This document shows positions 1-64,000 of a stretch of DNA of 64,000 nt, one piece after another; within the stretch, counting starts at the first letter, position 1, and each line of letters opens with the position of its first letter. This DNA comes from Melioribacteraceae bacterium. Its GTDB lineage: Bacteria; Bacteroidota; Ignavibacteria; Ignavibacteriales; Melioribacteraceae. The translations under genes and the position numbers were made by a program. The notes beneath the pieces were generated by a model that saw only the letters and a list, made by a program, of their open reading frames with translations, was not told the DNA's origin and ran no database searches. The stretch covers positions 1 through 64,000 of the forward strand of contig BQMY01000087.1 of NCBI GenBank assembly GCA_022181065.1, given 5' to 3'.

Positions 1-50
1 AGTGATCTCTGGTATCACGGTTAATAAATTTGAGGTTAGAGTTAATCATT

Positions 51-848
51 TTATTGATCTCCATTTGTGAGAAGTTTTTTTTTAGAGAGCTTAAAAATGG
101 CGTTTAGTCTTGAGCTGTTTTCTTGTTTGTACTTATTGTAGAGCTTAATGTACTCACCGATGAGACGATTAGAGAATGAGGTGGAAATACGTATTTGATC
201 AACAGAGAAGTCCTTCAAGTGCAGAAGAATAATCTTGGAAAAATCTTGAATATAGCGTTTAACGGCTGTTTCTGAATGATGAGTACGTTTTTCAATTTCG
301 GAGAACTGGTACCCGGAAAGATAGAGATCGAGTATCTGGGTTTTATGAGTAGTACCTCTGCCCATATCGTGTCTCCAACCGCGAGAAGGGATAGTTTTAC
401 CGTTACCTTTGAGAGAAGCGATGTCGCGTTTAATGGTAACAACAGAGGTAGTAAGAAGAAAAGCAATATCCTCATAAGAGAGAAGAGCTCCTTGTTCGAT
501 AGCTTCTTTAGTTATGCGGAGTAGTCGATGCTGACGCAGTCCGGACAGACCATTTTCCTTGTAGCATTTAAGATCTTCATCAGGGTCATGTAAAGTGAGG
601 CGAACAGATTTTTTGAGACAAAGATCGATTGGCTTACCTGCCGGTTCACGATCGTCAACGGCAAGATAATGAACCTGACCGGAAGTAAGTTCAAGTTGAA
701 CGTGTTCGGTAAAATAAGTGACTATTTGCTTAAAATAAGCTTCAGCAAATATAGGTGTAAGATTAAAGTCCCGTGCAATATTGTTGATGATAGAGCTTTT
801 TACCGTTTTGGATTTAAGCCTATCACTAAAACTATTAACAGATTTCAT
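51..848 (-). CDS. DUF1670-type helix-turn-helix protein
   Basis: This is a complete 265-residue protein with ATG at 846-848 and stop at 51-53. It resembles the DUF1670 family by the conserved middle block with GLRQHRLLRITKEA (residues 103-116) and a helix-turn-helix around 123-146 (SYEDIAFLL..SVVTIKRDI). A basic GRGTTHKT stretch follows, then a second HTH-like segment at about 176-200 (SEIEKRTHHSETAVKRYI). No catalytic motif is visible, so DNA binding is the only role the sequence suggests. The family has no established function that I know of. It stands alone, diverging from the pectin locus across a 246-bp AT-rich gap. The next gene on its own strand would lie outside the window. The family call comes from remembered consensus and has not been searched. 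Confidence 0.7.
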   Translation of the reverse strand: MKSVNSFSDRLKSKTVKSSIINNIARDFNLTPIFAEAYFKQIVTYFTEHVQLELTSGQVHYLAVDDREPAGKPIDLCLKKSVRLTLHDPDEDLKCYKENGLSGLRQHRLLRITKEAIEQGALLSYEDIAFLLTTSVVTIKRDIASLKGNGKTIPSRGWRHDMGRGTTHKTQILDLYLSGYQFSEIEKRTHHSETAVKRYIQDFSKIILLHLKDFSVDQIRISTSFSNRLIGEYIKLYNKYKQENSSRLNAIFKLSKKKLLTNGDQ

Positions 849-1094
849 ATAGATACCTCAAATAATTTTTAGTTAAAAACTAATCATTATTCCTTTGGGT
901 ATCATATGATACTAACTATAAATGAATCCGGGTTGAAAGTGTGATATAAAATGATGAATAAAATGAAAAAATATACAGTTTCCACTTGACATTTATTTTT
1001 AATTAAACGATTTTAGTAAACGATTAAGTAAACGCTATAGTTAATGATAAAGTAATTTTACTTAAATCAATAAATAAAAAGTACTTCGGAAAGA
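849..1094. promoter_or_regulatory. Divergent promoter region with TAAACG operator-like repeats
   Basis: This AT-rich gap separates the DUF1670 gene from the GH105 gene. It holds TTGACA at 986-991, then three direct copies of TAAACG at 1004-1009, 1017-1022 and 1029-1034, so the CG steps are 13 and 12 bp apart. A short palindrome AAGTAATTTTACTT lies at 1050-1063. A central CG within an AAACG core is typical of LacI-family operators, and a LacI-family gene is the second gene of the operon downstream. The likely reading is autoregulation of the pectin operon, but the operator itself is inferred. Confidence 0.45.
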
Positions 1095-2342
1095 ATGATG
1101 AAAAAAAATATAACCTTAATTATCCTAATGATACTGGTTAGCGGATTCTTCTTCACAGGATGTTCTAATGAAGATAAATCAGACGATATAAAAGTAAACT
1201 CAGAACTAAAACCAATCTCTTCCGATTTACCCCTTTCTGTAAGAATCGCACAATCTTTTGTACGCAGACACCCCGGGAATGTGACATATGATGAGTATAT
1301 GACAAAGAAAAAGTGGAATTATGAACAGGGTGTCATGCTTGAGAGTATGCGCAAAATGTATCAACACACAGGCGACGAACAGTACTATAATTTCGTTAAG
1401 GGAAATCTCGAATATTATATTGAAGCAGACGGTTCAATTAAAACGTACCCCTATGAAGCGTTTAATCTTGATAAAATTAAACCGGGCGGCGCGCTTCTTT
1501 TCGTATATGAAAAAGAGAAAGATGTAAAATTGAAAAAAGCTGCTGATACTTTAATGAAGCAGCTGGCAAATCAGCCCAGAACCGAATCGGGCGGATACTG
1601 GCACAAAAAAAGATATCCTTACCAGATGTGGCTGGACGGATTATTTATGGCGCAGCCTTTCAAAGCTGAATATTGTAGTATGTTCGGAATAAACGAAAAA
1701 TTTGATGATATACTTTTCCAGTTTACACACATTTACGAAAAAACAGTTGATAAAAATAGCGGTTTGCTTTATCACGCCTGGAACGAAAACAAAGAACAGC
1801 AATGGGCTGATAAAGAAACTGGTTGTTCGCCACATTTCTGGGGAAGAGCTATCGGCTGGTACATGATGGCAATTGTTGATGTACTGGATTATGTACCTGA
1901 AGATCATCCCGAGCGTGAAAAACTTTACGAAATTTTAGGTAATGTTTCGGAAGCAATATCCGGTGTACGTGATCCTGAATCAAAATTATGGTTCCAGGTT
2001 CTCGATCTTCCCGAAAGAGAAGGTAATTATCTCGAAGCATCATGTGCAGCAATGTTTACGTACGCACTAGCTAAAGGAGCTAATGAAGGATACATCGATA
2101 AGAAGTTTACTCAAATCGCTAAAGAAAGTTATGAAGCGATTATGAAACACCATGTTGAAATTGATGAAAATGGTTATATTGATCTCTTGAATACTTGCTC
2201 TGCTGCAGGACTGGGAGGCGATCCCTATCGTGATGGTTCATTTGAGTATTATATAAGTGAACCAACTCGCAAGAATGATTTCAAGGGTTATGGTCCATTT
2301 TTGTATTCAGCAATTGAGCTTGAAAAAGCTGGCGTCCTGTAA
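1095..2342 (+). CDS. GH105 unsaturated rhamnogalacturonyl/galacturonyl hydrolase, lipoprotein
   Basis: This 415-residue enzyme of glycoside hydrolase family 105 (YteR/YesR type) removes the unsaturated 4-deoxy-hexenuronosyl residue left at the end of pectin fragments by polysaccharide lyases. A lipoprotein signal ends in TGC with the lipidated Cys at 23, so the enzyme sits on a membrane facing the periplasm or surface. The (alpha/alpha)6-barrel spans roughly 45-412. The family's catalytic Asp is D181 in QMWLDGLFMAQPF, and HFWGRAIGWYMMA (247-259) is also family-typical. Two adjacent ATGs exist at 1095 and 1098; an AG-rich RBS precedes them. It is first in the operon and only 41 bp ahead of the LacI gene. 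The unsaturated product would spontaneously open to the substrate of KduI, encoded downstream. Confidence 0.88.
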   Translation: MMKKNITLIILMILVSGFFFTGCSNEDKSDDIKVNSELKPISSDLPLSVRIAQSFVRRHPGNVTYDEYMTKKKWNYEQGVMLESMRKMYQHTGDEQYYNFVKGNLEYYIEADGSIKTYPYEAFNLDKIKPGGALLFVYEKEKDVKLKKAADTLMKQLANQPRTESGGYWHKKRYPYQMWLDGLFMAQPFKAEYCSMFGINEKFDDILFQFTHIYEKTVDKNSGLLYHAWNENKEQQWADKETGCSPHFWGRAIGWYMMAIVDVLDYVPEDHPEREKLYEILGNVSEAISGVRDPESKLWFQVLDLPEREGNYLEASCAAMFTYALAKGANEGYIDKKFTQIAKESYEAIMKHHVEIDENGYIDLLNTCSAAGLGGDPYRDGSFEYYISEPTRKNDFKGYGPFLYSAIELEKAGVL

Positions 2343-2383
2343 GGAGCAAACTCACAGGTGTTTAAAATCGAACATAAATTATT

Positions 2384-3415
2384 GTGGCTAAAATGAAAGG
2401 TAAAACAATTAAACTAAGTGACATTGCCGAGCAACTCAATGTCTCGACAGTTACAGTGTCGAAGGCTTTGAGGGGTCACCCGGATATTTCGCCGAAAACG
2501 ACGAAGCTTATCCGTGAGACCGCCGAAAAGATTGGGTACACTCCCAACTTTATGGCGAGGAATCTTTCGGCAAGGAAATCTAATACTATAGGTGTAATTG
2601 TTCCTAAAATCGCTCATTACTTCTTTGGTTCCATTATCGAATCAATATATGATATCGCTTTTCAGAATAATTATGAAATTATTCTAACGGTATCGCAAGA
2701 AAATGAAGAACGGGAGAAAAGACATATTCAAACTTTGCTTTCAATGAAAGTTGATGGGATAATTATTTCAATCTCCCAGGAAACTAAAGATTATTCGATT
2801 TTTGAAACTGTTCGAGCGCGTGGTGTCCCTATTGTATTTATGGACAGGGTACCGAACATACCTGAAATAGATTCCGTATCGGTAAATGACAGGTTTGGCG
2901 CATACAGGGCGATTGAACACGCGATAAGTCTTGGATACAAAAATATAGGTCATTTTGCCGGTTATACCGATATAAATATTGGTCAGCAGAGGTATCTTGG
3001 TTTTGAAGACGCGATGAAAAAGCACAAAATCCCTATAAATCCTGAATGGGTTTGCAGGGGCGGATTTGGTGAAAAATCGGGTTATGAATCCTTTATGAAA
3101 CTTTATAAAGAAAATAATCTTCCGGATTTAATTTTTACCGTAACCTATCCCGTTGCTCTTGGTGTTTACATGGCAGCAGCGGAAGTTGGTTTGAAAATCC
3201 CCGATGATGTTGATGTACTCGCGTTTGGTAACGCAAAAGTTCAGAAATTCCTTAGTCCTCCTTTGAGTTGTGTTGATCAGCCTACTGATCAGCTAGCAGC
3301 TAAATCAATGGAGTTGTTATTTAACAGGATAAATAATCCTGATGAAAAATCAACAAAGGAAGTAGAAGTACCCACAGAACTTGTCTTGCGCGGAACCTGC
3401 ATAAACAATAAGTAA
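2384..3415 (+). CDS. LacI-family transcriptional regulator of the pectin locus
   Basis: This 343-residue regulator has an N-terminal LacI helix-turn-helix (about 9-32, LSDIAEQLNVSTVTVSKAL) and a hinge region to about 65 (ARNLSARKS). A periplasmic-binding-protein-like sensor domain runs from TIGVIVP to the end and carries family-typical VDGIIIS and PIVFMDRV segments. The start given is GTG at 2384; an in-frame ATG at 2393 is equally plausible because no strong RBS marks either. It lies between the GH105 and GH28 genes on the same strand and probably responds to a uronate or a KDG-like intermediate. That ligand is inference from the neighbours. TAAACG repeats upstream of the operon are candidate sites. 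Confidence 0.9.
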   Translation: MAKMKGKTIKLSDIAEQLNVSTVTVSKALRGHPDISPKTTKLIRETAEKIGYTPNFMARNLSARKSNTIGVIVPKIAHYFFGSIIESIYDIAFQNNYEIILTVSQENEEREKRHIQTLLSMKVDGIIISISQETKDYSIFETVRARGVPIVFMDRVPNIPEIDSVSVNDRFGAYRAIEHAISLGYKNIGHFAGYTDINIGQQRYLGFEDAMKKHKIPINPEWVCRGGFGEKSGYESFMKLYKENNLPDLIFTVTYPVALGVYMAAAEVGLKIPDDVDVLAFGNAKVQKFLSPPLSCVDQPTDQLAAKSMELLFNRINNPDEKSTKEVEVPTELVLRGTCINNK

Positions 3416-3431
3416 ACTTACCTCAGGCATA

Positions 3432-3456
3432 GCTGACCGGTAATAGACCGGTCGGC
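3432..3456 (+). other. Intergenic hairpin between lacI-type gene and GH28
   Basis: Two GACCGGT words lie at 3435-3441 and 3446-3452. ACCGGTC (3447-3453) pairs with GACCGGT (3435-3441) across a 5-base loop, and the stem extends with GC and a wobble pair to about 10 bp. No T-run follows, so it is not a canonical terminator. It may stabilise or process the mRNA, or act as an operator since GACCGGTC is itself palindromic. Confidence 0.4.
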
Positions 3457-3483
3457 GTAACCGAAATAAAACTTAAAATTGTT

Positions 3484-4896
3484 ATGATAAAAAAATATAC
3501 TACAGCTATTATAGCGTTGCTTTCGATTGTCTTGCTTTCTTGTGCAAAAAAAGATAACCCTGTTAATTCTGCCTGGCATAAAGCGGATGAAATTGTAAAA
3601 AGTATTGTAAAGCCAAAATTTCCTGATAAAAGTTTTGATGTCCTGGATTTTGGCGCTATAGCGGATTCCACTTACAATAGTAATCGGGCATTTACTGAAG
3701 CTATCGAAAAGTGCAGCGCGGATGGAGGCGGAACTGTTGTTGTACCAACGGGTGTGTATTTCAGCGCGGGTCCAATTAAATTACTCGATAATGTAAGATT
3801 TCATCTTGAAGATGGCGCGGTTATTAATTTCAGTACTGAGCCATCGGATTACTTACCGGTTGTTCTTTCTCGTTGGGAGGGTGTTGAACTCTATAATTAT
3901 TCAGCTCTCATTTACGCTAACGGCGCAGATAATATTGCCCTGACGGGTAAAGGTGTTCTAAATGGCAAGGCTTCTGCTGAAAACTGGTGGCCATGGAAGG
4001 GTAAGACAGAATATGGATTTGAAGAGGGGATGCCGAGTCAGCTTGATCCTCCGGGCAGACCAAAATTATTAAACATGAACAATACAGACGCTCCTCTCGA
4101 AACAAGGATTTTTGGTGAAGGCTCATATTTACGACCTAACTTTTTTCAGACAATAGACTGCAAAAATATCCTGATTGAAGATGTGAAGTTTGTTGATTCT
4201 CCAATGTGGTTTATCAATCCTGTACTTTGTGAAAACATTACCGTTAGAGGAATTACAGTGGTTGGTAAAGGACCTAATAATGATGGTCTTGACCCTGAAT
4301 CGTGTAAAAATGTACTTATTGAAGATTGCTTTTTTGATACCGGGGATGACTGTATCGCAATCAAATCGGGGAGGAACAACGACGGTAGAAGAATCAATGT
4401 GCCATCGGAAAATATTGTGATACGAAACTGCACCATGCACGATGGTCACGGTGGTATAGTAATGGGAAGCGAGATTTCAGGCGGGTGTAAAAATGTCTTC
4501 GCGGAAAATTGTCTGATGGATAGCCCGAATCTCGATAGAGCCCTTCGCATAAAAACCAACTTTTTTAGGGGTGGCTCTGTCGAAAATATTTACCTCAGGA
4601 ATATAACAGTGGGTGAGGTAAAAGAAGCAATTGTAAAAATCAATCTGAACTACGACATCAAAAACGAAAGTGGTGATAAATTCTTGCCTTCTGTCAAGAA
4701 TGTGTATCTGACGGATATAAAAAGCAGTAAAAGTAAACACGCTTTTTTCCTCGAGGGATTGGAAGATTCGAACATCAAAAATGTGGGAATATTTAACTCA
4801 GAGTTAAATGGTGTTGAGCAGGAGAGCATTTTACATCACGTTATCAACTTTGAAACAGAGAATGTAAAAGTCAATGGTAAACAATTTAATAATTGA
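3484..4896 (+). CDS. GH28 polygalacturonase-like lipoprotein
   Basis: This 470-residue glycoside hydrolase family 28 protein should hydrolyse alpha-1,4 bonds in polygalacturonate or oligogalacturonides. The lipoprotein signal ends LLSC with lipidated Cys 20. A right-handed beta-helix starts near residue 50 (FDVLDFGAIAD). All four GH28 signature sites are present: NNDG at 265-268 (usually NTDG), GDD at 287-289, GHGG at 321-324 and RIK at 355-357. The acidic residues D267, D288 and D289 match the catalytic set. It follows the LacI gene after 68 bp that contain a hairpin, and precedes a DUF4861 gene by 16 bp. Exo- versus endo-activity cannot be read from the sequence; the membrane anchor suggests work on imported or surface-bound oligomers. 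Confidence 0.9.
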   Translation: MIKKYTTAIIALLSIVLLSCAKKDNPVNSAWHKADEIVKSIVKPKFPDKSFDVLDFGAIADSTYNSNRAFTEAIEKCSADGGGTVVVPTGVYFSAGPIKLLDNVRFHLEDGAVINFSTEPSDYLPVVLSRWEGVELYNYSALIYANGADNIALTGKGVLNGKASAENWWPWKGKTEYGFEEGMPSQLDPPGRPKLLNMNNTDAPLETRIFGEGSYLRPNFFQTIDCKNILIEDVKFVDSPMWFINPVLCENITVRGITVVGKGPNNDGLDPESCKNVLIEDCFFDTGDDCIAIKSGRNNDGRRINVPSENIVIRNCTMHDGHGGIVMGSEISGGCKNVFAENCLMDSPNLDRALRIKTNFFRGGSVENIYLRNITVGEVKEAIVKINLNYDIKNESGDKFLPSVKNVYLTDIKSSKSKHAFFLEGLEDSNIKNVGIFNSELNGVEQESILHHVINFETENVKVNGKQFNN

Positions 4897-4912
4897 TATA
4901 TACGGTAAACCA

Positions 4913-6169
4913 ATGAAGAAAACTTTTTTAATAATTTTTGCTATGATAATATTAGCGGGTGCAACATTTGCTCAGGAAAGTAAAGAGTTCAATTACTTTG
5001 AAAGAATTGATTTTACTGTAAACAATCCGGCGGATCATGCTATCGTTGACGCGCCTGTCATGATTAAAATGAAAGATTTAAAACAGGATTCCGAGTTTAA
5101 TCCTTACGGTTTTATTTTGTACAGAGGAGAAAAGGAAATACCATCACAGCATTACAATAACGGTAATGAATGTTTTATCGTTTTTACCGCCGATTTAAAG
5201 AGAGGTGAAACTGCGGAGTTTCATTTCAAATATCTGCATGAAGGCAAGATTGTTAAAAACTATCAAAACAGAACTTATGCCGAACTTGCAATGAAGTTTG
5301 ATGCTGTATATAAAAATAAAAAATTTACTTCCGATCATTTTGAGAATTTTGCAAAAGTTGTTGTTCCTGAAATCCATACTGATCACGACGCGCTGTTTAA
5401 ATATGAGGGGCCTGGCTGGGAATCGGAAAAAGTTGGATACAGGTTCTATCTCGACTGGAGAAACGCGACCGATATTTTTGGAAAAACAGTAAATGAATTG
5501 GTGCTTCACAAAGTTGGAACAAATGACGTTGTCGCCAAAGATGATTCATACCACAAAATGCAGGAATGGGGTATGGATATTTTCAAGGTAGGCAGCTCTC
5601 TGGGTATCGGCTCCATAGGAATGAAAACTGCCGAAAAAATTGAAGCGGTATCAAAAACTGACGGTATTACCGCGGAAATCAAGTTTAACGGACCTGTGCT
5701 TTCTGAAGTAATAACCGAGTATAAAGGTTGGGAAGTATCCGGAAACAAATATGATCTTACCTCACGTCTTTCAATAACAGCCGGTAGCAGAATAACAACC
5801 GCTTGTTTAAATGTCACAGGGGACGCAAAAAATATCACAACAGGTCTCGCAAAACATGAAAATGCAGAGTTTATGAAATCGGATGTTGACGGTGACTGGC
5901 AATTTATCGCGCTCTATGGGAAACAGACTTTAGCGGATGATGATCTGGGGATTGTTTTGTTTTATAAAAAATCGGTGCTTATAGAGCAGGGTGAAGATGA
6001 GTTGAACTACTTTGTATCTCTCAAACCAGTGGAAAATAAAGTCGTTTATAAATACGCGGCCGCATGGGTTCAGGAACCCGGTGGAATCAAATCGAAAGAA
6101 GAGTTTAATAAATATATAAATGAAAAATTGAATGAATTCAACAATCCGTTGAAAATTGAAATCAAGTAG
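4913..6169 (+). CDS. DUF4861 family exported protein
   Basis: This 418-residue protein has a clear signal peptide (MKKTFLIIFAMIILAG...FAQ). I place the start at ATG 4913; an upstream in-frame ATG at 4874 would overlap the GH28 gene and put 13 residues before the signal peptide. The body is beta-rich and matches my recollection of DUF4861 (blocks PYGFILYRGEKEIPSQ near 65 and GPGWESEKVGYRFYLDWRN in the middle). Members are frequent in pectin and other uronate-polysaccharide loci, but no activity is established that I know of. It may be a lyase-like or carbohydrate-binding accessory protein. Eight bp separate its stop from uxaC, so it is part of the operon. Confidence 0.65.
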   Translation: MKKTFLIIFAMIILAGATFAQESKEFNYFERIDFTVNNPADHAIVDAPVMIKMKDLKQDSEFNPYGFILYRGEKEIPSQHYNNGNECFIVFTADLKRGETAEFHFKYLHEGKIVKNYQNRTYAELAMKFDAVYKNKKFTSDHFENFAKVVVPEIHTDHDALFKYEGPGWESEKVGYRFYLDWRNATDIFGKTVNELVLHKVGTNDVVAKDDSYHKMQEWGMDIFKVGSSLGIGSIGMKTAEKIEAVSKTDGITAEIKFNGPVLSEVITEYKGWEVSGNKYDLTSRLSITAGSRITTACLNVTGDAKNITTGLAKHENAEFMKSDVDGDWQFIALYGKQTLADDDLGIVLFYKKSVLIEQGEDELNYFVSLKPVENKVVYKYAAAWVQEPGGIKSKEEFNKYINEKLNEFNNPLKIEIK

Positions 6170-6177
6170 GTTTTATT

Positions 6178-7590
6178 ATGAGTGAGTTTAAGTTACACGA
6201 AGACAGATTTTTTGATACTGACCCGACCGTCAGAAGATACGCTCGCGAGTTGTATAATGAGATAAAAGATTTACCGATTGTAAGTCCGCACGGGCATGTT
6301 GACCCTGCAATTTTTGTTGAAAATAAACCATTTCCAAATCCGGCAGAATTATTTATTTCGCCTGACCATTACGTTTACAGAATGCTCTATTCACAGGGTA
6401 TTGACCTGGAAGACCTGGATATACCACAAAGAGGTGGTGTGAGATCCGGTAAAGACCCCAGGGAAGTCTGGCAGATTTTCGCGGATAATTATTTCCTTTT
6501 TAACGGTACACCTTCAGGTGTATGGTTAAATCATGAATTTAATATTGTATTTGGCATCAAAGAAAAATTATCCGGTGAAAATGCGCAGAATATATACGAT
6601 GAAATTAGCGAAAAGTTGCAGCAACCCGAATTTTTACCACGCAATATGTTTAAGAATTTCAACCTGGAAGTTCTTTCTACTACTGATGCAGCGGCTGACA
6701 CTCTTGAGCATCATAAAATAATTAAAGAATCAGGGTGGGATGGAAGAATAGTTCCATGTTTTCGTCCGGATGCTGTGACTGATCTCTCTAACCCTGACTG
6801 GCGAAAAAACATTGAAGAACTTCAGAAAGTATCATCTGTAGAAATTACTACCTATCAGAACTTTATCAAAGTTCTTGAGGAAAGACGCGCGTTCTTTAAA
6901 TCAATGGGAGCAACCTCCACAGATCATGGGGTGCTTTCACCTTACACAACAAAATTGAGTGAAAAGGATGCTGAGGATATTTTTTCCCGCGCTCTGAGGG
7001 GTGAATCTACCGAAAAGGATGCTGTTTTATTTACCGCAAATATGCTTATGGAAATGGCGAGAATGAGTTGCGATGATGGATTGACAATGCAAATTCACGC
7101 CGGCTCGAATAGAAATCATAATAAGGTAATATTTGACAAATACGGTCTTGATAAAGGTTGTGATATTCCTCAGTCAACGGAGTACACAAATAATTTGAAA
7201 GAATTATTAAATACTTATGGCAACAATAAAAATTTCACTGTGATTGTGTTTACACTTGATGAAACCAACTACACACGTGAGTTGGCTCCTCTGGCGGGTC
7301 ACTATCCGGCAATGAAACTTGGTCCGGCATGGTGGTTCCATGATAGTCTTGAGGGAATGAACAGGTATCGTCACAGTGTAACTGAAACCGCGGGATTTTA
7401 TAATACAGTCGGTTTTAATGATGATACACGCGCATTTGTTTCAATTCCGGCAAGACACGATGTAGCGCGCAGAGTTGACGCGAATTTTCTCGCCGGACTG
7501 GTAGCGCGTCACATGATTAGTATGGCGGAAGCCTCTGTTATTATTAAAGATCTTACATATAATCTGGTTAAAAAGGCATATAATTTATAG
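6178..7590 (+). CDS. uxaC: Uronate isomerase (UxaC)
   Basis: This 470-residue cytosolic enzyme isomerises D-galacturonate to D-tagaturonate and D-glucuronate to D-fructuronate. It belongs to the amidohydrolase-like uronate isomerase family. The metal-binding HxH is H38/H40 in SPHGHVDP. Further conserved blocks are DHYVYRMLYSQG, GVWLNHEF, MQIHAGSNRNHN and, near the C-terminus, FNDDTRAFVSIPARHDVARR. It is more like the divergent branch than the E. coli enzyme, which reads YHCHL in place of SPHGHVDP. It lies between the extracellular enzymes and uxaE with a 9-bp gap to the latter. It is the entry point for the saturated galacturonate that GH28 would release. Confidence 0.92.
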   Translation: MSEFKLHEDRFFDTDPTVRRYARELYNEIKDLPIVSPHGHVDPAIFVENKPFPNPAELFISPDHYVYRMLYSQGIDLEDLDIPQRGGVRSGKDPREVWQIFADNYFLFNGTPSGVWLNHEFNIVFGIKEKLSGENAQNIYDEISEKLQQPEFLPRNMFKNFNLEVLSTTDAAADTLEHHKIIKESGWDGRIVPCFRPDAVTDLSNPDWRKNIEELQKVSSVEITTYQNFIKVLEERRAFFKSMGATSTDHGVLSPYTTKLSEKDAEDIFSRALRGESTEKDAVLFTANMLMEMARMSCDDGLTMQIHAGSNRNHNKVIFDKYGLDKGCDIPQSTEYTNNLKELLNTYGNNKNFTVIVFTLDETNYTRELAPLAGHYPAMKLGPAWWFHDSLEGMNRYRHSVTETAGFYNTVGFNDDTRAFVSIPARHDVARRVDANFLAGLVARHMISMAEASVIIKDLTYNLVKKAYNL

Positions 7591-7598
7591 GTAGCAGG

Positions 7599-9146
7599 AT
7601 GATAGAAGTATTAAAAAGTATAAAAGTAGAGTCAGGTAAAGACAATCAGTTGGTTAAGTTGGATATTTTATCATCTGGTAACGTTGAAGTATATCCGAAG
7701 TCAATTAATGAACTTAATGGAGTATTATTTTTTATTGGCAAGATCGGAATTCTTAAAAGTTTGTTTTTGATTTCAAACGATAAATCCAATCAACTTTTTG
7801 ACAAATTTAATGGTGAGATTACTGAACAAGATAATGGTTATTTTGTTAAAAACTGTCCACTTGTACATAGCAACGCGTTAAAAATTCAGGAAAATTTTCC
7901 GTTTACAATTCCCCAATTGCTGGGATTAAATAACTCATTTGGTTTTGGTGACAGGATTGGGCTTGCAAATCATGCGCATGTTCGATCACTTGAGGGGAGC
8001 GAATTTAAACCTGTATTCGCGCAACAATCTATCCGTGAACTGACCAGAACCAAACGTACACCTGAACAAGTGATGGACGCGGCAATCTGGGCTGTGTTTC
8101 AGGAAAGCTTCAAAACAGGATTTGGCGCGGATGCCGATCACCTCAAAACCACCGATGATATTGATCTTATGATTAATGCGGGCTTCACAATGTTCACTTT
8201 TGACCCTGGTGAATTTGTAATTAATGAGGCTGATTCTATTTCAGTTGCTGAACTTGAAAAAAAAGCAAAAGAACTCAACTGGGATGTACTTGCTGACTCA
8301 GTTAAAGGTTTGGTAACGCGATATGATGATAAAGTTTTTGATTTACGCGAGGGACTGATAATCAATCCTTCATATGAGGATGTGATGCGTGCCATGGTCA
8401 AGTATGGTAATGCCATTGCTCATATTAAAACATTATTCGATTACCTGAGCACTGAATATTTTAACGTACCTTATGAAGTTGAAATATCTGTTGATGAAAC
8501 GGAATCGGTAACAACACCGTTTGAACACTTCTTTATGGCGAGTGAACTTAGCCGGCTTAATGTGAAAATTATAAGTCTGGCACCAAGGTTTATTGGTGAT
8601 TTTGAGAAGGGTATTGATTACAAAGGTGATATTGAAGTTTTCAAAACCGAATATCTTAAACATGTAAAAATTGCTGAATATTTTGGCTCGTACAAAATAA
8701 GTCTGCACTCGGGAAGTGACAAGTTTGGTGTTTACAAAGCAATTGGTTCACTAAAGCGCGGTTATACGCATGTTAAAACCGCGGGTACAAGTTATCTTGA
8801 AGCTCTAAAAGTTGTCGCCGCGAGAAATCCGGAAGAGTTCAGAAAAATTCTTGATTTTGCTCGGATTGAATATGAAAAAGAGAAACAAACTTACCATGTA
8901 TCGGCTGATCTGAAATATGTTAAAGAATCGAAAGATTATACGGATGAAGAACTGGTTGATTTGTTCACTCAAAACGACGCGCGTCAGGTTCTGCACGTAA
9001 CATTCGGTAAAGTATTAACCACACTTGATGAAAAAGGTAACTTACTATTCAAGGATAAGATTTACGATTGTCTCAAGAAAAATGAAGAGCTACACTACAA
9101 ATTTTTGATTAAACATTTTAAGAACCATTTAGACCCTTTTAAGTAA
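7599..9146 (+). CDS. uxaE: Tagaturonate epimerase (UxaE)
   Basis: This 515-residue protein of the UxaE family converts D-tagaturonate to D-fructuronate, replacing the UxaB/UxaA branch used by enteric bacteria. Family blocks are NSFGFGDRIGLA (112-123), AQQSIRELTRTKRTPEQVMD (141-160) and GFGADADHLKT (174-184); the Asp/His residues in the last are likely metal ligands. The N-terminal 100 residues are less conserved. It sits directly between uxaC and eda, as expected for the Thermotoga-type galacturonate route. With UxuB and UxuA downstream, galacturonate is channelled through fructuronate and mannonate. No tagaturonate reductase or altronate dehydratase is present in the window, which fits. Confidence 0.88.
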   Translation: MIEVLKSIKVESGKDNQLVKLDILSSGNVEVYPKSINELNGVLFFIGKIGILKSLFLISNDKSNQLFDKFNGEITEQDNGYFVKNCPLVHSNALKIQENFPFTIPQLLGLNNSFGFGDRIGLANHAHVRSLEGSEFKPVFAQQSIRELTRTKRTPEQVMDAAIWAVFQESFKTGFGADADHLKTTDDIDLMINAGFTMFTFDPGEFVINEADSISVAELEKKAKELNWDVLADSVKGLVTRYDDKVFDLREGLIINPSYEDVMRAMVKYGNAIAHIKTLFDYLSTEYFNVPYEVEISVDETESVTTPFEHFFMASELSRLNVKIISLAPRFIGDFEKGIDYKGDIEVFKTEYLKHVKIAEYFGSYKISLHSGSDKFGVYKAIGSLKRGYTHVKTAGTSYLEALKVVAARNPEEFRKILDFARIEYEKEKQTYHVSADLKYVKESKDYTDEELVDLFTQNDARQVLHVTFGKVLTTLDEKGNLLFKDKIYDCLKKNEELHYKFLIKHFKNHLDPFK

Positions 9147-9158
9147 TATGGCAAAAAG

Positions 9159-9803
9159 ATGAACAGAGAAGAAATTAAAAAAGCGATATTAAAAAATAAG
9201 GCGGTTGCCGTTGTAAGAATGAAAGACCCTGCAAACCTCGTGAAAGTGATAGAAGCACTTATGAATGGCGGTGTTACAGGAATAGAATTGACAATGACAA
9301 TCCCCAATGCGCTTGAAGCCATTAAAACAGCTTCACAAGTATTTGGGGATAAAATATTACTTGGTGTTGGTTCGGTGACAAATTCCAAAATGGCATTTAA
9401 CGCGATTGACGCCGGTGCGGAGTTTGTAGTTTGTCCTATTTACAAACCTCAGGTGGTTGATGATGTTTTAGGTCGCGATAAAGTTGTAATACCGGGATGT
9501 TTTACACCTTCTGAAATACAGAATGCATATGAGCAGGGAGCCGATTTTGTGAAAGTCTTTCCCGCGGATAATCTGGGGATGTCTTTCATTAAATCAGTCA
9601 AAGCGCCGTTACCGCATCTTAATTTAATTCCTACAGGCGGTGTAACAATTGATAACGCGATTGACTGGATTAACCACGGTGCCTGCGCTGTTGGTATCGG
9701 CTCGGCACTTGTTGATAATAAAGCTATAGAGAATGGTGATTTCGGATTACTCACCGAAAAAGCCAAAAAACTTTGTTCCAATTTGGGACTAAATCAGGAG
9801 TAA
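9159..9803 (+). CDS. eda: KDPG/KHG aldolase
   Basis: This 214-residue class I aldolase splits 2-keto-3-deoxy-6-phosphogluconate into pyruvate and glyceraldehyde-3-phosphate. The TIM-barrel family motifs are VAVVR at the N-terminus, GGVTGIELTM with catalytic Glu 43, IPGCFTP, the Schiff-base Lys 132 in FVKVFPA, and the phosphate-binding TGGV and GIGSAL near the C-terminus. Length is normal for Eda. It starts 12 bp after uxaE. Together with KdgK downstream it closes the pathway from both saturated and unsaturated galacturonate. The segment FVVCPIYKP replaces the more usual sequence ending in SPG, a small deviation near the active site. Confidence 0.92.
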   Translation: MNREEIKKAILKNKAVAVVRMKDPANLVKVIEALMNGGVTGIELTMTIPNALEAIKTASQVFGDKILLGVGSVTNSKMAFNAIDAGAEFVVCPIYKPQVVDDVLGRDKVVIPGCFTPSEIQNAYEQGADFVKVFPADNLGMSFIKSVKAPLPHLNLIPTGGVTIDNAIDWINHGACAVGIGSALVDNKAIENGDFGLLTEKAKKLCSNLGLNQE

Positions 9804-9808
9804 TTATT

Positions 9809-10657
9809 ATGAAATATTCTTTTGAAGACTTGCAAGGCAAGGTTTGTGTGCTCACCGGCGGAGGCGGTGTTATCGGAGGCGTTATCTCTGATGGCTTGGC
9901 AGGCTGCGGTGTGAAGCTCGCGATTCTTGACATCAAAAAAGAGTTTGCAGAAAAAACCGCCAATATAGTAGCTGAAAAATATGGAGTGGAGGCTATTGGT
10001 GTAGCTGCAAACGTTCTCGATAAAAGTTCTCTCGAAGAGGCTAAAAAGGAAGTCCTCGCGAAGTTCGGAAAAGTTGATATACTTATCAATGGCGCAGGTG
10101 GTAACTCCCCTAAAGCCACTACCAAAGAAGAATTCATTACCGATGCTAATGTAAATTCTCTTGAAGACACTTTCTTCGGATTGGAAATGGAAGGTTTTCA
10201 AAAGGTATTTGACCTCAATTTCCTCGGTACTTTGCTTCCCACAATGGTTTTTGCAAAAGAGATGGTGGAAAGAAAAGATGGCGTAATCCTTAATATATCT
10301 TCAATGAATTCGTTCAGACCTCTAACGAAAATTCCCGCTTACTCAGCGGCAAAATCGTCAATTAACAATTTCACAGAGTGGCTTGCGGTACATTTCGCGA
10401 AAATGAATGTACGTGTTAACGCGATAGCTCCGGGATTTTTTCTCACAAATCAGAACAGGTTTTTGCTGATTGATGAAAAAACAAATGAATTAACTCCAAG
10501 AGGAAATAAAATTATTGATAACACACCGATGGGAAAATTTGGTGAGCCTGAACACCTGATTGGAGCAACCTTATACCTGTTATCAGATTTATCGAGCTTT
10601 GTAACAGGTACCGTACTGCCGATAGATGGCGGATTTAATATTTACAGCGGTGTTTAA
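9809..10657 (+). CDS. uxuB: SDR-type D-mannonate oxidoreductase (fructuronate reductase)
   Basis: This 282-residue short-chain dehydrogenase reduces D-fructuronate to D-mannonate with NAD(P)H. It shows the Rossmann glycine motif TGGGGVIG (16-23), INGAGG (93-98), and the catalytic Y178-xxx-K182 with Ser near 165. It resembles the Bacillus YjmF type of UxuB, not the long-chain E. coli enzyme, in the blocks [26 protein letters not shown] and the final DGGFN..SGV. The start is ATG 9809 with an AGGAG RBS at 9796-9800; an in-frame ATG at 9773 lies inside eda and is rejected. It is followed after 17 bp by uxuA, the next pathway step. Confidence 0.85.
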
Positions 10658-10674
10658 CAATCAGGAGGATAATT

Positions 10675-11889
10675 ATGGGTATGCAGCAAACATGGAGATG
10701 GTACGGTCCGAACGATCCGGTATCACTTAAAGATATAAGACAGGCAGGAGCCACAGGAATTGTAAACGCGCTACACGAAGTTCCTATCGGTGATGTGTGG
10801 ACAGTGGAAGCTCTTGAAGAAAGAAAAAATATTATTGAATGGGATAACAGTGTAAGCCCTGCGAAAAAATCGGGATTGATCTGGAGCGTGATCGAAAGTA
10901 TTCCCGTTCATGAAGATATTAAACTCGGCAAACCGGGTCGCGACAAATGGATTGAAAATTATCGTGAAAGTCTGAAAAATGTGGGTAAAGTTGGTATTCC
11001 CACAATCTGTTATAATTTTATGCCGGTTGTTGACTGGACTCGTACCAATCTGAATATGTTGCTCGATAATGGCGGCAGAGCGTTATCATTTGATATAGTT
11101 GAGTTTATCGCGTTTGATGTATTTATGCTCAACCGTGACGGCGCTGAAAAAGATTATGATCCCGATTTGGTTGAAAAAGCAGGTGAGTTATTTGTGAAAA
11201 TGACAGATGACGAAAAAGCCACCTTGCAGAAAAATATTATCGCGGGTCTTCCGGGTGGTCAGGAAGGTTACACTCTCGATGCGTTCCTTGCCAGATTGAA
11301 TGAATATAAAGATATTGACGATTCGAAATACCGCGAAAACCTTGCATATTTTCTAAAGGCTATTATTCCGGTGGCGGAAGAAGCGGGTGTAAAAATGGCA
11401 ATTCATCCGGATGATCCTCCATTTTCACTCTTTGGTTTACCAAGAATAGTTAGCACTGAAGCAGATCTCAAATATCTGCTGGATGTGTATGATTCCGTCA
11501 GCAATGGTTATACAATGTGTACGGGATCTTACGGTGTAAGAGCTGATAATGATCTCGCCGGAATGGTCACACGTCATGGTAGCAAACTGAACTTTATTCA
11601 CTTGAGAAGCACCATTCGTGACGGCAGGGGCGGCTTTTTTGAAGCTGATCATCTTTACGGTGATGTTGATATGTATGGTGTTATCAGTGCTATACTTAAA
11701 GAACAGAAAAAACGTGAACTATCGGGAACAGGGGAAATACATATTCCTATGCGCCCGGATCATGGTCATGTGCTTCTTGATGATCTTGGTAAAAAAACAA
11801 ATCCCGGTTATTCAGCGATTGGAAGATTAAAAGGTCTTGCTGAGTTACGCGGACTTGAACTCGGGATTGAAAAAAGTGGTGTAATATAA
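10675..11889 (+). CDS. uxuA: Mannonate dehydratase (UxuA)
   Basis: This 404-residue metal-dependent TIM-barrel enzyme dehydrates D-mannonate to 2-keto-3-deoxygluconate (KDG). Recognisable family features are the N-terminal [13 protein letters not shown] and [17 protein letters not shown], then [32 protein letters not shown] and MRPDHGH near the C-terminus, which hold the His and Asp metal ligands. Length matches the family (about 394 in E. coli). AGGAGG lies at 10663-10668, ideally placed before ATG 10675. It ends the first gene block; a 167-bp gap with a perfect inverted repeat separates it from the TRAP genes. Confidence 0.94.
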
Positions 11890-11943
11890 TTCTGTAAATT
11901 ATCCGGTGGTTGTGTTTCTCCAGATAAATAAGGCAGCCGGGTA

Positions 11944-11985
11944 ATGTTCATAAAAACCTTTTCGGGAATTTGTGCAATATTCTGA
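11944..11985 (+). other. Possible 13-codon leader ORF
   Basis: ATG at 11944 opens a 13-codon frame (MFIKTFSGICAIF) ending in TGA. It overlaps the left arm of the inverted repeat at 11953-11966. The only SD-like match is the GC-rich GGCAGCCGGG just upstream. Its position would allow translation to affect folding of the downstream hairpin, but short ORFs occur often by chance. Confidence 0.2.
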
Positions 11986-12045
11986 CTGGTGTGGTGACAG
12001 TCGGGATAATTAGGTAACCCGAAAAGGTTTTCTTAACTTTTTTTT
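11953..12045 (+). terminator. Long-loop hairpin plus T-run ahead of the TRAP genes
   Basis: AAAACCTTTTCGGG at 11953-11966 is perfectly complementary to CCCGAAAAGGTTTT at 12018-12031. The loop is 51 nt and contains a smaller GACTG/CAGTC hairpin. A T-rich run (TTTTCTTAACTTTTTTTT) follows directly, as in an intrinsic terminator. Only 25 bases then remain before the dctP ATG, too few for a separate promoter plus RBS, so it could be an attenuator inside one transcription unit. Confidence 0.55.
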
Positions 12046-12056
12046 ATTATTGGAAT

Positions 12057-13049
12057 ATGAAAATCAGCATGTTGAAAATTAAAAATACTCTACTGTTCTT
12101 TTTTATCGCTTTATTAGTAGTTTCATGCGGTAAGGTAACGGGTGTAAAGAAACTGAAAATAGGTCATGGTCTTGACCAGTCGCACCCTGTACATCAGGCT
12201 ATGTTATACATGGCTGAAAAAGTTGATGAAAAATCGGGCGGAAAAATGCAGATTTCTGTATATCCGTCACAGCAGCTCGGTACTGAAAGAGAGTGTCTTG
12301 AGTTATTGCAGATTGGAAGTCTGGCGATGACCAAGGTATCATCCTCGGTACTCGAAGGCTTTGTCCCTGATTTCAAGGTATTCAGTTTGCCATACATCTT
12401 CAGGGATGAACAGCACAAATTTAATGTATTTGAAGGGGAAGTTGGTCGGGATTTATTATTAAGCCCGAAGGAGTGTCGTCTTCGTGGTTTATGTTTTTAC
12501 GACGCGGGAAGCCGAAGTTTTTATACCAAGGACAAACCTGTTAACTCACCGGCTGATCTAACCGGACTCAAAATAAGAACACAGGAAAGCGCGACTTCGG
12601 TGAAGCTGGTTAATTCGCTTGGCGCGTCGGCAACACCAATTTCGTGGGGAGAACTATATACCGCATTGCAGCAAGGTGTAGTTGATGGCGCGGAAAATAA
12701 TCCTCCTTCATTTTTTACTTCCAGGCATTACGAGGTTTGTAAGTTCTATTCACTTGATGAACACACCGCTGTACCGGATCTACTAATAATCAGTACAATT
12801 GTGTGGGATGAACTTGATGAACAGCAGAAACAATGGCTTCAGGAAGCGGCTGTAGAATCTTACGAGTACCAGAAGAAACTATGGAAAGAATCAACAGCAG
12901 CATCACTCCAGGCGGTAAAAGAAGCCGGAGTTGAGGTTATTTATCCTGATAAAGGTCCTTTTGAAGAAAAAGTGCAGCCTTTACTTGAAGAATATAAGTC
13001 TGAAAAAGCCATATATGATTTAATCCAGAAAATTAAGAATGTGAAATGA
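12057..13049 (+). CDS. dctP: TRAP transporter substrate-binding protein, lipoprotein form
   Basis: This 330-residue DctP-family protein captures an acidic sugar for the TRAP importer. The signal is a lipobox (VVSC, Cys 24), so it would be tethered and not free in the periplasm. Family features include KIGHGLDQSHPVHQAM, the YPSQQLGTERE block near 70, and LTGLKIRTQES with R174, the position that usually binds the substrate carboxylate. Alternative starts are ATG 12057 and ATG 12069. It overlaps dctQ by 4 bp (ATGA), showing translational coupling. Location among uronate genes makes galacturonate or unsaturated digalacturonate the likely ligand; that is inference. Confidence 0.88.
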   Translation: MKISMLKIKNTLLFFFIALLVVSCGKVTGVKKLKIGHGLDQSHPVHQAMLYMAEKVDEKSGGKMQISVYPSQQLGTERECLELLQIGSLAMTKVSSSVLEGFVPDFKVFSLPYIFRDEQHKFNVFEGEVGRDLLLSPKECRLRGLCFYDAGSRSFYTKDKPVNSPADLTGLKIRTQESATSVKLVNSLGASATPISWGELYTALQQGVVDGAENNPPSFFTSRHYEVCKFYSLDEHTAVPDLLIISTIVWDELDEQQKQWLQEAAVESYEYQKKLWKESTAASLQAVKEAGVEVIYPDKGPFEEKVQPLLEEYKSEKAIYDLIQKIKNVK

Positions 13050-13534
13050 ATCTGAATGATATTAAAGTTAAGGTTGATAACGTTATTAAGTGGTGCTTAA
13101 TCGTTATCATGGCCGCGATGACAATAAATGTATTGTGGCAGGTATTTACCCGGTTTATACTTCAGAATCCCAGTTCATATACTGAAGAATTAGCGCGATA
13201 TATGCTGATTTGGCTGGGCATTCTGGGAGCGAGTTATGTAGCCGGACAAAAAATGCATCTCGCTATTGATTTGCTTTCGCTTAAGCTGAAGGGAAAATCG
13301 AAAAGTTATCTTGAGATTTTTATTCAGTCGCTGATATTTTTCTTTTCACTTTTTGTGATGGTTATCGGCGGGTTTAATCTTGTGCAGATAACACTCTCGC
13401 TGAACCAGATTTCAGCCGCGTTACAGGTACCATTGGGGTACGTTTACGCAATTGTTCCGGTCAGCGGACTAATTATGATGTTCTACTCAAGCATATTTAT
13501 TATTGATGAAATGAAAAAGTTGAAATCCATATAA
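13046..13534 (+). CDS. dctQ: TRAP transporter small membrane subunit
   Basis: This 162-residue DctQ-type protein has four predicted membrane segments (about 15-35, 50-68, 88-112 and 128-150). The family motif EELARYMLIWLGILGASYV follows the first segment. It forms the small transmembrane subunit that pairs with DctM in the inner membrane. It begins inside the dctP stop codon and is followed after 27 bp by dctM. Confidence 0.9.
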   Translation: MNLNDIKVKVDNVIKWCLIVIMAAMTINVLWQVFTRFILQNPSSYTEELARYMLIWLGILGASYVAGQKMHLAIDLLSLKLKGKSKSYLEIFIQSLIFFFSLFVMVIGGFNLVQITLSLNQISAALQVPLGYVYAIVPVSGLIMMFYSSIFIIDEMKKLKSI

Positions 13535-13561
13535 TCTTATTATCTCGGACGGAAAAGTTAA

Positions 13562-14860
13562 ATGGAATTATTTGAAATCTTAGTTTTGGTTTTATCATTT
13601 ATTGTACTGCTCTCGCTGGGTGTACCGATTTCATTTTCTATTGGTATTTCCAGTTTGCTAACAATGATGATTAGTATCAGCACGGTACCATCTCTTACGA
13701 CTGTAGCGCAGAGAATGGCGACGGGAATAGACAGTTTCGCGTTGCTTGCAATACCGTTTTTTATCTTTGCCGGACAGCTAATGAACAGCGGTGGTATCGC
13801 AAGAAGACTTATCGATTTTGCAAAAGTATTGGTTGGAAAGTTGCCGGGAGGATTGGCGTTTGTGAATATTCTCGCGGCAATGTTTTTCGGAGCGATATCC
13901 GGTTCAGCGGTTGCGGCTGCATCGGCAATTGGTGGTTTTATGACTCCGGTCATGGAAAAAGAAGGTTATGACAAATCGTTTTCAGCGGCGGTGAATATAA
14001 CTTCCGCTACTACAGGTTTGATCATTCCGCCGAGTAACGTATTGATTGTCTATTCACTCGCGAGCGGGGGAGTTTCAATCGCTGCGCTATTTCTTGCCGG
14101 ATATATTCCCGGGATATTGTTCGGACTATCCTTAATGGTAGTCGCGTTTGTTCACGCAAAACGAAACAATTATAAAGTAAATGTTGAATTCACACTGGGT
14201 GACGCGGTAAAGAAATTTTTCGACGCAATTCCGAGCTTGATGTTGATTGTAATCGTTATCGGAGGTATAGTCGCAGGTTACTTCACGGCAACGGAGGCAT
14301 CAGCGGTTGCTGTTCTCTATGCGTTTATCCTCTCTGTATTTGTTTACAAGGAAATTAAGTTAAAAGATTTACCTGATATTTTGTTAAGCAGTGCGTCAAC
14401 AACGGCAATTGTTATGCTTCTTGTTGGTACTTCAATGGCAATGAGCTGGGTTATGGCGTATGAAAATATCCCGCAGAATGTGGCAGAGGCTTTACTCGCG
14501 CTTTCGAGTAATAAAATAGTATTGTTGATCATTATCAATATTATTCTGCTCTTTATCGGTACATTCATGGATATGACCCCTGCAGTCCTGATATTTACAC
14601 CGATATTTTTACCGGTAGTTATGCAGCTTGGTATCGACCCGATTCATTTTGGTATTATGATGGTTATGAATCTTAGTGTGGGTCTTTGCACCCCACCGGT
14701 TGGAAGTGTGCTTTTTGTGGGATGTTCGGTAGCGGATTTGCCGATTACAAAGGTTATAAAACCTCTGATACCGATGTTCCTTGCTATGCTTGTTGCTTTG
14801 CTGCTCGTTACATACATCCCAGAATTGAGTATGTATGTACCGCGTTTATTTGGATTTTAG
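13562..14860 (+). CDS. dctM: TRAP transporter large membrane subunit
   Basis: This 432-residue DctM-family protein with about 12 membrane segments forms the sodium-driven channel subunit. Family sequences visible are SLGVPISFSIGI near the start, AIPFFIFAGQLMNSGGIARR, FGAISGSAVAAASAIGG, IPPSNVLIVYS, GTFMDMTPAVLIFTPIFLPV and LCTPPVGSVLFV. Length is normal. It completes the dctPQM unit, and 25 bp later kduI begins with an AGGAG RBS, so transport and catabolism are probably co-transcribed. Confidence 0.93.
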   Translation: MELFEILVLVLSFIVLLSLGVPISFSIGISSLLTMMISISTVPSLTTVAQRMATGIDSFALLAIPFFIFAGQLMNSGGIARRLIDFAKVLVGKLPGGLAFVNILAAMFFGAISGSAVAAASAIGGFMTPVMEKEGYDKSFSAAVNITSATTGLIIPPSNVLIVYSLASGGVSIAALFLAGYIPGILFGLSLMVVAFVHAKRNNYKVNVEFTLGDAVKKFFDAIPSLMLIVIVIGGIVAGYFTATEASAVAVLYAFILSVFVYKEIKLKDLPDILLSSASTTAIVMLLVGTSMAMSWVMAYENIPQNVAEALLALSSNKIVLLIIINIILLFIGTFMDMTPAVLIFTPIFLPVVMQLGIDPIHFGIMMVMNLSVGLCTPPVGSVLFVGCSVADLPITKVIKPLIPMFLAMLVALLLVTYIPELSMYVPRLFGF

Positions 14861-14885
14861 ATTGAAATAAAAAAGGAGATATATA

Positions 14886-15719
14886 ATGGAAGTAAGATAT
14901 TCCCCTGATAAAGAAGGATTTAAAAAGTTTTCGTCGGATGAATTGAGAGACAGTTTTTTGATTGATACACTCTTTCAGAAAAACAGTATTCCTATGGTTT
15001 ATTCCGATGTTGATCGTTCAATTACCGGTTCAGCTGTACCTGCCGGTGAAAAGCTTGCATTAACCGCCAGCAAAAAAGAAATGGCAGCCGATTATTTTGC
15101 GCAACGTCGTGAAATTGGTGTAATTAACATTGGCGCAAAAGGTAAAATCACCGTTGATGGTACCGCATATGAAATGAACAACATTGACGCGTTATATATT
15201 GGTCGTGGTACTAAAGAAATAACTTTTGAGAGTGACGACGCAAATGATCCGGCAATGTTTTATTTCGTCAGTTATCCCGCGCATACCGCATATCCGGTAA
15301 AACAGATAAAGCTTGAAGACGCTGAATCAGTTCATCTCGGAAGCGTTCAGGATAGCAATAAACGAACTATCCACAAATATATACTTCCGGGAAAGGTGAA
15401 TTCATGTCAGCTTGTTATGGGTTTGACTATACTCGAAGAGGGAAGCGTATGGAATACAATGCCGGCTCATACACATCAGAGACGATCAGAAATATATATG
15501 TATTTCGGATTGCGTCCTGAATCAATGGTTGTTCACCTTATCGGTGATCCTGAGGAAACACGTCACATAATCATTCGTGACAAGCAGGCTGTGCTTTCCA
15601 CAAGCTGGTCATTACATTCAGGCGCAGGTACACAGAACTATAATTTCATCTGGGCAATGGGTGGTGAAAACCAGGACTTTGATGATATGGACTGGGTACC
15701 AATGGAAAAATTGAAATAA
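14886..15719 (+). CDS. kduI: 5-dehydro-4-deoxy-D-glucuronate isomerase (KduI)
   Basis: This 277-residue cupin enzyme converts 4-deoxy-L-threo-5-hexosulose uronate (DKI), released from unsaturated galacturonate, to 2,5-diketo-3-deoxygluconate (DKII). Zinc ligands are H195 and H197 in PAHTHQRRSE, E202, and H244 in WSLHSGAGT, one residue off the E. coli numbering. Length is nearly identical to the E. coli protein. It starts a second catabolic block after the TRAP genes and is followed after 22 bp by kduD. Its presence shows that lyase-derived (unsaturated) oligomers are also used, consistent with the GH105 gene at the locus start. No lyase gene is present in the window. Confidence 0.95.
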   Translation: MEVRYSPDKEGFKKFSSDELRDSFLIDTLFQKNSIPMVYSDVDRSITGSAVPAGEKLALTASKKEMAADYFAQRREIGVINIGAKGKITVDGTAYEMNNIDALYIGRGTKEITFESDDANDPAMFYFVSYPAHTAYPVKQIKLEDAESVHLGSVQDSNKRTIHKYILPGKVNSCQLVMGLTILEEGSVWNTMPAHTHQRRSEIYMYFGLRPESMVVHLIGDPEETRHIIIRDKQAVLSTSWSLHSGAGTQNYNFIWAMGGENQDFDDMDWVPMEKLK

Positions 15720-15741
15720 TATAAAGTGGCAGGTGTAAATT

Positions 15742-16503
15742 ATGATTCTTGACAAATTTAAATTGGATGGTAAAACCGCCGTCGTTACAGGTTCCAACAG
15801 GGGCATCGGGCAGTCTTACGCCATCGCGTTGGCTGAAGCGGGCGCTGATATAATCGGAGTTTCTTACGAATGTGATTTTGAGGAAACCGAAAAAGCTGTT
15901 ACGGGTCTTGGCAGGAAATTTAAATCATACTGCGCTGATTTTTCTAACAGAGATACCGTATATCGTTTTATTGAAGATGTTCGCGAAGACTGGGGAAAAG
16001 TTGATATACTCATTAACAACGCGGGTATGATCCTCCGTAAACCGATTGCCGAACACCCTGATGAATATTGGGATAAGGTAATTGAAGTGAACCTTTCCGC
16101 ACAGTTCATTCTTACCCGTGAATTTGGTAAAGATATGGTTAGCAGAGGTTATGGTAAAGTTGTTTTTATTGCTTCATTATTGTCATTTCAGGGAGGTATT
16201 ACGGTTCCCGGTTATGCGGCATCGAAGGGTGGTGTGAAGCAATTAACCATGGCATTCGCGAATGAATGGGCTTCGAAAGGTGTTACGATAAACGCAATCG
16301 CGCCGGGTTATATAGCGACTGATAACACAAAAGCGTTGCGCGAAGACAAAGCGCGTAACAAGGCAATTCTTGATCGCATCCCACAGGGAAGATGGGGTGA
16401 TCCGGACGACCTTATGGGAACAGTTGTGTTTTTGTCATCCGATGCCTCAAGCTATCTTAACGGTTCTGTTGTGACTGTTGATGGTGGCTGGATGGGGAGG
16501 TAG
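15742..16503 (+). CDS. kduD: 2-dehydro-3-deoxy-D-gluconate 5-dehydrogenase (KduD)
   Basis: This 253-residue short-chain dehydrogenase, the same length as E. coli KduD, reduces DKII to KDG using NAD(P)H. Motifs are TGSNRGIG (16-23), NNAG (92-95), Ser 145 and Y158-xxx-K162 in GYAASKGG. INAIAPGYIATDNTKALR and the final DGGWMGR fit the KduD subgroup. It directly follows kduI. Two hairpins lie after its stop, ahead of kdgK. Confidence 0.92.
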   Translation: MILDKFKLDGKTAVVTGSNRGIGQSYAIALAEAGADIIGVSYECDFEETEKAVTGLGRKFKSYCADFSNRDTVYRFIEDVREDWGKVDILINNAGMILRKPIAEHPDEYWDKVIEVNLSAQFILTREFGKDMVSRGYGKVVFIASLLSFQGGITVPGYAASKGGVKQLTMAFANEWASKGVTINAIAPGYIATDNTKALREDKARNKAILDRIPQGRWGDPDDLMGTVVFLSSDASSYLNGSVVTVDGGWMGR

Positions 16504-16506
16504 TTT

Positions 16507-16587
16507 ATTAATTCCCCTTCGTCCGAGACGCAGAGGTTCGAAAGGGGGATTTAATAACAAAACTATTTGGGGTGAATCTTCACCCCT
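16507..16587 (+). terminator. Two hairpins between kduD and kdgK
   Basis: ATTCCCCTTCG (16511-16521) faces CGAAAGGGGGAT (16539-16550), and the stem extends outward into complementary TTATTAA/TTTAATAA. A second hairpin, GGGGTGAATCTTCACCCC (16569-16586), follows with only a weak T-rich tail. They may partly terminate or stabilise the kduI-kduD mRNA. The first resembles the CCTTCGAAGG-type palindromes in the repeat islands further along. Confidence 0.45.
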
Positions 16588-16663
16588 CTATTTTCAAATC
16601 CTGATGATAGTTATGGTGTAACCGCGAGAAGAAATTATATTATAACATCATTAAGGGGTAGAT

Positions 16664-17695
16664 ATGAAAAAGGTAGTAACATTCGGTGAGATAATGTTGA
16701 GATTATCGACACCGGGATTTAAAAGATTTTTACAATCTGATATATTCGACGCAAATTACGGAGGCGGCGAAGCAAACGTTGCTGTATCCCTGGCAAATTA
16801 CGGCCTCCAAAGTTATTTCGTTTCGAAACTGCCAAGGCATGAGATTGGTCAGTCAGCGGTAAATCACCTGAGGAACTATGGTGTATCGACAGACTATGTT
16901 ATCCGTGGTGGCGACAGAGTTGGTATTTATTTCCTTGAAACCGGAGCGAGTCAGCGTCCTTCAAAAGTGATTTATGACAGAGCCGACTCGGCAGTATCAA
17001 ATCTTGGGGCAGATGAAGTAAACTGGGAAGAAGTTTTTGAAGGTAAGGACTGGTTTCACTGGACAGGTATCACCCCTGCGCTGGGATCAAATCTTGTAGA
17101 AAGTCTTAAAAAAGCATGCAAGGTTGCAAAATCCAGAGGCATAACCATAAGTTGTGACCTGAACTTCCGTAAAAAATTATGGACAACAGAAGAGGCACAG
17201 GGAGTAATGGTTCCATTGATGCAATACGTTGATGTATGCATAGCCAATGAAGAAGACGCCGAGAAAAGTCTGGGTTTCAAAGCCGAGGGAACAGATATTG
17301 AATCAGCGGAATTGAATGAAGAAGGTTATTTCAAGCTCGGTAAACAGCTCAAGGATAAGTTTGGATTCAGTTCTGTGGCGATTACACTAAGAGAGAGCTT
17401 TTCGGCATCTCGTAACGGCTGGAGCGCAATGCTTGTTGATGATAAAAATTGTAAAGAACCTTATCGCACAACTGTTTATGATATAACACTTGTCGATCGT
17501 GTGGGTGGGGGAGATTCTTTTGCCGGTGGACTTATCTACGGTTTGCTGGAAAAATCATCCACAAAAGAGGCGATTGAATTTGCCGTTGCAGCTTCCTGTA
17601 TCAAACAGACTATTCCTGGTGACGCTAATCTGGTTAGTGTGGATGAAGTTGAGAAACTTATTAAAAGTGGTGGAAGCGGAAGAGTGGAAAGATAA
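16664..17695 (+). CDS. kdgK: 2-keto-3-deoxygluconate kinase (KdgK)
   Basis: This 343-residue PfkB-family sugar kinase phosphorylates KDG to KDPG, the substrate of Eda. N-terminal FGEIMLRLSTPG and GGGEANVAVSLANYG and the block VIYDRADSA are typical of KdgK. The PfkB signature 2 reads DRVGGGDSFAGG (278-289) with catalytic base D284; the usual second residue Thr is Arg here. The start is ATG 16664 after an AAGGGG RBS. It is the last gene of the pectin locus and is followed by a strong terminator at 17728-17761. Confidence 0.9.
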   Translation: MKKVVTFGEIMLRLSTPGFKRFLQSDIFDANYGGGEANVAVSLANYGLQSYFVSKLPRHEIGQSAVNHLRNYGVSTDYVIRGGDRVGIYFLETGASQRPSKVIYDRADSAVSNLGADEVNWEEVFEGKDWFHWTGITPALGSNLVESLKKACKVAKSRGITISCDLNFRKKLWTTEEAQGVMVPLMQYVDVCIANEEDAEKSLGFKAEGTDIESAELNEEGYFKLGKQLKDKFGFSSVAITLRESFSASRNGWSAMLVDDKNCKEPYRTTVYDITLVDRVGGGDSFAGGLIYGLLEKSSTKEAIEFAVAASCIKQTIPGDANLVSVDEVEKLIKSGGSGRVER

Positions 17696-17727
17696 TTTGA
17701 GTATTCTTTACTCCCATTGAATACGAG

Positions 17728-17761
17728 CCCGCTGATGATAATTTATTGGCGGGTTTTTTTA
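17728..17761 (+). terminator. Intrinsic terminator after kdgK
   Basis: CCCGC (17728-17732) pairs with GCGGG (17749-17753), followed by seven or more T. It closes the pectin locus. Confidence 0.8.
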
Positions 17762-18240
17762 TACCATAGAATAGCAAATACCTTCATTACCGGGAGGGTC
17801 TAAAAAGGGAAGCAGCCCCTTGCAAAAAACAACTATTTCATTGTCCCTCAGTGAAATCAAAAGGCATTCAGTTTTATTTTTCGTTTTTGACTTAAAACTT
17901 ACAATCATAGGTTAACGATCACCATAGGTGGGTGAGCCCTTCGACCCCGCTACACGGGGCAGGCAAAAGCTCAGGACAACGTCTCTCGCTTGTCCCGCAA
18001 GGCGGGAAACCCCCGGAAAGAGCATGAACTTAAACGAACCCATCCTATCCGCCTGGAGCGGACTTCCCTTTATTAAAGGGAAGGACTTTTGACCGTTGGC
18101 AAATCTGCTAGTTTTAAAAGTCCTTCTACCGAATGCTTTCGGGACAGGTTCGAAGGAGCTGGATTTGAACGATAGTCGAAAGACGGAGGATGATTCATTG
18201 GGTACTTGGACTTTTTGGTCACTCCCCTGCGAAATGACTT
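17762..18240. repeat. Repeat island 1, no gene
   Basis: About 480 bp hold no credible gene. Visible elements are CCCTTCGA followed by a 19-bp palindrome (17945-17963) and then CAAAAGCTCAGG; a second palindrome CTTGTCCCGC.. at 17989-18006; the inverted repeat CTTCCCTTTATTAAAGGGAAG core at 18063-18083; AAGGACTTTT facing AAAAGTCCTT (to 18125); and, from about 18155, a unit with TTCGAAGGAG and AAGACGGAGGATGATT that recurs at 31350-31405. The same units recur in the islands at 31, 37, 40 and 44 kb. Confidence 0.7.
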
Positions 18241-18245
18241 AAAAT

Positions 18246-18279
18246 AAAAAAGCCCGAATGATAAACATCCGGGCTTTTT
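18246..18279 (-). terminator. Terminator of the M23 peptidase gene (bidirectional)
   Basis: AAAAAGCCCG and CGGGCTTTTT are paired around a short AT-rich loop, with A/T runs on both sides. It lies just after the minus-strand M23 stop codon and can also stop plus-strand transcription. Confidence 0.8.
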
Positions 18280-18295
18280 GAAATCTCAAAATTCT

Positions 18296-19222
18296 TTACT
18301 TTTTCGCGATCATCTCATTGTAAGTTTCAGGAGCCAGATCATCATAGAAGAAATCAACAGGGTTTTGTGTAACACCGTTAAATTTAACTTCGTAGTGCAA
18401 GTGTGGGCCGGTTGAGAGGCTACCGGAGTTACCGGAAAGCGCAATCAAATCGCCACGTTTTATAACATCACCCTTTTTAATTTTAAAACGATAGAGGTGA
18501 CCATACAAAGTTTTGTACCCGTTCCCATGATCAATTTCAATTGTTCTACCGTAACCGCCTCTTCTGCCGGCAAAAGAAACTTTCCCATCAGCGGGAGCAT
18601 AAACTTTAGCACCAGTATTGCATCTGAAGTCCTGACCATGGTGCATCGTTCTAACTTTTTTGATCGGGTGGAAACGCATACCAAAATCATCACCTAATGC
18701 CGCGTTTACAGGCTTGAGCGCAGGAATAAAACGATTAGCGGTTTCATCTTCGCTAATTTTGTCTTCAATTTCAGTAATGATTAATTTCTGGAAGTTTACT
18801 TTTGCGAGGAGGTCGTCATATTTATTGCTGAGTTTTTCAACAATTCCGACAGATTCAACAGATGAAAGGGGAATAAGTTCGTTGAAAGCTTTACCACCAA
18901 TACCAATTTCCTGGTCTTCAGCTGAAAGTGATTGAAGATTAACGGATAATCTGAGAGAATTACCCGCATCGGCAATTAACTCGGCTTTATCCTTGAGTGT
19001 ATCGTATTTATCGAACATCTGGTTAAGCCCGGCAACCAGTTTCTCATTTTCATTTCGGAGAAATTCGATATCAGTTCGTTTAGTGAACTTTATATATGTG
19101 CCCAAAGAAATAAAAGATAAAACAAGTGACAGGGCGGTTATTGCCGATATCAACTTAATATTGAAATGTTTTATCTCAACAAACTTTAGTTTTCTGGAAG
19201 AAAAATAGTAAAAGTTTTTCAT
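18296..19222 (-). CDS. M23 family metallopeptidase, membrane-anchored
   Basis: This 308-residue protein has a short basic cytoplasmic start, one membrane segment (about 23-46), a coiled-coil-like linker (about 50-160) and a C-terminal M23 (LytM) domain. Zinc ligands are visible as H195 and D198 in MHHGQDF and H276 in GPHLHYEV; H241 in LYGHLY and H274 are the accompanying catalytic residues. The motif set is intact, so it is probably an active DD-endopeptidase cutting peptidoglycan cross-links, not a degenerate activator. The anchor plus coiled coil resembles envelope-shape and division M23 proteins. It is a single gene with its own terminator. Confidence 0.9.
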   Translation of the reverse strand: MKNFYYFSSRKLKFVEIKHFNIKLISAITALSLVLSFISLGTYIKFTKRTDIEFLRNENEKLVAGLNQMFDKYDTLKDKAELIADAGNSLRLSVNLQSLSAEDQEIGIGGKAFNELIPLSSVESVGIVEKLSNKYDDLLAKVNFQKLIITEIEDKISEDETANRFIPALKPVNAALGDDFGMRFHPIKKVRTMHHGQDFRCNTGAKVYAPADGKVSFAGRRGGYGRTIEIDHGNGYKTLYGHLYRFKIKKGDVIKRGDLIALSGNSGSLSTGPHLHYEVKFNGVTQNPVDFFYDDLAPETYNEMIAKK

Positions 19223-19566
19223 ATTGTTCGTACCTTAATTTACTGTCACCCAAATCATCCAACGACACACAAATATCATGCAAATCAAATAAACCAACAA
19301 AACAACTCTAAATCATTATCGGATGAAAGCCATAAGAATTTATAACATGTAAAATATTTATCACTATAAAGTATTGTTAAATATTTTTACAAAGTGACAG
19401 TAAACAAACCGTAAATCCCGTTTTTTACAATAATTTGAGAATATACCTAATATATTATTTTATTACGATATCTTCAAGTAGAAATTTTGTAACAAAAACC
19501 GGCTGAACAGATTAAAAAGAACGCCGCCTTTGAAGCGGCGTTAAACTTGAGGTTTGGAGGGGAAAT
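19223..19566. other. AT-rich gap between two minus-strand genes
   Basis: This stretch of about 340 bp is very AT-rich and holds no gene-like frame. It should contain the promoter of the M23 gene (near 19222-19300 on the minus strand) and, at its far end, the terminator of the SPW-type gene. I see no repeat units like those of the islands. Confidence 0.5.
19519..19542 (-). terminator. Terminator of the SPW-type gene
   Basis: AACGCCGC (19520-19527) pairs with GCGGCGTT (19535-19542). On the minus strand the stem is followed by TTCTTTTTAA, a good U-run. Confidence 0.8.
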
Positions 19567-19869
19567 TTAGGCGTTGTTGTTGCCCAACTCCGGAGTATTC
19601 AGCCTGACATATATGATGCCCAGATAGCCGATTACCACCGCAGATGCAATAAATACAGTGCCTGAAACCCAACCTAAAGCAGAACTGAACAGTAGCCACG
19701 CACCTAGTGCCATACTTAGCAGATCATGCCAGGTACTTATTTTTACAATACCCACGATAATCATTAAGATACCAACAACGGTAAGACTTGTGGCATCTTG
19801 CAGGGTTGCGACTGCTGCTGTTACAAGAAACCATCCTGCAACTAGTAAACTAATCCATCCCTTCCACAT
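19567..19869 (-). CDS. Small SPW-repeat-like integral membrane protein
   Basis: This 100-residue protein is almost entirely four hydrophobic segments. It contains two related halves, WKGWISLLVAGWFLV and WHDLLSMALGAWLLFSS, which fit the SPW repeat pattern (W, G.W.L, then S). The family's function is not known. AAAGGAGG lies 6 bases before the ATG (strong RBS). A 25-bp palindrome about 40 bp upstream may be an operator. It is a single gene with its own terminator. Confidence 0.6.
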   Translation of the reverse strand: MWKGWISLLVAGWFLVTAAVATLQDATSLTVVGILMIIVGIVKISTWHDLLSMALGAWLLFSSALGWVSGTVFIASAVVIGYLGIIYVRLNTPELGNNNA

Positions 19870-19910
19870 ATTGTACCTCCTTTCCAGTTAAATTAAGGAG
19901 AATTTGCGGT

Positions 19911-19935
19911 ATAATATTCGTGTACCGAATATTAT
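19911..19935. promoter_or_regulatory. Palindrome upstream of the SPW-type gene
   Basis: ATAATATTCG (19911-19920) and CGAATATTAT (19926-19935) are perfect inverted repeats around TGTAC. It lies about 42 bp upstream of the minus-strand start codon, the usual place for a repressor or activator dimer site. It has no T-run suggesting termination. Confidence 0.45.
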
Positions 19936-20124
19936 TTGTTATACATCAAAATAATACTTTTTATATTAAAAACAATACATAATCAACTATAAATCGATTA
20001 AAAATTGAAAATTCAGACTCAAATTAAGATTTTCTTTTTTGTTGGATTAAAAGACGGATTTTTGTTTAATTTTGAATTATCTCATAATGTATTCTGTTTG
20101 AGCTATATCAATTACAGGCTTTAA

Positions 20125-21096
20125 ATGAAACAAATTATAATATTCAAAGATAATGAACTCGCTTTGCTCGATGTTATTTCAGAATATCTTGGCAAAGAGG
20201 ATCGACAGAGTGATATCAACCTGATAAATAGCAAGCGCACCGCGCTCGAGGGAGTGGCACGTTCCATTTCAATTTACCCTTCTATCAACGATAGTGTTAG
20301 CCTGGGAGGTAGTTTCAGGAATATAAATACTCTCGTGAGAAGACTCTGTGATGAAAATGGTCGTGATCTGATTTTTAATATGCCTACAAAAGCTATTCTG
20401 GGAAAAAGTTATCTTGTAGCCAAACTCAACTATTTTTATATGATATCTTATATTATAAGCGATTCCATAGCTTTGCTCGATCTGCGAAGGAAGGTTTATG
20501 ATATTTTGAAAAATATAGTTTTCACACTAATGGCTGAAGAGGTATTTGTTGAAATCTTAATTGATAAACAGGTTAGCGTTGATCTGAAGGAAAAAGCCGC
20601 GATTCGACTGACAAAATTGTGGGAATTCAGACTTGATCACGGTGTCTCGAACTTTGCCCCTTCACTCGAAAATATCTGGGGTGCAAGGGGGGCATTATCT
20701 CCTGTTTATGGTACTTTTCTCGGAGCTTCCGAACTAATGCAGTTATCGACAAATCTTAATCCTAAAGTTTCTGATTTTTTTGAAAAAGTCGATTTTTCGG
20801 AAGATCTTCACAGCGCGCTCGAAGAATTTTTGTTTGGTCTTACTTTTGAAGAACTCTTGTTTCTAAGAAAATCAATGAATGAGATGGGACGAAATTCTTT
20901 AAGTGACGGGGAGATTCGTGAATTACTCAGCGGCAAACCAACTTATATGCTCAAAAAAAATGTGGATCCAAGAGATTTTTACAGTTTTTTTATTACCAGA
21001 AATAATAACTCCAAATTCAGGCTTCAGGCAGAAACCTCCGGACCCAAAAAAACACTGGAGGAGCATTTAATGCTCCACCTTTTAGCAGAAGATTAA
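20125..21096 (+). CDS. Unrecognised cytoplasmic protein
   Basis: I do not recognise this 323-residue protein. It has no signal peptide or membrane segment, is rich in charged helical stretches, and shows no nucleotide-binding or metal motif. A segment at about 185-215 (ENIWGARGALSPVYGTFLGASELMQ) stands out as less helical. Codon use looks like its neighbours. It starts at ATG 20125 after an AT-rich leader without a clear RBS, as is common in this group. Its stop codon overlaps the stop of the convergent DUF4249 gene by 3 bases within a 4-bp overlap of the two frames. It is transcribed alone. Confidence 0.6.
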   Translation: MKQIIIFKDNELALLDVISEYLGKEDRQSDINLINSKRTALEGVARSISIYPSINDSVSLGGSFRNINTLVRRLCDENGRDLIFNMPTKAILGKSYLVAKLNYFYMISYIISDSIALLDLRRKVYDILKNIVFTLMAEEVFVEILIDKQVSVDLKEKAAIRLTKLWEFRLDHGVSNFAPSLENIWGARGALSPVYGTFLGASELMQLSTNLNPKVSDFFEKVDFSEDLHSALEEFLFGLTFEELLFLRKSMNEMGRNSLSDGEIRELLSGKPTYMLKKNVDPRDFYSFFITRNNNSKFRLQAETSGPKKTLEEHLMLHLLAED

Positions 21097-22058
21097 AAAC
21101 TGTAACCGTAAGAAACAGTATAGGAAGGATCAAAAGCAAGATCAAATTCGAAGCTTAGCGCCGCCCCGAAAATTCCCAATCCTCCCGAGATATTTGTGTA
21201 CACTTCCTCATCGAGACGAATGGAATAGCTGTCGAGAAATCCATTCGTGGAGGAATAATAGTTTGCCAAATTTCTTTCTAACGACGTTAATTTAAAGAAT
21301 AGGCTTCCAAGTTTAATCTCTGATTTATCAGCTAATCCTTCACCCAGTGATTCCACAATCTGATCAATGGCGGAATAATCAAATCCCATTTCATAATCAT
21401 AAATATATTCGGGAAATACTTCTGTACCATCTTCAAGGATTTCTCTCGGGATATCTCTTCTTTTCGTAACCCAGCTACCATCTATTTTCTGCTGATATAT
21501 GAGAGTTAGTGTCGGGAAGTATAATTCCTCGAGAGACCCTTTCCATCTGTAGGTAAGAGCAGAACCAAATGACGACATGTCTATATTTGAAGTATATCCC
21601 CTTACATATGGATAATTCAGTTCAAAATGGAGAGATCTTGGTAACTGAATTGTTGAGCTAAGGGTTGTTCCATCAGCCAATACAGCTCTTATGCCGACAT
21701 CCTCACCGGGACGGGGAGATTGAAAACTTGTACTGTAAACTATCTGATCGGAATTGTATCGTTCATTCTGACCGGGTAATTTTTCCATTATCATGTCATA
21801 AACATTGTTTCGGTGTAAAATTTGAACCAGAGCGCCTTCAATCGAGGGATCATCCGGATTGGTATAAGGGTTAGTGCCATCAACATCATACAATTTTGTT
21901 AAATAAGCATTCACTCCGATATTCAGTCCTTTTGTATTTCCTTGAACTACAGCGCTTAAAACATACTGTTCCCGAAATTCGGATTTTGGATCAAAACTGT
22001 CATCACAGGCAGAGACAAGGATCAATAATCCGACAAACATAAATTTTAGATTTTTCAT
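21093..22058 (-). CDS. DUF4249-like outer-membrane lipoprotein
   Basis: This 321-residue lipoprotein has signal MKNLKFMFVGLLILVSAC with lipidated Cys 18. The remainder is beta-rich and fits DUF4249 (opening FREQYVLSAVVQGN and a middle GALVQILHRNNVYDMI segment). DUF4249 lipoproteins are typically encoded beside TonB-dependent receptors. Here the start codon overlaps the stop of the receptor gene by 4 bp, so the two are translationally coupled. The likely role is a surface lipoprotein partner of that receptor; the substrate is unknown. Confidence 0.7.
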   Translation of the reverse strand: MKNLKFMFVGLLILVSACDDSFDPKSEFREQYVLSAVVQGNTKGLNIGVNAYLTKLYDVDGTNPYTNPDDPSIEGALVQILHRNNVYDMIMEKLPGQNERYNSDQIVYSTSFQSPRPGEDVGIRAVLADGTTLSSTIQLPRSLHFELNYPYVRGYTSNIDMSSFGSALTYRWKGSLEELYFPTLTLIYQQKIDGSWVTKRRDIPREILEDGTEVFPEYIYDYEMGFDYSAIDQIVESLGEGLADKSEIKLGSLFFKLTSLERNLANYYSSTNGFLDSYSIRLDEEVYTNISGGLGIFGAALSFEFDLAFDPSYTVSYGYSF

Positions 22059-24289
22059 ATTTCCACCTTGATATAAGCTGAGGGAAAAACAGGAAGCATA
22101 TTTACACGCTCACCAGAATCTTTGTCGTAATAGTAGATGTTTTTACGATTATACGCGTTCAGCACACTTGCTCCGAATGTAACATCCGCATTATATATTT
22201 TGGTTTTTTTAGATACACTGAAATCAAGTCGATGATAAAAGGGTAATCTGCCGGTATTTCTTCCATCCCAGAAAGTGCTAGCGAGGAACGAGTTGATGTT
22301 AAGAATCGGATCGAGTGATACTTCGGGTCTGTCGTAAAATCCGATGATTGGAGTAAACGGCATACCTGATCGGAGCGACCAGTTTGAAGTGATCTTCCAG
22401 TTGGAACCGAGATCAAATCCTGCAAGCAGATTTACAGAGTGTCGGGTATCATAACGGGGGTGATATTTTTCACCATCTCTCGTTTTGTATGCCCAACTGA
22501 GTGTATATGAAGCGGAAATGAACATCATATCAGGTTGGAACTTTGCGAGTGCCTCGAGTCCGTATGCTTCACCTTCAACATTTATATAATCGCCGAACAA
22601 AGAGTTGTATTTACGATTATTCAGGTCAATAAGATTCGAGAGGTCTTTATAATAGCCTTCAAGTTCAAAAGTCATTTTTTCAGAGAAGAAAAATTTAATT
22701 CCCGCGATGTAGTGAGTTGCGTGCCCGGAGTTAACATAATCGGGGATTATGATCCAGGGTTCGAAGATGGAGATTAATTCATTTTCGTTCGACACAGTCG
22801 CGATTTCCTGAGAATAGCTACCGAATGCCGCTTTAAGGGCAATAAAAGGTACGGGACGATAAGTAACTTTCATGCGTGGTTCGAGTAGAAACGGACGTTT
22901 TTCCGAAAGTCCGGTTAATATAGCTCTTACACCAATATCAAAACCAACATGATCCCAGCGAAGGAATTTATAATTTGAGTAAACACTCATTTCCCAACCC
23001 TCCTTGGCATAATTCGTTTTTACACCGTACAAGTTGGTTAATTGAAGCGAGGTATTCACTATTCTGTTCTGCAATCCGAAACGAAATTCATCCTTGCTAT
23101 CATACATGTATGTGAAATCAAGGTTTGCGGTAATGTCGCTAACTTCATTGGTACGTGGTTTTGAGTTACTCAGTTTGGGATTAACATCCGCCTTGTAACC
23201 ACTGTAGGCAAAGACAAATTTTGAGAAAAGTGGATTGCTCCAAACTTTATTCCAGTTGAAACCAAATATTTTATTGCTCACGGAAAAATCTTCAATGAAC
23301 GGGTCGTCGTATTTCACTTCATCCCCTGAAATAAAACCATGCACAACAAACTTTCCATCGGGGTCTATATCGGGATTACCGTAATTGGCTTTAAATGAAA
23401 TATCGTAAAAATCAAATGGAGCGCCGTCATTGTTGAGGTATTTTTCCAAAATGTCGGCATAATAGCTTTTTCGTCCGGTCACGAGGAATGATCCGTAGGG
23501 AATAGGTCCTTCAACGGAAACACGTCCGGCAAGAAGACTCGCGTTCGCGGTAGCCTGATAATTTTTTTTATTACCATCGCGTGTTTCAATATTAAGGATA
23601 GAAGAGAGTCTTCCGCCATATTCCGATTCAAATCCACCTTTGTGGAATTCGAGGATCGATATCATTTCCGGGTCGATAACAGAGAAGATACCGAGAGCGT
23701 GGAACGGATTGTAGATCGGGGCACCATTAAGCAGGATAAGGTTCTGGTCACCACCACCACCGCGGACATAATATTTTGATGTAACATCGCCGGTAGTATT
23801 TACACCCGGGGCTGTCTGGAGCACCCGAAAGATATCCGGTTCCGCGCCCACCGGCTGCATTTCAATTTCCCTAGCGGTAATTTTTTGAATCCCGAGGTCA
23901 GTTTCATTGGGTCTTACTTCCATTTCACCAACAACGTTCAATTCCTGCAATTGAACAGAAGATGGTTTAAGCTGTACATCAAGTTCCAAAGTTTTGTTAG
24001 CAATGATCTCCAAAGTGATCACTTTGGGTTCATAGCCTAAAAAAGAGAAGATGATTGTTTGTTTTCCTGCCGGAATAGAAGGAATGAAGTAATAACCCTC
24101 CGAGTTTGAAGGGGCACCCAATGTAGTACCCTTAACGAACACATTTGCGTAACCAATTCTCTCACCGTTAGTGGTATCGGTTACGAATCCCCTGATTTTA
24201 CCCGTAGTTATCTGTTCTTGCGCGAGGCAGGTAATTACGGTAATCAGGAAAAACAGGGTAGTGTGGAGTAGAAATTTTGAATTAAACAC
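22055..24289 (-). CDS. TonB-dependent receptor
   Basis: This 744-residue outer-membrane receptor has a signal peptide (to about 23), a CarboxypepD_reg-like domain (about 30-108, GKIRGFVTDTTNGERIGYANV), a plug (about 125-240, with YYVRGGGGDQNLILLNGAPIYNP and GGFESEYGGRLSSILNIETRDG) and a 22-strand-type barrel to the C-terminus, which ends in an aromatic/hydrophobic strand (AYIKVEI). It imports an unidentified ligand using TonB energy. The gene lies between the permease pair (90-bp gap with a long hairpin) and the DUF4249 lipoprotein. Confidence 0.9.
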   Translation of the reverse strand: MFNSKFLLHTTLFFLITVITCLAQEQITTGKIRGFVTDTTNGERIGYANVFVKGTTLGAPSNSEGYYFIPSIPAGKQTIIFSFLGYEPKVITLEIIANKTLELDVQLKPSSVQLQELNVVGEMEVRPNETDLGIQKITAREIEMQPVGAEPDIFRVLQTAPGVNTTGDVTSKYYVRGGGGDQNLILLNGAPIYNPFHALGIFSVIDPEMISILEFHKGGFESEYGGRLSSILNIETRDGNKKNYQATANASLLAGRVSVEGPIPYGSFLVTGRKSYYADILEKYLNNDGAPFDFYDISFKANYGNPDIDPDGKFVVHGFISGDEVKYDDPFIEDFSVSNKIFGFNWNKVWSNPLFSKFVFAYSGYKADVNPKLSNSKPRTNEVSDITANLDFTYMYDSKDEFRFGLQNRIVNTSLQLTNLYGVKTNYAKEGWEMSVYSNYKFLRWDHVGFDIGVRAILTGLSEKRPFLLEPRMKVTYRPVPFIALKAAFGSYSQEIATVSNENELISIFEPWIIIPDYVNSGHATHYIAGIKFFFSEKMTFELEGYYKDLSNLIDLNNRKYNSLFGDYINVEGEAYGLEALAKFQPDMMFISASYTLSWAYKTRDGEKYHPRYDTRHSVNLLAGFDLGSNWKITSNWSLRSGMPFTPIIGFYDRPEVSLDPILNINSFLASTFWDGRNTGRLPFYHRLDFSVSKKTKIYNADVTFGASVLNAYNRKNIYYYDKDSGERVNMLPVFPSAYIKVEI

Positions 24290-24298
24290 TAAATAGTT

Positions 24299-24357
24299 TT
24301 CCTGCTATATTTGTAAGTCGGTCAATTTTAACACCAAACTTACAAATAAAGCAGGAA
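24299..24357 (-). other. 20-bp-stem hairpin between permease and receptor genes
   Basis: TTCCTGCTATATTTGTAAGT (24299-24318) is complementary to 24338-24357 with one mismatch, around a 19-nt loop. On the coding (minus) strand the T-run precedes the stem and does not follow it, so it is a poor terminator. A processing or stability element in a polycistronic mRNA is more likely. Confidence 0.5.
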
Positions 24358-24380
24358 GAAAAAAAATACTTAAATAACCC

Positions 24381-25613
24381 CTATTCGTATCGAAGAGCAT
24401 CTATCGGATCAAGGTTAGACGCTTTAACCGCAGGGTAAACCCCGAATATTACACCGACTAAAGTGGTTACAGTCAGACCAATTAAAATCCAGTCAACAGG
24501 TAAAATCACACTCACTCCAAGTATGAGAGCAACAAGGTTTCCGGAGAGGACCCCGAGGATAATACCGATCACACCTCCAATCTGGCACAATACAATTGCC
24601 TCCACGAGAAACTGCGTTCGGATGATTTGTTTTTTTGCCCCGATAGCCTTTCTGATTCCAATTTCTTTTGTACGTTCCGTTACAGAAACAAGCATGATGT
24701 TCATGATGCCAACTCCTGCGGCTACAAGCGCGATAAAAGCTACAATACCCGCGCCGTACCTGAAATATTTTGTTATATCATTGAATTGTGTAATAAGCTG
24801 GTCATTTGTGATGATCTCAAAATTATTATCTTCACCCGGTTCAACTTTACGCAGGATGCGTAATATACTTATTACCTGATCCATCGTCTCGGAAAGCTGA
24901 CTTTTTTCAGTAGCCATCACAGTGATATTCGCGTCTCTGTCGCCGCCATATTTTTTGAGAAATATAGTGTAGGGTATCACCAGGAAATTGTCTCTTCCCG
25001 CGCCAAGCATACTGCCAAGTTTTTCGTAAACACCAATCACCCTTATGGAAAGGTTATCTATTTTTATTTCCTGTCCGATGGGGTCAACATTGGGGAACAG
25101 TTTATTGGCAACATCTATTCCTATCACAGTAACAGCTCTACTCAGTTCAACATCCTGGCCTGATAGGCCTCGTCCGCTTTCAACTGTTAGCGCGTCAATG
25201 AGCATGTAATCGAGATTAGCGCCTATCACGGTGACATCCGGATTGGTAGATTCACCGTCAAATTTTACAGTTTGTCCGCCACGAACCAATTGCAATCCAA
25301 CTGCTCCAGGAAGAGATGCCATTTCCTTTAGTTTGAGAGCTTGATCTACTGTAAGATCAGGGCGGTTACGGTATTTCCTCCATGAGCCGGGTGTATGAAT
25401 TGCGGGAAATTTGCGAATAATGAAGTTGTTTGAACCTATTGAATTGAAAACATCCTCAAAACTTTGCTGTATTGCACCCAATGCGGTCATAACAACGATG
25501 ATAGAAAAAAGCCCGATTGATATACCCAACAGAGTGAGAACAGATCTCAATTTATTTGAAACAAGCGAGCCAAAAGCCATTTTTATACTTTCAAAAATCT
25601 GCATATTATTCAC
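24381..25613 (-). CDS. MacB/FtsX-like ABC transporter permease (second of pair)
   Basis: This 410-residue protein has an N-terminal membrane segment (about 22-45), a large periplasmic MacB_PCD domain (about 50-275) and a C-terminal FtsX domain with three membrane segments. The coupling sequence SVTERTKEIGIRKAIGAKK follows the second membrane segment. Type VII ABC systems of this kind do not import; they move lipoproteins or signals across the envelope using an ATPase partner. No ATPase gene is adjacent. Its start overlaps the end of the upstream permease by 8 bp. It ends 91 bp before the TonB receptor, which may be co-transcribed. Confidence 0.88.
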   Translation of the reverse strand: MNNMQIFESIKMAFGSLVSNKLRSVLTLLGISIGLFSIIVVMTALGAIQQSFEDVFNSIGSNNFIIRKFPAIHTPGSWRKYRNRPDLTVDQALKLKEMASLPGAVGLQLVRGGQTVKFDGESTNPDVTVIGANLDYMLIDALTVESGRGLSGQDVELSRAVTVIGIDVANKLFPNVDPIGQEIKIDNLSIRVIGVYEKLGSMLGAGRDNFLVIPYTIFLKKYGGDRDANITVMATEKSQLSETMDQVISILRILRKVEPGEDNNFEIITNDQLITQFNDITKYFRYGAGIVAFIALVAAGVGIMNIMLVSVTERTKEIGIRKAIGAKKQIIRTQFLVEAIVLCQIGGVIGIILGVLSGNLVALILGVSVILPVDWILIGLTVTTLVGVIFGVYPAVKASNLDPIDALRYE

Positions 25614-26841
25614 TCCTCAATGCGTCAACAGGATCAAGTTTGGAAGCCCTGTAAGCGGGCAGCAATCCGGATATTATCCCCACCATCGCGGAGATGAACA
25701 GGGAAATAATAACGATGTAAAAAGGCATCGCGGTAGGTAAAATCTGATCAATTATTAAACTGAGTACAAATGATATTGCCAGCCCTATAAGTCCCCCTAA
25801 GATGCAGATGATCGCAGCCTCGGTCAGAAATTGAAACATAATAGCCCAGGTTTTCGCGCCAATTGCCTTCCTGATACCAATTTCCTTTGTTCGTTCGGTT
25901 ACAGAGACGAACATTATATTCATAATACCGATAGCCCCGACGAAAAGTGACAGTGCAGTTATAACCAATCCGGCTATCGCGACAACACCAACAGTTTTAT
26001 CGTACATTTCCTTAAATACTTCCTGGCGGTTAACTGCAAAATCATCAGGTTCGGAAGGAGGAACTTTTCTCGCGATCCTCATGATTGCCCTTATTTCGGC
26101 TTTAGCGTCATCCATATTATTAACATCACCAACTTTTACGTCAATACGCATTCGTCCCCGGCGCATTCCGAAAGTTTTTTCAAATCGTGGAAGGGGTAGA
26201 TATATTTCACTATCAGCGCTATTTCCACCAAACAAACCACTACCTTGTTTTGCAACGACGCCTATTACGGTCATTCTGTGCCCATTAATCTTGACGTCTT
26301 GCCCGACGGGATTAAAAAAAGGAAAAAGAGCGTCTTTCAGATCAGATCCTATAATACAAACATTTCGCCCGGCGGAAACTTCATGTTCTGTAAAGAAACG
26401 TCCATCTTCGATTTCGAGACCGGAGGTTTTCATATAGTCCTGATTGGTTCCATATATACGAGATGCATCGACAGATTTTTCATCCCGTTTTACAGAAGCA
26501 CCGAACGTTCTTTTAAGAGGAGCCATCGCCTCATAATTTTTCAGATCGGCTTTTAATTTTTCGTATTGATCATATGTGATCTCTTTTCTGTTTCGGTAGT
26601 ATGACCAGTCCTTTCCCCCGAACCATTCAAATTTATCAACATATAAAACGTCAGAGCCCAACGAAGAAATAGATTGCATAAAAGCTGTCTCGAGTCCGAC
26701 TATAGCGGTTGACATTGTGGTAACGGCAACGATACCAATAATTATCCCCAGAGTAGTGAGGAATGAACGCATTTTATTAGCTCTGATAGCCCTCAAAGAG
26801 ATAAGGATGCCTTCTTTCAGTGCGATAATGTTTTTCAGCAT
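25606..26841 (-). CDS. MacB/FtsX-like ABC transporter permease (first of pair)
   Basis: This 411-residue paralogue of the next gene has the same layout: N-terminal membrane segment (about 22-48), MacB_PCD periplasmic domain and C-terminal FtsX domain. It carries the same near-identical coupling stretch SVTERTKEIGIRKAIGAK. The pair probably forms a heterodimer, as two half-permeases must combine, and arose by tandem duplication. It is the first gene of the minus-strand block; its promoter must lie in the 312-bp gap shared with the divergent lipoprotein gene. The ATP-binding subunit must be encoded elsewhere. Confidence 0.88.
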   Translation of the reverse strand: MLKNIIALKEGILISLRAIRANKMRSFLTTLGIIIGIVAVTTMSTAIVGLETAFMQSISSLGSDVLYVDKFEWFGGKDWSYYRNRKEITYDQYEKLKADLKNYEAMAPLKRTFGASVKRDEKSVDASRIYGTNQDYMKTSGLEIEDGRFFTEHEVSAGRNVCIIGSDLKDALFPFFNPVGQDVKINGHRMTVIGVVAKQGSGLFGGNSADSEIYLPLPRFEKTFGMRRGRMRIDVKVGDVNNMDDAKAEIRAIMRIARKVPPSEPDDFAVNRQEVFKEMYDKTVGVVAIAGLVITALSLFVGAIGIMNIMFVSVTERTKEIGIRKAIGAKTWAIMFQFLTEAAIICILGGLIGLAISFVLSLIIDQILPTAMPFYIVIISLFISAMVGIISGLLPAYRASKLDPVDALRSE

Positions 26842-27153
26842 ATTTTGTCTTATTCAATATTATTCAGTAGTGATAAAATTATTAACAATTTACTCAATTT
26901 TTAACTAAATAGTTAATATAAGTCATTAAAATTTGTTAACTTCTTATATTAATAAAGAATTTCTGATCTGCGGATTCAATGCGGCAGAAAAAGAACTTTG
27001 CCGGTAGAATCAACCGTACCTTAAATTATTACCTTTGACAATCTATCCGGCTATACGGGTTTAAAATTTTGGCGTAATTTCTGCTTTTTGTCTTTTAGCG
27101 GAACAAACGTTTAATTATTTGGTAAGCCAGAATAAACTTATCGGGAGTAACAA
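26842..27153. promoter_or_regulatory. Divergent promoter region
   Basis: This AT-rich gap of 312 bp lies between the minus-strand permease start and the plus-strand lipoprotein start, so it must serve both directions. TTGACA occurs at 27035-27040 with an AT-rich TAAAAT at 27062-27067, but the spacing (21) is unlike classical sigma-70 promoters. I see no palindromic operator and no repeat unit. Confidence 0.4.
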
Positions 27154-29523
27154 ATGAAAATCAGAATTGTGATATTAATGTTGTTTTTGGTTTTATACGG
27201 ATGTTCCTCATACACGGAGCTATCACCGGATCCTGAAATAACACCTGCTGAACTTGGTTATATCGAGTTAAAAAATGACGATGAACATTTCGAACTTGAA
27301 ACCGGTGAAAAGTATTATGTTCAATTTCCGGCGCCTGCTAACTCGAACTTCTATCTTGTGCTAAAACTCGACAGTAAATCAGGAGTAGATTACTATTTCT
27401 CTGATTTCTTCGATGATGGCGAAGGAGATTTTAACAAAATTACTGATGAGTTTGGCAATGATGCCGAGTTGAGTGTTTATAAAATCAATCCGGGTGGTGA
27501 ATTTTATTATTGGGTTATCGACAACGTGAGGAGCAACAAACTTCTTACGATGGATTATCGATACGTCCCTCAGTGGCGCTTCAAATTTGAGAACAGGTAC
27601 GAAACTTACAAAACTATCCTTGATGACAACAGAATTGATCGTTCTATTTATAACGCAATTGATGAAAACTACAATCTTTCCGGTATTAACTACTCATACG
27701 AGATTGGTAAATTAAAAATTTCGATAGAAGCTATTGGAAATATGGAACAAGAACTAATTGATCTCAAATCATTATTCCCATCGAATATTTCCAGCAGTAG
27801 TGATCCGGCTTACCAAAACTATAGAGAACTAACCTCCGCGGTGGAAGATGAATTGCAGTTTCAGCGTAATTATCTTGCCGCGCTTGAGATATTCCAGCTT
27901 GAAAACAGAACCGCCGGAAATACCGGTGAATTTGTAAGTAACGCGGACAAATTCCTCAACTTCATTAACAATAACCCCGTAATGCCCTCGAGAATTATTA
28001 ACAAGGCAAAAAATCTGTTTGCGGGCAGACTTGATGAGACTTATGAATACCTGAACAATTTGCTGAAAAATAAATATGATACAACTCCCATCAATCTCGA
28101 TCCGCCAATTGAGGTTGTAAGAGAATTGTATGAAAAATCGACAAGTTCAGTACCACTAAGATTTACTACTCTTTGCAACTTTGTGAGTAAATTTAATCAG
28201 GAAGCTGAAGCACTGATGCTGGTTAATGACAAGTTGATCGAACTGGATAATTTCTTCAATGCGGAAGGAAGTTGGCCATCAAATCTCTTCTATCCTGAAG
28301 CGATCAGAATGATAAAGGATATCATACCTCTAATACCGAGAAGTGAACTTTCAAGCTATAGTCCTTTCAGCAGTTACAGATGTACTTCCGCGTTGCAGAG
28401 AGAGTTGATTAACGTAAGAAATAGAACCAATAGTATGCAGGATGGTTTCCAGGTTGCGAAAGTGCTGGTGCCAAGGATAAATGAGCTTAAACTTTCCCGC
28501 TCATACAAGAATATTATTACAGTGCTGAATCAGAATAGAAATCTCGATTTTCTTTTGAAGCAGTATCCCGATCTTGATATGCTGGCTCTTAATCAGCACA
28601 GAGACAGAATAAACTCATTCCTGGCTCAGGAACAATGGGCTCAGGCTGAGGAAGAAGTTAAGAAGATGTTCCATGATCAGTCTTTTATCTTTTATTCATC
28701 TGTTCGGGATAAAAAAATCTCAATGGTCAGAGATTTTGAGAACAAAATTTTTACCGGAATCAAAAAACATACAAGAGAAACACTCGAGAAGTTTGCTCAG
28801 AATAATTTCAACAATGTTGATAATGTTGAGCAGCTATATCAGGGCCCGGTATTCCGACCTGTACACGTACTTACTTTCTCATCATACGGTGAGAAAGATC
28901 TTGAGCGTAAAAAACTGGAAATCAGTGACTACATTGAGAATGTTAAGCATAACAGTTTCCCTGAAATTTCAATCAACTCCATCTACAAAGATTTTCTGAG
29001 AAATAAATCGAGAAAAGGCGTTGAAAAATGTCGCGCGATTGTTGTCCATGGAAATTATTACCGTGGAAATGACCGAAGAGTAAAAAATATTGTTGATGAA
29101 TGTAATCCGCAGGTTCCTAAATGGATCACCAAGGCGAAGGAATATCGCGTTGTAAATGCTTTGCCGGTTACTTCAAATCCAAATGGCAATAACGAGTACC
29201 TGTTCAAGGTGCAGTTGCAGATACCTACTAACGCGGAATTTCCGGTGTATGATATAAATATCAAACTGCCGAAAGAAGTCGCGGATAACGCTTCTTCAGC
29301 CAAGTGGTATAAAACTATAACTCTTGACGGCAAGGAAATTAAAAATGAAGGCAGAATACAGCTAACCGCTCCAACTGCTGATAATAATTACGAGTTTCAG
29401 GTATCGCCGGTACAAATGGATAAGGAAGGACGTAATATTCTGGAAGTAAGATTTGACTTCCCGGCATTCAAAGTTCTTGAAGTTAGTACTATGGCGCAAA
29501 GACCGATAATGAAAAGGAATTAA
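27154..29523 (+). CDS. Large unrecognised lipoprotein heading an ABC importer cluster
   Basis: I do not recognise this 789-residue protein. It has a lipobox (LVLYGC, Cys 17). Residues about 30-165 look like a beta-rich domain (FELETGEKYYVQFPAPANSNFYLVL). The centre, about 170-640, is mostly helical with repeated hydrophobic heptad-like stretches, suggesting a helical-repeat scaffold. The last 110 residues are again beta-rich (YLFKVQLQIPTNAEFPVYDINIKL). There are no catalytic motifs. The gene precedes a family-5 solute-binding protein by 26 bp and is plausibly its outer-membrane or periplasmic partner, for example a ligand presenter or a complex organiser. That role is inference from position only. 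Confidence 0.6.
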   Translation: MKIRIVILMLFLVLYGCSSYTELSPDPEITPAELGYIELKNDDEHFELETGEKYYVQFPAPANSNFYLVLKLDSKSGVDYYFSDFFDDGEGDFNKITDEFGNDAELSVYKINPGGEFYYWVIDNVRSNKLLTMDYRYVPQWRFKFENRYETYKTILDDNRIDRSIYNAIDENYNLSGINYSYEIGKLKISIEAIGNMEQELIDLKSLFPSNISSSSDPAYQNYRELTSAVEDELQFQRNYLAALEIFQLENRTAGNTGEFVSNADKFLNFINNNPVMPSRIINKAKNLFAGRLDETYEYLNNLLKNKYDTTPINLDPPIEVVRELYEKSTSSVPLRFTTLCNFVSKFNQEAEALMLVNDKLIELDNFFNAEGSWPSNLFYPEAIRMIKDIIPLIPRSELSSYSPFSSYRCTSALQRELINVRNRTNSMQDGFQVAKVLVPRINELKLSRSYKNIITVLNQNRNLDFLLKQYPDLDMLALNQHRDRINSFLAQEQWAQAEEEVKKMFHDQSFIFYSSVRDKKISMVRDFENKIFTGIKKHTRETLEKFAQNNFNNVDNVEQLYQGPVFRPVHVLTFSSYGEKDLERKKLEISDYIENVKHNSFPEISINSIYKDFLRNKSRKGVEKCRAIVVHGNYYRGNDRRVKNIVDECNPQVPKWITKAKEYRVVNALPVTSNPNGNNEYLFKVQLQIPTNAEFPVYDINIKLPKEVADNASSAKWYKTITLDGKEIKNEGRIQLTAPTADNNYEFQVSPVQMDKEGRNILEVRFDFPAFKVLEVSTMAQRPIMKRN

Positions 29524-29549
29524 TTCTGAATAAATTTTAGGAAGGTTTT

Positions 29550-31280
29550 ATGACAAACAGGCAATGGATAATAGCCGGTGGTGGTGTAGCGGTTTTTGTT
29601 GTAGTTCTGCTTTTTTTCCTTTTGGGTGGAAATCTTGATGGAAGAATAGTACTGCCATACATAGCGCATCAAAAGCCATTAGTCGATCCGCATTTACCAG
29701 GTTCAACCGAACTCGCGGATAAACTTGATGAAGTGATTTTTGACGGATTATTTAACAAATCAGCTAATCCAAGCGGAATTGTATTTGAAGACGCCCTGGG
29801 CACTTTCGTTGGTATTAACAGTAAAAACGTTGTTACGGTAAAACTTAATACAAACAAAAAATGGCATGCCTCTTATAAAGTAACTGTTGAAGACGAGGAT
29901 GTTAAAGTTACTCCGGCTGATACCCGATACTTCACTCCGGAAGATTTGAGATTTACTCTTAACAGAATTAAAATGTTGGGAAGTCTTTCTCCGGAATATG
30001 TTTTGGTTGGTCAAGGCTTGAAGGATTTCAACTTTACCGGTCCGGATGCATCAGGGAATGTTCAGTTTTATTTTCAGGGTGACAGGGAATGGACAGAAGC
30101 GGATATTAAAGAAATACTTGCTTTCAAAATTCTTCCGGCAAACTCTGAAAGAAACGCTCTCTCATATCAGACAGGTACCGCTGAGTATCTTGCCATACCT
30201 GGTGAAAATAATGTGAACAATTATTATAAAGTACCCGACGGACTTGCGAGCATTCCATCGGTTCAGTTGAAGCCGTTTATAGATAACTCTACTTTTGTTA
30301 CTGAACTTAACAATACGAATATTAACGTGCTGCTGAATGTCCCTTTTGGTGCTGTTTCTCCCGTACTCGATGATCCTGATGATTTTTTCTCCAAACCTTC
30401 TATAAGTACAACTTTTTTCGCCGTACTGTTCAATACACAACGACTCAACAGAGAACAACGCGTGGAATTGAGAAAGTTGCTTAACAACAAAAAAATTATG
30501 GATCGTTTCTATAAAGTCGGCACAGAACAGCAAAGAAATATCGTTGACTATCTTGGCAGAGAAAACAATTACGACAGATTCCTGAACTACAGTATCTTCC
30601 CATCAACTTCTTACTATCTTGAAGAGCAGGTGATTATGCCTGAAGCACCCGGCGGTAACGCAAACTTATCAATTCTGCCCGATACCGTGAAGATAAAAGC
30701 TTGCGCCGAGTTTGGAAACAGGGAAGAATATAATGAGTTAATTGATGTGATGAATGATCCCGCGTTATTCAACGGGAAGGTTAAAGTTTCGGCAGCCGGT
30801 AATGACGAAATAGTCGCCGGAAACTATGACGCGGTGCTAATCGCGTTTAACGGTTACAAGAGCACATTTTTGTTCGATCTATACAGTATTCTTCTTCGCC
30901 AGCCAGACCTAAGTCTCTATAAAATCAACTTGTTGACTCAGGAAGCGGGAAGAGGTAAAACTGAAGCTGCTTTGAGTTCATGGAACTCCCAGAATAACTT
31001 CTTCAGAATTGAAGGATTGAAAAATTCATCCGACAAGGAAGATTTTGCTAAATTGTTGGAATTTACATACAAGTTTATGTCAACACAGTATATCAGCGAC
31101 AAGCAGGAATATGCTCGCAGAGTTGATATGGTAGAAAACGAACTGGCATTAGGGTCGTGGATGTTTTCAGTGCCTTCACTCTCTTATTTCTCAACTCAAT
31201 TTGACAGTACCTCGATTGATTTGTTCGGGGTGGCATCGCAGCTTTCAACTATTGAAAAATGGAAAGACGCGGAAGATTAG
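29550..31280 (+). CDS. Family-5 solute-binding-like protein with N-terminal membrane anchor
   Basis: This 576-residue protein has a single uncleaved-looking membrane segment at about 6-27 (IIAGGGVAVFVVVLLFFLLGG) in place of a lipobox. The body resembles extracellular solute-binding family 5 (peptide/nickel type): an early ELADKLDEVIFDGLF segment, VTVKLNTNKKWHA, and FTPEDLRFTLNRI, which matches the family's Thr-x-Glu-Asp-Val block. The usual conserved aromatic peptide-contact residues are hard to place, so the fold is more certain than the ligand. It follows the large lipoprotein gene and lies upstream of Dpp-like permease genes, with a repeat island in between. Confidence 0.7.
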   Translation: MTNRQWIIAGGGVAVFVVVLLFFLLGGNLDGRIVLPYIAHQKPLVDPHLPGSTELADKLDEVIFDGLFNKSANPSGIVFEDALGTFVGINSKNVVTVKLNTNKKWHASYKVTVEDEDVKVTPADTRYFTPEDLRFTLNRIKMLGSLSPEYVLVGQGLKDFNFTGPDASGNVQFYFQGDREWTEADIKEILAFKILPANSERNALSYQTGTAEYLAIPGENNVNNYYKVPDGLASIPSVQLKPFIDNSTFVTELNNTNINVLLNVPFGAVSPVLDDPDDFFSKPSISTTFFAVLFNTQRLNREQRVELRKLLNNKKIMDRFYKVGTEQQRNIVDYLGRENNYDRFLNYSIFPSTSYYLEEQVIMPEAPGGNANLSILPDTVKIKACAEFGNREEYNELIDVMNDPALFNGKVKVSAAGNDEIVAGNYDAVLIAFNGYKSTFLFDLYSILLRQPDLSLYKINLLTQEAGRGKTEAALSSWNSQNNFFRIEGLKNSSDKEDFAKLLEFTYKFMSTQYISDKQEYARRVDMVENELALGSWMFSVPSLSYFSTQFDSTSIDLFGVASQLSTIEKWKDAED

Positions 31281-31655
31281 TTTTTGTTGACAGGGGAGTT
31301 TTTAGCTCCCCTCAGTCTGTTGACAATCTCGTTCCTCTTTAAAGTCCTCCTTCGAAGGAGGTGGATTCCGACGAATGTCGGAAGACGGAGGATGATTTAT
31401 TGCATTTTTTGTAACTTTTGGTCATCCCCCATCACAAAATCCGCCGCTGGCGGAGTGATTTCCCCCTTCAAACCTGTGCGCCTCAGGCGTAAGGGGGACG
31501 TGAAAATTAACTACCAGGTTTTCAACAATCACCAGTAAGTTTTTGACTTTCCTTTTTTTTGTAGTGTCAAATGAAATTTCCTCCTTTTGGAACAAATCTT
31601 TCGCCATGATTGTGTATCTTTCGAAAGATAATTTTCATCCAAGTTCGAGTGGTAA
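31281..31655. repeat. Repeat island 2, inside the importer cluster
   Basis: No gene is credible here. Hairpins seen are GGGGAG..CTCCCC (31293-31311), the palindrome CCTCCTTCGAAGGAGG (31346-31361), TTCCGACGAATGTCGGAA (31366-31383) and TCCGCC..GGCGGA around 31440-31455. The unit from 31350 (TTCGAAGGAGGTGGATT, AAGACGGAGGATGATT) is homologous to 18155-18205. After 31540 the sequence is AT-rich and may hold a promoter (TTGACT at 31543) for the permease genes. Confidence 0.65.
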
Positions 31656-32510
31656 TTGCTTAGAAAAATTCTGATCATACATCTGCTGGTATTCCTTCTG
31701 ATACAAGCGCAATCGGGCGAAAAATCTGATTTTCTGATTGTAGAAAATCCTCAGGCTCTGACTATATACGACAAGTATCAACAGAGTTTGGAGCAGGGGC
31801 AGCTTTCCTCATTTCCGCAGTACGTACCTTACCGGATTATTGAGCCACTTGGCACTTTTAGCGATGGTTTAAGGAAATATGTAAAAGTCGAATTTGATTC
31901 TGACGAATATTTCCTTCTCGCCGAAAAAGAAAACAAACCACTATCTTCTCTCGAGTTCGGGAAGAGTTTCCTGCTCAGGAATAAATCGGTTTTCAAAGAT
32001 ACAATCGATATAAATTTGAATAATAAATTACTCATTCGTTTTCCCGATTCTCAGCAGAAAATCTATCTCAACTCCGGTGACAGACTGCTAAGGATTTTCA
32101 AGGATGTGACCGAATACTATATTTATAGCTTCAATCTTGATAGATATGGCTGGGCGCGTTTCCCGGCTGAACTTGAGGGGAATGTCTGGGAAAAGCACAC
32201 AACCGGATTATTAGCGCTTTCTGTTGGTTACGGGGAGATAATAGAACGAGTAAGGGAAAAAACAGAAGAGTACAATAAAGTAATACTTTCACTTTTTCGT
32301 CACCTCAACAATAAAACAGATAAAAACCTTGCTATGCCTTACTGGGCAATCAATGAACAGGATAATTACACAGATGTTCAATTTGTGAATCACCAGAATA
32401 GTTTTAGTGAATCGGTGAAAGAAATGCGCGAAGAAATAAAGAAGATCATCTCAATATCTTCGTTCTCATACGAGCAGTTTGAGAATGGAATCAGGATAAT
32501 AAGAAATTGA
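31656..32510 (+). CDS. Unrecognised exported protein in importer cluster
   Basis: I do not recognise this 284-residue protein. It starts at TTG 31656 (weak GAGTGG RBS) with a typical signal peptide (MLRKILIIHLLVFLLIQAQ). Residues about 30-150 are beta-rich and may be an SH3-like or two-domain sandwich (YVPYRIIEPLGTF..KYVKVEFDSDEYFLLAE). The C-terminal 90 residues are helical and charged. Its TGA stop overlaps the TTG start of the permease gene (shared 32507-32510), which ties it tightly to the transporter. A periplasmic regulator or adaptor of the importer is a guess. Confidence 0.6.
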   Translation: MLRKILIIHLLVFLLIQAQSGEKSDFLIVENPQALTIYDKYQQSLEQGQLSSFPQYVPYRIIEPLGTFSDGLRKYVKVEFDSDEYFLLAEKENKPLSSLEFGKSFLLRNKSVFKDTIDINLNNKLLIRFPDSQQKIYLNSGDRLLRIFKDVTEYYIYSFNLDRYGWARFPAELEGNVWEKHTTGLLALSVGYGEIIERVREKTEEYNKVILSLFRHLNNKTDKNLAMPYWAINEQDNYTDVQFVNHQNSFSESVKEMREEIKKIISISSFSYEQFENGIRIIRN

Positions 32511-33646
32511 ATATCAAAAATATCATACGGAAAAGTCTGAAGTTTGATAATATGAAGGGAGTGATCCTCGTTACACTTCTGTTTTTGATATCCTTTTTTA
32601 TCGCGAGGAGCTATAAAGCTTATTTAGTTGAAAACAAAAGTGATTCATTTTCGGAATTTCTCGCCTTACCGGAATTTAATGTAAATGATTCGATGCATCG
32701 CCAGCTTTTGAAAGAAGCGCTGAATTCATTCTATCCGGAACAAATTGAAAAAAACGAGAAAACAGCAAACGAACTGGAAAGGTATGTAGTCGAGAAATTT
32801 ACTAATCCACTGTTTAAGGAGGGAGCAGACCGGGGATTTCTAACATTTGGCAAGATACCGGATATTATCCTACGGTTCATTCCGTTTGTGATAATTTTTC
32901 TACTAGTACTTGGAATTACCTATTATGGCGCAGTTACACTCGGTACCATCAAATATCTGAACTACAAAAAGAAAAGTGAATCTGTAGTGTTAACTCTCTT
33001 TGATTTTATCAAATCTGAAATTAACAGAAACAACTTTTTCAGAGATAAAAAATTCTGGCAAAAATTACTGACGTATTCTGGATTAATAATAATTAAAATG
33101 TTTGGCTATCTGGTATTATTTTCACCTGCTTACGTGGCAGCTTATGCCATGCGGACAAAAATTGATACAGATACTTATCCATTTCTGATTCTTCTTGCGG
33201 TTTTTACTAATGGCATTTTAATAAACTACATCAACAAGTTTTATACTTTTTTGCTTCACGAGGGGAATAAGGGTTATGTGGAAACAGCGCTTGTAAAAAA
33301 TCTTGATGAAGATTATAACAATGAAAAATATTTCAGCACGAAGTTGTTGTTCAAGATTCAAAAAAAGTTTGATGGTCATGTCTTCGGACACATATATAAA
33401 AACGCTGAATTTCAGTTTGTGCAGGGTATCAAGGATATGGCATCATTCCTTATCACAGGTTTGATAATAATTGAAATGGCGTTGAATATTCAGGGGCACT
33501 TCGGTTACGAATTATTAAAGCAAGTGTTGTACAATAATTACGATGTTGTGATCTTTTACATCTATCTGATTTTTCTTCTCGTAAAAATAACAGAATACTC
33601 GGTTGATTCATTTGATAACTTTTTGAAACGGAAATATGCAAACTAA
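32507..33646 (+). CDS. Diverged DppB/OppB-like ABC permease
   Basis: This 379-residue inner-membrane protein begins at TTG 32507 inside the previous stop codon. Six membrane segments are visible (about 18-36, 122-147, 195-216, 222-245, 312-332 and 345-365), with a long periplasmic stretch after the first, as in DppB-type permeases. The C-terminal block LIIIEMALNIQGHFGYELLKQ and a final SVDSFDNFLKRK align with the DppB ending (usually LIxEx..IPGLG.LL and D.LYALLDPR). The EAA loop is poorly conserved. It overlaps the partner permease gene by 11 bp. Without the neighbours it would be hard to classify. Confidence 0.6.
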   Translation: MNIKNIIRKSLKFDNMKGVILVTLLFLISFFIARSYKAYLVENKSDSFSEFLALPEFNVNDSMHRQLLKEALNSFYPEQIEKNEKTANELERYVVEKFTNPLFKEGADRGFLTFGKIPDIILRFIPFVIIFLLVLGITYYGAVTLGTIKYLNYKKKSESVVLTLFDFIKSEINRNNFFRDKKFWQKLLTYSGLIIIKMFGYLVLFSPAYVAAYAMRTKIDTDTYPFLILLAVFTNGILINYINKFYTFLLHEGNKGYVETALVKNLDEDYNNEKYFSTKLLFKIQKKFDGHVFGHIYKNAEFQFVQGIKDMASFLITGLIIIEMALNIQGHFGYELLKQVLYNNYDVVIFYIYLIFLLVKITEYSVDSFDNFLKRKYAN

Positions 33647-34532
33647 CATGAAGAAATATATTTCCCGGGCGAAAGATTTTATCAGCCGCGTTTATGATAA
33701 TAAAGATATCCTCTGGATAGGGATATACATTTCCGGGATGCTGCTTCTGATATTATGGGATAGTTTATTTCTAAACGCGCCCGCGTTTTCGAAAGTATTC
33801 ACCGCGTATATTAATTCAATATTTGCCGGAATTCTGGTGATCGTTTTTGCTGCCGTGTTGGGTTGGGGAGCCGCTCTCGCGGAGTACTACACCCGTAAAA
33901 AAGGCAACAAGTATCTGATCACTATCTGGGATTTGTTCGTAAACATGTTTAAGTCGGTTCCACAGATCATCGGCATTCTGGTGGGATATATTTTCCTGGC
34001 AATTCTTATTTCACACGAGGTGATCACAGGGAGCTTTTTTCAGCTCTTCTGGATGGCTGTAACTATCTCGTTTTTTGTGTTTATAGAGATTAAAGAATTA
34101 CTCGAAGAAAGAATTGAATATTACTCTCGCTCCGACTTTTTTAACGCGATGCTTTGCTGCGGAATTAAAGAGAGCAGAATAATCAATTATGAAATATTCT
34201 GGAAAAATAGCAGGGACCATATAATCCAGAAGTTGATCTCCATTTTGGGGATAACAATATTCTTGCAATGCAGTATCGATTTTATTGTATCGGTTGGACT
34301 TACATCCGGTGTATCACTTACTAATTTCCCGAATACACTTGGTAACGTGCTCGCAAAACTGGATAGCAAACAGGATATACTGGCAATGGGTAATTTGTTC
34401 TCCGATCCATTATATCTTCCAAAACTTTTTACTACACATCTTCAAGGAATAAATATCGCGTTTCTGATCACTTTCACATTGCTTTCGCTATATAAAATTT
34501 CAAACGGCTATCTGCGCAGGAAGGGATTGTAG
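33636..34532 (+). CDS. DppC/OppC-like ABC permease
   Basis: This 298-residue permease has about six membrane segments. The recognisable core includes GWGAALAEYYTRKKGNKYLIT, VNMFKSVPQIIGILVG and an EAA-type loop, RSDFFNAMLCCGIKESRIINYEIF, which contacts the ATPase. The N-terminal anchor region resembles DppC. The start is given at ATG 33636, overlapping the previous gene by 11 bp and preceded by CGGAA; ATG 33648 is possible but lacks an RBS. It ends immediately before the TTG of the ATPase gene. Confidence 0.75.
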   Translation: MQTNMKKYISRAKDFISRVYDNKDILWIGIYISGMLLLILWDSLFLNAPAFSKVFTAYINSIFAGILVIVFAAVLGWGAALAEYYTRKKGNKYLITIWDLFVNMFKSVPQIIGILVGYIFLAILISHEVITGSFFQLFWMAVTISFFVFIEIKELLEERIEYYSRSDFFNAMLCCGIKESRIINYEIFWKNSRDHIIQKLISILGITIFLQCSIDFIVSVGLTSGVSLTNFPNTLGNVLAKLDSKQDILAMGNLFSDPLYLPKLFTTHLQGINIAFLITFTLLSLYKISNGYLRRKGL

Positions 34533-36020
34533 TTGAAAGAATTTAACTTCAATATTGAGATTGCAAAAAAGGGTAAAGAGATCGTCTCGATTGAAAAATA
34601 CCGGTTTACGGAAAGTAAAATTACGTTTCTGTTTGGTGAATCGGGTATCGGAAAAACGCTCGCCAACAAGGCAATATTTGGATTACTCGATGAATCACTC
34701 CTTGATGTTAAAATCAACGGTCTTAATTATTCCGCGTTTAAGAAGCATGAGGTCTGCAGGGATTTCCGTAATAACGGTTTTTTTGTATTTCAGGAGCCTT
34801 CATCACATCTAAATCCGCTGATCAAAATCAGTGAACAGATGAATGAGGGAGATATTGGCGGAAGCAGGAATGACAAGGAAGTGCTTGAACAATTGTGGCG
34901 AAAACAATTTGATAGTTTTTACAAAAATGTAATCGATATTTACCCCAAGCCATATCGTCCCAGTGGTGGTGAAAAACAAAGAGTCCTGGCTGCGATGGCA
35001 TTTAAGAAACTTAGAGTACTCAAGAATTATGATTCAAGAAACTTGTATGTTTTTGATGAACCGACAGGAAATCTCGATAATTATTTTCGTAATGTGTTTA
35101 TCGATAACCTGATTGAGCAATATATAAAACATCGTTTTACTTCAGTCTTTATTACTCATGATTACTCTATCGTGGCTTATATACAGAAGCGGTACAGCAA
35201 ATTACTCAGCGATATAGAATACAAGGAGTTGTATCGTGCGGGAGAAAAAAGTAAACTCAGAAAATTTGATTCCGCGGAATTTTTGAAATATGATTTTAAA
35301 AAACTTGCTAGAAACAGCAAGGGGAGCGGTCAGTTAAAACTGGCTGTAAAATCGGGTATAAAAGTTTTCGAGCGGGAACTTATATTCTCAAAAAATGAGG
35401 ATACCAATTACCGGGCTTCCCTGAAGGTTAACAGCGGTGAAATTACTTATCTCAAAGCGCCAAGTGGAGAGGGGAAAACTACAATCCTCAAGATAATTAT
35501 GGGTCTGGTTAAAGCAGATGAGTTTGCGATACGGTTTGAAGATAAAATCGTTGATCAGACAACACTACCAAAATTCTGGAGCGAAGTTATTTGGGGTAAA
35601 GTTGCCGGAATTGTTTTTCAGCACGCCGATGAAGCACTAAACCTTAATTCAAAAGTAAAGGAAGTTTTTCAGGCATTACCTTTGGAAGAGGAACTGACCG
35701 ATTTGGATATTATCTCCAAACTCAATGAAATCTTTGATGAGGAAATAACTGAAGAATTTATCAACAAAAAGACAGGGCAACTATCGGGCGGACAAAAACA
35801 GAAGATAAATTTATTGCGCACCTTTATGCTCGATACCGATATAATTCTGCTGGATGAACCAACCAGCGGTATGGATTTCAACAGTATCAAGAAATTCCTC
35901 GTGATGCTTCAGAAAAAATTGAAGGAGAATAAAGCAATCTTGCTTGTATCCCACAATGAAGATATTTTCGATCCGCTGGTGGATGAAGAAAACAGATATT
36001 ACCTCAAAACAACGGATTAG
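34533..36020 (+). CDS. Tandem-domain ABC transporter ATPase
   Basis: This 495-residue protein joins two ABC nucleotide-binding domains, as if DppD and DppF were fused. Domain 1 (about 1-230): Walker A GESGIGKT, Q-loop FQEPSSHLNP, signature RPSGGEKQR, Walker B YVFDEPTGNLD and H-loop ITHD. Domain 2 (about 260-495): Walker A PSGEGKTT, a divergent Q-loop FQHADEALNL, signature LSGGQKQK, Walker B IILLDEPTSGMD and H-loop VSHN. All catalytic residues look intact in both halves. The start codon is TTG 34533 with an AGGAAGGG RBS. The C-terminal oligopeptide-binding extension (Fe-S Cys motif) of the Dpp ATPases is absent. Confidence 0.88.
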   Translation: MKEFNFNIEIAKKGKEIVSIEKYRFTESKITFLFGESGIGKTLANKAIFGLLDESLLDVKINGLNYSAFKKHEVCRDFRNNGFFVFQEPSSHLNPLIKISEQMNEGDIGGSRNDKEVLEQLWRKQFDSFYKNVIDIYPKPYRPSGGEKQRVLAAMAFKKLRVLKNYDSRNLYVFDEPTGNLDNYFRNVFIDNLIEQYIKHRFTSVFITHDYSIVAYIQKRYSKLLSDIEYKELYRAGEKSKLRKFDSAEFLKYDFKKLARNSKGSGQLKLAVKSGIKVFERELIFSKNEDTNYRASLKVNSGEITYLKAPSGEGKTTILKIIMGLVKADEFAIRFEDKIVDQTTLPKFWSEVIWGKVAGIVFQHADEALNLNSKVKEVFQALPLEEELTDLDIISKLNEIFDEEITEEFINKKTGQLSGGQKQKINLLRTFMLDTDIILLDEPTSGMDFNSIKKFLVMLQKKLKENKAILLVSHNEDIFDPLVDEENRYYLKTTD

Positions 36021-36110
36021 TAATCCGCTTTAATTCTCCTCTCATTTGAAATGATTTCCCCTTTTCGTATGTTTATACTTTGAATATTATTTGGATTGAA
36101 AGGCTCTACA

Positions 36111-37025
36111 ATGATTAATCAGCATCAGCGAAAGTTTAAAGAAGAAAGAGAAAAAAATAATCTGTCGGCGGGAAGAAAACCGGATTGGCTAAAAATAAAA
36201 TTACCCGGCGGAAAGAACTTTTCCGAAGTACAGGGTTTAATGCGCAAATCGAAACTCAACACAGTTTGCGAAGAGGCAAAATGCCCGAATCTGGCGGAAT
36301 GCTGGTCACATAAAACAGCTACATTTATGATACTTGGCGACACCTGTACACGTAGCTGCGGGTTCTGTAACGTCAAAGTGGGGATGCCGAATGAACTTGA
36401 TCTGGATGAACCGAGAAGAGTAGCAGAATCTGTTGTTGAGCTTGGTTTGAGGCATGTGGTTATTACCTCTGTCAACCGTGATGAACTCAAAGACGGGGGT
36501 GCTTCAATTTTCCGTGATTCAGTAAAACTGATAAACGAAACTTCTCCCAAATGTACCGTTGAAATTCTTATTCCGGACTTCAAGGGTGAAGAACACGCAT
36601 TCGATATAATCATGGAAAACCCTCCGCATATCCTCAACCATAATATGGAAACGGTGAAGCGGATATATCATGCTGTGCGTCCACAGGCGAAATATGAACG
36701 TAGTCTGGAATTGATCAACTGGTTCCACCAAAAAGGATTGCGTACCAAAAGTGGTTTCATGGTTGGAATTGGCGAAACGAAAGAAGAAGTAATCGAACTG
36801 ATGAAAGACCTCCGCGCTCACAATTGCGATATCATGACTATAGGACAATATTTACAGCCAACAAAAAATCATCTTCCGGTTGATAGATACGTAACTCTTG
36901 AAGAGTTCAAATTTTACAAGGAAGAAGGTGAAAAAATGGGCTTTATGGCGGTTGAATCGGGACCATTGGTACGCAGTTCATACCACGCCGACAAGCATGC
37001 CCGCGACATGTGGGGGGAGGAATAG
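36111..37025 (+). CDS. lipA: Lipoyl synthase (LipA)
   Basis: This 304-residue radical-SAM enzyme inserts two sulfurs into protein-bound octanoate. Both Fe-S clusters are evident: the auxiliary-cluster cysteines C53, C58 and C64 (CEEAKCPNLAEC) and the radical-SAM motif C79-xxx-C83-xx-C86 (CTRSCGFC). VITSVNRDEL, HNMETV and the final RSSYHADK are family-typical. I use ATG 36111 with AAAGG 7 bases upstream in preference to the in-frame TTG at 36096. The TAG stop is also the first three bases of an AGTGCTGAGT-type repeat island. LipB is not in the window. Confidence 0.95.
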   Translation: MINQHQRKFKEEREKNNLSAGRKPDWLKIKLPGGKNFSEVQGLMRKSKLNTVCEEAKCPNLAECWSHKTATFMILGDTCTRSCGFCNVKVGMPNELDLDEPRRVAESVVELGLRHVVITSVNRDELKDGGASIFRDSVKLINETSPKCTVEILIPDFKGEEHAFDIIMENPPHILNHNMETVKRIYHAVRPQAKYERSLELINWFHQKGLRTKSGFMVGIGETKEEVIELMKDLRAHNCDIMTIGQYLQPTKNHLPVDRYVTLEEFKFYKEEGEKMGFMAVESGPLVRSSYHADKHARDMWGEE

Positions 37026-37700
37026 TGCTGAGTACAAAGTGGTTAGTACTGAGTGCCGAGTGAGAAGTGAGTCTGAAAGGAAAGAAAGGTGTCTGAACTT
37101 AGTCGAAGACCCGGCGGGGTAAACAACGAAAAGCGATGGCTCAGGGACTTCTTACAGAAGGTTGCTGAGTTGCATCGAAGCACCGACAGAGCAGGACAAT
37201 GCCCGACCCTTCGATGGTTGGTGAGGTTCTCGAACCACAGGGATCTGACATTGAAGGTTGCTGAGTTACATCGAAGCACCGACAGAGAAGAGTGGATTCC
37301 CGGCCCTTTCCCGCTTCGCGGGATGAACGAGTGACCTCAGGGACCTGGGAGGCAAGGTGGGCGAGACACCTCAGGAACCTGTTATTCTCGGATAGATGAA
37401 TTTTAATTACAAACAGCTTTTATTTTTTTGACTTTAGACAGAAGACTAACGACTATTGACTATCGCCCGGCCCTTTCCCCGCACACGGGACAGGCGACCT
37501 CTCAGGAGCCTGAGATCAAAGGTTGCTGAGTTACATCGAAGCACCGACAGAGAAGGACAATGCCCGACCCTTCGACTTAGCTCAGGGATCTGACATTGAA
37601 GGTTGCTGAGTTACATCGAAGCACCGTCAGAGCAGGGTGGATGCCCGGCTCTTCCCCGCACAGGGGACAGACATTGTTGTGGACCTTTAATTTTAGAGAA
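37023..37700. repeat. Repeat island 3 after lipA
   Basis: About 680 bp are built of interspersed repeats. The island starts at the lipA stop codon with an AGTGCTGAGT-like array (37023-37075). Then come four copies of a unit AAGGTTGCTGAGTTACATCG + AAGCACCG (37157-37191, 37253-37287, 37519-37553, 37598-37632), three ~20-bp palindromes at TTCGA sites (37309-37327, 37476-37494, 37654-37671), one copy of the TGGTTGGTGAGG..CGAACCA element (37215-37237), and an ACT-rich array (about 37430-37463). Open frames crossing it are made only of repeat units. Confidence 0.85.
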
Positions 37701-37706
37701 CTATTC

Positions 37707-37773
37707 TTGACCTTCTTTGGAAAGATTTATTTCCTATATTGCACTTGTAACGGGCAACTATCACGGGGGATAT
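37707..37773 (+). promoter_or_regulatory. Duplicated promoter/leader of the secreted-protein paralogues, copy 1
   Basis: The 67 bases before the gene align with 41182-41249 before the second paralogue: TTGACCT, then CTTT.GAAA.ATTTATTTCCTA, then AACGGG and an SD-like GGGGGA. TTGACC at 37707 and TATATT at 37735 keep the same 22-base spacing in both copies. This conservation marks promoter and leader, though the spacing differs from classical sigma-70. Confidence 0.45.
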
Positions 37774-40572
37774 ATGAGATATCAGTTTACTGTTATCTTT
37801 TTGATGTTTACTGCAATAACTCTTTTAGCGCAAGCGAACACATTTATTCATAAAAACTACTATTACTACGAAAATCTTTGCTTTACGATAGACTCACAAC
37901 AAAACTCAATCATATTAAAAGCTCAACCTAACGGCAAACTATACCTCGCAAAGTACGATGAGTCGGGTTTGTTTGTCACGAAATCCAACACATTTTCAGG
38001 GGTTAAACCAAAATTCGACCGGATAGCAACCTCAAACAGTGACGATATTGTTGTAGTAATGGATCAAACATATTCAACCAAACCAATAATGTATATTTTT
38101 GATCAGAATCTGCTCCTCTCTGATTCCTTGGAACTTCCGCAGCTGGAATTGTATAATTTACTCCGGATTGCATCCTCAGGTGAAAAGATCGCGTTTTTAT
38201 CACACGATCAAGACAATGAGTATTTTCTTGGAATCAAGACAGACACAGATACTCTGGATTGGATCATCAATCTTCACGGTTCATTTACTTCAAGTCGGAA
38301 TACTGCGTTAGGATTCACTCCGTCGGGCAATATTTTTGTCGCACACTCGGGAAATTTAATGGCTCTCTACTCTCCGGAAGGTGCAGAATTATGGTCTGGT
38401 GATTATAAATTCGGCTCTCTTTCCTCTGCTTCTGATGAGTACTTCTACTACCATGAGGCAAATAAATTTTTCAAAGTTTCATTCAATACCGGGGTTGTGT
38501 GGTTCAAAGAGTTTGATAATTCGCAATCCAGATATGTTGCACGTCTGCAAAATGATTATGTATTTATCGGGGAATCGGGTAGTCAAAAAACGAAGTTTAT
38601 AATTTTTGATTCTGATGGTGCGGAATACCGAACCGAAACGATCGATAAAATTACCGGTTATTATAATTGTAAATCGTATGGTAACAGTATTATTGCGCTG
38701 GACAGGTATAACTTCCTGAAATTTGATACAGATAGCCAGTTTAAGGGAGTTTACTACTGGTTGAATTTCCGGACAGTCAATCCGGGTGCTTCGGTGATCA
38801 TTTATCCTTTTGTATTTAATGTGGGAGCTATAAACCTCTATTATTCTTCCAACCTGCAGAATTGGGAGATTATTGGGTCGGGATTACTCCCCGATGACGA
38901 TGGAATAACCTGGAAAGCGCCAGATATTCCCGGAACATACTATCTTAAAATTCAGGATTACGACAATCCGGAGATAGCGACAATTTCCGATTTACCGATA
39001 GCAGTAAATTATTATCCTGTAACTGAATATATTCACGCCAATAATATTTTCATGTGGGCAGGCGCTAACGGTATGGGTTCGCACGATCCCCGGTCTGATG
39101 ACAGCGGACTTTACTGGGATGATCAGGGGGATGAAAGTCTATTCACAGTTTTTGCCGACGGACCTGTATTCGGATTTGTACGGGATGATTCCGCAAGGGT
39201 TTACGCAAGTACTTACAGGTATGCATTTACACCCGGTATTATAAATGAAGATGGTAGTTACACACAACCGGGTGACAGCAGTTTCTTCATTTACAAAGCA
39301 GCCAAAGATTGGGAGAACCTTCCCTCAGGCGAAGACAAATTTAAATTTGAGTATGCTCGGAACAACTGGCCCGCGGAGCATGGTGCCCCATTCATTGATA
39401 ATAATTTAAACGGTACTTATGAACCCGATATTGATGAACCGGATGTTGAAGGTGAACAGATGATGTGGTGGACAAACCATACAGCGGACTCAGCGACTTC
39501 AGCATTTGCCTATGGCAGTTACGGCGATAAACTTGAAATTCACACCAGTGTATGGGGAAGTGAAGAACCTTTCCCGGATGTGGTTTATAAACGTTACAAG
39601 TTCATAAATGAAAGTGATAAAACACTTGAAGATTTTTATTTTGGATATTGGGCAGACCCTGATGTAGGAAATGCCACAGATGATTATGCCGGATTTGATA
39701 CACTTCTAAATCTTGGTTATTGCTATAACAGTGATGAAAATGATGACGATTATTATCTCAATAAACCCGCTTCAGTTGGATATCTTCTTCTCGATGGACC
39801 GGTAACGCAAGGTACTACTAATGACACAGCAAGGTTTGATGGAGAATTGCGAACCGGATACAAAAATCTTCCGATGACAGCTTCTCACTTTTATATAGGT
39901 GGAAGCGCGATGTATTCAGATCCTGATCTTGGTGTGTATGATGGAACCAAACAATTGTATAACCAACTCATTGGTAAATTGTGGAGCGGGGAACCCATAA
40001 TAGAACCGGTATCAAGAGATACAACTCAATTCGTATTATCGGGACAGCCGGAGACTGGAAGTGGATGGTATGAAGGTGCCGGCTGGCCCGGAGGTCCGGT
40101 TGGTGGTGACAGAAGAATTCTCCTCTCGTCAGGTCCATTCACTATGGAGCCGGGGGATACGAATATGGTGATTCTGGCGATTGTAAACGCAAGGGCTTCG
40201 GGAAGAATTAACAGTCTGGTGAAAGTGAAACGACTCGGGCGTCAGGTTCGCAATGAATGGTTATATGGTATTATTACCGATGTAGAAGAGGAAAATAATT
40301 CAATACCTGAAAAATTCACGCTCTCACAAAACTACCCCAACCCGTTTAACCCGGTTACTTCAATTGAGTTTTCATTGCCGGAACAGAGCAATGTGAAACT
40401 GGAAGTCTTTAACATACTTGGTGAAAAAGTAGCCGTGTTGGTTAACGCTGAAATGAAAGCGGGCACACATAAAGTCAATTTTGAGGGTTCAAAACTTTCG
40501 TCAGGTGTTTATGTTTACAGACTTAAGGCAGGTGAAATAAACCTTGTTCGCAAGATGATGCTTCTTAAATAG
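37774..40572 (+). CDS. Secreted T9SS cargo protein, long paralogue with beta-propeller-like N-terminus
   Basis: This 932-residue protein has a signal peptide (MRYQFTVIFLMFTAITLLAQ). I start at ATG 37774 behind CGGGGGA; an in-frame TTG at 37717 would place the signal peptide internally. Residues about 25-320 consist of repeated short beta strands (a WD- or PQQ-like propeller is possible). About 330-410 form a beta-sandwich. From about 415 (YIHANNIFMWAGANGMGSHD) to about 840 it shares a domain with the two following genes. The C-terminus is a T9SS type A sorting domain (SQNYPNPFNP .. GVYVYRLKAG). It is thus exported by T9SS and probably surface-attached. The function of the shared domain is unknown to me. 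Confidence 0.75.
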   Translation: MRYQFTVIFLMFTAITLLAQANTFIHKNYYYYENLCFTIDSQQNSIILKAQPNGKLYLAKYDESGLFVTKSNTFSGVKPKFDRIATSNSDDIVVVMDQTYSTKPIMYIFDQNLLLSDSLELPQLELYNLLRIASSGEKIAFLSHDQDNEYFLGIKTDTDTLDWIINLHGSFTSSRNTALGFTPSGNIFVAHSGNLMALYSPEGAELWSGDYKFGSLSSASDEYFYYHEANKFFKVSFNTGVVWFKEFDNSQSRYVARLQNDYVFIGESGSQKTKFIIFDSDGAEYRTETIDKITGYYNCKSYGNSIIALDRYNFLKFDTDSQFKGVYYWLNFRTVNPGASVIIYPFVFNVGAINLYYSSNLQNWEIIGSGLLPDDDGITWKAPDIPGTYYLKIQDYDNPEIATISDLPIAVNYYPVTEYIHANNIFMWAGANGMGSHDPRSDDSGLYWDDQGDESLFTVFADGPVFGFVRDDSARVYASTYRYAFTPGIINEDGSYTQPGDSSFFIYKAAKDWENLPSGEDKFKFEYARNNWPAEHGAPFIDNNLNGTYEPDIDEPDVEGEQMMWWTNHTADSATSAFAYGSYGDKLEIHTSVWGSEEPFPDVVYKRYKFINESDKTLEDFYFGYWADPDVGNATDDYAGFDTLLNLGYCYNSDENDDDYYLNKPASVGYLLLDGPVTQGTTNDTARFDGELRTGYKNLPMTASHFYIGGSAMYSDPDLGVYDGTKQLYNQLIGKLWSGEPIIEPVSRDTTQFVLSGQPETGSGWYEGAGWPGGPVGGDRRILLSSGPFTMEPGDTNMVILAIVNARASGRINSLVKVKRLGRQVRNEWLYGIITDVEEENNSIPEKFTLSQNYPNPFNPVTSIEFSLPEQSNVKLEVFNILGEKVAVLVNAEMKAGTHKVNFEGSKLSSGVYVYRLKAGEINLVRKMMLLK

Positions 40573-41100
40573 TGCTGAGTGGTAAGTGCTGAGTGGTAAG
40601 TGCTAAGTACTGAGTGCTGAGTGAATAGTGAGGTGTCTGAGCGGTGTCGAAGACCCGTTATAGCAGGGTGGATTCCCGACCCTTTCCCGCTTCGCGGGAC
40701 AAGCGACCGCTTAGGAGCCTTGTATGAAAGAAGGTTGATGAGTTATATCGCCTGTCCCGCACAAGCGGGGAACCCCCGGGATTAAGAGTAACCAGCAGTG
40801 TCCGGCCCTTCGAGACACCTCAGGGACCTCGTATAGAAGAAGGATGCTGAGTTTATCGCTTGTCCCGCAGAGCGGGGAACCCCCGTCAGAGCAAAGTGGA
40901 TTCCCGGCACTTCGATGGTTGGTGAGGTTCTCGAACCACAGGGACCTTTTAATATAGAAAAGGAAAATTAAACAATTGTTTTTAATTCCCTGACTTTTGA
41001 CGAACGACTGAAGACTAATGACTATTACCCGGCTCTTCCCCGCACACGGGACAGGCGAGTGATCTCAGGAACCTTCCACTAAATGTGTCTGAGATTTTCA
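40570..41100. repeat. Repeat island 4 between two paralogues
   Basis: The island begins at the stop codon of the long paralogue with a clean array of AGTGCTGAGTGGTA-like units (40570-40625). Palindromic ~20-bp units lie at 40685-40703, 40751-40770, 40859-40877 and 41038-41055. One copy of the TGGTTGGTGAGG..CGAACCA element lies at 40916-40938, and an ACT-rich array (ACGACTGAAGACTAATGACT) at about 41000-41026. No gene is supported here. Confidence 0.85.
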
Positions 41101-41181
41101 AAGTAATATATAGTATTACGACTATATATTTCAGGTTTAAGGTTGGACTTATTAGCTCTAAACGTGTAAAGAGAAGTTTTC

Positions 41182-41249
41182 TTGACCTGCTTTAGAAATA
41201 TTTATTTCCTAACTTACATATGAAACGGGTAATTATTGAGGGAGCAACA
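41182..41249 (+). promoter_or_regulatory. Duplicated promoter/leader, copy 2
   Basis: Homologous to 37707-37773: TTGACC at 41182-41187, then 22 bases, then TAACTT at 41210, and the SD-like GAGGGAG at 41238-41244. The alignment shows that the ATG at 41220 falls in the untranslated leader of copy 1 and that the TTG at 41250 aligns with the true start there. Confidence 0.45.
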
Positions 41250-42869
41250 TTGAAAATTTATACAGTTTTAATCGTTTTGATAATAACATCAAGTTTTTAT
41301 TCTCAACAGCTGAAATACTCGGAGTATATTCACGCGAACAATGTTAAAATGTGGGTTGACGCATACGGTCCGGGTTCTCATGATCCACATACAGATGATG
41401 CAGGACTATTCTGGAGTGATGATCCGCAGGGAGGGGAATTAACCGCTATTTTTACTGATGGTCCTTTGTTTGGATTCAGGCTGCGGGATTCCATCCATGT
41501 ACATGGAGCTACCTACCGTAATGGGCTAAATCCAATCCCGTTTGGACCCACTACTGATAATAGACTGCAAACCATCGCGAAAATTGCCAGAAATTGGGAA
41601 AACGAAACAAATCCGGTGTTGAAGAATGTGTATGAATATTATCACGATAATTATCCGGCATTTCATGGAGCACCCTTTTCTGATAAAAATGGGAACGGAT
41701 TATATGATCTTGATCATGACACTCCGGAATACCTGGGGGATGAAACATTGTGGTGGAAAAGTTTCCCGAACGATAGCAACCGAACCAAATTTCTTTTTGG
41801 CTCACCGCGTGTGAATCTGGAAATACAGACAACCGTTTGGGCAGAAAATACTCGATTTCCCGCTGTAGTTTACAAGGAGTATCTCTTCATCAATCATGAA
41901 CCGGATACCATGAAGGATTTTTATTTTGCTTACTGGTCAGACCCTGATGCCGGGAATCATAAAGATGATTATGTTGGTGTTGATACAGCTTTGAATTTAG
42001 CGTATTGCTACAATGGTGATGATTATGATGACGATGCCTATCTTGAAAGACCAGCATCAGTTGGATACTTGCTTCTCGATGGACCCGTTATCCCGTCTAA
42101 TGAATCAGATACCGCAAGATTTAATGGTGTGCTAAATCTTAATAAAAAAAACCAGAATTTACACTCGTTTTATTTTTATGAAAATAATTCCGGTGATGAG
42201 GAGTACCCATTTGAGGTTTACAGCTTTACACTTCAATACTACAATCAGATGCAGGGACTACTTTGGAATGGTGACAATATAATTGATCCGGTTACTAACG
42301 AAATAACAAAATTTAGTTTGAATGGAGATCCGATTGGGGGAACCGGATGGTATGAGGGTGACGGAAATCCTTACAATCTGAATCCCGGCGACAGAAGAAT
42401 GATGATGAGTACAGGTCCTTTTAATCTGGCTCCCGGGGACACTAACTGTGTTACTTTCGCGATTTGTCTCGCAAGGGATACCGGCAGACTTAACAGTCTG
42501 GCGAAACTTAAACAGTTGGCAGCAGATGTAAGATACCACTGGTTATATGAAGTGGAGAGAACATTCCCGGAACCAAAACCGGTGTACAACGCACCTGAAA
42601 TTCCTACATCATTTGTGATATCAAATAATTATCCTAACCCGTTTAACAATACTACGAGTATAAATCTAGAACTGCCTCAATCAGGGAATATTAAAATAGT
42701 TATTTATAATGCTCTGGGAGAGATGGTTGGGGAAGTAAATGACCATTTTCCCACGGCAGGCTTCAAAAATATTCAATTTAACGGCGCCGGTTTGAGTTCG
42801 GGAGTATATTATTATAGTGTGCTGTTCAGGGGTGAAACAAAGTTGGGTAAATTTATTTTGTTGAAGTGA
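41250..42869 (+). CDS. Secreted T9SS cargo protein, short paralogue A
   Basis: This 539-residue protein consists of a signal peptide (MKIYTVLIVLIITSSFYSQ), the YIHANNVKMWVDAYGPGSHD domain and a C-terminal T9SS sorting domain (NNYPNPFNNTTSI .. GVYYYSVLFRGE). I choose the TTG start at 41250, because the signal peptide then begins properly, a GAGGGAG RBS precedes it, and the leader aligns with that of the first paralogue. An in-frame ATG at 41220 adds ten residues. Repeated acidic Asp/Gly stretches (GDDYDDDAYLE, DKNGNGLYDLDHD) suggest calcium sites. It is followed by paralogue B after 7 bp. The domain's function is not known to me. Confidence 0.75.
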   Translation: MKIYTVLIVLIITSSFYSQQLKYSEYIHANNVKMWVDAYGPGSHDPHTDDAGLFWSDDPQGGELTAIFTDGPLFGFRLRDSIHVHGATYRNGLNPIPFGPTTDNRLQTIAKIARNWENETNPVLKNVYEYYHDNYPAFHGAPFSDKNGNGLYDLDHDTPEYLGDETLWWKSFPNDSNRTKFLFGSPRVNLEIQTTVWAENTRFPAVVYKEYLFINHEPDTMKDFYFAYWSDPDAGNHKDDYVGVDTALNLAYCYNGDDYDDDAYLERPASVGYLLLDGPVIPSNESDTARFNGVLNLNKKNQNLHSFYFYENNSGDEEYPFEVYSFTLQYYNQMQGLLWNGDNIIDPVTNEITKFSLNGDPIGGTGWYEGDGNPYNLNPGDRRMMMSTGPFNLAPGDTNCVTFAICLARDTGRLNSLAKLKQLAADVRYHWLYEVERTFPEPKPVYNAPEIPTSFVISNNYPNPFNNTTSINLELPQSGNIKIVIYNALGEMVGEVNDHFPTAGFKNIQFNGAGLSSGVYYYSVLFRGETKLGKFILLK

Positions 42870-42876
42870 GGGGAGG

Positions 42877-44514
42877 ATGATTAGATATTTAAGTGTATTT
42901 CTGATGTTTCTAACATTATCTAATTTGTATTATTCGCAGGAATACAAGTATTATGAATATATCAACGCCAATAATGTGTTGATGTGGGTTAGTTCTGATG
43001 GACGAGGATCCCACGATCCTCATAGTAACGATTCCGGCTTATTCTGGGGTTTTGATTCCCTCGGAAGACGATTATCCGTCGTCTTTTGTGACGGTCCTGT
43101 ATTTGGATATAAACTGCGGGATTCAATCCATATTCAGGGTGCTACTTACAGGGGAGGACTCAATCCGATACCTATTGCACCAGTCATTAACGACAGTCTG
43201 CCGACCATTGCCAAATTTGCCCGTGACTGGAAAAACGAGTCAAATCCTGATAAAAAAGCAACCTACGAAATCTACCACCAAAATTATCCCACGTACTTGG
43301 GAGCACCTTTTCAAGATATGGACGGTGACGGATTTTATAATCCTGACATTGATATGCCCCTATATCACGGTGACGAAACTTTGTGGTGGAAAAGCGAAGC
43401 CAGCAATGGTGATAAAACCCGTTTTCTCTATGGCTCACCACCTGCAAATTTTGAAATACAAACTACCGTCTGGGCTGAGAAATCAAGATTTCCCGATGTT
43501 GTTTACAAGAAATACTTATTTATTAATCACGAGCCGGATACAATGAAAGATTTTTATTTCGGAATTTGGGTTGATCCGGATGTTGGTTACGCTGGTGATG
43601 ATTACATAGGTATAGATACTTCACTTCAAATGATGTTCGCGTATAATGGTGATGACTTTGATCAGACTGAAAACTGGGGGTATGGTGATAGACCCGCATC
43701 ATTAGGATACTTGCTGTTGGATGGTCCACTGGTTCCAGCACAAAATGGAGATACCGCCAGATTTGGGAAGGTATTGAAGTTAAACATGATGAATCAGACC
43801 CTGCACTCATTCTACCCATTAAATAAGGGCCCCATCTTTTATGACGCTGATTTAGGAAATTATGCCGGAGCTCTGCAAATTTACAATCAAATGAAGGGGC
43901 TCCACTGGGATGGCAGCCCGATATTAAATCCTGCCACCAATGAAGTAACAACATTTCCTCTTGATGGTGATCCGATTGCCCAAACCGGTTGGTATGAAGG
44001 TAACGGGTGGCTCTATTATTCGTATCCGGGTGATCGCAGAATGTTTATGAGTACCGGCGCTTTTAATCTTGCGCCATGGGACACTAACTGTGTTACTTTC
44101 GCGATTTGTGTTGCGAGGGATAACGGCAGACTTAATAGTCTGGGGAAATTAAAGCAACTTGCCCGTGATGTGAAGCACCACTGGCTCTATGAGGTGGAAA
44201 GAACATTCCCTGAAACCAGAGTAGTTGAAAGGAATGAAGAAGAAATTCCCGCGAGTTTTATTATATCCAACAACTACCCCAATCCATTTAATAATATGAC
44301 AAATATAAATCTGGAGCTGCCACAATCGGGGAATATCAGGATAACGATTTATAACGCACTTGGTGAAGTCGTGAGGGAAGTACTTAAGCACTCTCCAACA
44401 GCAGGATATAAGTCTGTACAAATTAATGGTTCAGGATTAAGTTCGGGTATATATTATTATACTGTGCTGTTCAGGGGAGAAACGAAGTTGAGCAAGTTTG
44501 TGCTTCTTAAATAG
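42877..44514 (+). CDS. Secreted T9SS cargo protein, short paralogue B
   Basis: This 545-residue paralogue of the previous protein has the same order: signal peptide (MIRYLSVFLMFLTLSNLYYSQ), the shared domain (YINANNVLMWVSSDGRGSHD, ..LWWKSEA.., FLYGSPPANFEIQTTVWAEK) and a T9SS sorting domain (NNYPNPFNNMTNI .. GIYYYTVLFRGE). A strong RBS (GGGGAGG) lies in the 7-bp gap, so A and B are co-translated. Calcium-site-like DMDGDGFYNPDID is present. The TAG stop begins repeat island 5. Confidence 0.78.
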   Translation: MIRYLSVFLMFLTLSNLYYSQEYKYYEYINANNVLMWVSSDGRGSHDPHSNDSGLFWGFDSLGRRLSVVFCDGPVFGYKLRDSIHIQGATYRGGLNPIPIAPVINDSLPTIAKFARDWKNESNPDKKATYEIYHQNYPTYLGAPFQDMDGDGFYNPDIDMPLYHGDETLWWKSEASNGDKTRFLYGSPPANFEIQTTVWAEKSRFPDVVYKKYLFINHEPDTMKDFYFGIWVDPDVGYAGDDYIGIDTSLQMMFAYNGDDFDQTENWGYGDRPASLGYLLLDGPLVPAQNGDTARFGKVLKLNMMNQTLHSFYPLNKGPIFYDADLGNYAGALQIYNQMKGLHWDGSPILNPATNEVTTFPLDGDPIAQTGWYEGNGWLYYSYPGDRRMFMSTGAFNLAPWDTNCVTFAICVARDNGRLNSLGKLKQLARDVKHHWLYEVERTFPETRVVERNEEEIPASFIISNNYPNPFNNMTNINLELPQSGNIRITIYNALGEVVREVLKHSPTAGYKSVQINGSGLSSGIYYYTVLFRGETKLSKFVLLK

Positions 44515-44960
44515 TGCCGACTGGTTAGTACAAAGTGCTAAGTGCATATCGAGGTGCCTGAGCACTTTCGAAGACTCGTCTTAGAAGGATGATGCCCGGC
44601 CCTTCGAGACCCTCAGGAGCCTTGCTTGAAAGAAGGTTTTTGAGTTACATCGCTTGTCCCGCACACGCGGGGAAGCACCGTCAGAGAGGGACAATGCCCG
44701 GCCCTTTCGATGGTTGGTGAGGTTCTCGAACCACAGGAACCTATTAGGAAGGTGGGTGAGGCACTCGAACCCCCGACGATTCAGAGTTGTCAGCAATGTC
44801 GGCTCTTCGAGACACCTCGGGAACCTGATATTATTGAGAAAACGGAAAACTGGATACCCGCTTTCGCGAGTATGACAAAACCTGTTATTAGTCTGTTGTA
44901 TTAAGCAGTTCGATTTCAGACCCACGACTAACGACTGTTGACTGCTCTGCACCATCTGTT
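44512..44960. repeat. Repeat island 5
   Basis: The island starts at the paralogue B stop codon with a degenerate AGTGCCGACTGGTTAGT array. It holds a palindromic unit at 44653-44672 lying inside TTACATCG|AAGCACCG, the TGGTTGGTGAGG..CGAACCA element at 44711-44733, and an ACT-rich array (ACGACTAACGACTGTTGACT) at about 44924-44943. No gene is supported. Confidence 0.85.
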
Positions 44961-45441
44961 TCGGTAACTATTACAATTTGCGGGTCAAAAAATATCTAAT
45001 ACTCATTTTTGAAAATATTTTCCCTGCTAAAGTAATTCTTCACCTTACCAATAAGTTTGCTAAAGATTTCCCTTTTTTATATTTTGATTTTCGTAACCGG
45101 ATAAGAGAATTCTGTTTAGGGTGTTCTTTCTTAACACAAATTTATTATTCTCACATCTGGTAAGACATCAAATAAAGAAGATAAAAAGGTTTTGATATAA
45201 AAGAATAAAACTTAACTAATTTAGGGGAAACAGCAGGTTAACCGAAATTATGAAGGAAAGTAAATCTGGCATCCAATTTGGTTAGTTTTTTGTGGAAAAG
45301 AACGGTAAAAGAATGAACGTATTTGTTAGCATTAACAATATAATTTTCGGAATTATTATAAAAAACTATAGAGAAAAATAACTCTAAAGGTTACCGGTTA
45401 TGCGTAACCTTTTTTGTTTTAAATATTAAGAAGAGGTAATT
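44961..45441. other. AT-rich leader region before the oxidoreductase operon
   Basis: This region of 480 bp is AT-rich with no convincing gene. It should hold the operon promoter. A 22-codon frame from ATG 45313 (MNVFVSINNIIFGIIIKNY..) ends at 45380, five bases before a terminator-like hairpin. The frame has only a weak RBS. Confidence 0.4.
45385..45415 (+). terminator. Terminator-like hairpin in the oxidoreductase leader
   Basis: AAAGGTTAC (45385-45393) pairs with GTAACCTTTT (45402-45411), followed by more T. It lies 27 bases before the first start codon, so it would act as an attenuator if transcription starts upstream. Confidence 0.5.
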
Positions 45442-45729
45442 ATGGCAAAAGCAAAAGGCGATATTGTAATTGATATCGAAAGGTGTAAGGGATGCGAATT
45501 GTGTATCGAAGCATGTCCGCAGGATGCTCTCGAAGTGTCGCGCCAGGTGAATAAAAAAGGTTATTTGTACATAGTTAAAGTTGAAGACACTTGTACAGGT
45601 TGTGAAAGCTGCGCGCTTGTCTGCCCTGAAGGCGGAGTTACGGTTTACAGAGTTCAGAACAAGAAAAAAACTCAGGTTGCGCAGGTTAAAAATATTACTA
45701 GTGATATAAATATTACGGTGAAAGAATGA
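45442..45729 (+). CDS. korD: 2-oxoacid:ferredoxin oxidoreductase, ferredoxin-like delta subunit
   Basis: This 95-residue protein has two [4Fe-4S] motifs: C15-xx-C18-xx-C21-xxx-C25P and C51-xx-C54-xx-C57-xxx-C61P. It passes electrons from the TPP enzyme to ferredoxin. An AAGAGGT RBS precedes the ATG. It overlaps the alpha-subunit gene by 4 bp (ATGA). The complex could be the 2-oxoglutarate (Kor) or the branched-chain 2-oxoacid (Vor) type; subunit order delta-alpha-beta-gamma is common to both. Confidence 0.9.
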   Translation: MAKAKGDIVIDIERCKGCELCIEACPQDALEVSRQVNKKGYLYIVKVEDTCTGCESCALVCPEGGVTVYRVQNKKKTQVAQVKNITSDINITVKE

Positions 45730-46802
45730 AAGAATTAAAATTAATGAAAGGTAATGAAGCGTTGGCAGAGGCTGCTATCAGAGCCGGATGCGACGCTTAC
45801 TTCGGATACCCGATTACCCCTCAATCGGAAGTTTTGGAATATCTTAGTCGTGAAGCTGAGAATAGAACCGGCATGGTAATCCTCCAGGCTGAGAGTGAAG
45901 TTGCTTCAATTAATATGGTTTATGGAGCTGCCGGTACAGGTAAAAAAGTGATGACATCCTCATCATCACCCGGTGTGTCACTTATGCAGGAGGGAATTTC
46001 CTACATAGCGTGTGCTGAACTCCCTTGTTTACTTGTTAATGTTAACCGTGGTGGTCCCGGTCTTGGTACAATCCAGCCGTCACAGGGTGATTATTTCCAG
46101 ACTGTAAAAGGTGGTGGTCATGGTGATTACAAATTGATCGTACTCGCTCCTTCAACGGTTCAGGAAATGGCTGATTTTGTCGATGAAGGTTTTGAACTTG
46201 CTTTTAAATACCGCAATCCGGTTATGATTCTATCTGATGGCGCTTTGGGGCAGATGATGGAAAAAGTTGAACTCCAGGCTCAGAAAGAGAGAGTAACCAT
46301 GCCGGGTCTTGACGCGTGGGCAACCATTGGTAAACCTGTTAACAGAGATCATAATGTTATTACTTCTCTCCATATTCAGCCTGACAAAATGGAAGAGATC
46401 AACATTCATCTTCAGAAAAAATATCGCACTATTGAAGAGAATGAAATTCGGGTTGAAATGATAAATTGCGATGATGCCGAGTATATTATAACCGCTTACG
46501 GTCTGGTGGCGAGAATCTGTACAAAAGCTGCCGAACTTGCCCGCGATAAAGGTATTAAGGTTGGTGTTATTCGTCCGATTACACTATTCCCGTTCCCGAT
46601 AAATGAAATTGCGGAAGCTGCCGGTAAGGTAAAGGGAATTCTTGATGTTGAGATGAACGCCGGACAGATGGTTGAAGATGTAAGACTAAGTGTTAATGGA
46701 AAGGTTCCTGTAGAATTTTACGGAAGAATGGGCGGAATCGTACCAACTCCTGAAGAGATACTCGAAGCGTTTGAAGAAAAATTACTAGGAGGCGCAAAAT
46801 GA
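45726..46802 (+). CDS. korA: 2-oxoacid:ferredoxin oxidoreductase, alpha subunit
   Basis: This 358-residue alpha subunit has the PFOR domain I start (LMKGNEALAEAAIRAGCDAYFGYPITPQSE) and the conserved SSSSPGVSLMQEG and RGGPGLGTIQPSQGDYF. These stretches are also typical of proteins annotated as VorB (3-methyl-2-oxobutanoate type), so the substrate is unresolved. I use korA as a working symbol. It overlaps both neighbours by 4 bp. Confidence 0.85.
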   Translation: MKELKLMKGNEALAEAAIRAGCDAYFGYPITPQSEVLEYLSREAENRTGMVILQAESEVASINMVYGAAGTGKKVMTSSSSPGVSLMQEGISYIACAELPCLLVNVNRGGPGLGTIQPSQGDYFQTVKGGGHGDYKLIVLAPSTVQEMADFVDEGFELAFKYRNPVMILSDGALGQMMEKVELQAQKERVTMPGLDAWATIGKPVNRDHNVITSLHIQPDKMEEINIHLQKKYRTIEENEIRVEMINCDDAEYIITAYGLVARICTKAAELARDKGIKVGVIRPITLFPFPINEIAEAAGKVKGILDVEMNAGQMVEDVRLSVNGKVPVEFYGRMGGIVPTPEEILEAFEEKLLGGAK

Positions 46803-47620
46803 ACGAAAAAACTATGCTAGATGATGATCATTATGAAAATGTGATAAGAGAAGAAAGCGTTTGTACCTCCGAAAATCTTGTATATGAACGCCCGGAAACT
46901 CTCCTTGATACACCTTTGCATTATTGTCCGGGTTGCGGACATGGTGTAGTGCACAGAATAATTGCCGAAGTTGTAGATGAACTTGGTATTCAGGAGGAAA
47001 CAATTGGTGTCGCGCCTGTTGGTTGCGCGGTATTCGCTTATAATTATCTTAATATAGATATGAGTGAGGCTGCTCACGGACGCGCATCGGCAGTAGCAAC
47101 AGGTATTAAACGTGTTCTTCCGGAAAAATATGTTTTCTCATATCAGGGTGACGGTGATCTTGCCGCTATTGGTACCGGTGAAACAATACATACTTGTAAT
47201 CGCGGTGAAAATTTACTTATCATTTTTATAAATAATGGCATTTACGGAATGACCGGTGGTCAGATGGCGCCGACAACTCTTCCCGGAATGAAGTCAACTA
47301 CTTCACCATTCGGGCGCGATGTTAAAAGTATGGGTGCCCCGCTAAAAATTACTGATTTGGTAGCACAACTGCCGGGAACATACTACGTAACTCGTCAATC
47401 TGTTCACAAACCGGCAAATGTTCGCAAAACCAAAAAGGCAATCCTCAAGGGATTCCAGTTTCAGAAAGAGAATAAAGGTACATGTTTTGTTGAAGTAGTA
47501 TCTAATTGTCCTTCCAACTGGAAAATGACACCACTCGAATCAAATAAATTCCTTGAAGACCAGATGTTGCCATTTTATCCGTTGGGAGATTTGAAAAACC
47601 CCGAAAGGAAGGAGAAATAA
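46799..47620 (+). CDS. korB: 2-oxoacid:ferredoxin oxidoreductase, beta (TPP-binding) subunit
   Basis: This 273-residue subunit carries the thiamine diphosphate site: CPGCGHG (43-49), GDGD (117-120) and the following INNGIYGMTGGQ (144-155) form the TPP/Mg motif. The N-terminal 35 residues before PLHYCPGC are extra and variable. Stop and next start are separated by one base (TAAAATG), so translation is coupled. Confidence 0.9.
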   Translation: MNEKTMLDDDHYENVIREESVCTSENLVYERPETLLDTPLHYCPGCGHGVVHRIIAEVVDELGIQEETIGVAPVGCAVFAYNYLNIDMSEAAHGRASAVATGIKRVLPEKYVFSYQGDGDLAAIGTGETIHTCNRGENLLIIFINNGIYGMTGGQMAPTTLPGMKSTTSPFGRDVKSMGAPLKITDLVAQLPGTYYVTRQSVHKPANVRKTKKAILKGFQFQKENKGTCFVEVVSNCPSNWKMTPLESNKFLEDQMLPFYPLGDLKNPERKEK

Positions 47621-47621
47621 A

Positions 47622-48176
47622 ATGACTGAAGAAATAGTAATTGCAGGTTTCGGCGGGCAGGGTGTCCTTTCAATGGGTATGATACTTTGTTACTCCGGTA
47701 TAACAGAAAATAAAGAAGTTTCATGGATGCCATCTTACGGCCCTGAAATGCGTGGTGGTACCGCAAACTGTATCGCGATTGTGAGTGATTCAAAAATCAG
47801 TTCACCTATTATAGCGAAATTTGATACCGTGATTGCTTTGAACCAGCCATCGGTTGACAAATTTGAAAAAGCTGTAAAACCGGGTGGGTTGCTTCTATAC
47901 GATACAACAAATATTCTTAATCATCCAACCAGAACAGACATAGATGTTGTTGGGATCGATGGTAGTAATGAAGCAGCTAAAATGAAAAATACAAAAGTAT
48001 TGAATATGATCATGCTTGGTGCTTTTCTACAGAAAAAGCCAATCATAAAGTTCGAAAATATTATTGAAGGTTTAAAACAGGTTCTACCTGAACGTTATCA
48101 TCATCTTCTTCCGCTCAATGAAGACGCGCTAAAAAGAGGTATGGAATTGGTTCAGGCAGTCGAAAAAACCGCGTAA
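47622..48176 (+). CDS. korC: 2-oxoacid:ferredoxin oxidoreductase, gamma subunit
   Basis: This 184-residue subunit of the POR gamma family has the N-terminal GFGGQGV motif (9-15), SYGPEMRGGTANC and SPIIAKFDTVIALNQPS. It completes the four-subunit enzyme. In an anaerobe it would link the TCA cycle or amino-acid breakdown to reduced ferredoxin. A terminator follows at 48191. Confidence 0.92.
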   Translation: MTEEIVIAGFGGQGVLSMGMILCYSGITENKEVSWMPSYGPEMRGGTANCIAIVSDSKISSPIIAKFDTVIALNQPSVDKFEKAVKPGGLLLYDTTNILNHPTRTDIDVVGIDGSNEAAKMKNTKVLNMIMLGAFLQKKPIIKFENIIEGLKQVLPERYHHLLPLNEDALKRGMELVQAVEKTA

Positions 48177-48190
48177 AGTTCTCTGCCCAT

Positions 48191-48229
48191 AAGTCCCTGT
48201 CGGCAATATGTCGCAGGGACTTTCCCTTT
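48191..48229 (+). terminator. Terminator after the oxidoreductase operon
   Basis: AAGTCCCTG (48191-48199) pairs with CAGGGACTT (48214-48222), then T-rich TTCCCTTTT follows. The region from here to 48475 is AT-rich, holds no gene, and must contain the promoter of the next gene. Confidence 0.75.
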
Positions 48230-48475
48230 TATCCTACTTTGAAGCTCAGTATTATTTTTTTATAAAATCATCAAAAAAATGATAATTAATGCTCATTTTC
48301 ATGGTTTAATGTTCCGATTTTTTTTGTATTAGAATAAAGATTGGTTAACTTTAAAGTTTGTGTTCTCACTTTTTAAGATTAATTATCTGTTAATATAAAA
48401 AGGGGGACGAAATCGTGAATTGAATGATTGATTATTCTTTTTTACCTTTTGATTCGATTAATAATAAGAATGCAA

Positions 48476-50545
48476 ATGAAAAAAACTCTAATACTACTTT
48501 TTACTTTACTTTTGTTCTCAAACTTCCTAGTCGCGCAACAGCAAATTGCGAAAACCAATATAGACGATAACTCTAAATATACCAATGTTGGTAATATCGG
48601 GATAACGATAACCAACTTCGGAAGTTATGGTCACGGGTTTTCTTTATGGCCGGAGCAACCTTCTGCCGAATTTCCTATCGGAAGCGGTATTGAGCATATT
48701 TTTGACGGAGGATTGTGGATAGGTGGTTTTATAAAAGACGCACCCAATTCATCACCTTTAGGTCCATATGTTACCACTGCGGCGGTTGACGCAGCCAGTG
48801 TTTCGGTTCGAGGTGGTGGTTTTGAGTACACAAATAAAACAGAATCGGTGGTTACCGAAAAATCATCCCTGCTTGAATCGAGGTTTTTTAGTCCTACTGC
48901 CGTATCACATCAGGATTTGATAGCTGTATTTTCTGATACCGCAACTTCTTACGATAATGGTGAGCCGATAATTGATCACCGTCCGCTTGGTGTTGAGATC
49001 AGACAGGAAACTTACGCGTGGAACTATCCTTTTGCCGACTTTTTTGTAATCATGAATTATTGGGTTAAAAACGTATCCAATAAATATCTTGATTCATTAT
49101 ATATCGGTCTTTGGACTGACACCGTGGTAAGGAATACAAACCTGACTTCGCCGAGAACCGGCTCCTCATTTTTTAATAAAGGTGGAAACGGTTATAATGA
49201 TTCCCTTAAACTTGGGTATGAGTTTGATGCCACAGGAGACGTTGGTTTTACAGATAGTTATATAGGTGTGCAGTTTTTAGGTGCTAACGTCGATTATGAT
49301 ACCAGTGCTTTTGTCAGCTGGCAGTTTAGAAATACAGACGATATAAGATATTTTACCCCGCAGAACGATGTGCAGCGTTACAAAAAAATGCAGGGATATT
49401 TTAGTGAAAATGAAAAATTATCACCTTCAATATTGTACGATATCAAGCAGGCGAGCAACCGTTCGATTCTTGTTAGTGCAGGTGATTTCGGACTTATAGC
49501 TCCGGGTGATTCCATAAATATATCATTCGCGATTGTCGGGGCAAAAAAAGCAGGCTTTGATCCACCTAATCTTGATACTGAAGCTCAGAAAGAAAATCTT
49601 TATAATAATGCCGGATGGGCGTTACGCGCTTATAATGGTGAAGACAGAAATGGTGATGGCATCCTCGATCCTGATGAAGACCTCGATGGTGACGGAAAAA
49701 TCACGAGGTTTATCCTTCCTTCGCCTCCTCGTTCACCCAATGTGAAAGTTGTACCTGAAAGCAACAAAGCAACTATTTACTGGGACAGAGTGGCTGAATC
49801 ATCAATTGACCCGATTTCGGGTAAAAAAGATTTTGAAGGTTATGTACTATACAGAACTAACTCCGGTTTTGATCTGACAGAGGCTCAGGATTTGACGAAA
49901 TCGTTGGTGAAGGTTGCCGAATTTGATTCTATGGGAAATAACGTTGGATTAAATACAGGTTTTGCCGCCGTTGAACTGGACGCACCGGTTACTTTCGCGA
50001 ATGATCCTACTGAATATTATTACAAGTTTGAGGTTGATAACCTTCTCAACGGATGGCAGTATGTATTTACTGTTACCGCTTTCGATGAAGGAGACGAGGA
50101 TAATAATCTTGAGAGTCTCGAATCATCTTTCCTTTCAAACGCGAACAGAATTATCCCCGGTACACCGGCAAATAATAATCTTAATGATGTTAAAGTAGGT
50201 GTTTATCCTAATCCATATTACGGTGAAGCTTACTGGGATGGCAGCTCGGAACGTTTAAGAAAATTATATTTTTATAATTTACCCTCTGAATGCGAAATAA
50301 CAATTTATACGCTTTCAGGGGATGTAGTTAAAAGAATTGAGCACTCGGGATCAAGCAACGGCTCCGATTTGCGTTGGTTTCAGACTTTCGCGAAAGAGGG
50401 GAATCAGTTAATGGCCGGGGGTGAACACGCGTGGGATCTAATCACTGACAGTGATCAGGCAATTGCCACAGGTTTGTATCTTTTCACTGTAAAAGATCAT
50501 AACTCGGGTGATATCCAGCGTGGTAAATTTTTGATTGTTAAATAA
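48476..50545 (+). CDS. Secreted protein with calcium-binding-like loop and T9SS-like C-terminus
   Basis: This 689-residue protein (signal peptide MKKTLILLFTLLLFSNFLVAQ) starts at ATG 48476; ATG 48470 is an alternative and the in-frame ATG at 48428 is unlikely. The first 400 residues are a beta-rich domain unknown to me (opening TNIDDNSKYTNVGNIGITITNFGSYGHG). A repeated acidic stretch, DRNGDGILDPDEDLDGDGK, looks like EF-hand or dockerin loops. A fibronectin III-like domain follows (PNVKVVPESNKATIYWDRV). The C-terminus (VGVYPNPYYGEAYW .. KFLIVK) resembles a T9SS sorting domain but departs from YPNPFNP. Neighbours are other secreted proteins. Confidence 0.7.
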   Translation: MKKTLILLFTLLLFSNFLVAQQQIAKTNIDDNSKYTNVGNIGITITNFGSYGHGFSLWPEQPSAEFPIGSGIEHIFDGGLWIGGFIKDAPNSSPLGPYVTTAAVDAASVSVRGGGFEYTNKTESVVTEKSSLLESRFFSPTAVSHQDLIAVFSDTATSYDNGEPIIDHRPLGVEIRQETYAWNYPFADFFVIMNYWVKNVSNKYLDSLYIGLWTDTVVRNTNLTSPRTGSSFFNKGGNGYNDSLKLGYEFDATGDVGFTDSYIGVQFLGANVDYDTSAFVSWQFRNTDDIRYFTPQNDVQRYKKMQGYFSENEKLSPSILYDIKQASNRSILVSAGDFGLIAPGDSINISFAIVGAKKAGFDPPNLDTEAQKENLYNNAGWALRAYNGEDRNGDGILDPDEDLDGDGKITRFILPSPPRSPNVKVVPESNKATIYWDRVAESSIDPISGKKDFEGYVLYRTNSGFDLTEAQDLTKSLVKVAEFDSMGNNVGLNTGFAAVELDAPVTFANDPTEYYYKFEVDNLLNGWQYVFTVTAFDEGDEDNNLESLESSFLSNANRIIPGTPANNNLNDVKVGVYPNPYYGEAYWDGSSERLRKLYFYNLPSECEITIYTLSGDVVKRIEHSGSSNGSDLRWFQTFAKEGNQLMAGGEHAWDLITDSDQAIATGLYLFTVKDHNSGDIQRGKFLIVK

Positions 50546-50565
50546 GCTAAATTAAAGGAGAAAAT

Positions 50566-52653
50566 ATGAAGAAGTTCATATTACTATTTACTCTTATCCT
50601 CACTTCATTGTCTTTGGCACAGGTATATCCTGTTGTCTCTATACACGATATTCAGTTTTTACCCGATAGTGTCATTTCTCAGGGTGACGCGCCCTCACCA
50701 CTTGATGGCGATACCGTTATTGTAACAGGTATCTGTATGGTTTCACCATTGGTTAACGCACAAACTGACAGAAGACCTATTATCGCTGCGGGTTCAAGAT
50801 GGGTTAGTTACGCACAGGATCCCGATAACAATACATGGGCGGGTGTTAACGTAATTCAGCATGATACTACCGGTGACGCACAGCTTACAGGGTTTCAGAA
50901 TCTTGATACCGCTGATGTTTACCAGTTCGTTGCTGTTGTTGAAGAATATTTCACTACTACACAGGCTGCTATTCTTGTTGAGCCGATTTCAGAAATTGAG
51001 ATTTTGGAAACTCTTCCTGCCAGACCAGAACCAATAGAGCTTTCTATCAGTGATTTCATGAATGACGGGCAGTATGTAAATGAATCTGAAATGTATGAAG
51101 GTCAGTATGTAGTTATTCGCGAAGGTGTTACTTCAGACAGAAGCCCTTCAAGCGGTACTTTCAGAATAAATGACGGAAATGGTAACTATGTAAATATGTA
51201 TGACCAGTCAGGTTATTTTACATTGCGTGGTCACAGACTTACAGGCGTTACTGATTATGAGCCACCCCTTGACGGTTCAACTGTGGAAATGATTCGTGGT
51301 GTTATTAACACACGTAATGATGGATATTACATTGTTCCTCTATACCCCGGTGATCTTGTAACTTCATTCGAAGCTCCAAACATCCAGTCGGTTGACAGAA
51401 TGCAGGCTAAAGCTAACAGAAACGAAGCTGTAGATGTTGAAGCTTTTGTTGCTCCGGGTGCCGGAACACTTAGCGAAGTTGAAGTATTTTATCAGGTTAA
51501 TGGTGGTGTTTGGGATTCTGTTGCAATGTCAGATGCCGGTGATTCTGTTTATACTGGTCAGATTCCCGGAATTGATCAGGATAGCGCGATTGTTAGATAT
51601 TTCATAAAAGCGGAAGATGACGCGGGTTATATAAATACCAATCCTTTTGATACAGCAAGCGCGCGTTATTTCTATATGGTGAAAGATGGCGACATCTCTA
51701 TTCAGGATGTACAATATTCACCTTTTGGAAGCGGTTTCAGCTCAATGGATGATTTCACTGTAACAGTTCAGGGTGTTGTTACAGCAGATACAAACGACTT
51801 CCCGAATTACGTATATATTCAGAATGGTACAGGTCCCTGGTCAGGTATCAGGATTGTTGGCAGTTTCGTTGATACCCTTGAAAAAGGTGATCTAGTTGAA
51901 GTTACCGGTTTGGTTGATGAAAACTTCAGCGTAACAAATCTTGGTAATATTGTAGATGGTGTTGAGTTCACTTTGCTTTCATCAGGCAACCAGGTTCCTG
52001 AACCAGCTGTGATTACTACAGGTGAAATTGGTGATAGCTCAAATGGAACTATTTCAGCTGAGATGTGGGAAAGCGTTCTTGTTAAATTTGAAGATGTAAC
52101 CGTTATTGCCGCAAATGCTGACGGCGCGAACAACTACGGTGAAATGTTAATTGACGACAACACCGGCGGTACCAGAGTTGAATTGCAGGACGGTCTTCAT
52201 TCATACCATAATAACTGGACAGATGTTGGTAGCGACACAACAAGAACCGTAGAGGTATTAACAGGTGATTCTTTCGATGAACTGGTTGGTGTAATGTATT
52301 ACTCATTCGGTGATTATAAACTGCTTCCACGCCAGGATTCTGACTTCATCGGTTATACTACTGATCTTGAAGATGGAGTTGTAACTCCTTCGGTTTATTC
52401 AGTATCTCAGAACTATCCGAATCCGTTTAACCCTACAACTACAATCCAGTATGAGCTTCCTGAAGCTTCTTCTGTAAGCGTAAAAGTATATGACGTACTT
52501 GGTCGTGAAGTTGCCAATTTGGTTGACGAATACAAAAACGCAGGTAGCTACAAAGTATCATTCGATGCTTCAAGATTATCTTCCGGCGTATATATTTACA
52601 GGATTGAAGCAGGTAAATTTAACTCTGTCAAGAAAATGGTTCTAATGAAATAA
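50566..52653 (+). CDS. Secreted protein with OB-fold-like domains and T9SS sorting domain
   Basis: This 695-residue protein has a signal peptide (MKKFILLFTLILTSLSLAQ). Two stretches look like the OB-fold modules that flank secreted nucleases: one opening the mature protein (DGDTVIVTGICMVSPLVN, with a further segment to about 260) and one at about 385-590 (DDFTVTVQGVVTADTNDFPN .. RVELQDGLHSYH). A beta-sandwich lies between them (about 275-370). The T9SS type A domain ends the protein (SQNYPNPFNPTTTIQYELPE .. GVYIYRIEAG). No nuclease catalytic motif is seen, so it may bind a polymer. GGAG precedes the start. It follows the previous gene after 20 bp. Confidence 0.75.
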   Translation: MKKFILLFTLILTSLSLAQVYPVVSIHDIQFLPDSVISQGDAPSPLDGDTVIVTGICMVSPLVNAQTDRRPIIAAGSRWVSYAQDPDNNTWAGVNVIQHDTTGDAQLTGFQNLDTADVYQFVAVVEEYFTTTQAAILVEPISEIEILETLPARPEPIELSISDFMNDGQYVNESEMYEGQYVVIREGVTSDRSPSSGTFRINDGNGNYVNMYDQSGYFTLRGHRLTGVTDYEPPLDGSTVEMIRGVINTRNDGYYIVPLYPGDLVTSFEAPNIQSVDRMQAKANRNEAVDVEAFVAPGAGTLSEVEVFYQVNGGVWDSVAMSDAGDSVYTGQIPGIDQDSAIVRYFIKAEDDAGYINTNPFDTASARYFYMVKDGDISIQDVQYSPFGSGFSSMDDFTVTVQGVVTADTNDFPNYVYIQNGTGPWSGIRIVGSFVDTLEKGDLVEVTGLVDENFSVTNLGNIVDGVEFTLLSSGNQVPEPAVITTGEIGDSSNGTISAEMWESVLVKFEDVTVIAANADGANNYGEMLIDDNTGGTRVELQDGLHSYHNNWTDVGSDTTRTVEVLTGDSFDELVGVMYYSFGDYKLLPRQDSDFIGYTTDLEDGVVTPSVYSVSQNYPNPFNPTTTIQYELPEASSVSVKVYDVLGREVANLVDEYKNAGSYKVSFDASRLSSGVYIYRIEAGKFNSVKKMVLMK

Positions 52654-52658
52654 ATTTT

Positions 52659-52697
52659 TGCGGGGACAGATTATCTGTTCCCGCATTCTTGTTTTTA
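52659..52697 (+). terminator. Terminator after the OB-fold protein gene
   Basis: The near-perfect stem GCGGGGACAGA/TCTGTTCCCGC (52660-52684) is followed by a T-rich stretch (ATTCTTGTTTTTAC). It separates this gene from the lipoprotein/TonB run. Confidence 0.75.
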
Positions 52698-52735
52698 CGT
52701 AATAGAAAAAATCAAGTTTAATACAAAGTTACGAC

Positions 52736-54244
52736 ATGAAAAAAACGGTAAAGTTTTTAACTCTGGCAGTTTTGTTATTGCTGGTTTCATATTGTTCCGA
52801 GAGCATCAACGATACACCAATCGGAAATCAGGCGCCCGAAACAAGTCTTTCGGTCTTTGCTGAAGGTGATATTGCCCAACAGCAGAGCAGGCTGAAAGTT
52901 CATTGGTGGGGTGATGATCCTGATGGTCTGATAGTGGGTTATTATTTCAGCTGGGATGGCACAAACTGGAGTTTCACCACTTCTAATGACAGCTTGTTCG
53001 CGCTTCAGATAGGCGCAAGCGATACCAGTTATGTTTTTAGTGTATCCGCGGTTGATAACTCGGGTAACAGAACGTATGATTCCAACATTACTCAAAACGG
53101 TGTGGATTACGGTTCAGAACCATTCGTTGACGCAAATGGTAACGGCACATATGATGCCGGCGAAATATTTACGGATATAGGATTGATCGATCCTACCCCC
53201 GCGGAACAAAAATTTCCTATACGAAATACCGCGCCCACGATTGAGTGGAACGAGTTTTCAGTTTTGCCTGCTGAATCATTCCCGGTAATGACTATCAGAT
53301 GGGAAGCAGATGATGTGGATGGTACTGAATCAATCCAAAAAATTAACATTGCCATCAACGATACAAATAATTATGTATCCCTTGATGGCGAGGTAAGGAT
53401 CATTACATTCCGTACTGACGATTTTACATCCGATTCCCCTGAGATGGATATTTATATCAACGGTCTGGCTACAACACCGGCTGATGATAAGTTATCCGGA
53501 CTGGTTTACGATCAGCCGAACAAAATATACGTTTGGGCTGAAGATATTTCAGGAGCCAGGAGTGAGATCATTTCACTGCCGGATACTTCTCAAACCTGGA
53601 CTGTTAACCGACCTACCGGAAAAATCTTGTTGATTGATGATTACAGCGAGACACTAACCGATAATCCGAATTCATATTACATTGAAAAATTCGATAGTGT
53701 TGCCGCGGGTCAATATGATATGCTGGATCTCAGAAATACAAGTTTACCGTTTGAAAACATAACCTTCCTGGAAACAATCAAACTGTATGAAGCTATTTAT
53801 TGGTATTCTAACTCACCAAGTCTTGAATTAGCTTCTACAACTGTTCAGGAGTACCACGCGCAAGGTGGAAAAACAGCGTTTTCTATCATTCTTCCTGACG
53901 TACTTGATCCTGATTTGATCAAAAGTTTTCTGCCGATCGATTCGGTTAAATATGTAGGTGCATCTGGTAGAAATGTTGATCTGACTCCCGCAATTGGATA
54001 TCCACTGCTGAATATTAGCAGGGGAATGAGCAACGTCAGGACATTTGACATAAGTGTCAGTGCAACAAGTATATACACCCTTCCGGAAGATTTAGCGGGT
54101 ACAACACGTACAATTGGTTTTAAGAGTAATGATAATCTTACTTTTTATCTCGGATTATCATTGCACAGATGTGATAACTACCCCGGAAGTGTAACTACTT
54201 TCCTAAAGCAATTATTCACTGAAGATTTTGGATTGGTATTATGA
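52736..54244 (+). CDS. Unrecognised lipoprotein upstream of a TonB receptor
   Basis: This 502-residue lipoprotein (Cys 20 in LLLVSYC) has two Ig/FN3-like domains at about 30-120 and 165-285 (RLKVHWWGDDPDGLIVGYYFSW and TIRWEADDVDGTESIQKINI), and then an alpha/beta domain (about 290-500) beginning GKILLIDDYSETLTDNP, which resembles a Rossmann-like or glutamine-amidotransferase-like fold. I cannot name the family. It overlaps the TonB receptor gene by 4 bp, so it is likely to work with it at the outer membrane. Confidence 0.7.
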   Translation: MKKTVKFLTLAVLLLLVSYCSESINDTPIGNQAPETSLSVFAEGDIAQQQSRLKVHWWGDDPDGLIVGYYFSWDGTNWSFTTSNDSLFALQIGASDTSYVFSVSAVDNSGNRTYDSNITQNGVDYGSEPFVDANGNGTYDAGEIFTDIGLIDPTPAEQKFPIRNTAPTIEWNEFSVLPAESFPVMTIRWEADDVDGTESIQKINIAINDTNNYVSLDGEVRIITFRTDDFTSDSPEMDIYINGLATTPADDKLSGLVYDQPNKIYVWAEDISGARSEIISLPDTSQTWTVNRPTGKILLIDDYSETLTDNPNSYYIEKFDSVAAGQYDMLDLRNTSLPFENITFLETIKLYEAIYWYSNSPSLELASTTVQEYHAQGGKTAFSIILPDVLDPDLIKSFLPIDSVKYVGASGRNVDLTPAIGYPLLNISRGMSNVRTFDISVSATSIYTLPEDLAGTTRTIGFKSNDNLTFYLGLSLHRCDNYPGSVTTFLKQLFTEDFGLVL

Positions 54245-57051
54245 GGATAACAAGATATATATTATTCATAATACTCTTAACGGGTTTTGCCCTTTTTGCC
54301 CAAAAAGGTAAAGTTGAGGGTGTGGTTACTGATGCCGCGACCGGACAACCATTACCCGGAGTTAATATTTTATTAAAAGGGACCTATTATGGTGCCGCAT
54401 CAGATTTTGATGGTAAATATTCTATCCTGAATATAACCGAAGGAACCTATACAATTGAGGCTTCGCTTATAGGGTTTAAAACAATGCAGTTTACAGGAAT
54501 TGTAATTCAGGCTAATAAAACTACGAGTCTGGATGTGGTACTTGAAGAAACTGTACTCACAATGGAACAGGATGTTGTTATTGTGGGTGATAAACCTTTG
54601 ATCGATGTTGAGGAAACTCAGAGCCGTACTTCTATCACCCGGGAAGATATCGAGATTGCTGTTGTTGAAAATATCAGTGATGTTGTATCTCAGCAGGCAG
54701 GTGTTGTCAAGAGTGATAACGCGATCCATATCCGAGGCGGACGTTCGTATGAGAATGCGTTCCTTCTAGATGGTGTTTCTGTGCAGGACCCTCTTGCGGG
54801 TACAGGTTTCGGTTTGCAGCTTTCATCAAACGCTATTGAGGAAGTTGAGGTTATTACCGGTGGGTTTAACGCAGAATATGGTCAGGCAACCTCGGGTATT
54901 GTTAACGTAAAAACACGTGAAGGCGCGGATAATTTTTCAGGTTATTTGAGCTACAAACGTGATAATCTTGGTGATAAAGATTCCCCTCATACTTTTAATC
55001 TTGATGTGGCTGAGGCAAACCTCAGCGGCCCGGAGCCTTTTACCCAACTCTTGCTTCCTGCATTGGGACTGAAATTACCGGGGCAAATAAGTTTCTTCTC
55101 AAGTTTTTATATGGGTATCAGCGACGGTATTACACAAGGTTATTATAAACCGACTGCCGATCAACTTTATTCTTCAACATTCTATGGCTCAAGATTTGCG
55201 CCTCGTTCTGAAAACAGCTGGTTTTTCCTTGGGAAACTTACTTACAATATTAAGTCAACCATGAAGTTGGTTTATTCTTATAACCAGTCTGTAAGTATTA
55301 ACCAGAACTCGCAGTCCCTTCAGTCAAACCTTGAGTACGTTGAGCCATCACCCGGATATCAGTATGAGTTCCAGGGTATTCTTGATAACGCGAATACATT
55401 TACCCATAATAACAAATATAATTCCGTAAGCTGGACGCACACCCTTAACAGCAGCACATTTTACGAGTTGAAGGTGAATCACTTCTTCTCACATCTGAGG
55501 GCAGACGCAAACGGAAAATATTGGTTCGATTATGTTGAACCGAAAGATATCGTAACATTCCCGATTGAATATTACAATACTGATACGGATACTATCGGCG
55601 TTATACCCGGTGACGGTTTCTGGGATGTTGGTAATCCTTACACATGGCGTGATCACCATGTTGAAGAGTTCTCAATTAAAGGTGATGTAACCAGTTTCTT
55701 TGATGAAAAGAATAAATTCAAGGCAGGTTTTAACCTCAAGTTTCAGGAACTGCAGGTTATTGATATATATCGTCCGTGGATTGGCGAACTCGGTTTAAAT
55801 AATGATGTTTATAAAGTCTTTCCCGCAACCGGATCATTCTACGCTCAGGATAATATTAACTTTAGTGGAATGATACTCAATTTTGGTCTGCGTCTTGATT
55901 ACTGGTTCCCCGGTAAGTACGTGGATGATGCTGTAAATAATCCTGATGTGATCACAATTCCTGATGAAACACGCGAAGATTATAAAAATGAAAGTTTCAA
56001 ATTTTTCGGTGACAGATACTTTAAAGCGAGATTAAGCCCGAGATTGGGTATTTCGCATCCGGTAACCGATAACCAGATTTTATTCTTCTCATACGGTCAT
56101 TTCAGCAAATGGCCACGTCCTCAGTTTGTGTACGCGAAATTAAGTCCCGCGAGCGCTCAATCATCCTTCCAGAGATTTGGTAATCCGAATCTCGATCCTG
56201 AAACAACGGTTGCGTACGAACTTGGTCTTAAAACACAGTTTACAAACGATGATGTTCTTACAGTAACAGCGTACTACAAGGATATTTTCGATTATGTGAG
56301 GACACGTACAGCGAAAATTACTTCCGCGAGATTCGCAACTCAGTCGTTCATAACATACGCAAACCTTGACTACGCAAAATCACGTGGTATTGAGCTTGAG
56401 TATAAAAAACGTATCGGCAAGTGGTTCTCCGGAAGTACAAACTTCTCATACGCTATCGTAACAGGTAAATCATCTTCAGCCGATGAAGGTGTGTTGATAC
56501 TTCAGGGTGACCTTGACGAATCAATCAAGGAAGAATATGTTAGTTGGGACAGACCATTAACATTTTCAGCCAACCTTAGTTTCTATCTTGAAAAAGGTAA
56601 AGGCATATTCGGGTTTGCTCCTGATATCCTTGATGATATAAATATTTATGTAAGAACATTCTTCCAGTCGGGTAAACGTTATACGCCTTATGTATTCTCA
56701 GGCAGCTATGACCAGGATGGAAGACCGGAATATGAATCAGATCGTACAAGAAGATATGGCGAAATTGGCGATAACTGGTTCTGGATTGATATGAACATCG
56801 AGAAGTATATTCAATTTGCGGGTATGAGATTCTCAATCTTTATGGAAATAAACAACATTCTCGATACACAGAATAGCGCGATTGTCAATCCGGTAACAGG
56901 TGAAGCATATGAATATGGTGACCCGACTCCGTCATCATGGAATGATCCGTTATATCCCGATTTGCAAGCGCCGATTTCCACATATCCATTTGATCCGGCG
57001 AGATATTTAACTAGAAGAAATATAAAATTTGGTTTAAGCGTAAGATTTTAA
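54241..57051 (+). CDS. TonB-dependent receptor
   Basis: This 936-residue receptor has a signal peptide (to about 21), a CarboxypepD_reg-like domain (about 24-105, GKVEGVVTDAATGQPLPGVNI), a plug (about 118-232, with RGGRSYENAFLLDGVSVQDPL and GGFNAEYGQATSGIVNVKTREG) and a large barrel ending RNIKFGLSVRF with terminal Phe. It starts inside the stop codon of the lipoprotein gene and ends 2 bp before the PorV-like gene. The tight grouping with secreted-protein genes hints that it imports products of their activity. Confidence 0.9.
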   Translation: MRITRYILFIILLTGFALFAQKGKVEGVVTDAATGQPLPGVNILLKGTYYGAASDFDGKYSILNITEGTYTIEASLIGFKTMQFTGIVIQANKTTSLDVVLEETVLTMEQDVVIVGDKPLIDVEETQSRTSITREDIEIAVVENISDVVSQQAGVVKSDNAIHIRGGRSYENAFLLDGVSVQDPLAGTGFGLQLSSNAIEEVEVITGGFNAEYGQATSGIVNVKTREGADNFSGYLSYKRDNLGDKDSPHTFNLDVAEANLSGPEPFTQLLLPALGLKLPGQISFFSSFYMGISDGITQGYYKPTADQLYSSTFYGSRFAPRSENSWFFLGKLTYNIKSTMKLVYSYNQSVSINQNSQSLQSNLEYVEPSPGYQYEFQGILDNANTFTHNNKYNSVSWTHTLNSSTFYELKVNHFFSHLRADANGKYWFDYVEPKDIVTFPIEYYNTDTDTIGVIPGDGFWDVGNPYTWRDHHVEEFSIKGDVTSFFDEKNKFKAGFNLKFQELQVIDIYRPWIGELGLNNDVYKVFPATGSFYAQDNINFSGMILNFGLRLDYWFPGKYVDDAVNNPDVITIPDETREDYKNESFKFFGDRYFKARLSPRLGISHPVTDNQILFFSYGHFSKWPRPQFVYAKLSPASAQSSFQRFGNPNLDPETTVAYELGLKTQFTNDDVLTVTAYYKDIFDYVRTRTAKITSARFATQSFITYANLDYAKSRGIELEYKKRIGKWFSGSTNFSYAIVTGKSSSADEGVLILQGDLDESIKEEYVSWDRPLTFSANLSFYLEKGKGIFGFAPDILDDINIYVRTFFQSGKRYTPYVFSGSYDQDGRPEYESDRTRRYGEIGDNWFWIDMNIEKYIQFAGMRFSIFMEINNILDTQNSAIVNPVTGEAYEYGDPTPSSWNDPLYPDLQAPISTYPFDPARYLTRRNIKFGLSVRF

Positions 57052-57053
57052 TT

Positions 57054-58031
57054 ATGAAAAAATTATTGATATTACTCTTAATATTGGCACCGCTGACGCT
57101 TGTTAACGCGCAGTTGTTTCCAACTCTTGGAGGTCAGCGGGCGGGTATATCTACCGCGCAGTTTTTGAAAATTGGTGTTGGTGGCAGAGCTACAGCTATG
57201 GGTGAATCATTTGTAGCGATTTCGGATGATGCTTCCGGGCTATACTGGAACCCTGCCGGTATTGTGAAATCTGAGAATAATCAGGTGATATTTTCACATA
57301 ACGAATGGGTTGTGGATATAAAACATGAATTTGCCGGTGCTGTTTATCATTTGAGTTCAACAGATGCTGTTGGCGTTGCTTTTACAGCTCTTCATATGGA
57401 TGATATGCCTGTTACCACCGAGTTTATGCCGTTCGGTACAGGTGAATATTTCACGGTTGGTTCGATGGCATTTGCCCTCACCTACTCGCGCCAGATGACT
57501 GAACAGTTCAGTTTTGGCGGTACTGTAAGATATATCGAAGAGACACTTGACAAGCTGAAAATGCGCGGATTTATGATTGATCTCGGTACTTTGTACTATA
57601 CCGGTTTAGGAACATCAAGATTTGCGGTTGCAATTACCAACTTTGGTAATGAACTTGCGGCAGATGGTGATGTTGTTCTCTGGGGTGAGCGCAAAAAAAC
57701 AAGCTGGCAATCATTCTCACCTCCTACGATGTTCCGTATTGGTTTTGCTGTTGAGCCTTATTACAATGAAACGCATCGGGTAACAACAACTATCCAGTTG
57801 AATCACCCGAATGATAACAGCGAAAATGTTTCACTTGGTGCCGAGTACGGTTTTAAGGAAATGTTTTTTGTACGGGGTGGCTATAAAATTAATGTTGACG
57901 AGCAGGATATTTCGTTTGGCGCGGGTCTTAAAGTTCCTGCCGGTATAGCTGACGTAACAGTTGATTATTCATTCTCGAATTTTGAAAGATTGGGTTCAGC
58001 CCACAGATTTTCTATTTTATTAGGTTTATAG
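57054..58031 (+). CDS. PorV/PorQ-family outer-membrane barrel protein
   Basis: This 325-residue protein with signal peptide (MKKLLILLLILAPLTLVNAQ) is a FadL-like barrel of the PorV/PorQ group. The conserved opening AQFLKIGVGGRATAMGESFVAISDDASGLYWNPAG marks the family. PorV is the T9SS shuttle that carries cargo from the translocon to the attachment complex; paralogues (PorQ and others) are common, so this one may serve only the cargo of this locus. It is encoded between the TonB receptor and the NHL lipoprotein with 2-bp gaps on both sides. Confidence 0.85.
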   Translation: MKKLLILLLILAPLTLVNAQLFPTLGGQRAGISTAQFLKIGVGGRATAMGESFVAISDDASGLYWNPAGIVKSENNQVIFSHNEWVVDIKHEFAGAVYHLSSTDAVGVAFTALHMDDMPVTTEFMPFGTGEYFTVGSMAFALTYSRQMTEQFSFGGTVRYIEETLDKLKMRGFMIDLGTLYYTGLGTSRFAVAITNFGNELAADGDVVLWGERKKTSWQSFSPPTMFRIGFAVEPYYNETHRVTTTIQLNHPNDNSENVSLGAEYGFKEMFFVRGGYKINVDEQDISFGAGLKVPAGIADVTVDYSFSNFERLGSAHRFSILLGL

Positions 58032-58033
58032 GA

Positions 58034-59113
58034 ATGTTAAAAAGATTTTTAATTGTAGTAGCGTTATTTGGTATTTACGCATGTTCGGACAAGTTTGATC
58101 TGAACGAAGCTGTTGGTAATCTTGAAGGTGAGGCAAACCTTGGTGATACATTGTTTGTTCAGCAGTTCCCGGTTTGGGAAGGATTTAGTAAGCCTGAGGC
58201 CATGATTGTCGGGCGTGAACCTTTCATTTATGTAGCCGATACGGAAAATGACAGGGTCGTAATGCTAAACTTAGCAGGTGAAATACTTGGTTCTATTGAT
58301 ATCCCGCATCCAAACGCAATTGCCCAGGATTATAAGCTGAATCTTATAGTCTGCGGTGAATTTGATACTCTTGGTACCACATATAGCGCTGTGTATAAAA
58401 TAAACATGTTTGACGCGGGAAATATTATTAGTGACGCTCCTGTAAAAAGGGTATTACCAAAATCTTCACTTGATTACGCAAATCCTCAAAGGAAATATAC
58501 CGGCGCGGCTGTTTTCGGGAATGGGGTTTATTATATCGCGAGAACAGGAACAGTTAATAATAGTCCGGTTAACCCGGATAATTCAATTTTGATGTTCGCC
58601 ACTTATGAGAATCAGAATGGTGTTGATGTCGATACACTGATAGGCAGGGTACCGGAGATTGCGCCTGATGGTACCGGATTGGTCTCGGCAAACGGAATTA
58701 CATCACTTACTTCATTCAATAAAAATAATATTGATGTTATTGTAACTCTCGGGGGAGAAAACAGTTTCAGAACACAGTGGTGGACTTACGTGGTTACCCC
58801 TATTTATCAGCGTTATGAATCAAAACTTTCGGCGTTCTCTTCGAGATTGATGGAAGTGAATGTATTTGAAAGACCTGAGGGCACAACAGTTGACCCTTCG
58901 GATAATGTATATGTAGCGGATGCGGCGAAGGATAGTGTATTCAAGTTCTCATCATTCGGTGACCAGCTTGAAGCGTTTGGCGGAGAAACATTATTTCCCG
59001 ACAAACCACTTAACGAACCTCATGACGTAGCATATTTTGACAGAACTCTGTATGTACTTGATACAGGTAATGACAGAATTTTACGATTTATTTTATCAAC
59101 AGATCTCGAATAG
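58034..59113 (+). CDS. NHL-repeat beta-propeller lipoprotein
   Basis: This 359-residue lipoprotein (Cys 17 in IYAC) has recurring NHL-type blade sequences: FIYVADTENDRVVMLNLAGE at about 64-83, DNVYVADAAKDSVFKFSSFG near 292-311, and TLYVLDTGNDRILRF near the C-terminus. A six-bladed propeller is likely. Such proteins act as binding scaffolds. It is translationally close to its neighbours (2 bp after the PorV-like gene, 7 bp before the PLD-like gene). Confidence 0.82.
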   Translation: MLKRFLIVVALFGIYACSDKFDLNEAVGNLEGEANLGDTLFVQQFPVWEGFSKPEAMIVGREPFIYVADTENDRVVMLNLAGEILGSIDIPHPNAIAQDYKLNLIVCGEFDTLGTTYSAVYKINMFDAGNIISDAPVKRVLPKSSLDYANPQRKYTGAAVFGNGVYYIARTGTVNNSPVNPDNSILMFATYENQNGVDVDTLIGRVPEIAPDGTGLVSANGITSLTSFNKNNIDVIVTLGGENSFRTQWWTYVVTPIYQRYESKLSAFSSRLMEVNVFERPEGTTVDPSDNVYVADAAKDSVFKFSSFGDQLEAFGGETLFPDKPLNEPHDVAYFDRTLYVLDTGNDRILRFILSTDLE

Positions 59114-59120
59114 GATTAGA

Positions 59121-61427
59121 ATGAAGAAGTTTTTAGCGATTTTTGTTTTCAGTTTTAGTTTACTCCTTTCCCAGAACACAAATATTATTGATATACATCA
59201 GAATAACAGCAGCGGTGAGCCTGTTATGCTTGATCAGGTTGTAACTGTATCGGGTATTGTTACAGTCGCGGCTGAATTCGGAACACCGGGTCCGGCAGCG
59301 GTGCAGGACAGCACAGGCGGAGTAGCGGTGTACGGTAGCGGTTTCGCTTCTCAGGTAGCTATTGGTGATTCCGTAACTATTACCGCGACGGTTGACTTTT
59401 TTAACGGCGCTACACAGTTGGGTTTTGGCAGCAGTTCAAGTTTTACAAATCATGGCGGCGGATACACAGTTGAACCGGTTGTTTTAACACTGGCGGATAT
59501 TGTGAATCAAGCCTGGAACGGACTTGAAGCATATGAAGGTATTTTAGCCCGCATAAATGATGTAACAATTGGTGCATCAGGTAATTTTGCCGGGAGTACA
59601 AACTACGATATTACAGATGCTACCGGTTCTCTGGAAATCAGAATCGATGATAATGTTTCAAGTATCATCGGAACACCAATTCCATCCGGTGAAGTTGATA
59701 TTATTGTAAATGTAAGTCAGTATAAATTTAACGCGCCATATAGTAGCGGTTATCAGGTATTGCCAAGGACAAGTGCCGATATAATTGTTGGTTCGGGTCC
59801 GCAGATATTAACTCCGGTTGTTGCGTCAGATATTACACCAAATTCATTTACTGTCTATTATAACACCGCAGAAGATGGAGATAGTGAAGTTGAATACGGA
59901 TTGACTGACGCTCTTGAACTTGGCAGCGTTTCCATTGATGAAGATACTACTTATCATATCGTTCCTATTACAGGTTTGGATCCTTTAACAACATACTACT
60001 TCCGCGCTGTATCTACTAATGACGGCGGCAGAAGTGAAGGTGAAATTCAGCAGGTTTCAACCTCATCGGATAACCCCGAGCTTGGCGCGATAAATGTTTA
60101 TTTTAATTATCCGGTGGACGTTTCCGTTGCGATGCCGGATAACGAAGCGAACGGTACTATTGATTTTAAGGCTAAAGTTTTGAACAGAATAAACTCAGCC
60201 ACAGAATCGATTGATATAGCGTTATACAGCTTTTTTGGGATGGATGATGTTGCTGACGCAATTGTTGCTGCTAAAGATCGAGGTGTGAAAATACGTGTGG
60301 TTTATGATGATCGCGCGATGCAAGGGTCAATGCAGAGATTGGTTAACGCGGGAATTCAACTTAGTCAGCGTAATATTACTTCGGGTATTATGCACAACAA
60401 ATTCGCGATTTTTGACGCTCGCGACACCGATCCGGTTAATGACTGGATTTGGACAGGTTCGTGGAACTGGACTTCAGGTGAACTCGACTGGAGGAATAAT
60501 GTACTGGAAATAAATGATCCAAACCTGGCGGAAGCATACGAAGATGAATTTGAGGAGATGTGGGGTTCGGATGGCGATACTCCGAACAGCTCGCTCGCAA
60601 AATTTGGTTCATTCAAGAGTAATAACACCATTCATACATTTAATATTGGTGGAAAAGAAGTACACCTTTATTTTAGTCCTTCCGACGGTACTGAAACCGA
60701 GATTGTGAATGTAATAGGTACAGCTGATACTTCAATATATTTCGCGTTATTGGCGTTCACTAGCAACCCGATATTTGACGCGATAGAAAACAGGTATAAT
60801 GCGGGTGTTACCGATATTCGTGGAATTATCAGTGACGCGAACATTAACGGTTCAGAGTTTGACAATCTACAGCCGATATCAGAAACTTTCCAGTATAACC
60901 TTGGTGGAAAACTTCACCATAAATATGGTATGGTTGACGTGAGTAACATATATAGTGATCCTGCTGTGATAACCGGTTCGCATAACTGGTCTAACGCCGC
61001 CAACACAACAAATGATGAAAATACACTCATCATTAAGGATATACATATTGCAAATCAGTATATGCAGGAGTTCAAAAAACGATACAACGAACTCGGCGGA
61101 ACTACTGATTTTGTTATACCTGTAATAACTTCTGTGGAAGGAGAAACAACCGAAATATTACCGACTGATATCACATTGAATCAGAATTATCCAAATCCGT
61201 TCAACCCGGTTACAACAATTTCTTTCACGTTGCCCGAAAGAATGAATATTGAACTTTCGGTTTATAATATGCTTGGTGAAAAGGTAGCGGAAGTTTATAG
61301 TGGTGAACGTCAGGCAGGAGTTAATTTCATAGATTTCAACGCGAATAACCTTTCCAGCGGAGTTTACATCTATAATTTGAAAACTCCACAGGGAATTTAC
61401 AGCAAAAAGTTAACTTTGCTTAAATAA
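59121..61427 (+). CDS. Secreted phospholipase-D-superfamily protein with OB-fold, FN3 and T9SS sorting domains
   Basis: This 768-residue protein starts at ATG 59121 with AGGA upstream; the in-frame ATG at 59037 lies inside the previous gene. Order: signal peptide; OB-fold-like domain (about 25-215, DQVVTVSGIVTVAAEFG), FN3 (about 235-320); PLD domain with two HxKxxxxD motifs, H425/K427/D432 (MHNKFAIFD) and H599/K601/D606 (HHKYGMVD), each followed by the family's GS.NWS/T box; and a T9SS type A domain (NQNYPNPFNP .. GVYIYNLKTP). Both catalytic halves look intact. The OB-fold favours a surface nuclease over a lipase; this is inference. Confidence 0.85.
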   Translation: MKKFLAIFVFSFSLLLSQNTNIIDIHQNNSSGEPVMLDQVVTVSGIVTVAAEFGTPGPAAVQDSTGGVAVYGSGFASQVAIGDSVTITATVDFFNGATQLGFGSSSSFTNHGGGYTVEPVVLTLADIVNQAWNGLEAYEGILARINDVTIGASGNFAGSTNYDITDATGSLEIRIDDNVSSIIGTPIPSGEVDIIVNVSQYKFNAPYSSGYQVLPRTSADIIVGSGPQILTPVVASDITPNSFTVYYNTAEDGDSEVEYGLTDALELGSVSIDEDTTYHIVPITGLDPLTTYYFRAVSTNDGGRSEGEIQQVSTSSDNPELGAINVYFNYPVDVSVAMPDNEANGTIDFKAKVLNRINSATESIDIALYSFFGMDDVADAIVAAKDRGVKIRVVYDDRAMQGSMQRLVNAGIQLSQRNITSGIMHNKFAIFDARDTDPVNDWIWTGSWNWTSGELDWRNNVLEINDPNLAEAYEDEFEEMWGSDGDTPNSSLAKFGSFKSNNTIHTFNIGGKEVHLYFSPSDGTETEIVNVIGTADTSIYFALLAFTSNPIFDAIENRYNAGVTDIRGIISDANINGSEFDNLQPISETFQYNLGGKLHHKYGMVDVSNIYSDPAVITGSHNWSNAANTTNDENTLIIKDIHIANQYMQEFKKRYNELGGTTDFVIPVITSVEGETTEILPTDITLNQNYPNPFNPVTTISFTLPERMNIELSVYNMLGEKVAEVYSGERQAGVNFIDFNANNLSSGVYIYNLKTPQGIYSKKLTLLK

Positions 61428-61432
61428 TTAAA

Positions 61433-61463
61433 TTGATATAAAAATGAATATTCTTTAATTTTG
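61433..61463 (+). promoter_or_regulatory. Bacteroidota-type promoter candidate for atpD
   Basis: TTGA at 61433-61436 and TAATTTTG at 61456-61463 are 19 bases apart. This fits the TTTG / TAnnTTTG pattern known for Bacteroidota housekeeping promoters, except for the first T. It lies 31 bases before the ATG. Confidence 0.45.
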
Positions 61464-61481
61464 TAACTTAGTCAAAATTAA

Positions 61482-62906
<1,425 letters not shown>

Positions 62907-62908
62907 TC

Positions 62909-63313
62909 ATGAAAGAAATTAGTGTTGAAGTAATAACACCAAGCAGCGCAGCATACACAGGTGCGGCAGGATCGGTTACTATTCCCGGTACATCCGGCGG
63001 TTTTCAGGTTTTGTACAATCACGCGCCTTTGATGAGCACGTTCGATGTTGGAATCGTCAAAGTAGAGGAAACCAGTGGTGATACCAAAATATTTGCTACC
63101 GGTGGTGGTACCGTGGAAGTACGAAACAACAAAGTTCTCTTGCTTGCCGAGTCGTTTGAAGCTCCGGAAAAAATTGATGCCGAAAGAGCTGAGGAAGCTA
63201 AAGATAGAGCGCTTGAAAGACTCGCCCATAGAAGTAAACCTGATATCGATGAGGTACGGGCTGAGTTTGCTCTGAAAAGAGCGATAAACAGATTGAAAGT
63301 TATTAACTTATAA
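62909..63313 (+). CDS. atpC: F1Fo ATP synthase epsilon subunit
   Basis: This 134-residue protein has the N-terminal beta-sandwich (SVEVITPSSAAYTGAAGSV and FQVLYNHAPLMSTF, typical of epsilon) and a short C-terminal helical hairpin rich in Glu, Ala and Arg (about 90-130). It inhibits and couples the rotary enzyme. It is co-transcribed with atpD and closed by a strong terminator. Confidence 0.95.
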   Translation: MKEISVEVITPSSAAYTGAAGSVTIPGTSGGFQVLYNHAPLMSTFDVGIVKVEETSGDTKIFATGGGTVEVRNNKVLLLAESFEAPEKIDAERAEEAKDRALERLAHRSKPDIDEVRAEFALKRAINRLKVINL

Positions 63314-63319
63314 ATAATA

Positions 63320-63346
63320 AAAACCCCGGTCAAGCCGGGGTTTTTT
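63320..63346 (+). terminator. Intrinsic terminator after atpC
   Basis: AAAACCCCGG and CCGGGGTTTT form a perfect stem around TCAAG, followed by T6. The A-run on the other side would let it act in both directions. Confidence 0.9.
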
Positions 63347-63513
63347 GTATTAATGTCTCGTCCTGAAATAGTATCTTTTTCCGATCTCGAAAAATTAATC
63401 CTCACCTTTGAGTTTGCCAGATAACTTCCTTTAAATCATTTCTCTATTTTGATTATATGTTTAATATTTGAATGTTAATTACTAAATTGTGAAAACGAAC
63501 TAATGGTAATCAT

Positions 63514-64000
63514 ATGGTCAACGAAATGACGAAAAAAGATATAGCTAAATATTCTGAGGAAGTAAATTCCATAGTCAGTTTTGAAGAATTGGGTGAATTG
63601 ATTAAACTAAATATTCTGAAAGATAAAAATATTCCGCTATTACAGCTAATAAAGTTTGATGCAATGAAAGATGTGTTTGTTACCGCTTATGTTGCCGGTG
63701 AGGACTCTGTTGCGAACGATAAATTACCGGATTTTAGTCAGGTTAAGAAAAAGTTTACAATTGAAAATAAGACGTACACCGTATTTAAATTTTGTTTTCA
63801 GAGCAGGGAAATTGGATATCTGGTACTTCAATTTGGCAATAACAATTCATTAACAAAAGATTTTATAGAAGAGATAGAATTAATTTGTCTTTTGTCATCG
63901 GGGGCATTTTATAGTTTGTGTATGAGTCAAATGCTGGTTAAGTATGAGGAAAATTCCAAAATACAGGAACGAGCGCTGGAATGGAGCGGCAATGGTATAG
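63514..64000 (+). CDS. Partial protein, possible GAF-like signalling protein, cut by window end
   Basis: A frame from ATG 63514 runs open for 162 codons to the window edge. It begins MVNEMTKKDIAKYSEEVNSI. About 21-150 could be a GAF-like domain (FEELGELIKLNI .. GYLVLQFGN .. EEIELICLLSSGAFYSL), the arrangement seen before a histidine kinase, cyclase or phosphatase output domain. The last codons (KYEENSKIQERALEW) start a coiled-coil-like linker. The output domain is outside the window, so the function is open. No clear RBS is present. Confidence 0.55.
   Translation, partial: MVNEMTKKDIAKYSEEVNSIVSFEELGELIKLNILKDKNIPLLQLIKFDAMKDVFVTAYVAGEDSVANDKLPDFSQVKKKFTIENKTYTVFKFCFQSREIGYLVLQFGNNNSLTKDFIEEIELICLLSSGAFYSLCMSQMLVKYEENSKIQERALEWSGNGI

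Follow-up and report, generated by a model that had tools for sequence, protein, structure and literature searches.

What kind of system is built when a 789-residue lipoprotein and a second exported protein are encoded beside the parts of a peptide importer? The question is raised by positions 27154-36020 of the window (the whole 64,000-nucleotide stretch of Melioribacteraceae DNA that was analysed), where six open reading frames, here g1 to g6, lie on the same strand at the places given in a preliminary description. Homologues hold the identical gene order in several phyla, which rules out chance reading frames. As had been suspected, the system is unnamed: Pfam and NCBIfam give it no name, and no described equivalent of the six genes appears among the literature matches listed. 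The set is a remodelled peptide-importer engine accompanied by a lipoprotein of predicted rod shape and an exported protein with predicted SH3-like domains.

Features of the six-gene locus (positions in the window)
Feature	Position	Strand	Basis or remark
g1, exported lipoprotein, 789 aa	27154..29523	+	ORF; AlphaFold2; 64-sequence alignment
g1 Cys17 codon, presumed lipid attachment site	27202..27204	+	next residue Ser in window
g1 N-terminal beta-sandwich, residues 37-139	27262..27570	+	AlphaFold2 model
g1 helical rod, residues 140-655	27571..29118	+	AlphaFold2 model
g1 C-terminal beta-sandwich (residues 656-781) and last 8 residues	29119..29520	+	AlphaFold2 model; conservation
g2, family-5 (cluster C) substrate-binding protein, 576 aa	29550..31280	+	PF00496; hhalign
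g2 N-terminal membrane helix, residues 7-25	29568..29624	+	hydropathy 2.95; no lipobox
Interspersed double-palindrome repeat	31345..31384	+	inside g2-g3 gap; not machine part
g3, exported protein, 284 aa	31656..32510	+	AlphaFold2; fold matches
g3 domains: SH3-like about 23-104, SH3-like about 105-186, alpha/beta 187-284		+	AlphaFold2
g4, diverged DppB-like permease, 379 aa	32507..33646	+	six predicted TM helices; NF045470; hhalign
g5, diverged DppC-like permease, 298 aa	33636..34532	+	PF00528; hhalign
g6, fused double ABC ATPase, 495 aa	34533..36020	+	PF00005 in two stretches
g6 nucleotide-binding domains (NBDs)	NBD1 about 34533-35207; NBD2 about 35388-36017	+	PF00005

By sequence comparison the engine parts descend from Opp/Dpp transporters, with the case weakest for g4. 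Across 42 g6 sequences there is no or almost no variation at the residues of Walker A, the Q-loop, the signature, the Walker B Glu and the H-loop, which bears out the earlier claim of two ABC ATPase domains with intact motifs and indicates two intact ATP sites. NCBIfam model NF011713 (YejF, the microcin C importer ATPase) aligns with g6 residues 18-478 in one run, a likeness to that ATPase, but the score of 101.6 bits falls far below the cut-off of 834 and excludes membership. The three-Cys Fe-S pattern occurs in none of 43 g6 sequences, and the window protein has a single Cys. Its closest solved relatives are M. tuberculosis OppD and DppD, each of which carries two NBDs in a single chain according to PMC12136057; the earlier statement that ordinary importers have two separate ATPases is thus not supported. 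The absent Cys motif, also held to set g6 apart, is indeed missing, but it is usual rather than universal and not decisive, because joined NBDs occur with or without the Fe-S domain (PMC12136057).

The permeases had been described as diverged DppB-like and DppC-like proteins, and this is supported, for g4 weakly. PF00528 matches 11 of 44 g5 family members (best E 9.3e-8), the g5 profile aligns with DppC (hhalign 96.3%, E 1.5e-9, 214 columns), its best solved relative is M. tuberculosis DppB (E 0.0041), and its conserved parts include the coupling region. For g4, NF045470 (Opp2B) matches 14 of 47 family members (best E 1.4e-4) and the alignment with DppB is weak (57%, E 1e-4, 63 columns), with no credible relative among solved structures; a periplasmic loop is predicted after TM1. 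No FtsX-type domain (PF02687, PF12704) was found in the window g4 or g5 at E up to 1 or among the matches of 44 g5 sequences; the other g4 sequences were scanned by NCBIfam only.

Textbook peptide importers have a binding protein that is free or lipidated. In g2, an N-terminal hydrophobic helix is present in 65 of 69 sequences, and a Cys falls within the first 45 residues in only two of the 69, both times inside the helix, which probably stays uncleaved. Although the window protein itself gives no Pfam or NCBIfam match at E up to 1, and the g2 profile no credible match among solved structures, binding proteins included, PF00496 matches 45 of 65 family members (best E 5.8e-13) and the N-terminal half of g2 aligns with ordinary Dpp binding proteins (hhalign 97.2%, E 3.5e-11, 265 columns). 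The preliminary reading of g2 as a family-5 binding protein anchored by a helix therefore stands. The Opp/Dpp traits present at the locus are this binding protein, a DppC-type permease and two NBDs with intact motifs; the usual traits that are absent are the C-terminal Fe-S Cys motif and a free or lipidated binding protein.

None of the other five proteins is as well conserved as g2 (mean pairwise identity 57.1%), and g2 is more conserved than g6 in all 595 pairs among 35 loci, which contain near-identical ones such as L105 and L117. In three ordinary Dpp operons used as a control the ATPases are instead more conserved than the binding protein, one of the three pairs being nearly tied (33.7 versus 33.8 and 35.1). 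Such strict conservation favours one narrow ligand over mixed peptides; a peptide derived from the wall or envelope is a first guess that we hold doubtful.

As claimed before, g1 is by its sequence a lipoprotein and has no Pfam or NCBIfam family. A hydrophobic stretch precedes Cys17, which shows 90% conservation or more in a 64-sequence alignment that includes the window protein. A strict lipobox pattern accepts 47 of 66 g1 sequences; among the 19 rejected, to which the window protein belongs, 18 have a Cys after a hydrophobic stretch and the remaining one has a truncated start. Pfam gives no match for the window g1 at E up to 1 and none under E 0.016 for 12 g1 sequences, and the g1 profile has no credible match among solved structures. 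The AlphaFold2 model (mean pLDDT 90.8, pTM 0.56) consists of two beta-sandwiches linked by a long helical rod. Conservation is 0.38-0.51 in the rod, the lowest in g1 except for the signal, and peaks in the C-terminal sandwich (0.68) and the last 8 residues (0.82). Among the families in the VIA-align matches listed, those of the N-terminal sandwich lie inside residues 17-146 and score up to Z 7.7, which reflects an arrangement common to beta-sandwiches, and the C-terminal sandwich has a shape like the ColG collagen-binding domain (Z 7.6). The modelled rod matches spectrin-repeat and other long helical chains (Z 7-10) in arrangement alone, the superposition being poor (rmsd about 20 Å). Matches to enterotoxin and neurotoxin chains (Z 7-8) were set aside as common beta-sandwich shape of no functional meaning, and an internal duplication suspected in the 882-residue g1 of locus L044 was not confirmed by self-BLAST.

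The other exported protein, g3, evolves fastest among the six (mean pairwise identity 23.0%). A hydrophobic N-terminus is found in 51 of 56 sequences and a lipobox in none of the 56; Pfam yields scattered weak matches, all below cut-off (SH3_3 in 1 of 55, E 0.01), in keeping with the original view of an exported protein without a recognised family. Neither profile comparison with solved structures (no credible match) nor that with g1 placed it. The AlphaFold2 model has a mean pLDDT of 92.1. Its SH3-like part resembles TagH (Z 7.3) and an NlpC/P60 endopeptidase and lysostaphin (Z 6.9) among the VIA-align matches listed, and by the tool's own grading these fall among common arrangements. The top VIA-align rows pair the C-terminal domain with trehalose-6-phosphate phosphatases (Z 8.4, 71 residues), which we take as a common alpha/beta arrangement. 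The best Foldseek match, the integrative model 9a7d with YrvJ, combines an E value of 5.2e-4 with a TM score of only 0.20.

A genome scan for g2 with two short peptide patterns gave 81 relatives, 80 of them kept, at no fewer than 76 loci, a lower bound from which cultured members are possibly missing; all are metagenome-assembled genomes or uncultured records, chiefly from Ignavibacteriota, Calditrichota and Fibrobacterota. Upstream sequence of 2.5 kb or more is available for 66 loci, and in every one of them g1 lies at most 1.2 kb upstream of g2. Co-occurrence in the same genome, named beforehand as the check, was found: in a sample of 345 genomes from the window's phylum, g1, g2 and strong g5 matches occur in the identical 11, g3 occurs in 10 of these (it was not found in G058), and no genome has g1, g2 or g3 without g5. 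In the 11, g4 and g6 were seen beside g5 in the fetched loci (in the window for G000). Fourteen weak g5 matches (E 2.4e-8 to 9.1e-4) were set aside from this count; regions were fetched for 13 of these 14 genomes, and three of them hold a full ordinary Dpp operon, one being the reference operon. A match in G033 (E 2.6e-4) was discarded as a 101-residue reading frame antisense to one of 1174 residues.

No g5 was seen next to g2 at 13 loci, of which L061 and L067 are just near a contig end. Whole-genome searches recovered g5 in all 13, g4 in 10 and g3 in 11, with g3 or g4 not found in three of the genomes; in the Calditrichota G381 and G382 the set is split in three, g1-g2, g3-g4 and g5-g6. Genomes in which the cluster is dispersed have for the most part kept its components. 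The six-protein system is old, so far unnamed, and comes from mostly uncultured bacteria. The g2 tree tracks taxonomy: its 10 groups need 12 changes, where shuffling gives a mean of 35.9, which speaks against a recently spread cassette as the main story. Some transfers among these groups are possible, since Calditrichota and Ignavibacteriota account for five changes each and Bacteroidota for four. Two loci within Calditrichota branches, L061 (labelled Deltaproteobacteria) and L118 (Caldisericaceae), are probably mislabelled bins. No relatives of use were found among viral contigs.

FtsEX-EnvC, in which an ABC engine acts together with partners in the periplasm at the wall, offers a possible analogy; its permease family differs, and no FtsX match is seen in the window g4 or g5 or in 44 g5 sequences. 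We know of no rod lipoprotein and no SH3 protein in M. tuberculosis OppABCD or DppABCD. These transporters otherwise come close, belonging to the Opp/Dpp family with two NBDs per chain and a membrane-held binding protein, but PMC12136057 describes their binding proteins as lipoproteins, whereas g2 has a helix and no lipobox; a further difference is the missing Fe-S Cys motif of g6. E. coli DppABCDF likewise combines a binding protein with two permeases and two NBDs, and the scoop motif that its DppB bears on the periplasmic side after TM1 may correspond to the loop predicted at that place in g4; unlike here, the binding protein is free in the periplasm and the two ATPases are separate, each with a 4Fe-4S cluster (PMC12136057).

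The reading we prefer, at just under an even chance, is an Opp/Dpp-family (type I) ABC importer working as a single fixed complex across the envelope. Lipoprotein sorting rules would place the lipid anchor of g1 in the outer membrane, and the rod would span the periplasm. Because the C-terminal end of g1 is conserved, we guess that this sandwich docks on g2, which its own helix would keep at the inner membrane alongside g4 and g5. The partner g3 would be kept close to g4, and its two SH3-like domains may bind peptidoglycan. Ligand collected or steered at the wall or outer membrane would then pass to g2 and be carried inward through g4 and g5, powered by ATP hydrolysis at g6. In favour of such an importer we count the co-occurrence of the parts, the steady place of g1 upstream of g2, the Opp/Dpp descent, the two intact ATP sites, the conservation of g2 above g6, and the conserved ends of g1 against its freely varying rod; against it, the weak likeness of g4 to DppB, the lodging of the g3 and g1 fold matches within common arrangements, the small size of the three-operon control, and the genomes in which g3 or g4 was not found. 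The window's genome also encodes an ordinary Dpp-like operon, which counts against this reading too, as plain peptide uptake would not need the six-gene system.

The same ordinary operon weighs on a plainer reading, an ordinary peptide or murein-peptide importer with two minor, group-specific accessory proteins. Opp/Dpp descent fits it, and other systems are known that have fused ATPases or a binding protein held at the membrane (PMC12136057), yet minor parts should be lost more often than g1 and g3, retained in 11 and 10 of the 11 positive genomes in the phylum sample; we consider it quite unlikely. Also unlikely, though less so, is an ATP-powered envelope machine that has given up import, in which g2 serves as a fixed subunit for structure or sensing and the cycling of g6 moves, or signals to, the outer membrane or wall via g1 and g3. 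FtsEX drives wall hydrolases in a comparable way. That g2 is anchored and the most conserved protein, which is not so for the binding protein in the three ordinary operons, agrees with such a machine, as do a modelled g1 that looks like an extended tether whose two ends are conserved, a predicted SH3-like shape of g3 also found in wall enzymes, and the lack of a constant neighbour family across 76 loci. Opposed to it are the Opp-type g5 with its conserved coupling region, the window g4 and g5 without an FtsX match, and the 265 columns over which the N-terminal half of g2 still matches ordinary binding proteins. Export and assembly paths typically use outer-membrane lipoproteins and rods, and an exporter, or a lipoprotein or outer-membrane assembly system, could have been derived from the importer; permeases of the Opp type and a binding protein are features of importers, however, and with both ATP sites intact and no constant neighbour family this origin seems highly improbable.

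A bolder proposal, which we hold rather improbable, is that g2 is a permanent core subunit and that the g1 rod relays ATP hydrolysis by g6 at the inner membrane to the outer membrane, for ligand sensing rather than delivery, an Opp-type transporter turned envelope actuator or sensor and present in the ancestor of much of the FCB superphylum. Whichever reading applies, one importer branch has gained two partners that are hardly ever missing, and has a binding protein fixed to the membrane and more conserved than the ATPase, an arrangement retained across several phyla of mostly uncultured bacteria. It supplies a defined gene set for groups whose envelope biology is hardly known. The envelope-spanning reading, if true, shows a way for cells with two membranes to connect an importer straight to the outer one.

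The layout of the genes adds some smaller observations. Overlapping stop and start codons had been said to join the last four genes; g3/g4 and g4/g5 do overlap, by 4 and 11 nt, but g5 and g6 merely abut without overlap. Around the cluster, the two largest groups of similar neighbours (all unannotated) occur in 15 and 7 of 76 loci and the others in at most 5, and the extra genes found in gaps between core genes at other loci are mutually unlike, as judged by eye. A promoter and terminator scan gave a result not clearly over its shuffles. The g2-g3 gap measures 375 nt in the window against a median of 30 nt across 52 loci, and the double-palindrome repeat inside it has 35 copies in the window's genome compared with 0 for the reversed control.

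The six-gene cluster g1-g6 recurs, and does so as one unit. Among 345 genomes of the phylum, g1 and g2 were each found in 11, g3 in 10, and g5 as a strong match in 11 (14 further, weak g5 matches were set aside); g1, g2 and strong g5 occupy the identical 11 genomes. The g3 search gave no match in just one of these, G058, where the gene order is g4-g5-g6-g1-g2, followed by a 120-residue ORF. In a same-family sample, g1 is present in 4 of 33 genomes, the window's own being extra, and the neighbourhoods are unlike each other. A wider scan with g2 as query and one genome per species returned 81 relatives, all from records titled as MAG or uncultured, and 76 loci were kept, mainly from Ignavibacteriota, Calditrichota, Fibrobacterota and Bacteroidota, with one locus each labelled Chlorobi, Zixibacteria, Latescibacterota and Raymondbacteria. 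g1 lies at most 1.2 kb upstream of g2 in all 66 loci having at least 2.5 kb of upstream sequence. All six genes fall within set length limits at 35 of the 76 loci; the others, counted together, run into a contig end, are split, or carry broken or shortened ORFs.

Profile comparisons place the engine of the cluster with the Opp/Dpp peptide importers. PF00496 was detected in 45 of 65 members of the g2 family, and an hhalign comparison of g2 with ordinary Dpp binding proteins gave 97.2% across 265 columns; a membrane helix stands at the N-terminus of g2, and a lipobox is absent. g4 and g5 are the permeases: PF00528 was detected in 11 of 44 g5 relatives, with an hhalign match of g5 to DppC at 96.3%, and Opp2B in 14 of 47 g4 relatives. 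The g4 match to DppB is weak (hhalign 57%, 63 columns), so that gene order and the pattern of membrane helices also enter into its assignment. g6 joins two ATPase domains (NBDs) in one protein, with catalytic residues invariant or almost so across 42 sequences; a three-Cys pattern was not found in 43 g6 sequences. The preliminary description held that this fusion sets the cluster apart, but the solved structures nearest to g6, M. tuberculosis OppD and DppD, likewise have two NBDs per chain, according to PMC12136057.

What is new relative to Opp/Dpp is the fixed binding protein, the rod lipoprotein and the SH3-like partner; the proposal of a distinct system holds. A literature search over listings and abstract openings, mostly of openly available papers, found no such system. 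The lipoprotein g1 is an exported protein of 789 residues with Cys at position 17 behind a hydrophobic stretch. Its predicted fold (mean pLDDT 90.8, pTM 0.56) has a beta-sandwich by the lipid anchor, ~510 residues mostly in long helices, and a C-terminal beta-sandwich; the fit of solved chains to the rod is loose (Z at most 10.4, rmsd near 20 A). Conservation drops to 0.38-0.51 in the rod, stands at 0.63 in the tail beside the lipid, and peaks in the C-terminal sandwich (0.68) and the last eight residues (0.82), a profile that would fit a tether working at both ends on putative partners. g3, also exported, is modelled as a pair of SH3-like domains and one small alpha/beta domain (mean pLDDT 92.1). 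Its SH3 matches are wall enzymes and TagH (Z up to 7.3); the highest-scoring fold rows pair the alpha/beta domain with trehalose-6-phosphate phosphatases (Z 8.4), a likeness probably reflecting a common arrangement.

Mean pairwise identity over 35 loci is 57.1% for g2, 49.5% for g5, 46.8% for g6, 40.4% for g4, 38.9% for g1 and 23.0% for g3, with g2, unusually, above g6 in 595 of 595 pairs and above g5 in 93%. By contrast, the ATPases (33.8-38.6%) lead the binding protein (27.9-33.7%) when three ordinary Dpp operons from the phylum are compared, very narrowly in one pair. So frozen a binding protein as g2 suits either a single unchanging ligand or a structural function. The window's own genome has an ordinary Dpp-like set (L155), in which the binding protein begins with a lipobox-like sequence and is accompanied by two permeases; two ATPases, encoded separately, lie divergently.

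The reading we consider likeliest, though at slightly under even odds, is an importer turned into a fixed envelope-spanning complex. It builds on the parts, descent, intact ATP sites and co-occurrence found here; the membrane holding g1, the subunit contacts, the ligand and the direction of transport are what we infer. g1 would start at the outer membrane and extend toward g2; g3 would sit beside g4, perhaps on the wall, and g2 would pass a narrow ligand to g4/g5, its import powered by g6. The chief rival, an actuator or sensor that imports nothing, seems rather unlikely.

Thirteen loci showed no g5 near g2, two of them (L061 and L067) merely for a contig end. Whole-genome searches recovered g5 in 13/13, g3 in 11/13 and g4 in 10/13; g3 and g4 were not found in G377 and G383, nor g4 in G388, genomes of unreported completeness. 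Where separated, the six genes are mostly retained. Two Calditrichota genomes (G381, G382) hold the set in three pieces, g1-g2, g3-g4 and g5-g6, and G385 resembles them, its g2 contig beginning before g1 would be visible; these pairs hint at physical partners. In three Calditrichota genomes with g5-g6 standing apart, a lipoprotein-like ORF of 150-158 residues directly precedes and overlaps g5. Apart from some exceptions, branching in the g2 tree agrees with taxonomy, so the system appears to be old and passed on largely by descent; its patchy occurrence suggests many losses.

In the window, g3/g4 overlap by 4 nt and g4/g5 by 11 nt, and g5/g6 abut. g2 and g3 are 375 nt apart (median 30 nt in 52 homologous loci). 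The double palindrome in this gap, with 35 genome matches at up to two mismatches and 0 for a reversed control pattern, is an interspersed repeat sitting inside the operon.

Coordinates of the cluster and of neighbouring or related features
Feature	Sequence	Positions	Remarks
g1-g6	window	27154-36020	six genes, all one strand; ORF calling
40-base double palindrome	window	31345-31384	single copy in g2-g3 gap
Two MacB/FtsX-type permeases; receptor with carboxypeptidase-regulatory and TonB plug domains	window	22055-26841	minus strand, divergent upstream of g1
Row of three proteins carrying C-terminal sorting domains of type IX secretion	window	37717-44514	
Ordinary Dpp-like set (L155)	G000:C138	10000-23389	
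Short lipoprotein-like ORF before g5	L173	2727-3176	
Short lipoprotein-like ORF before g5	L174	5775-6248	
Short lipoprotein-like ORF before g5	L175	5952-6407
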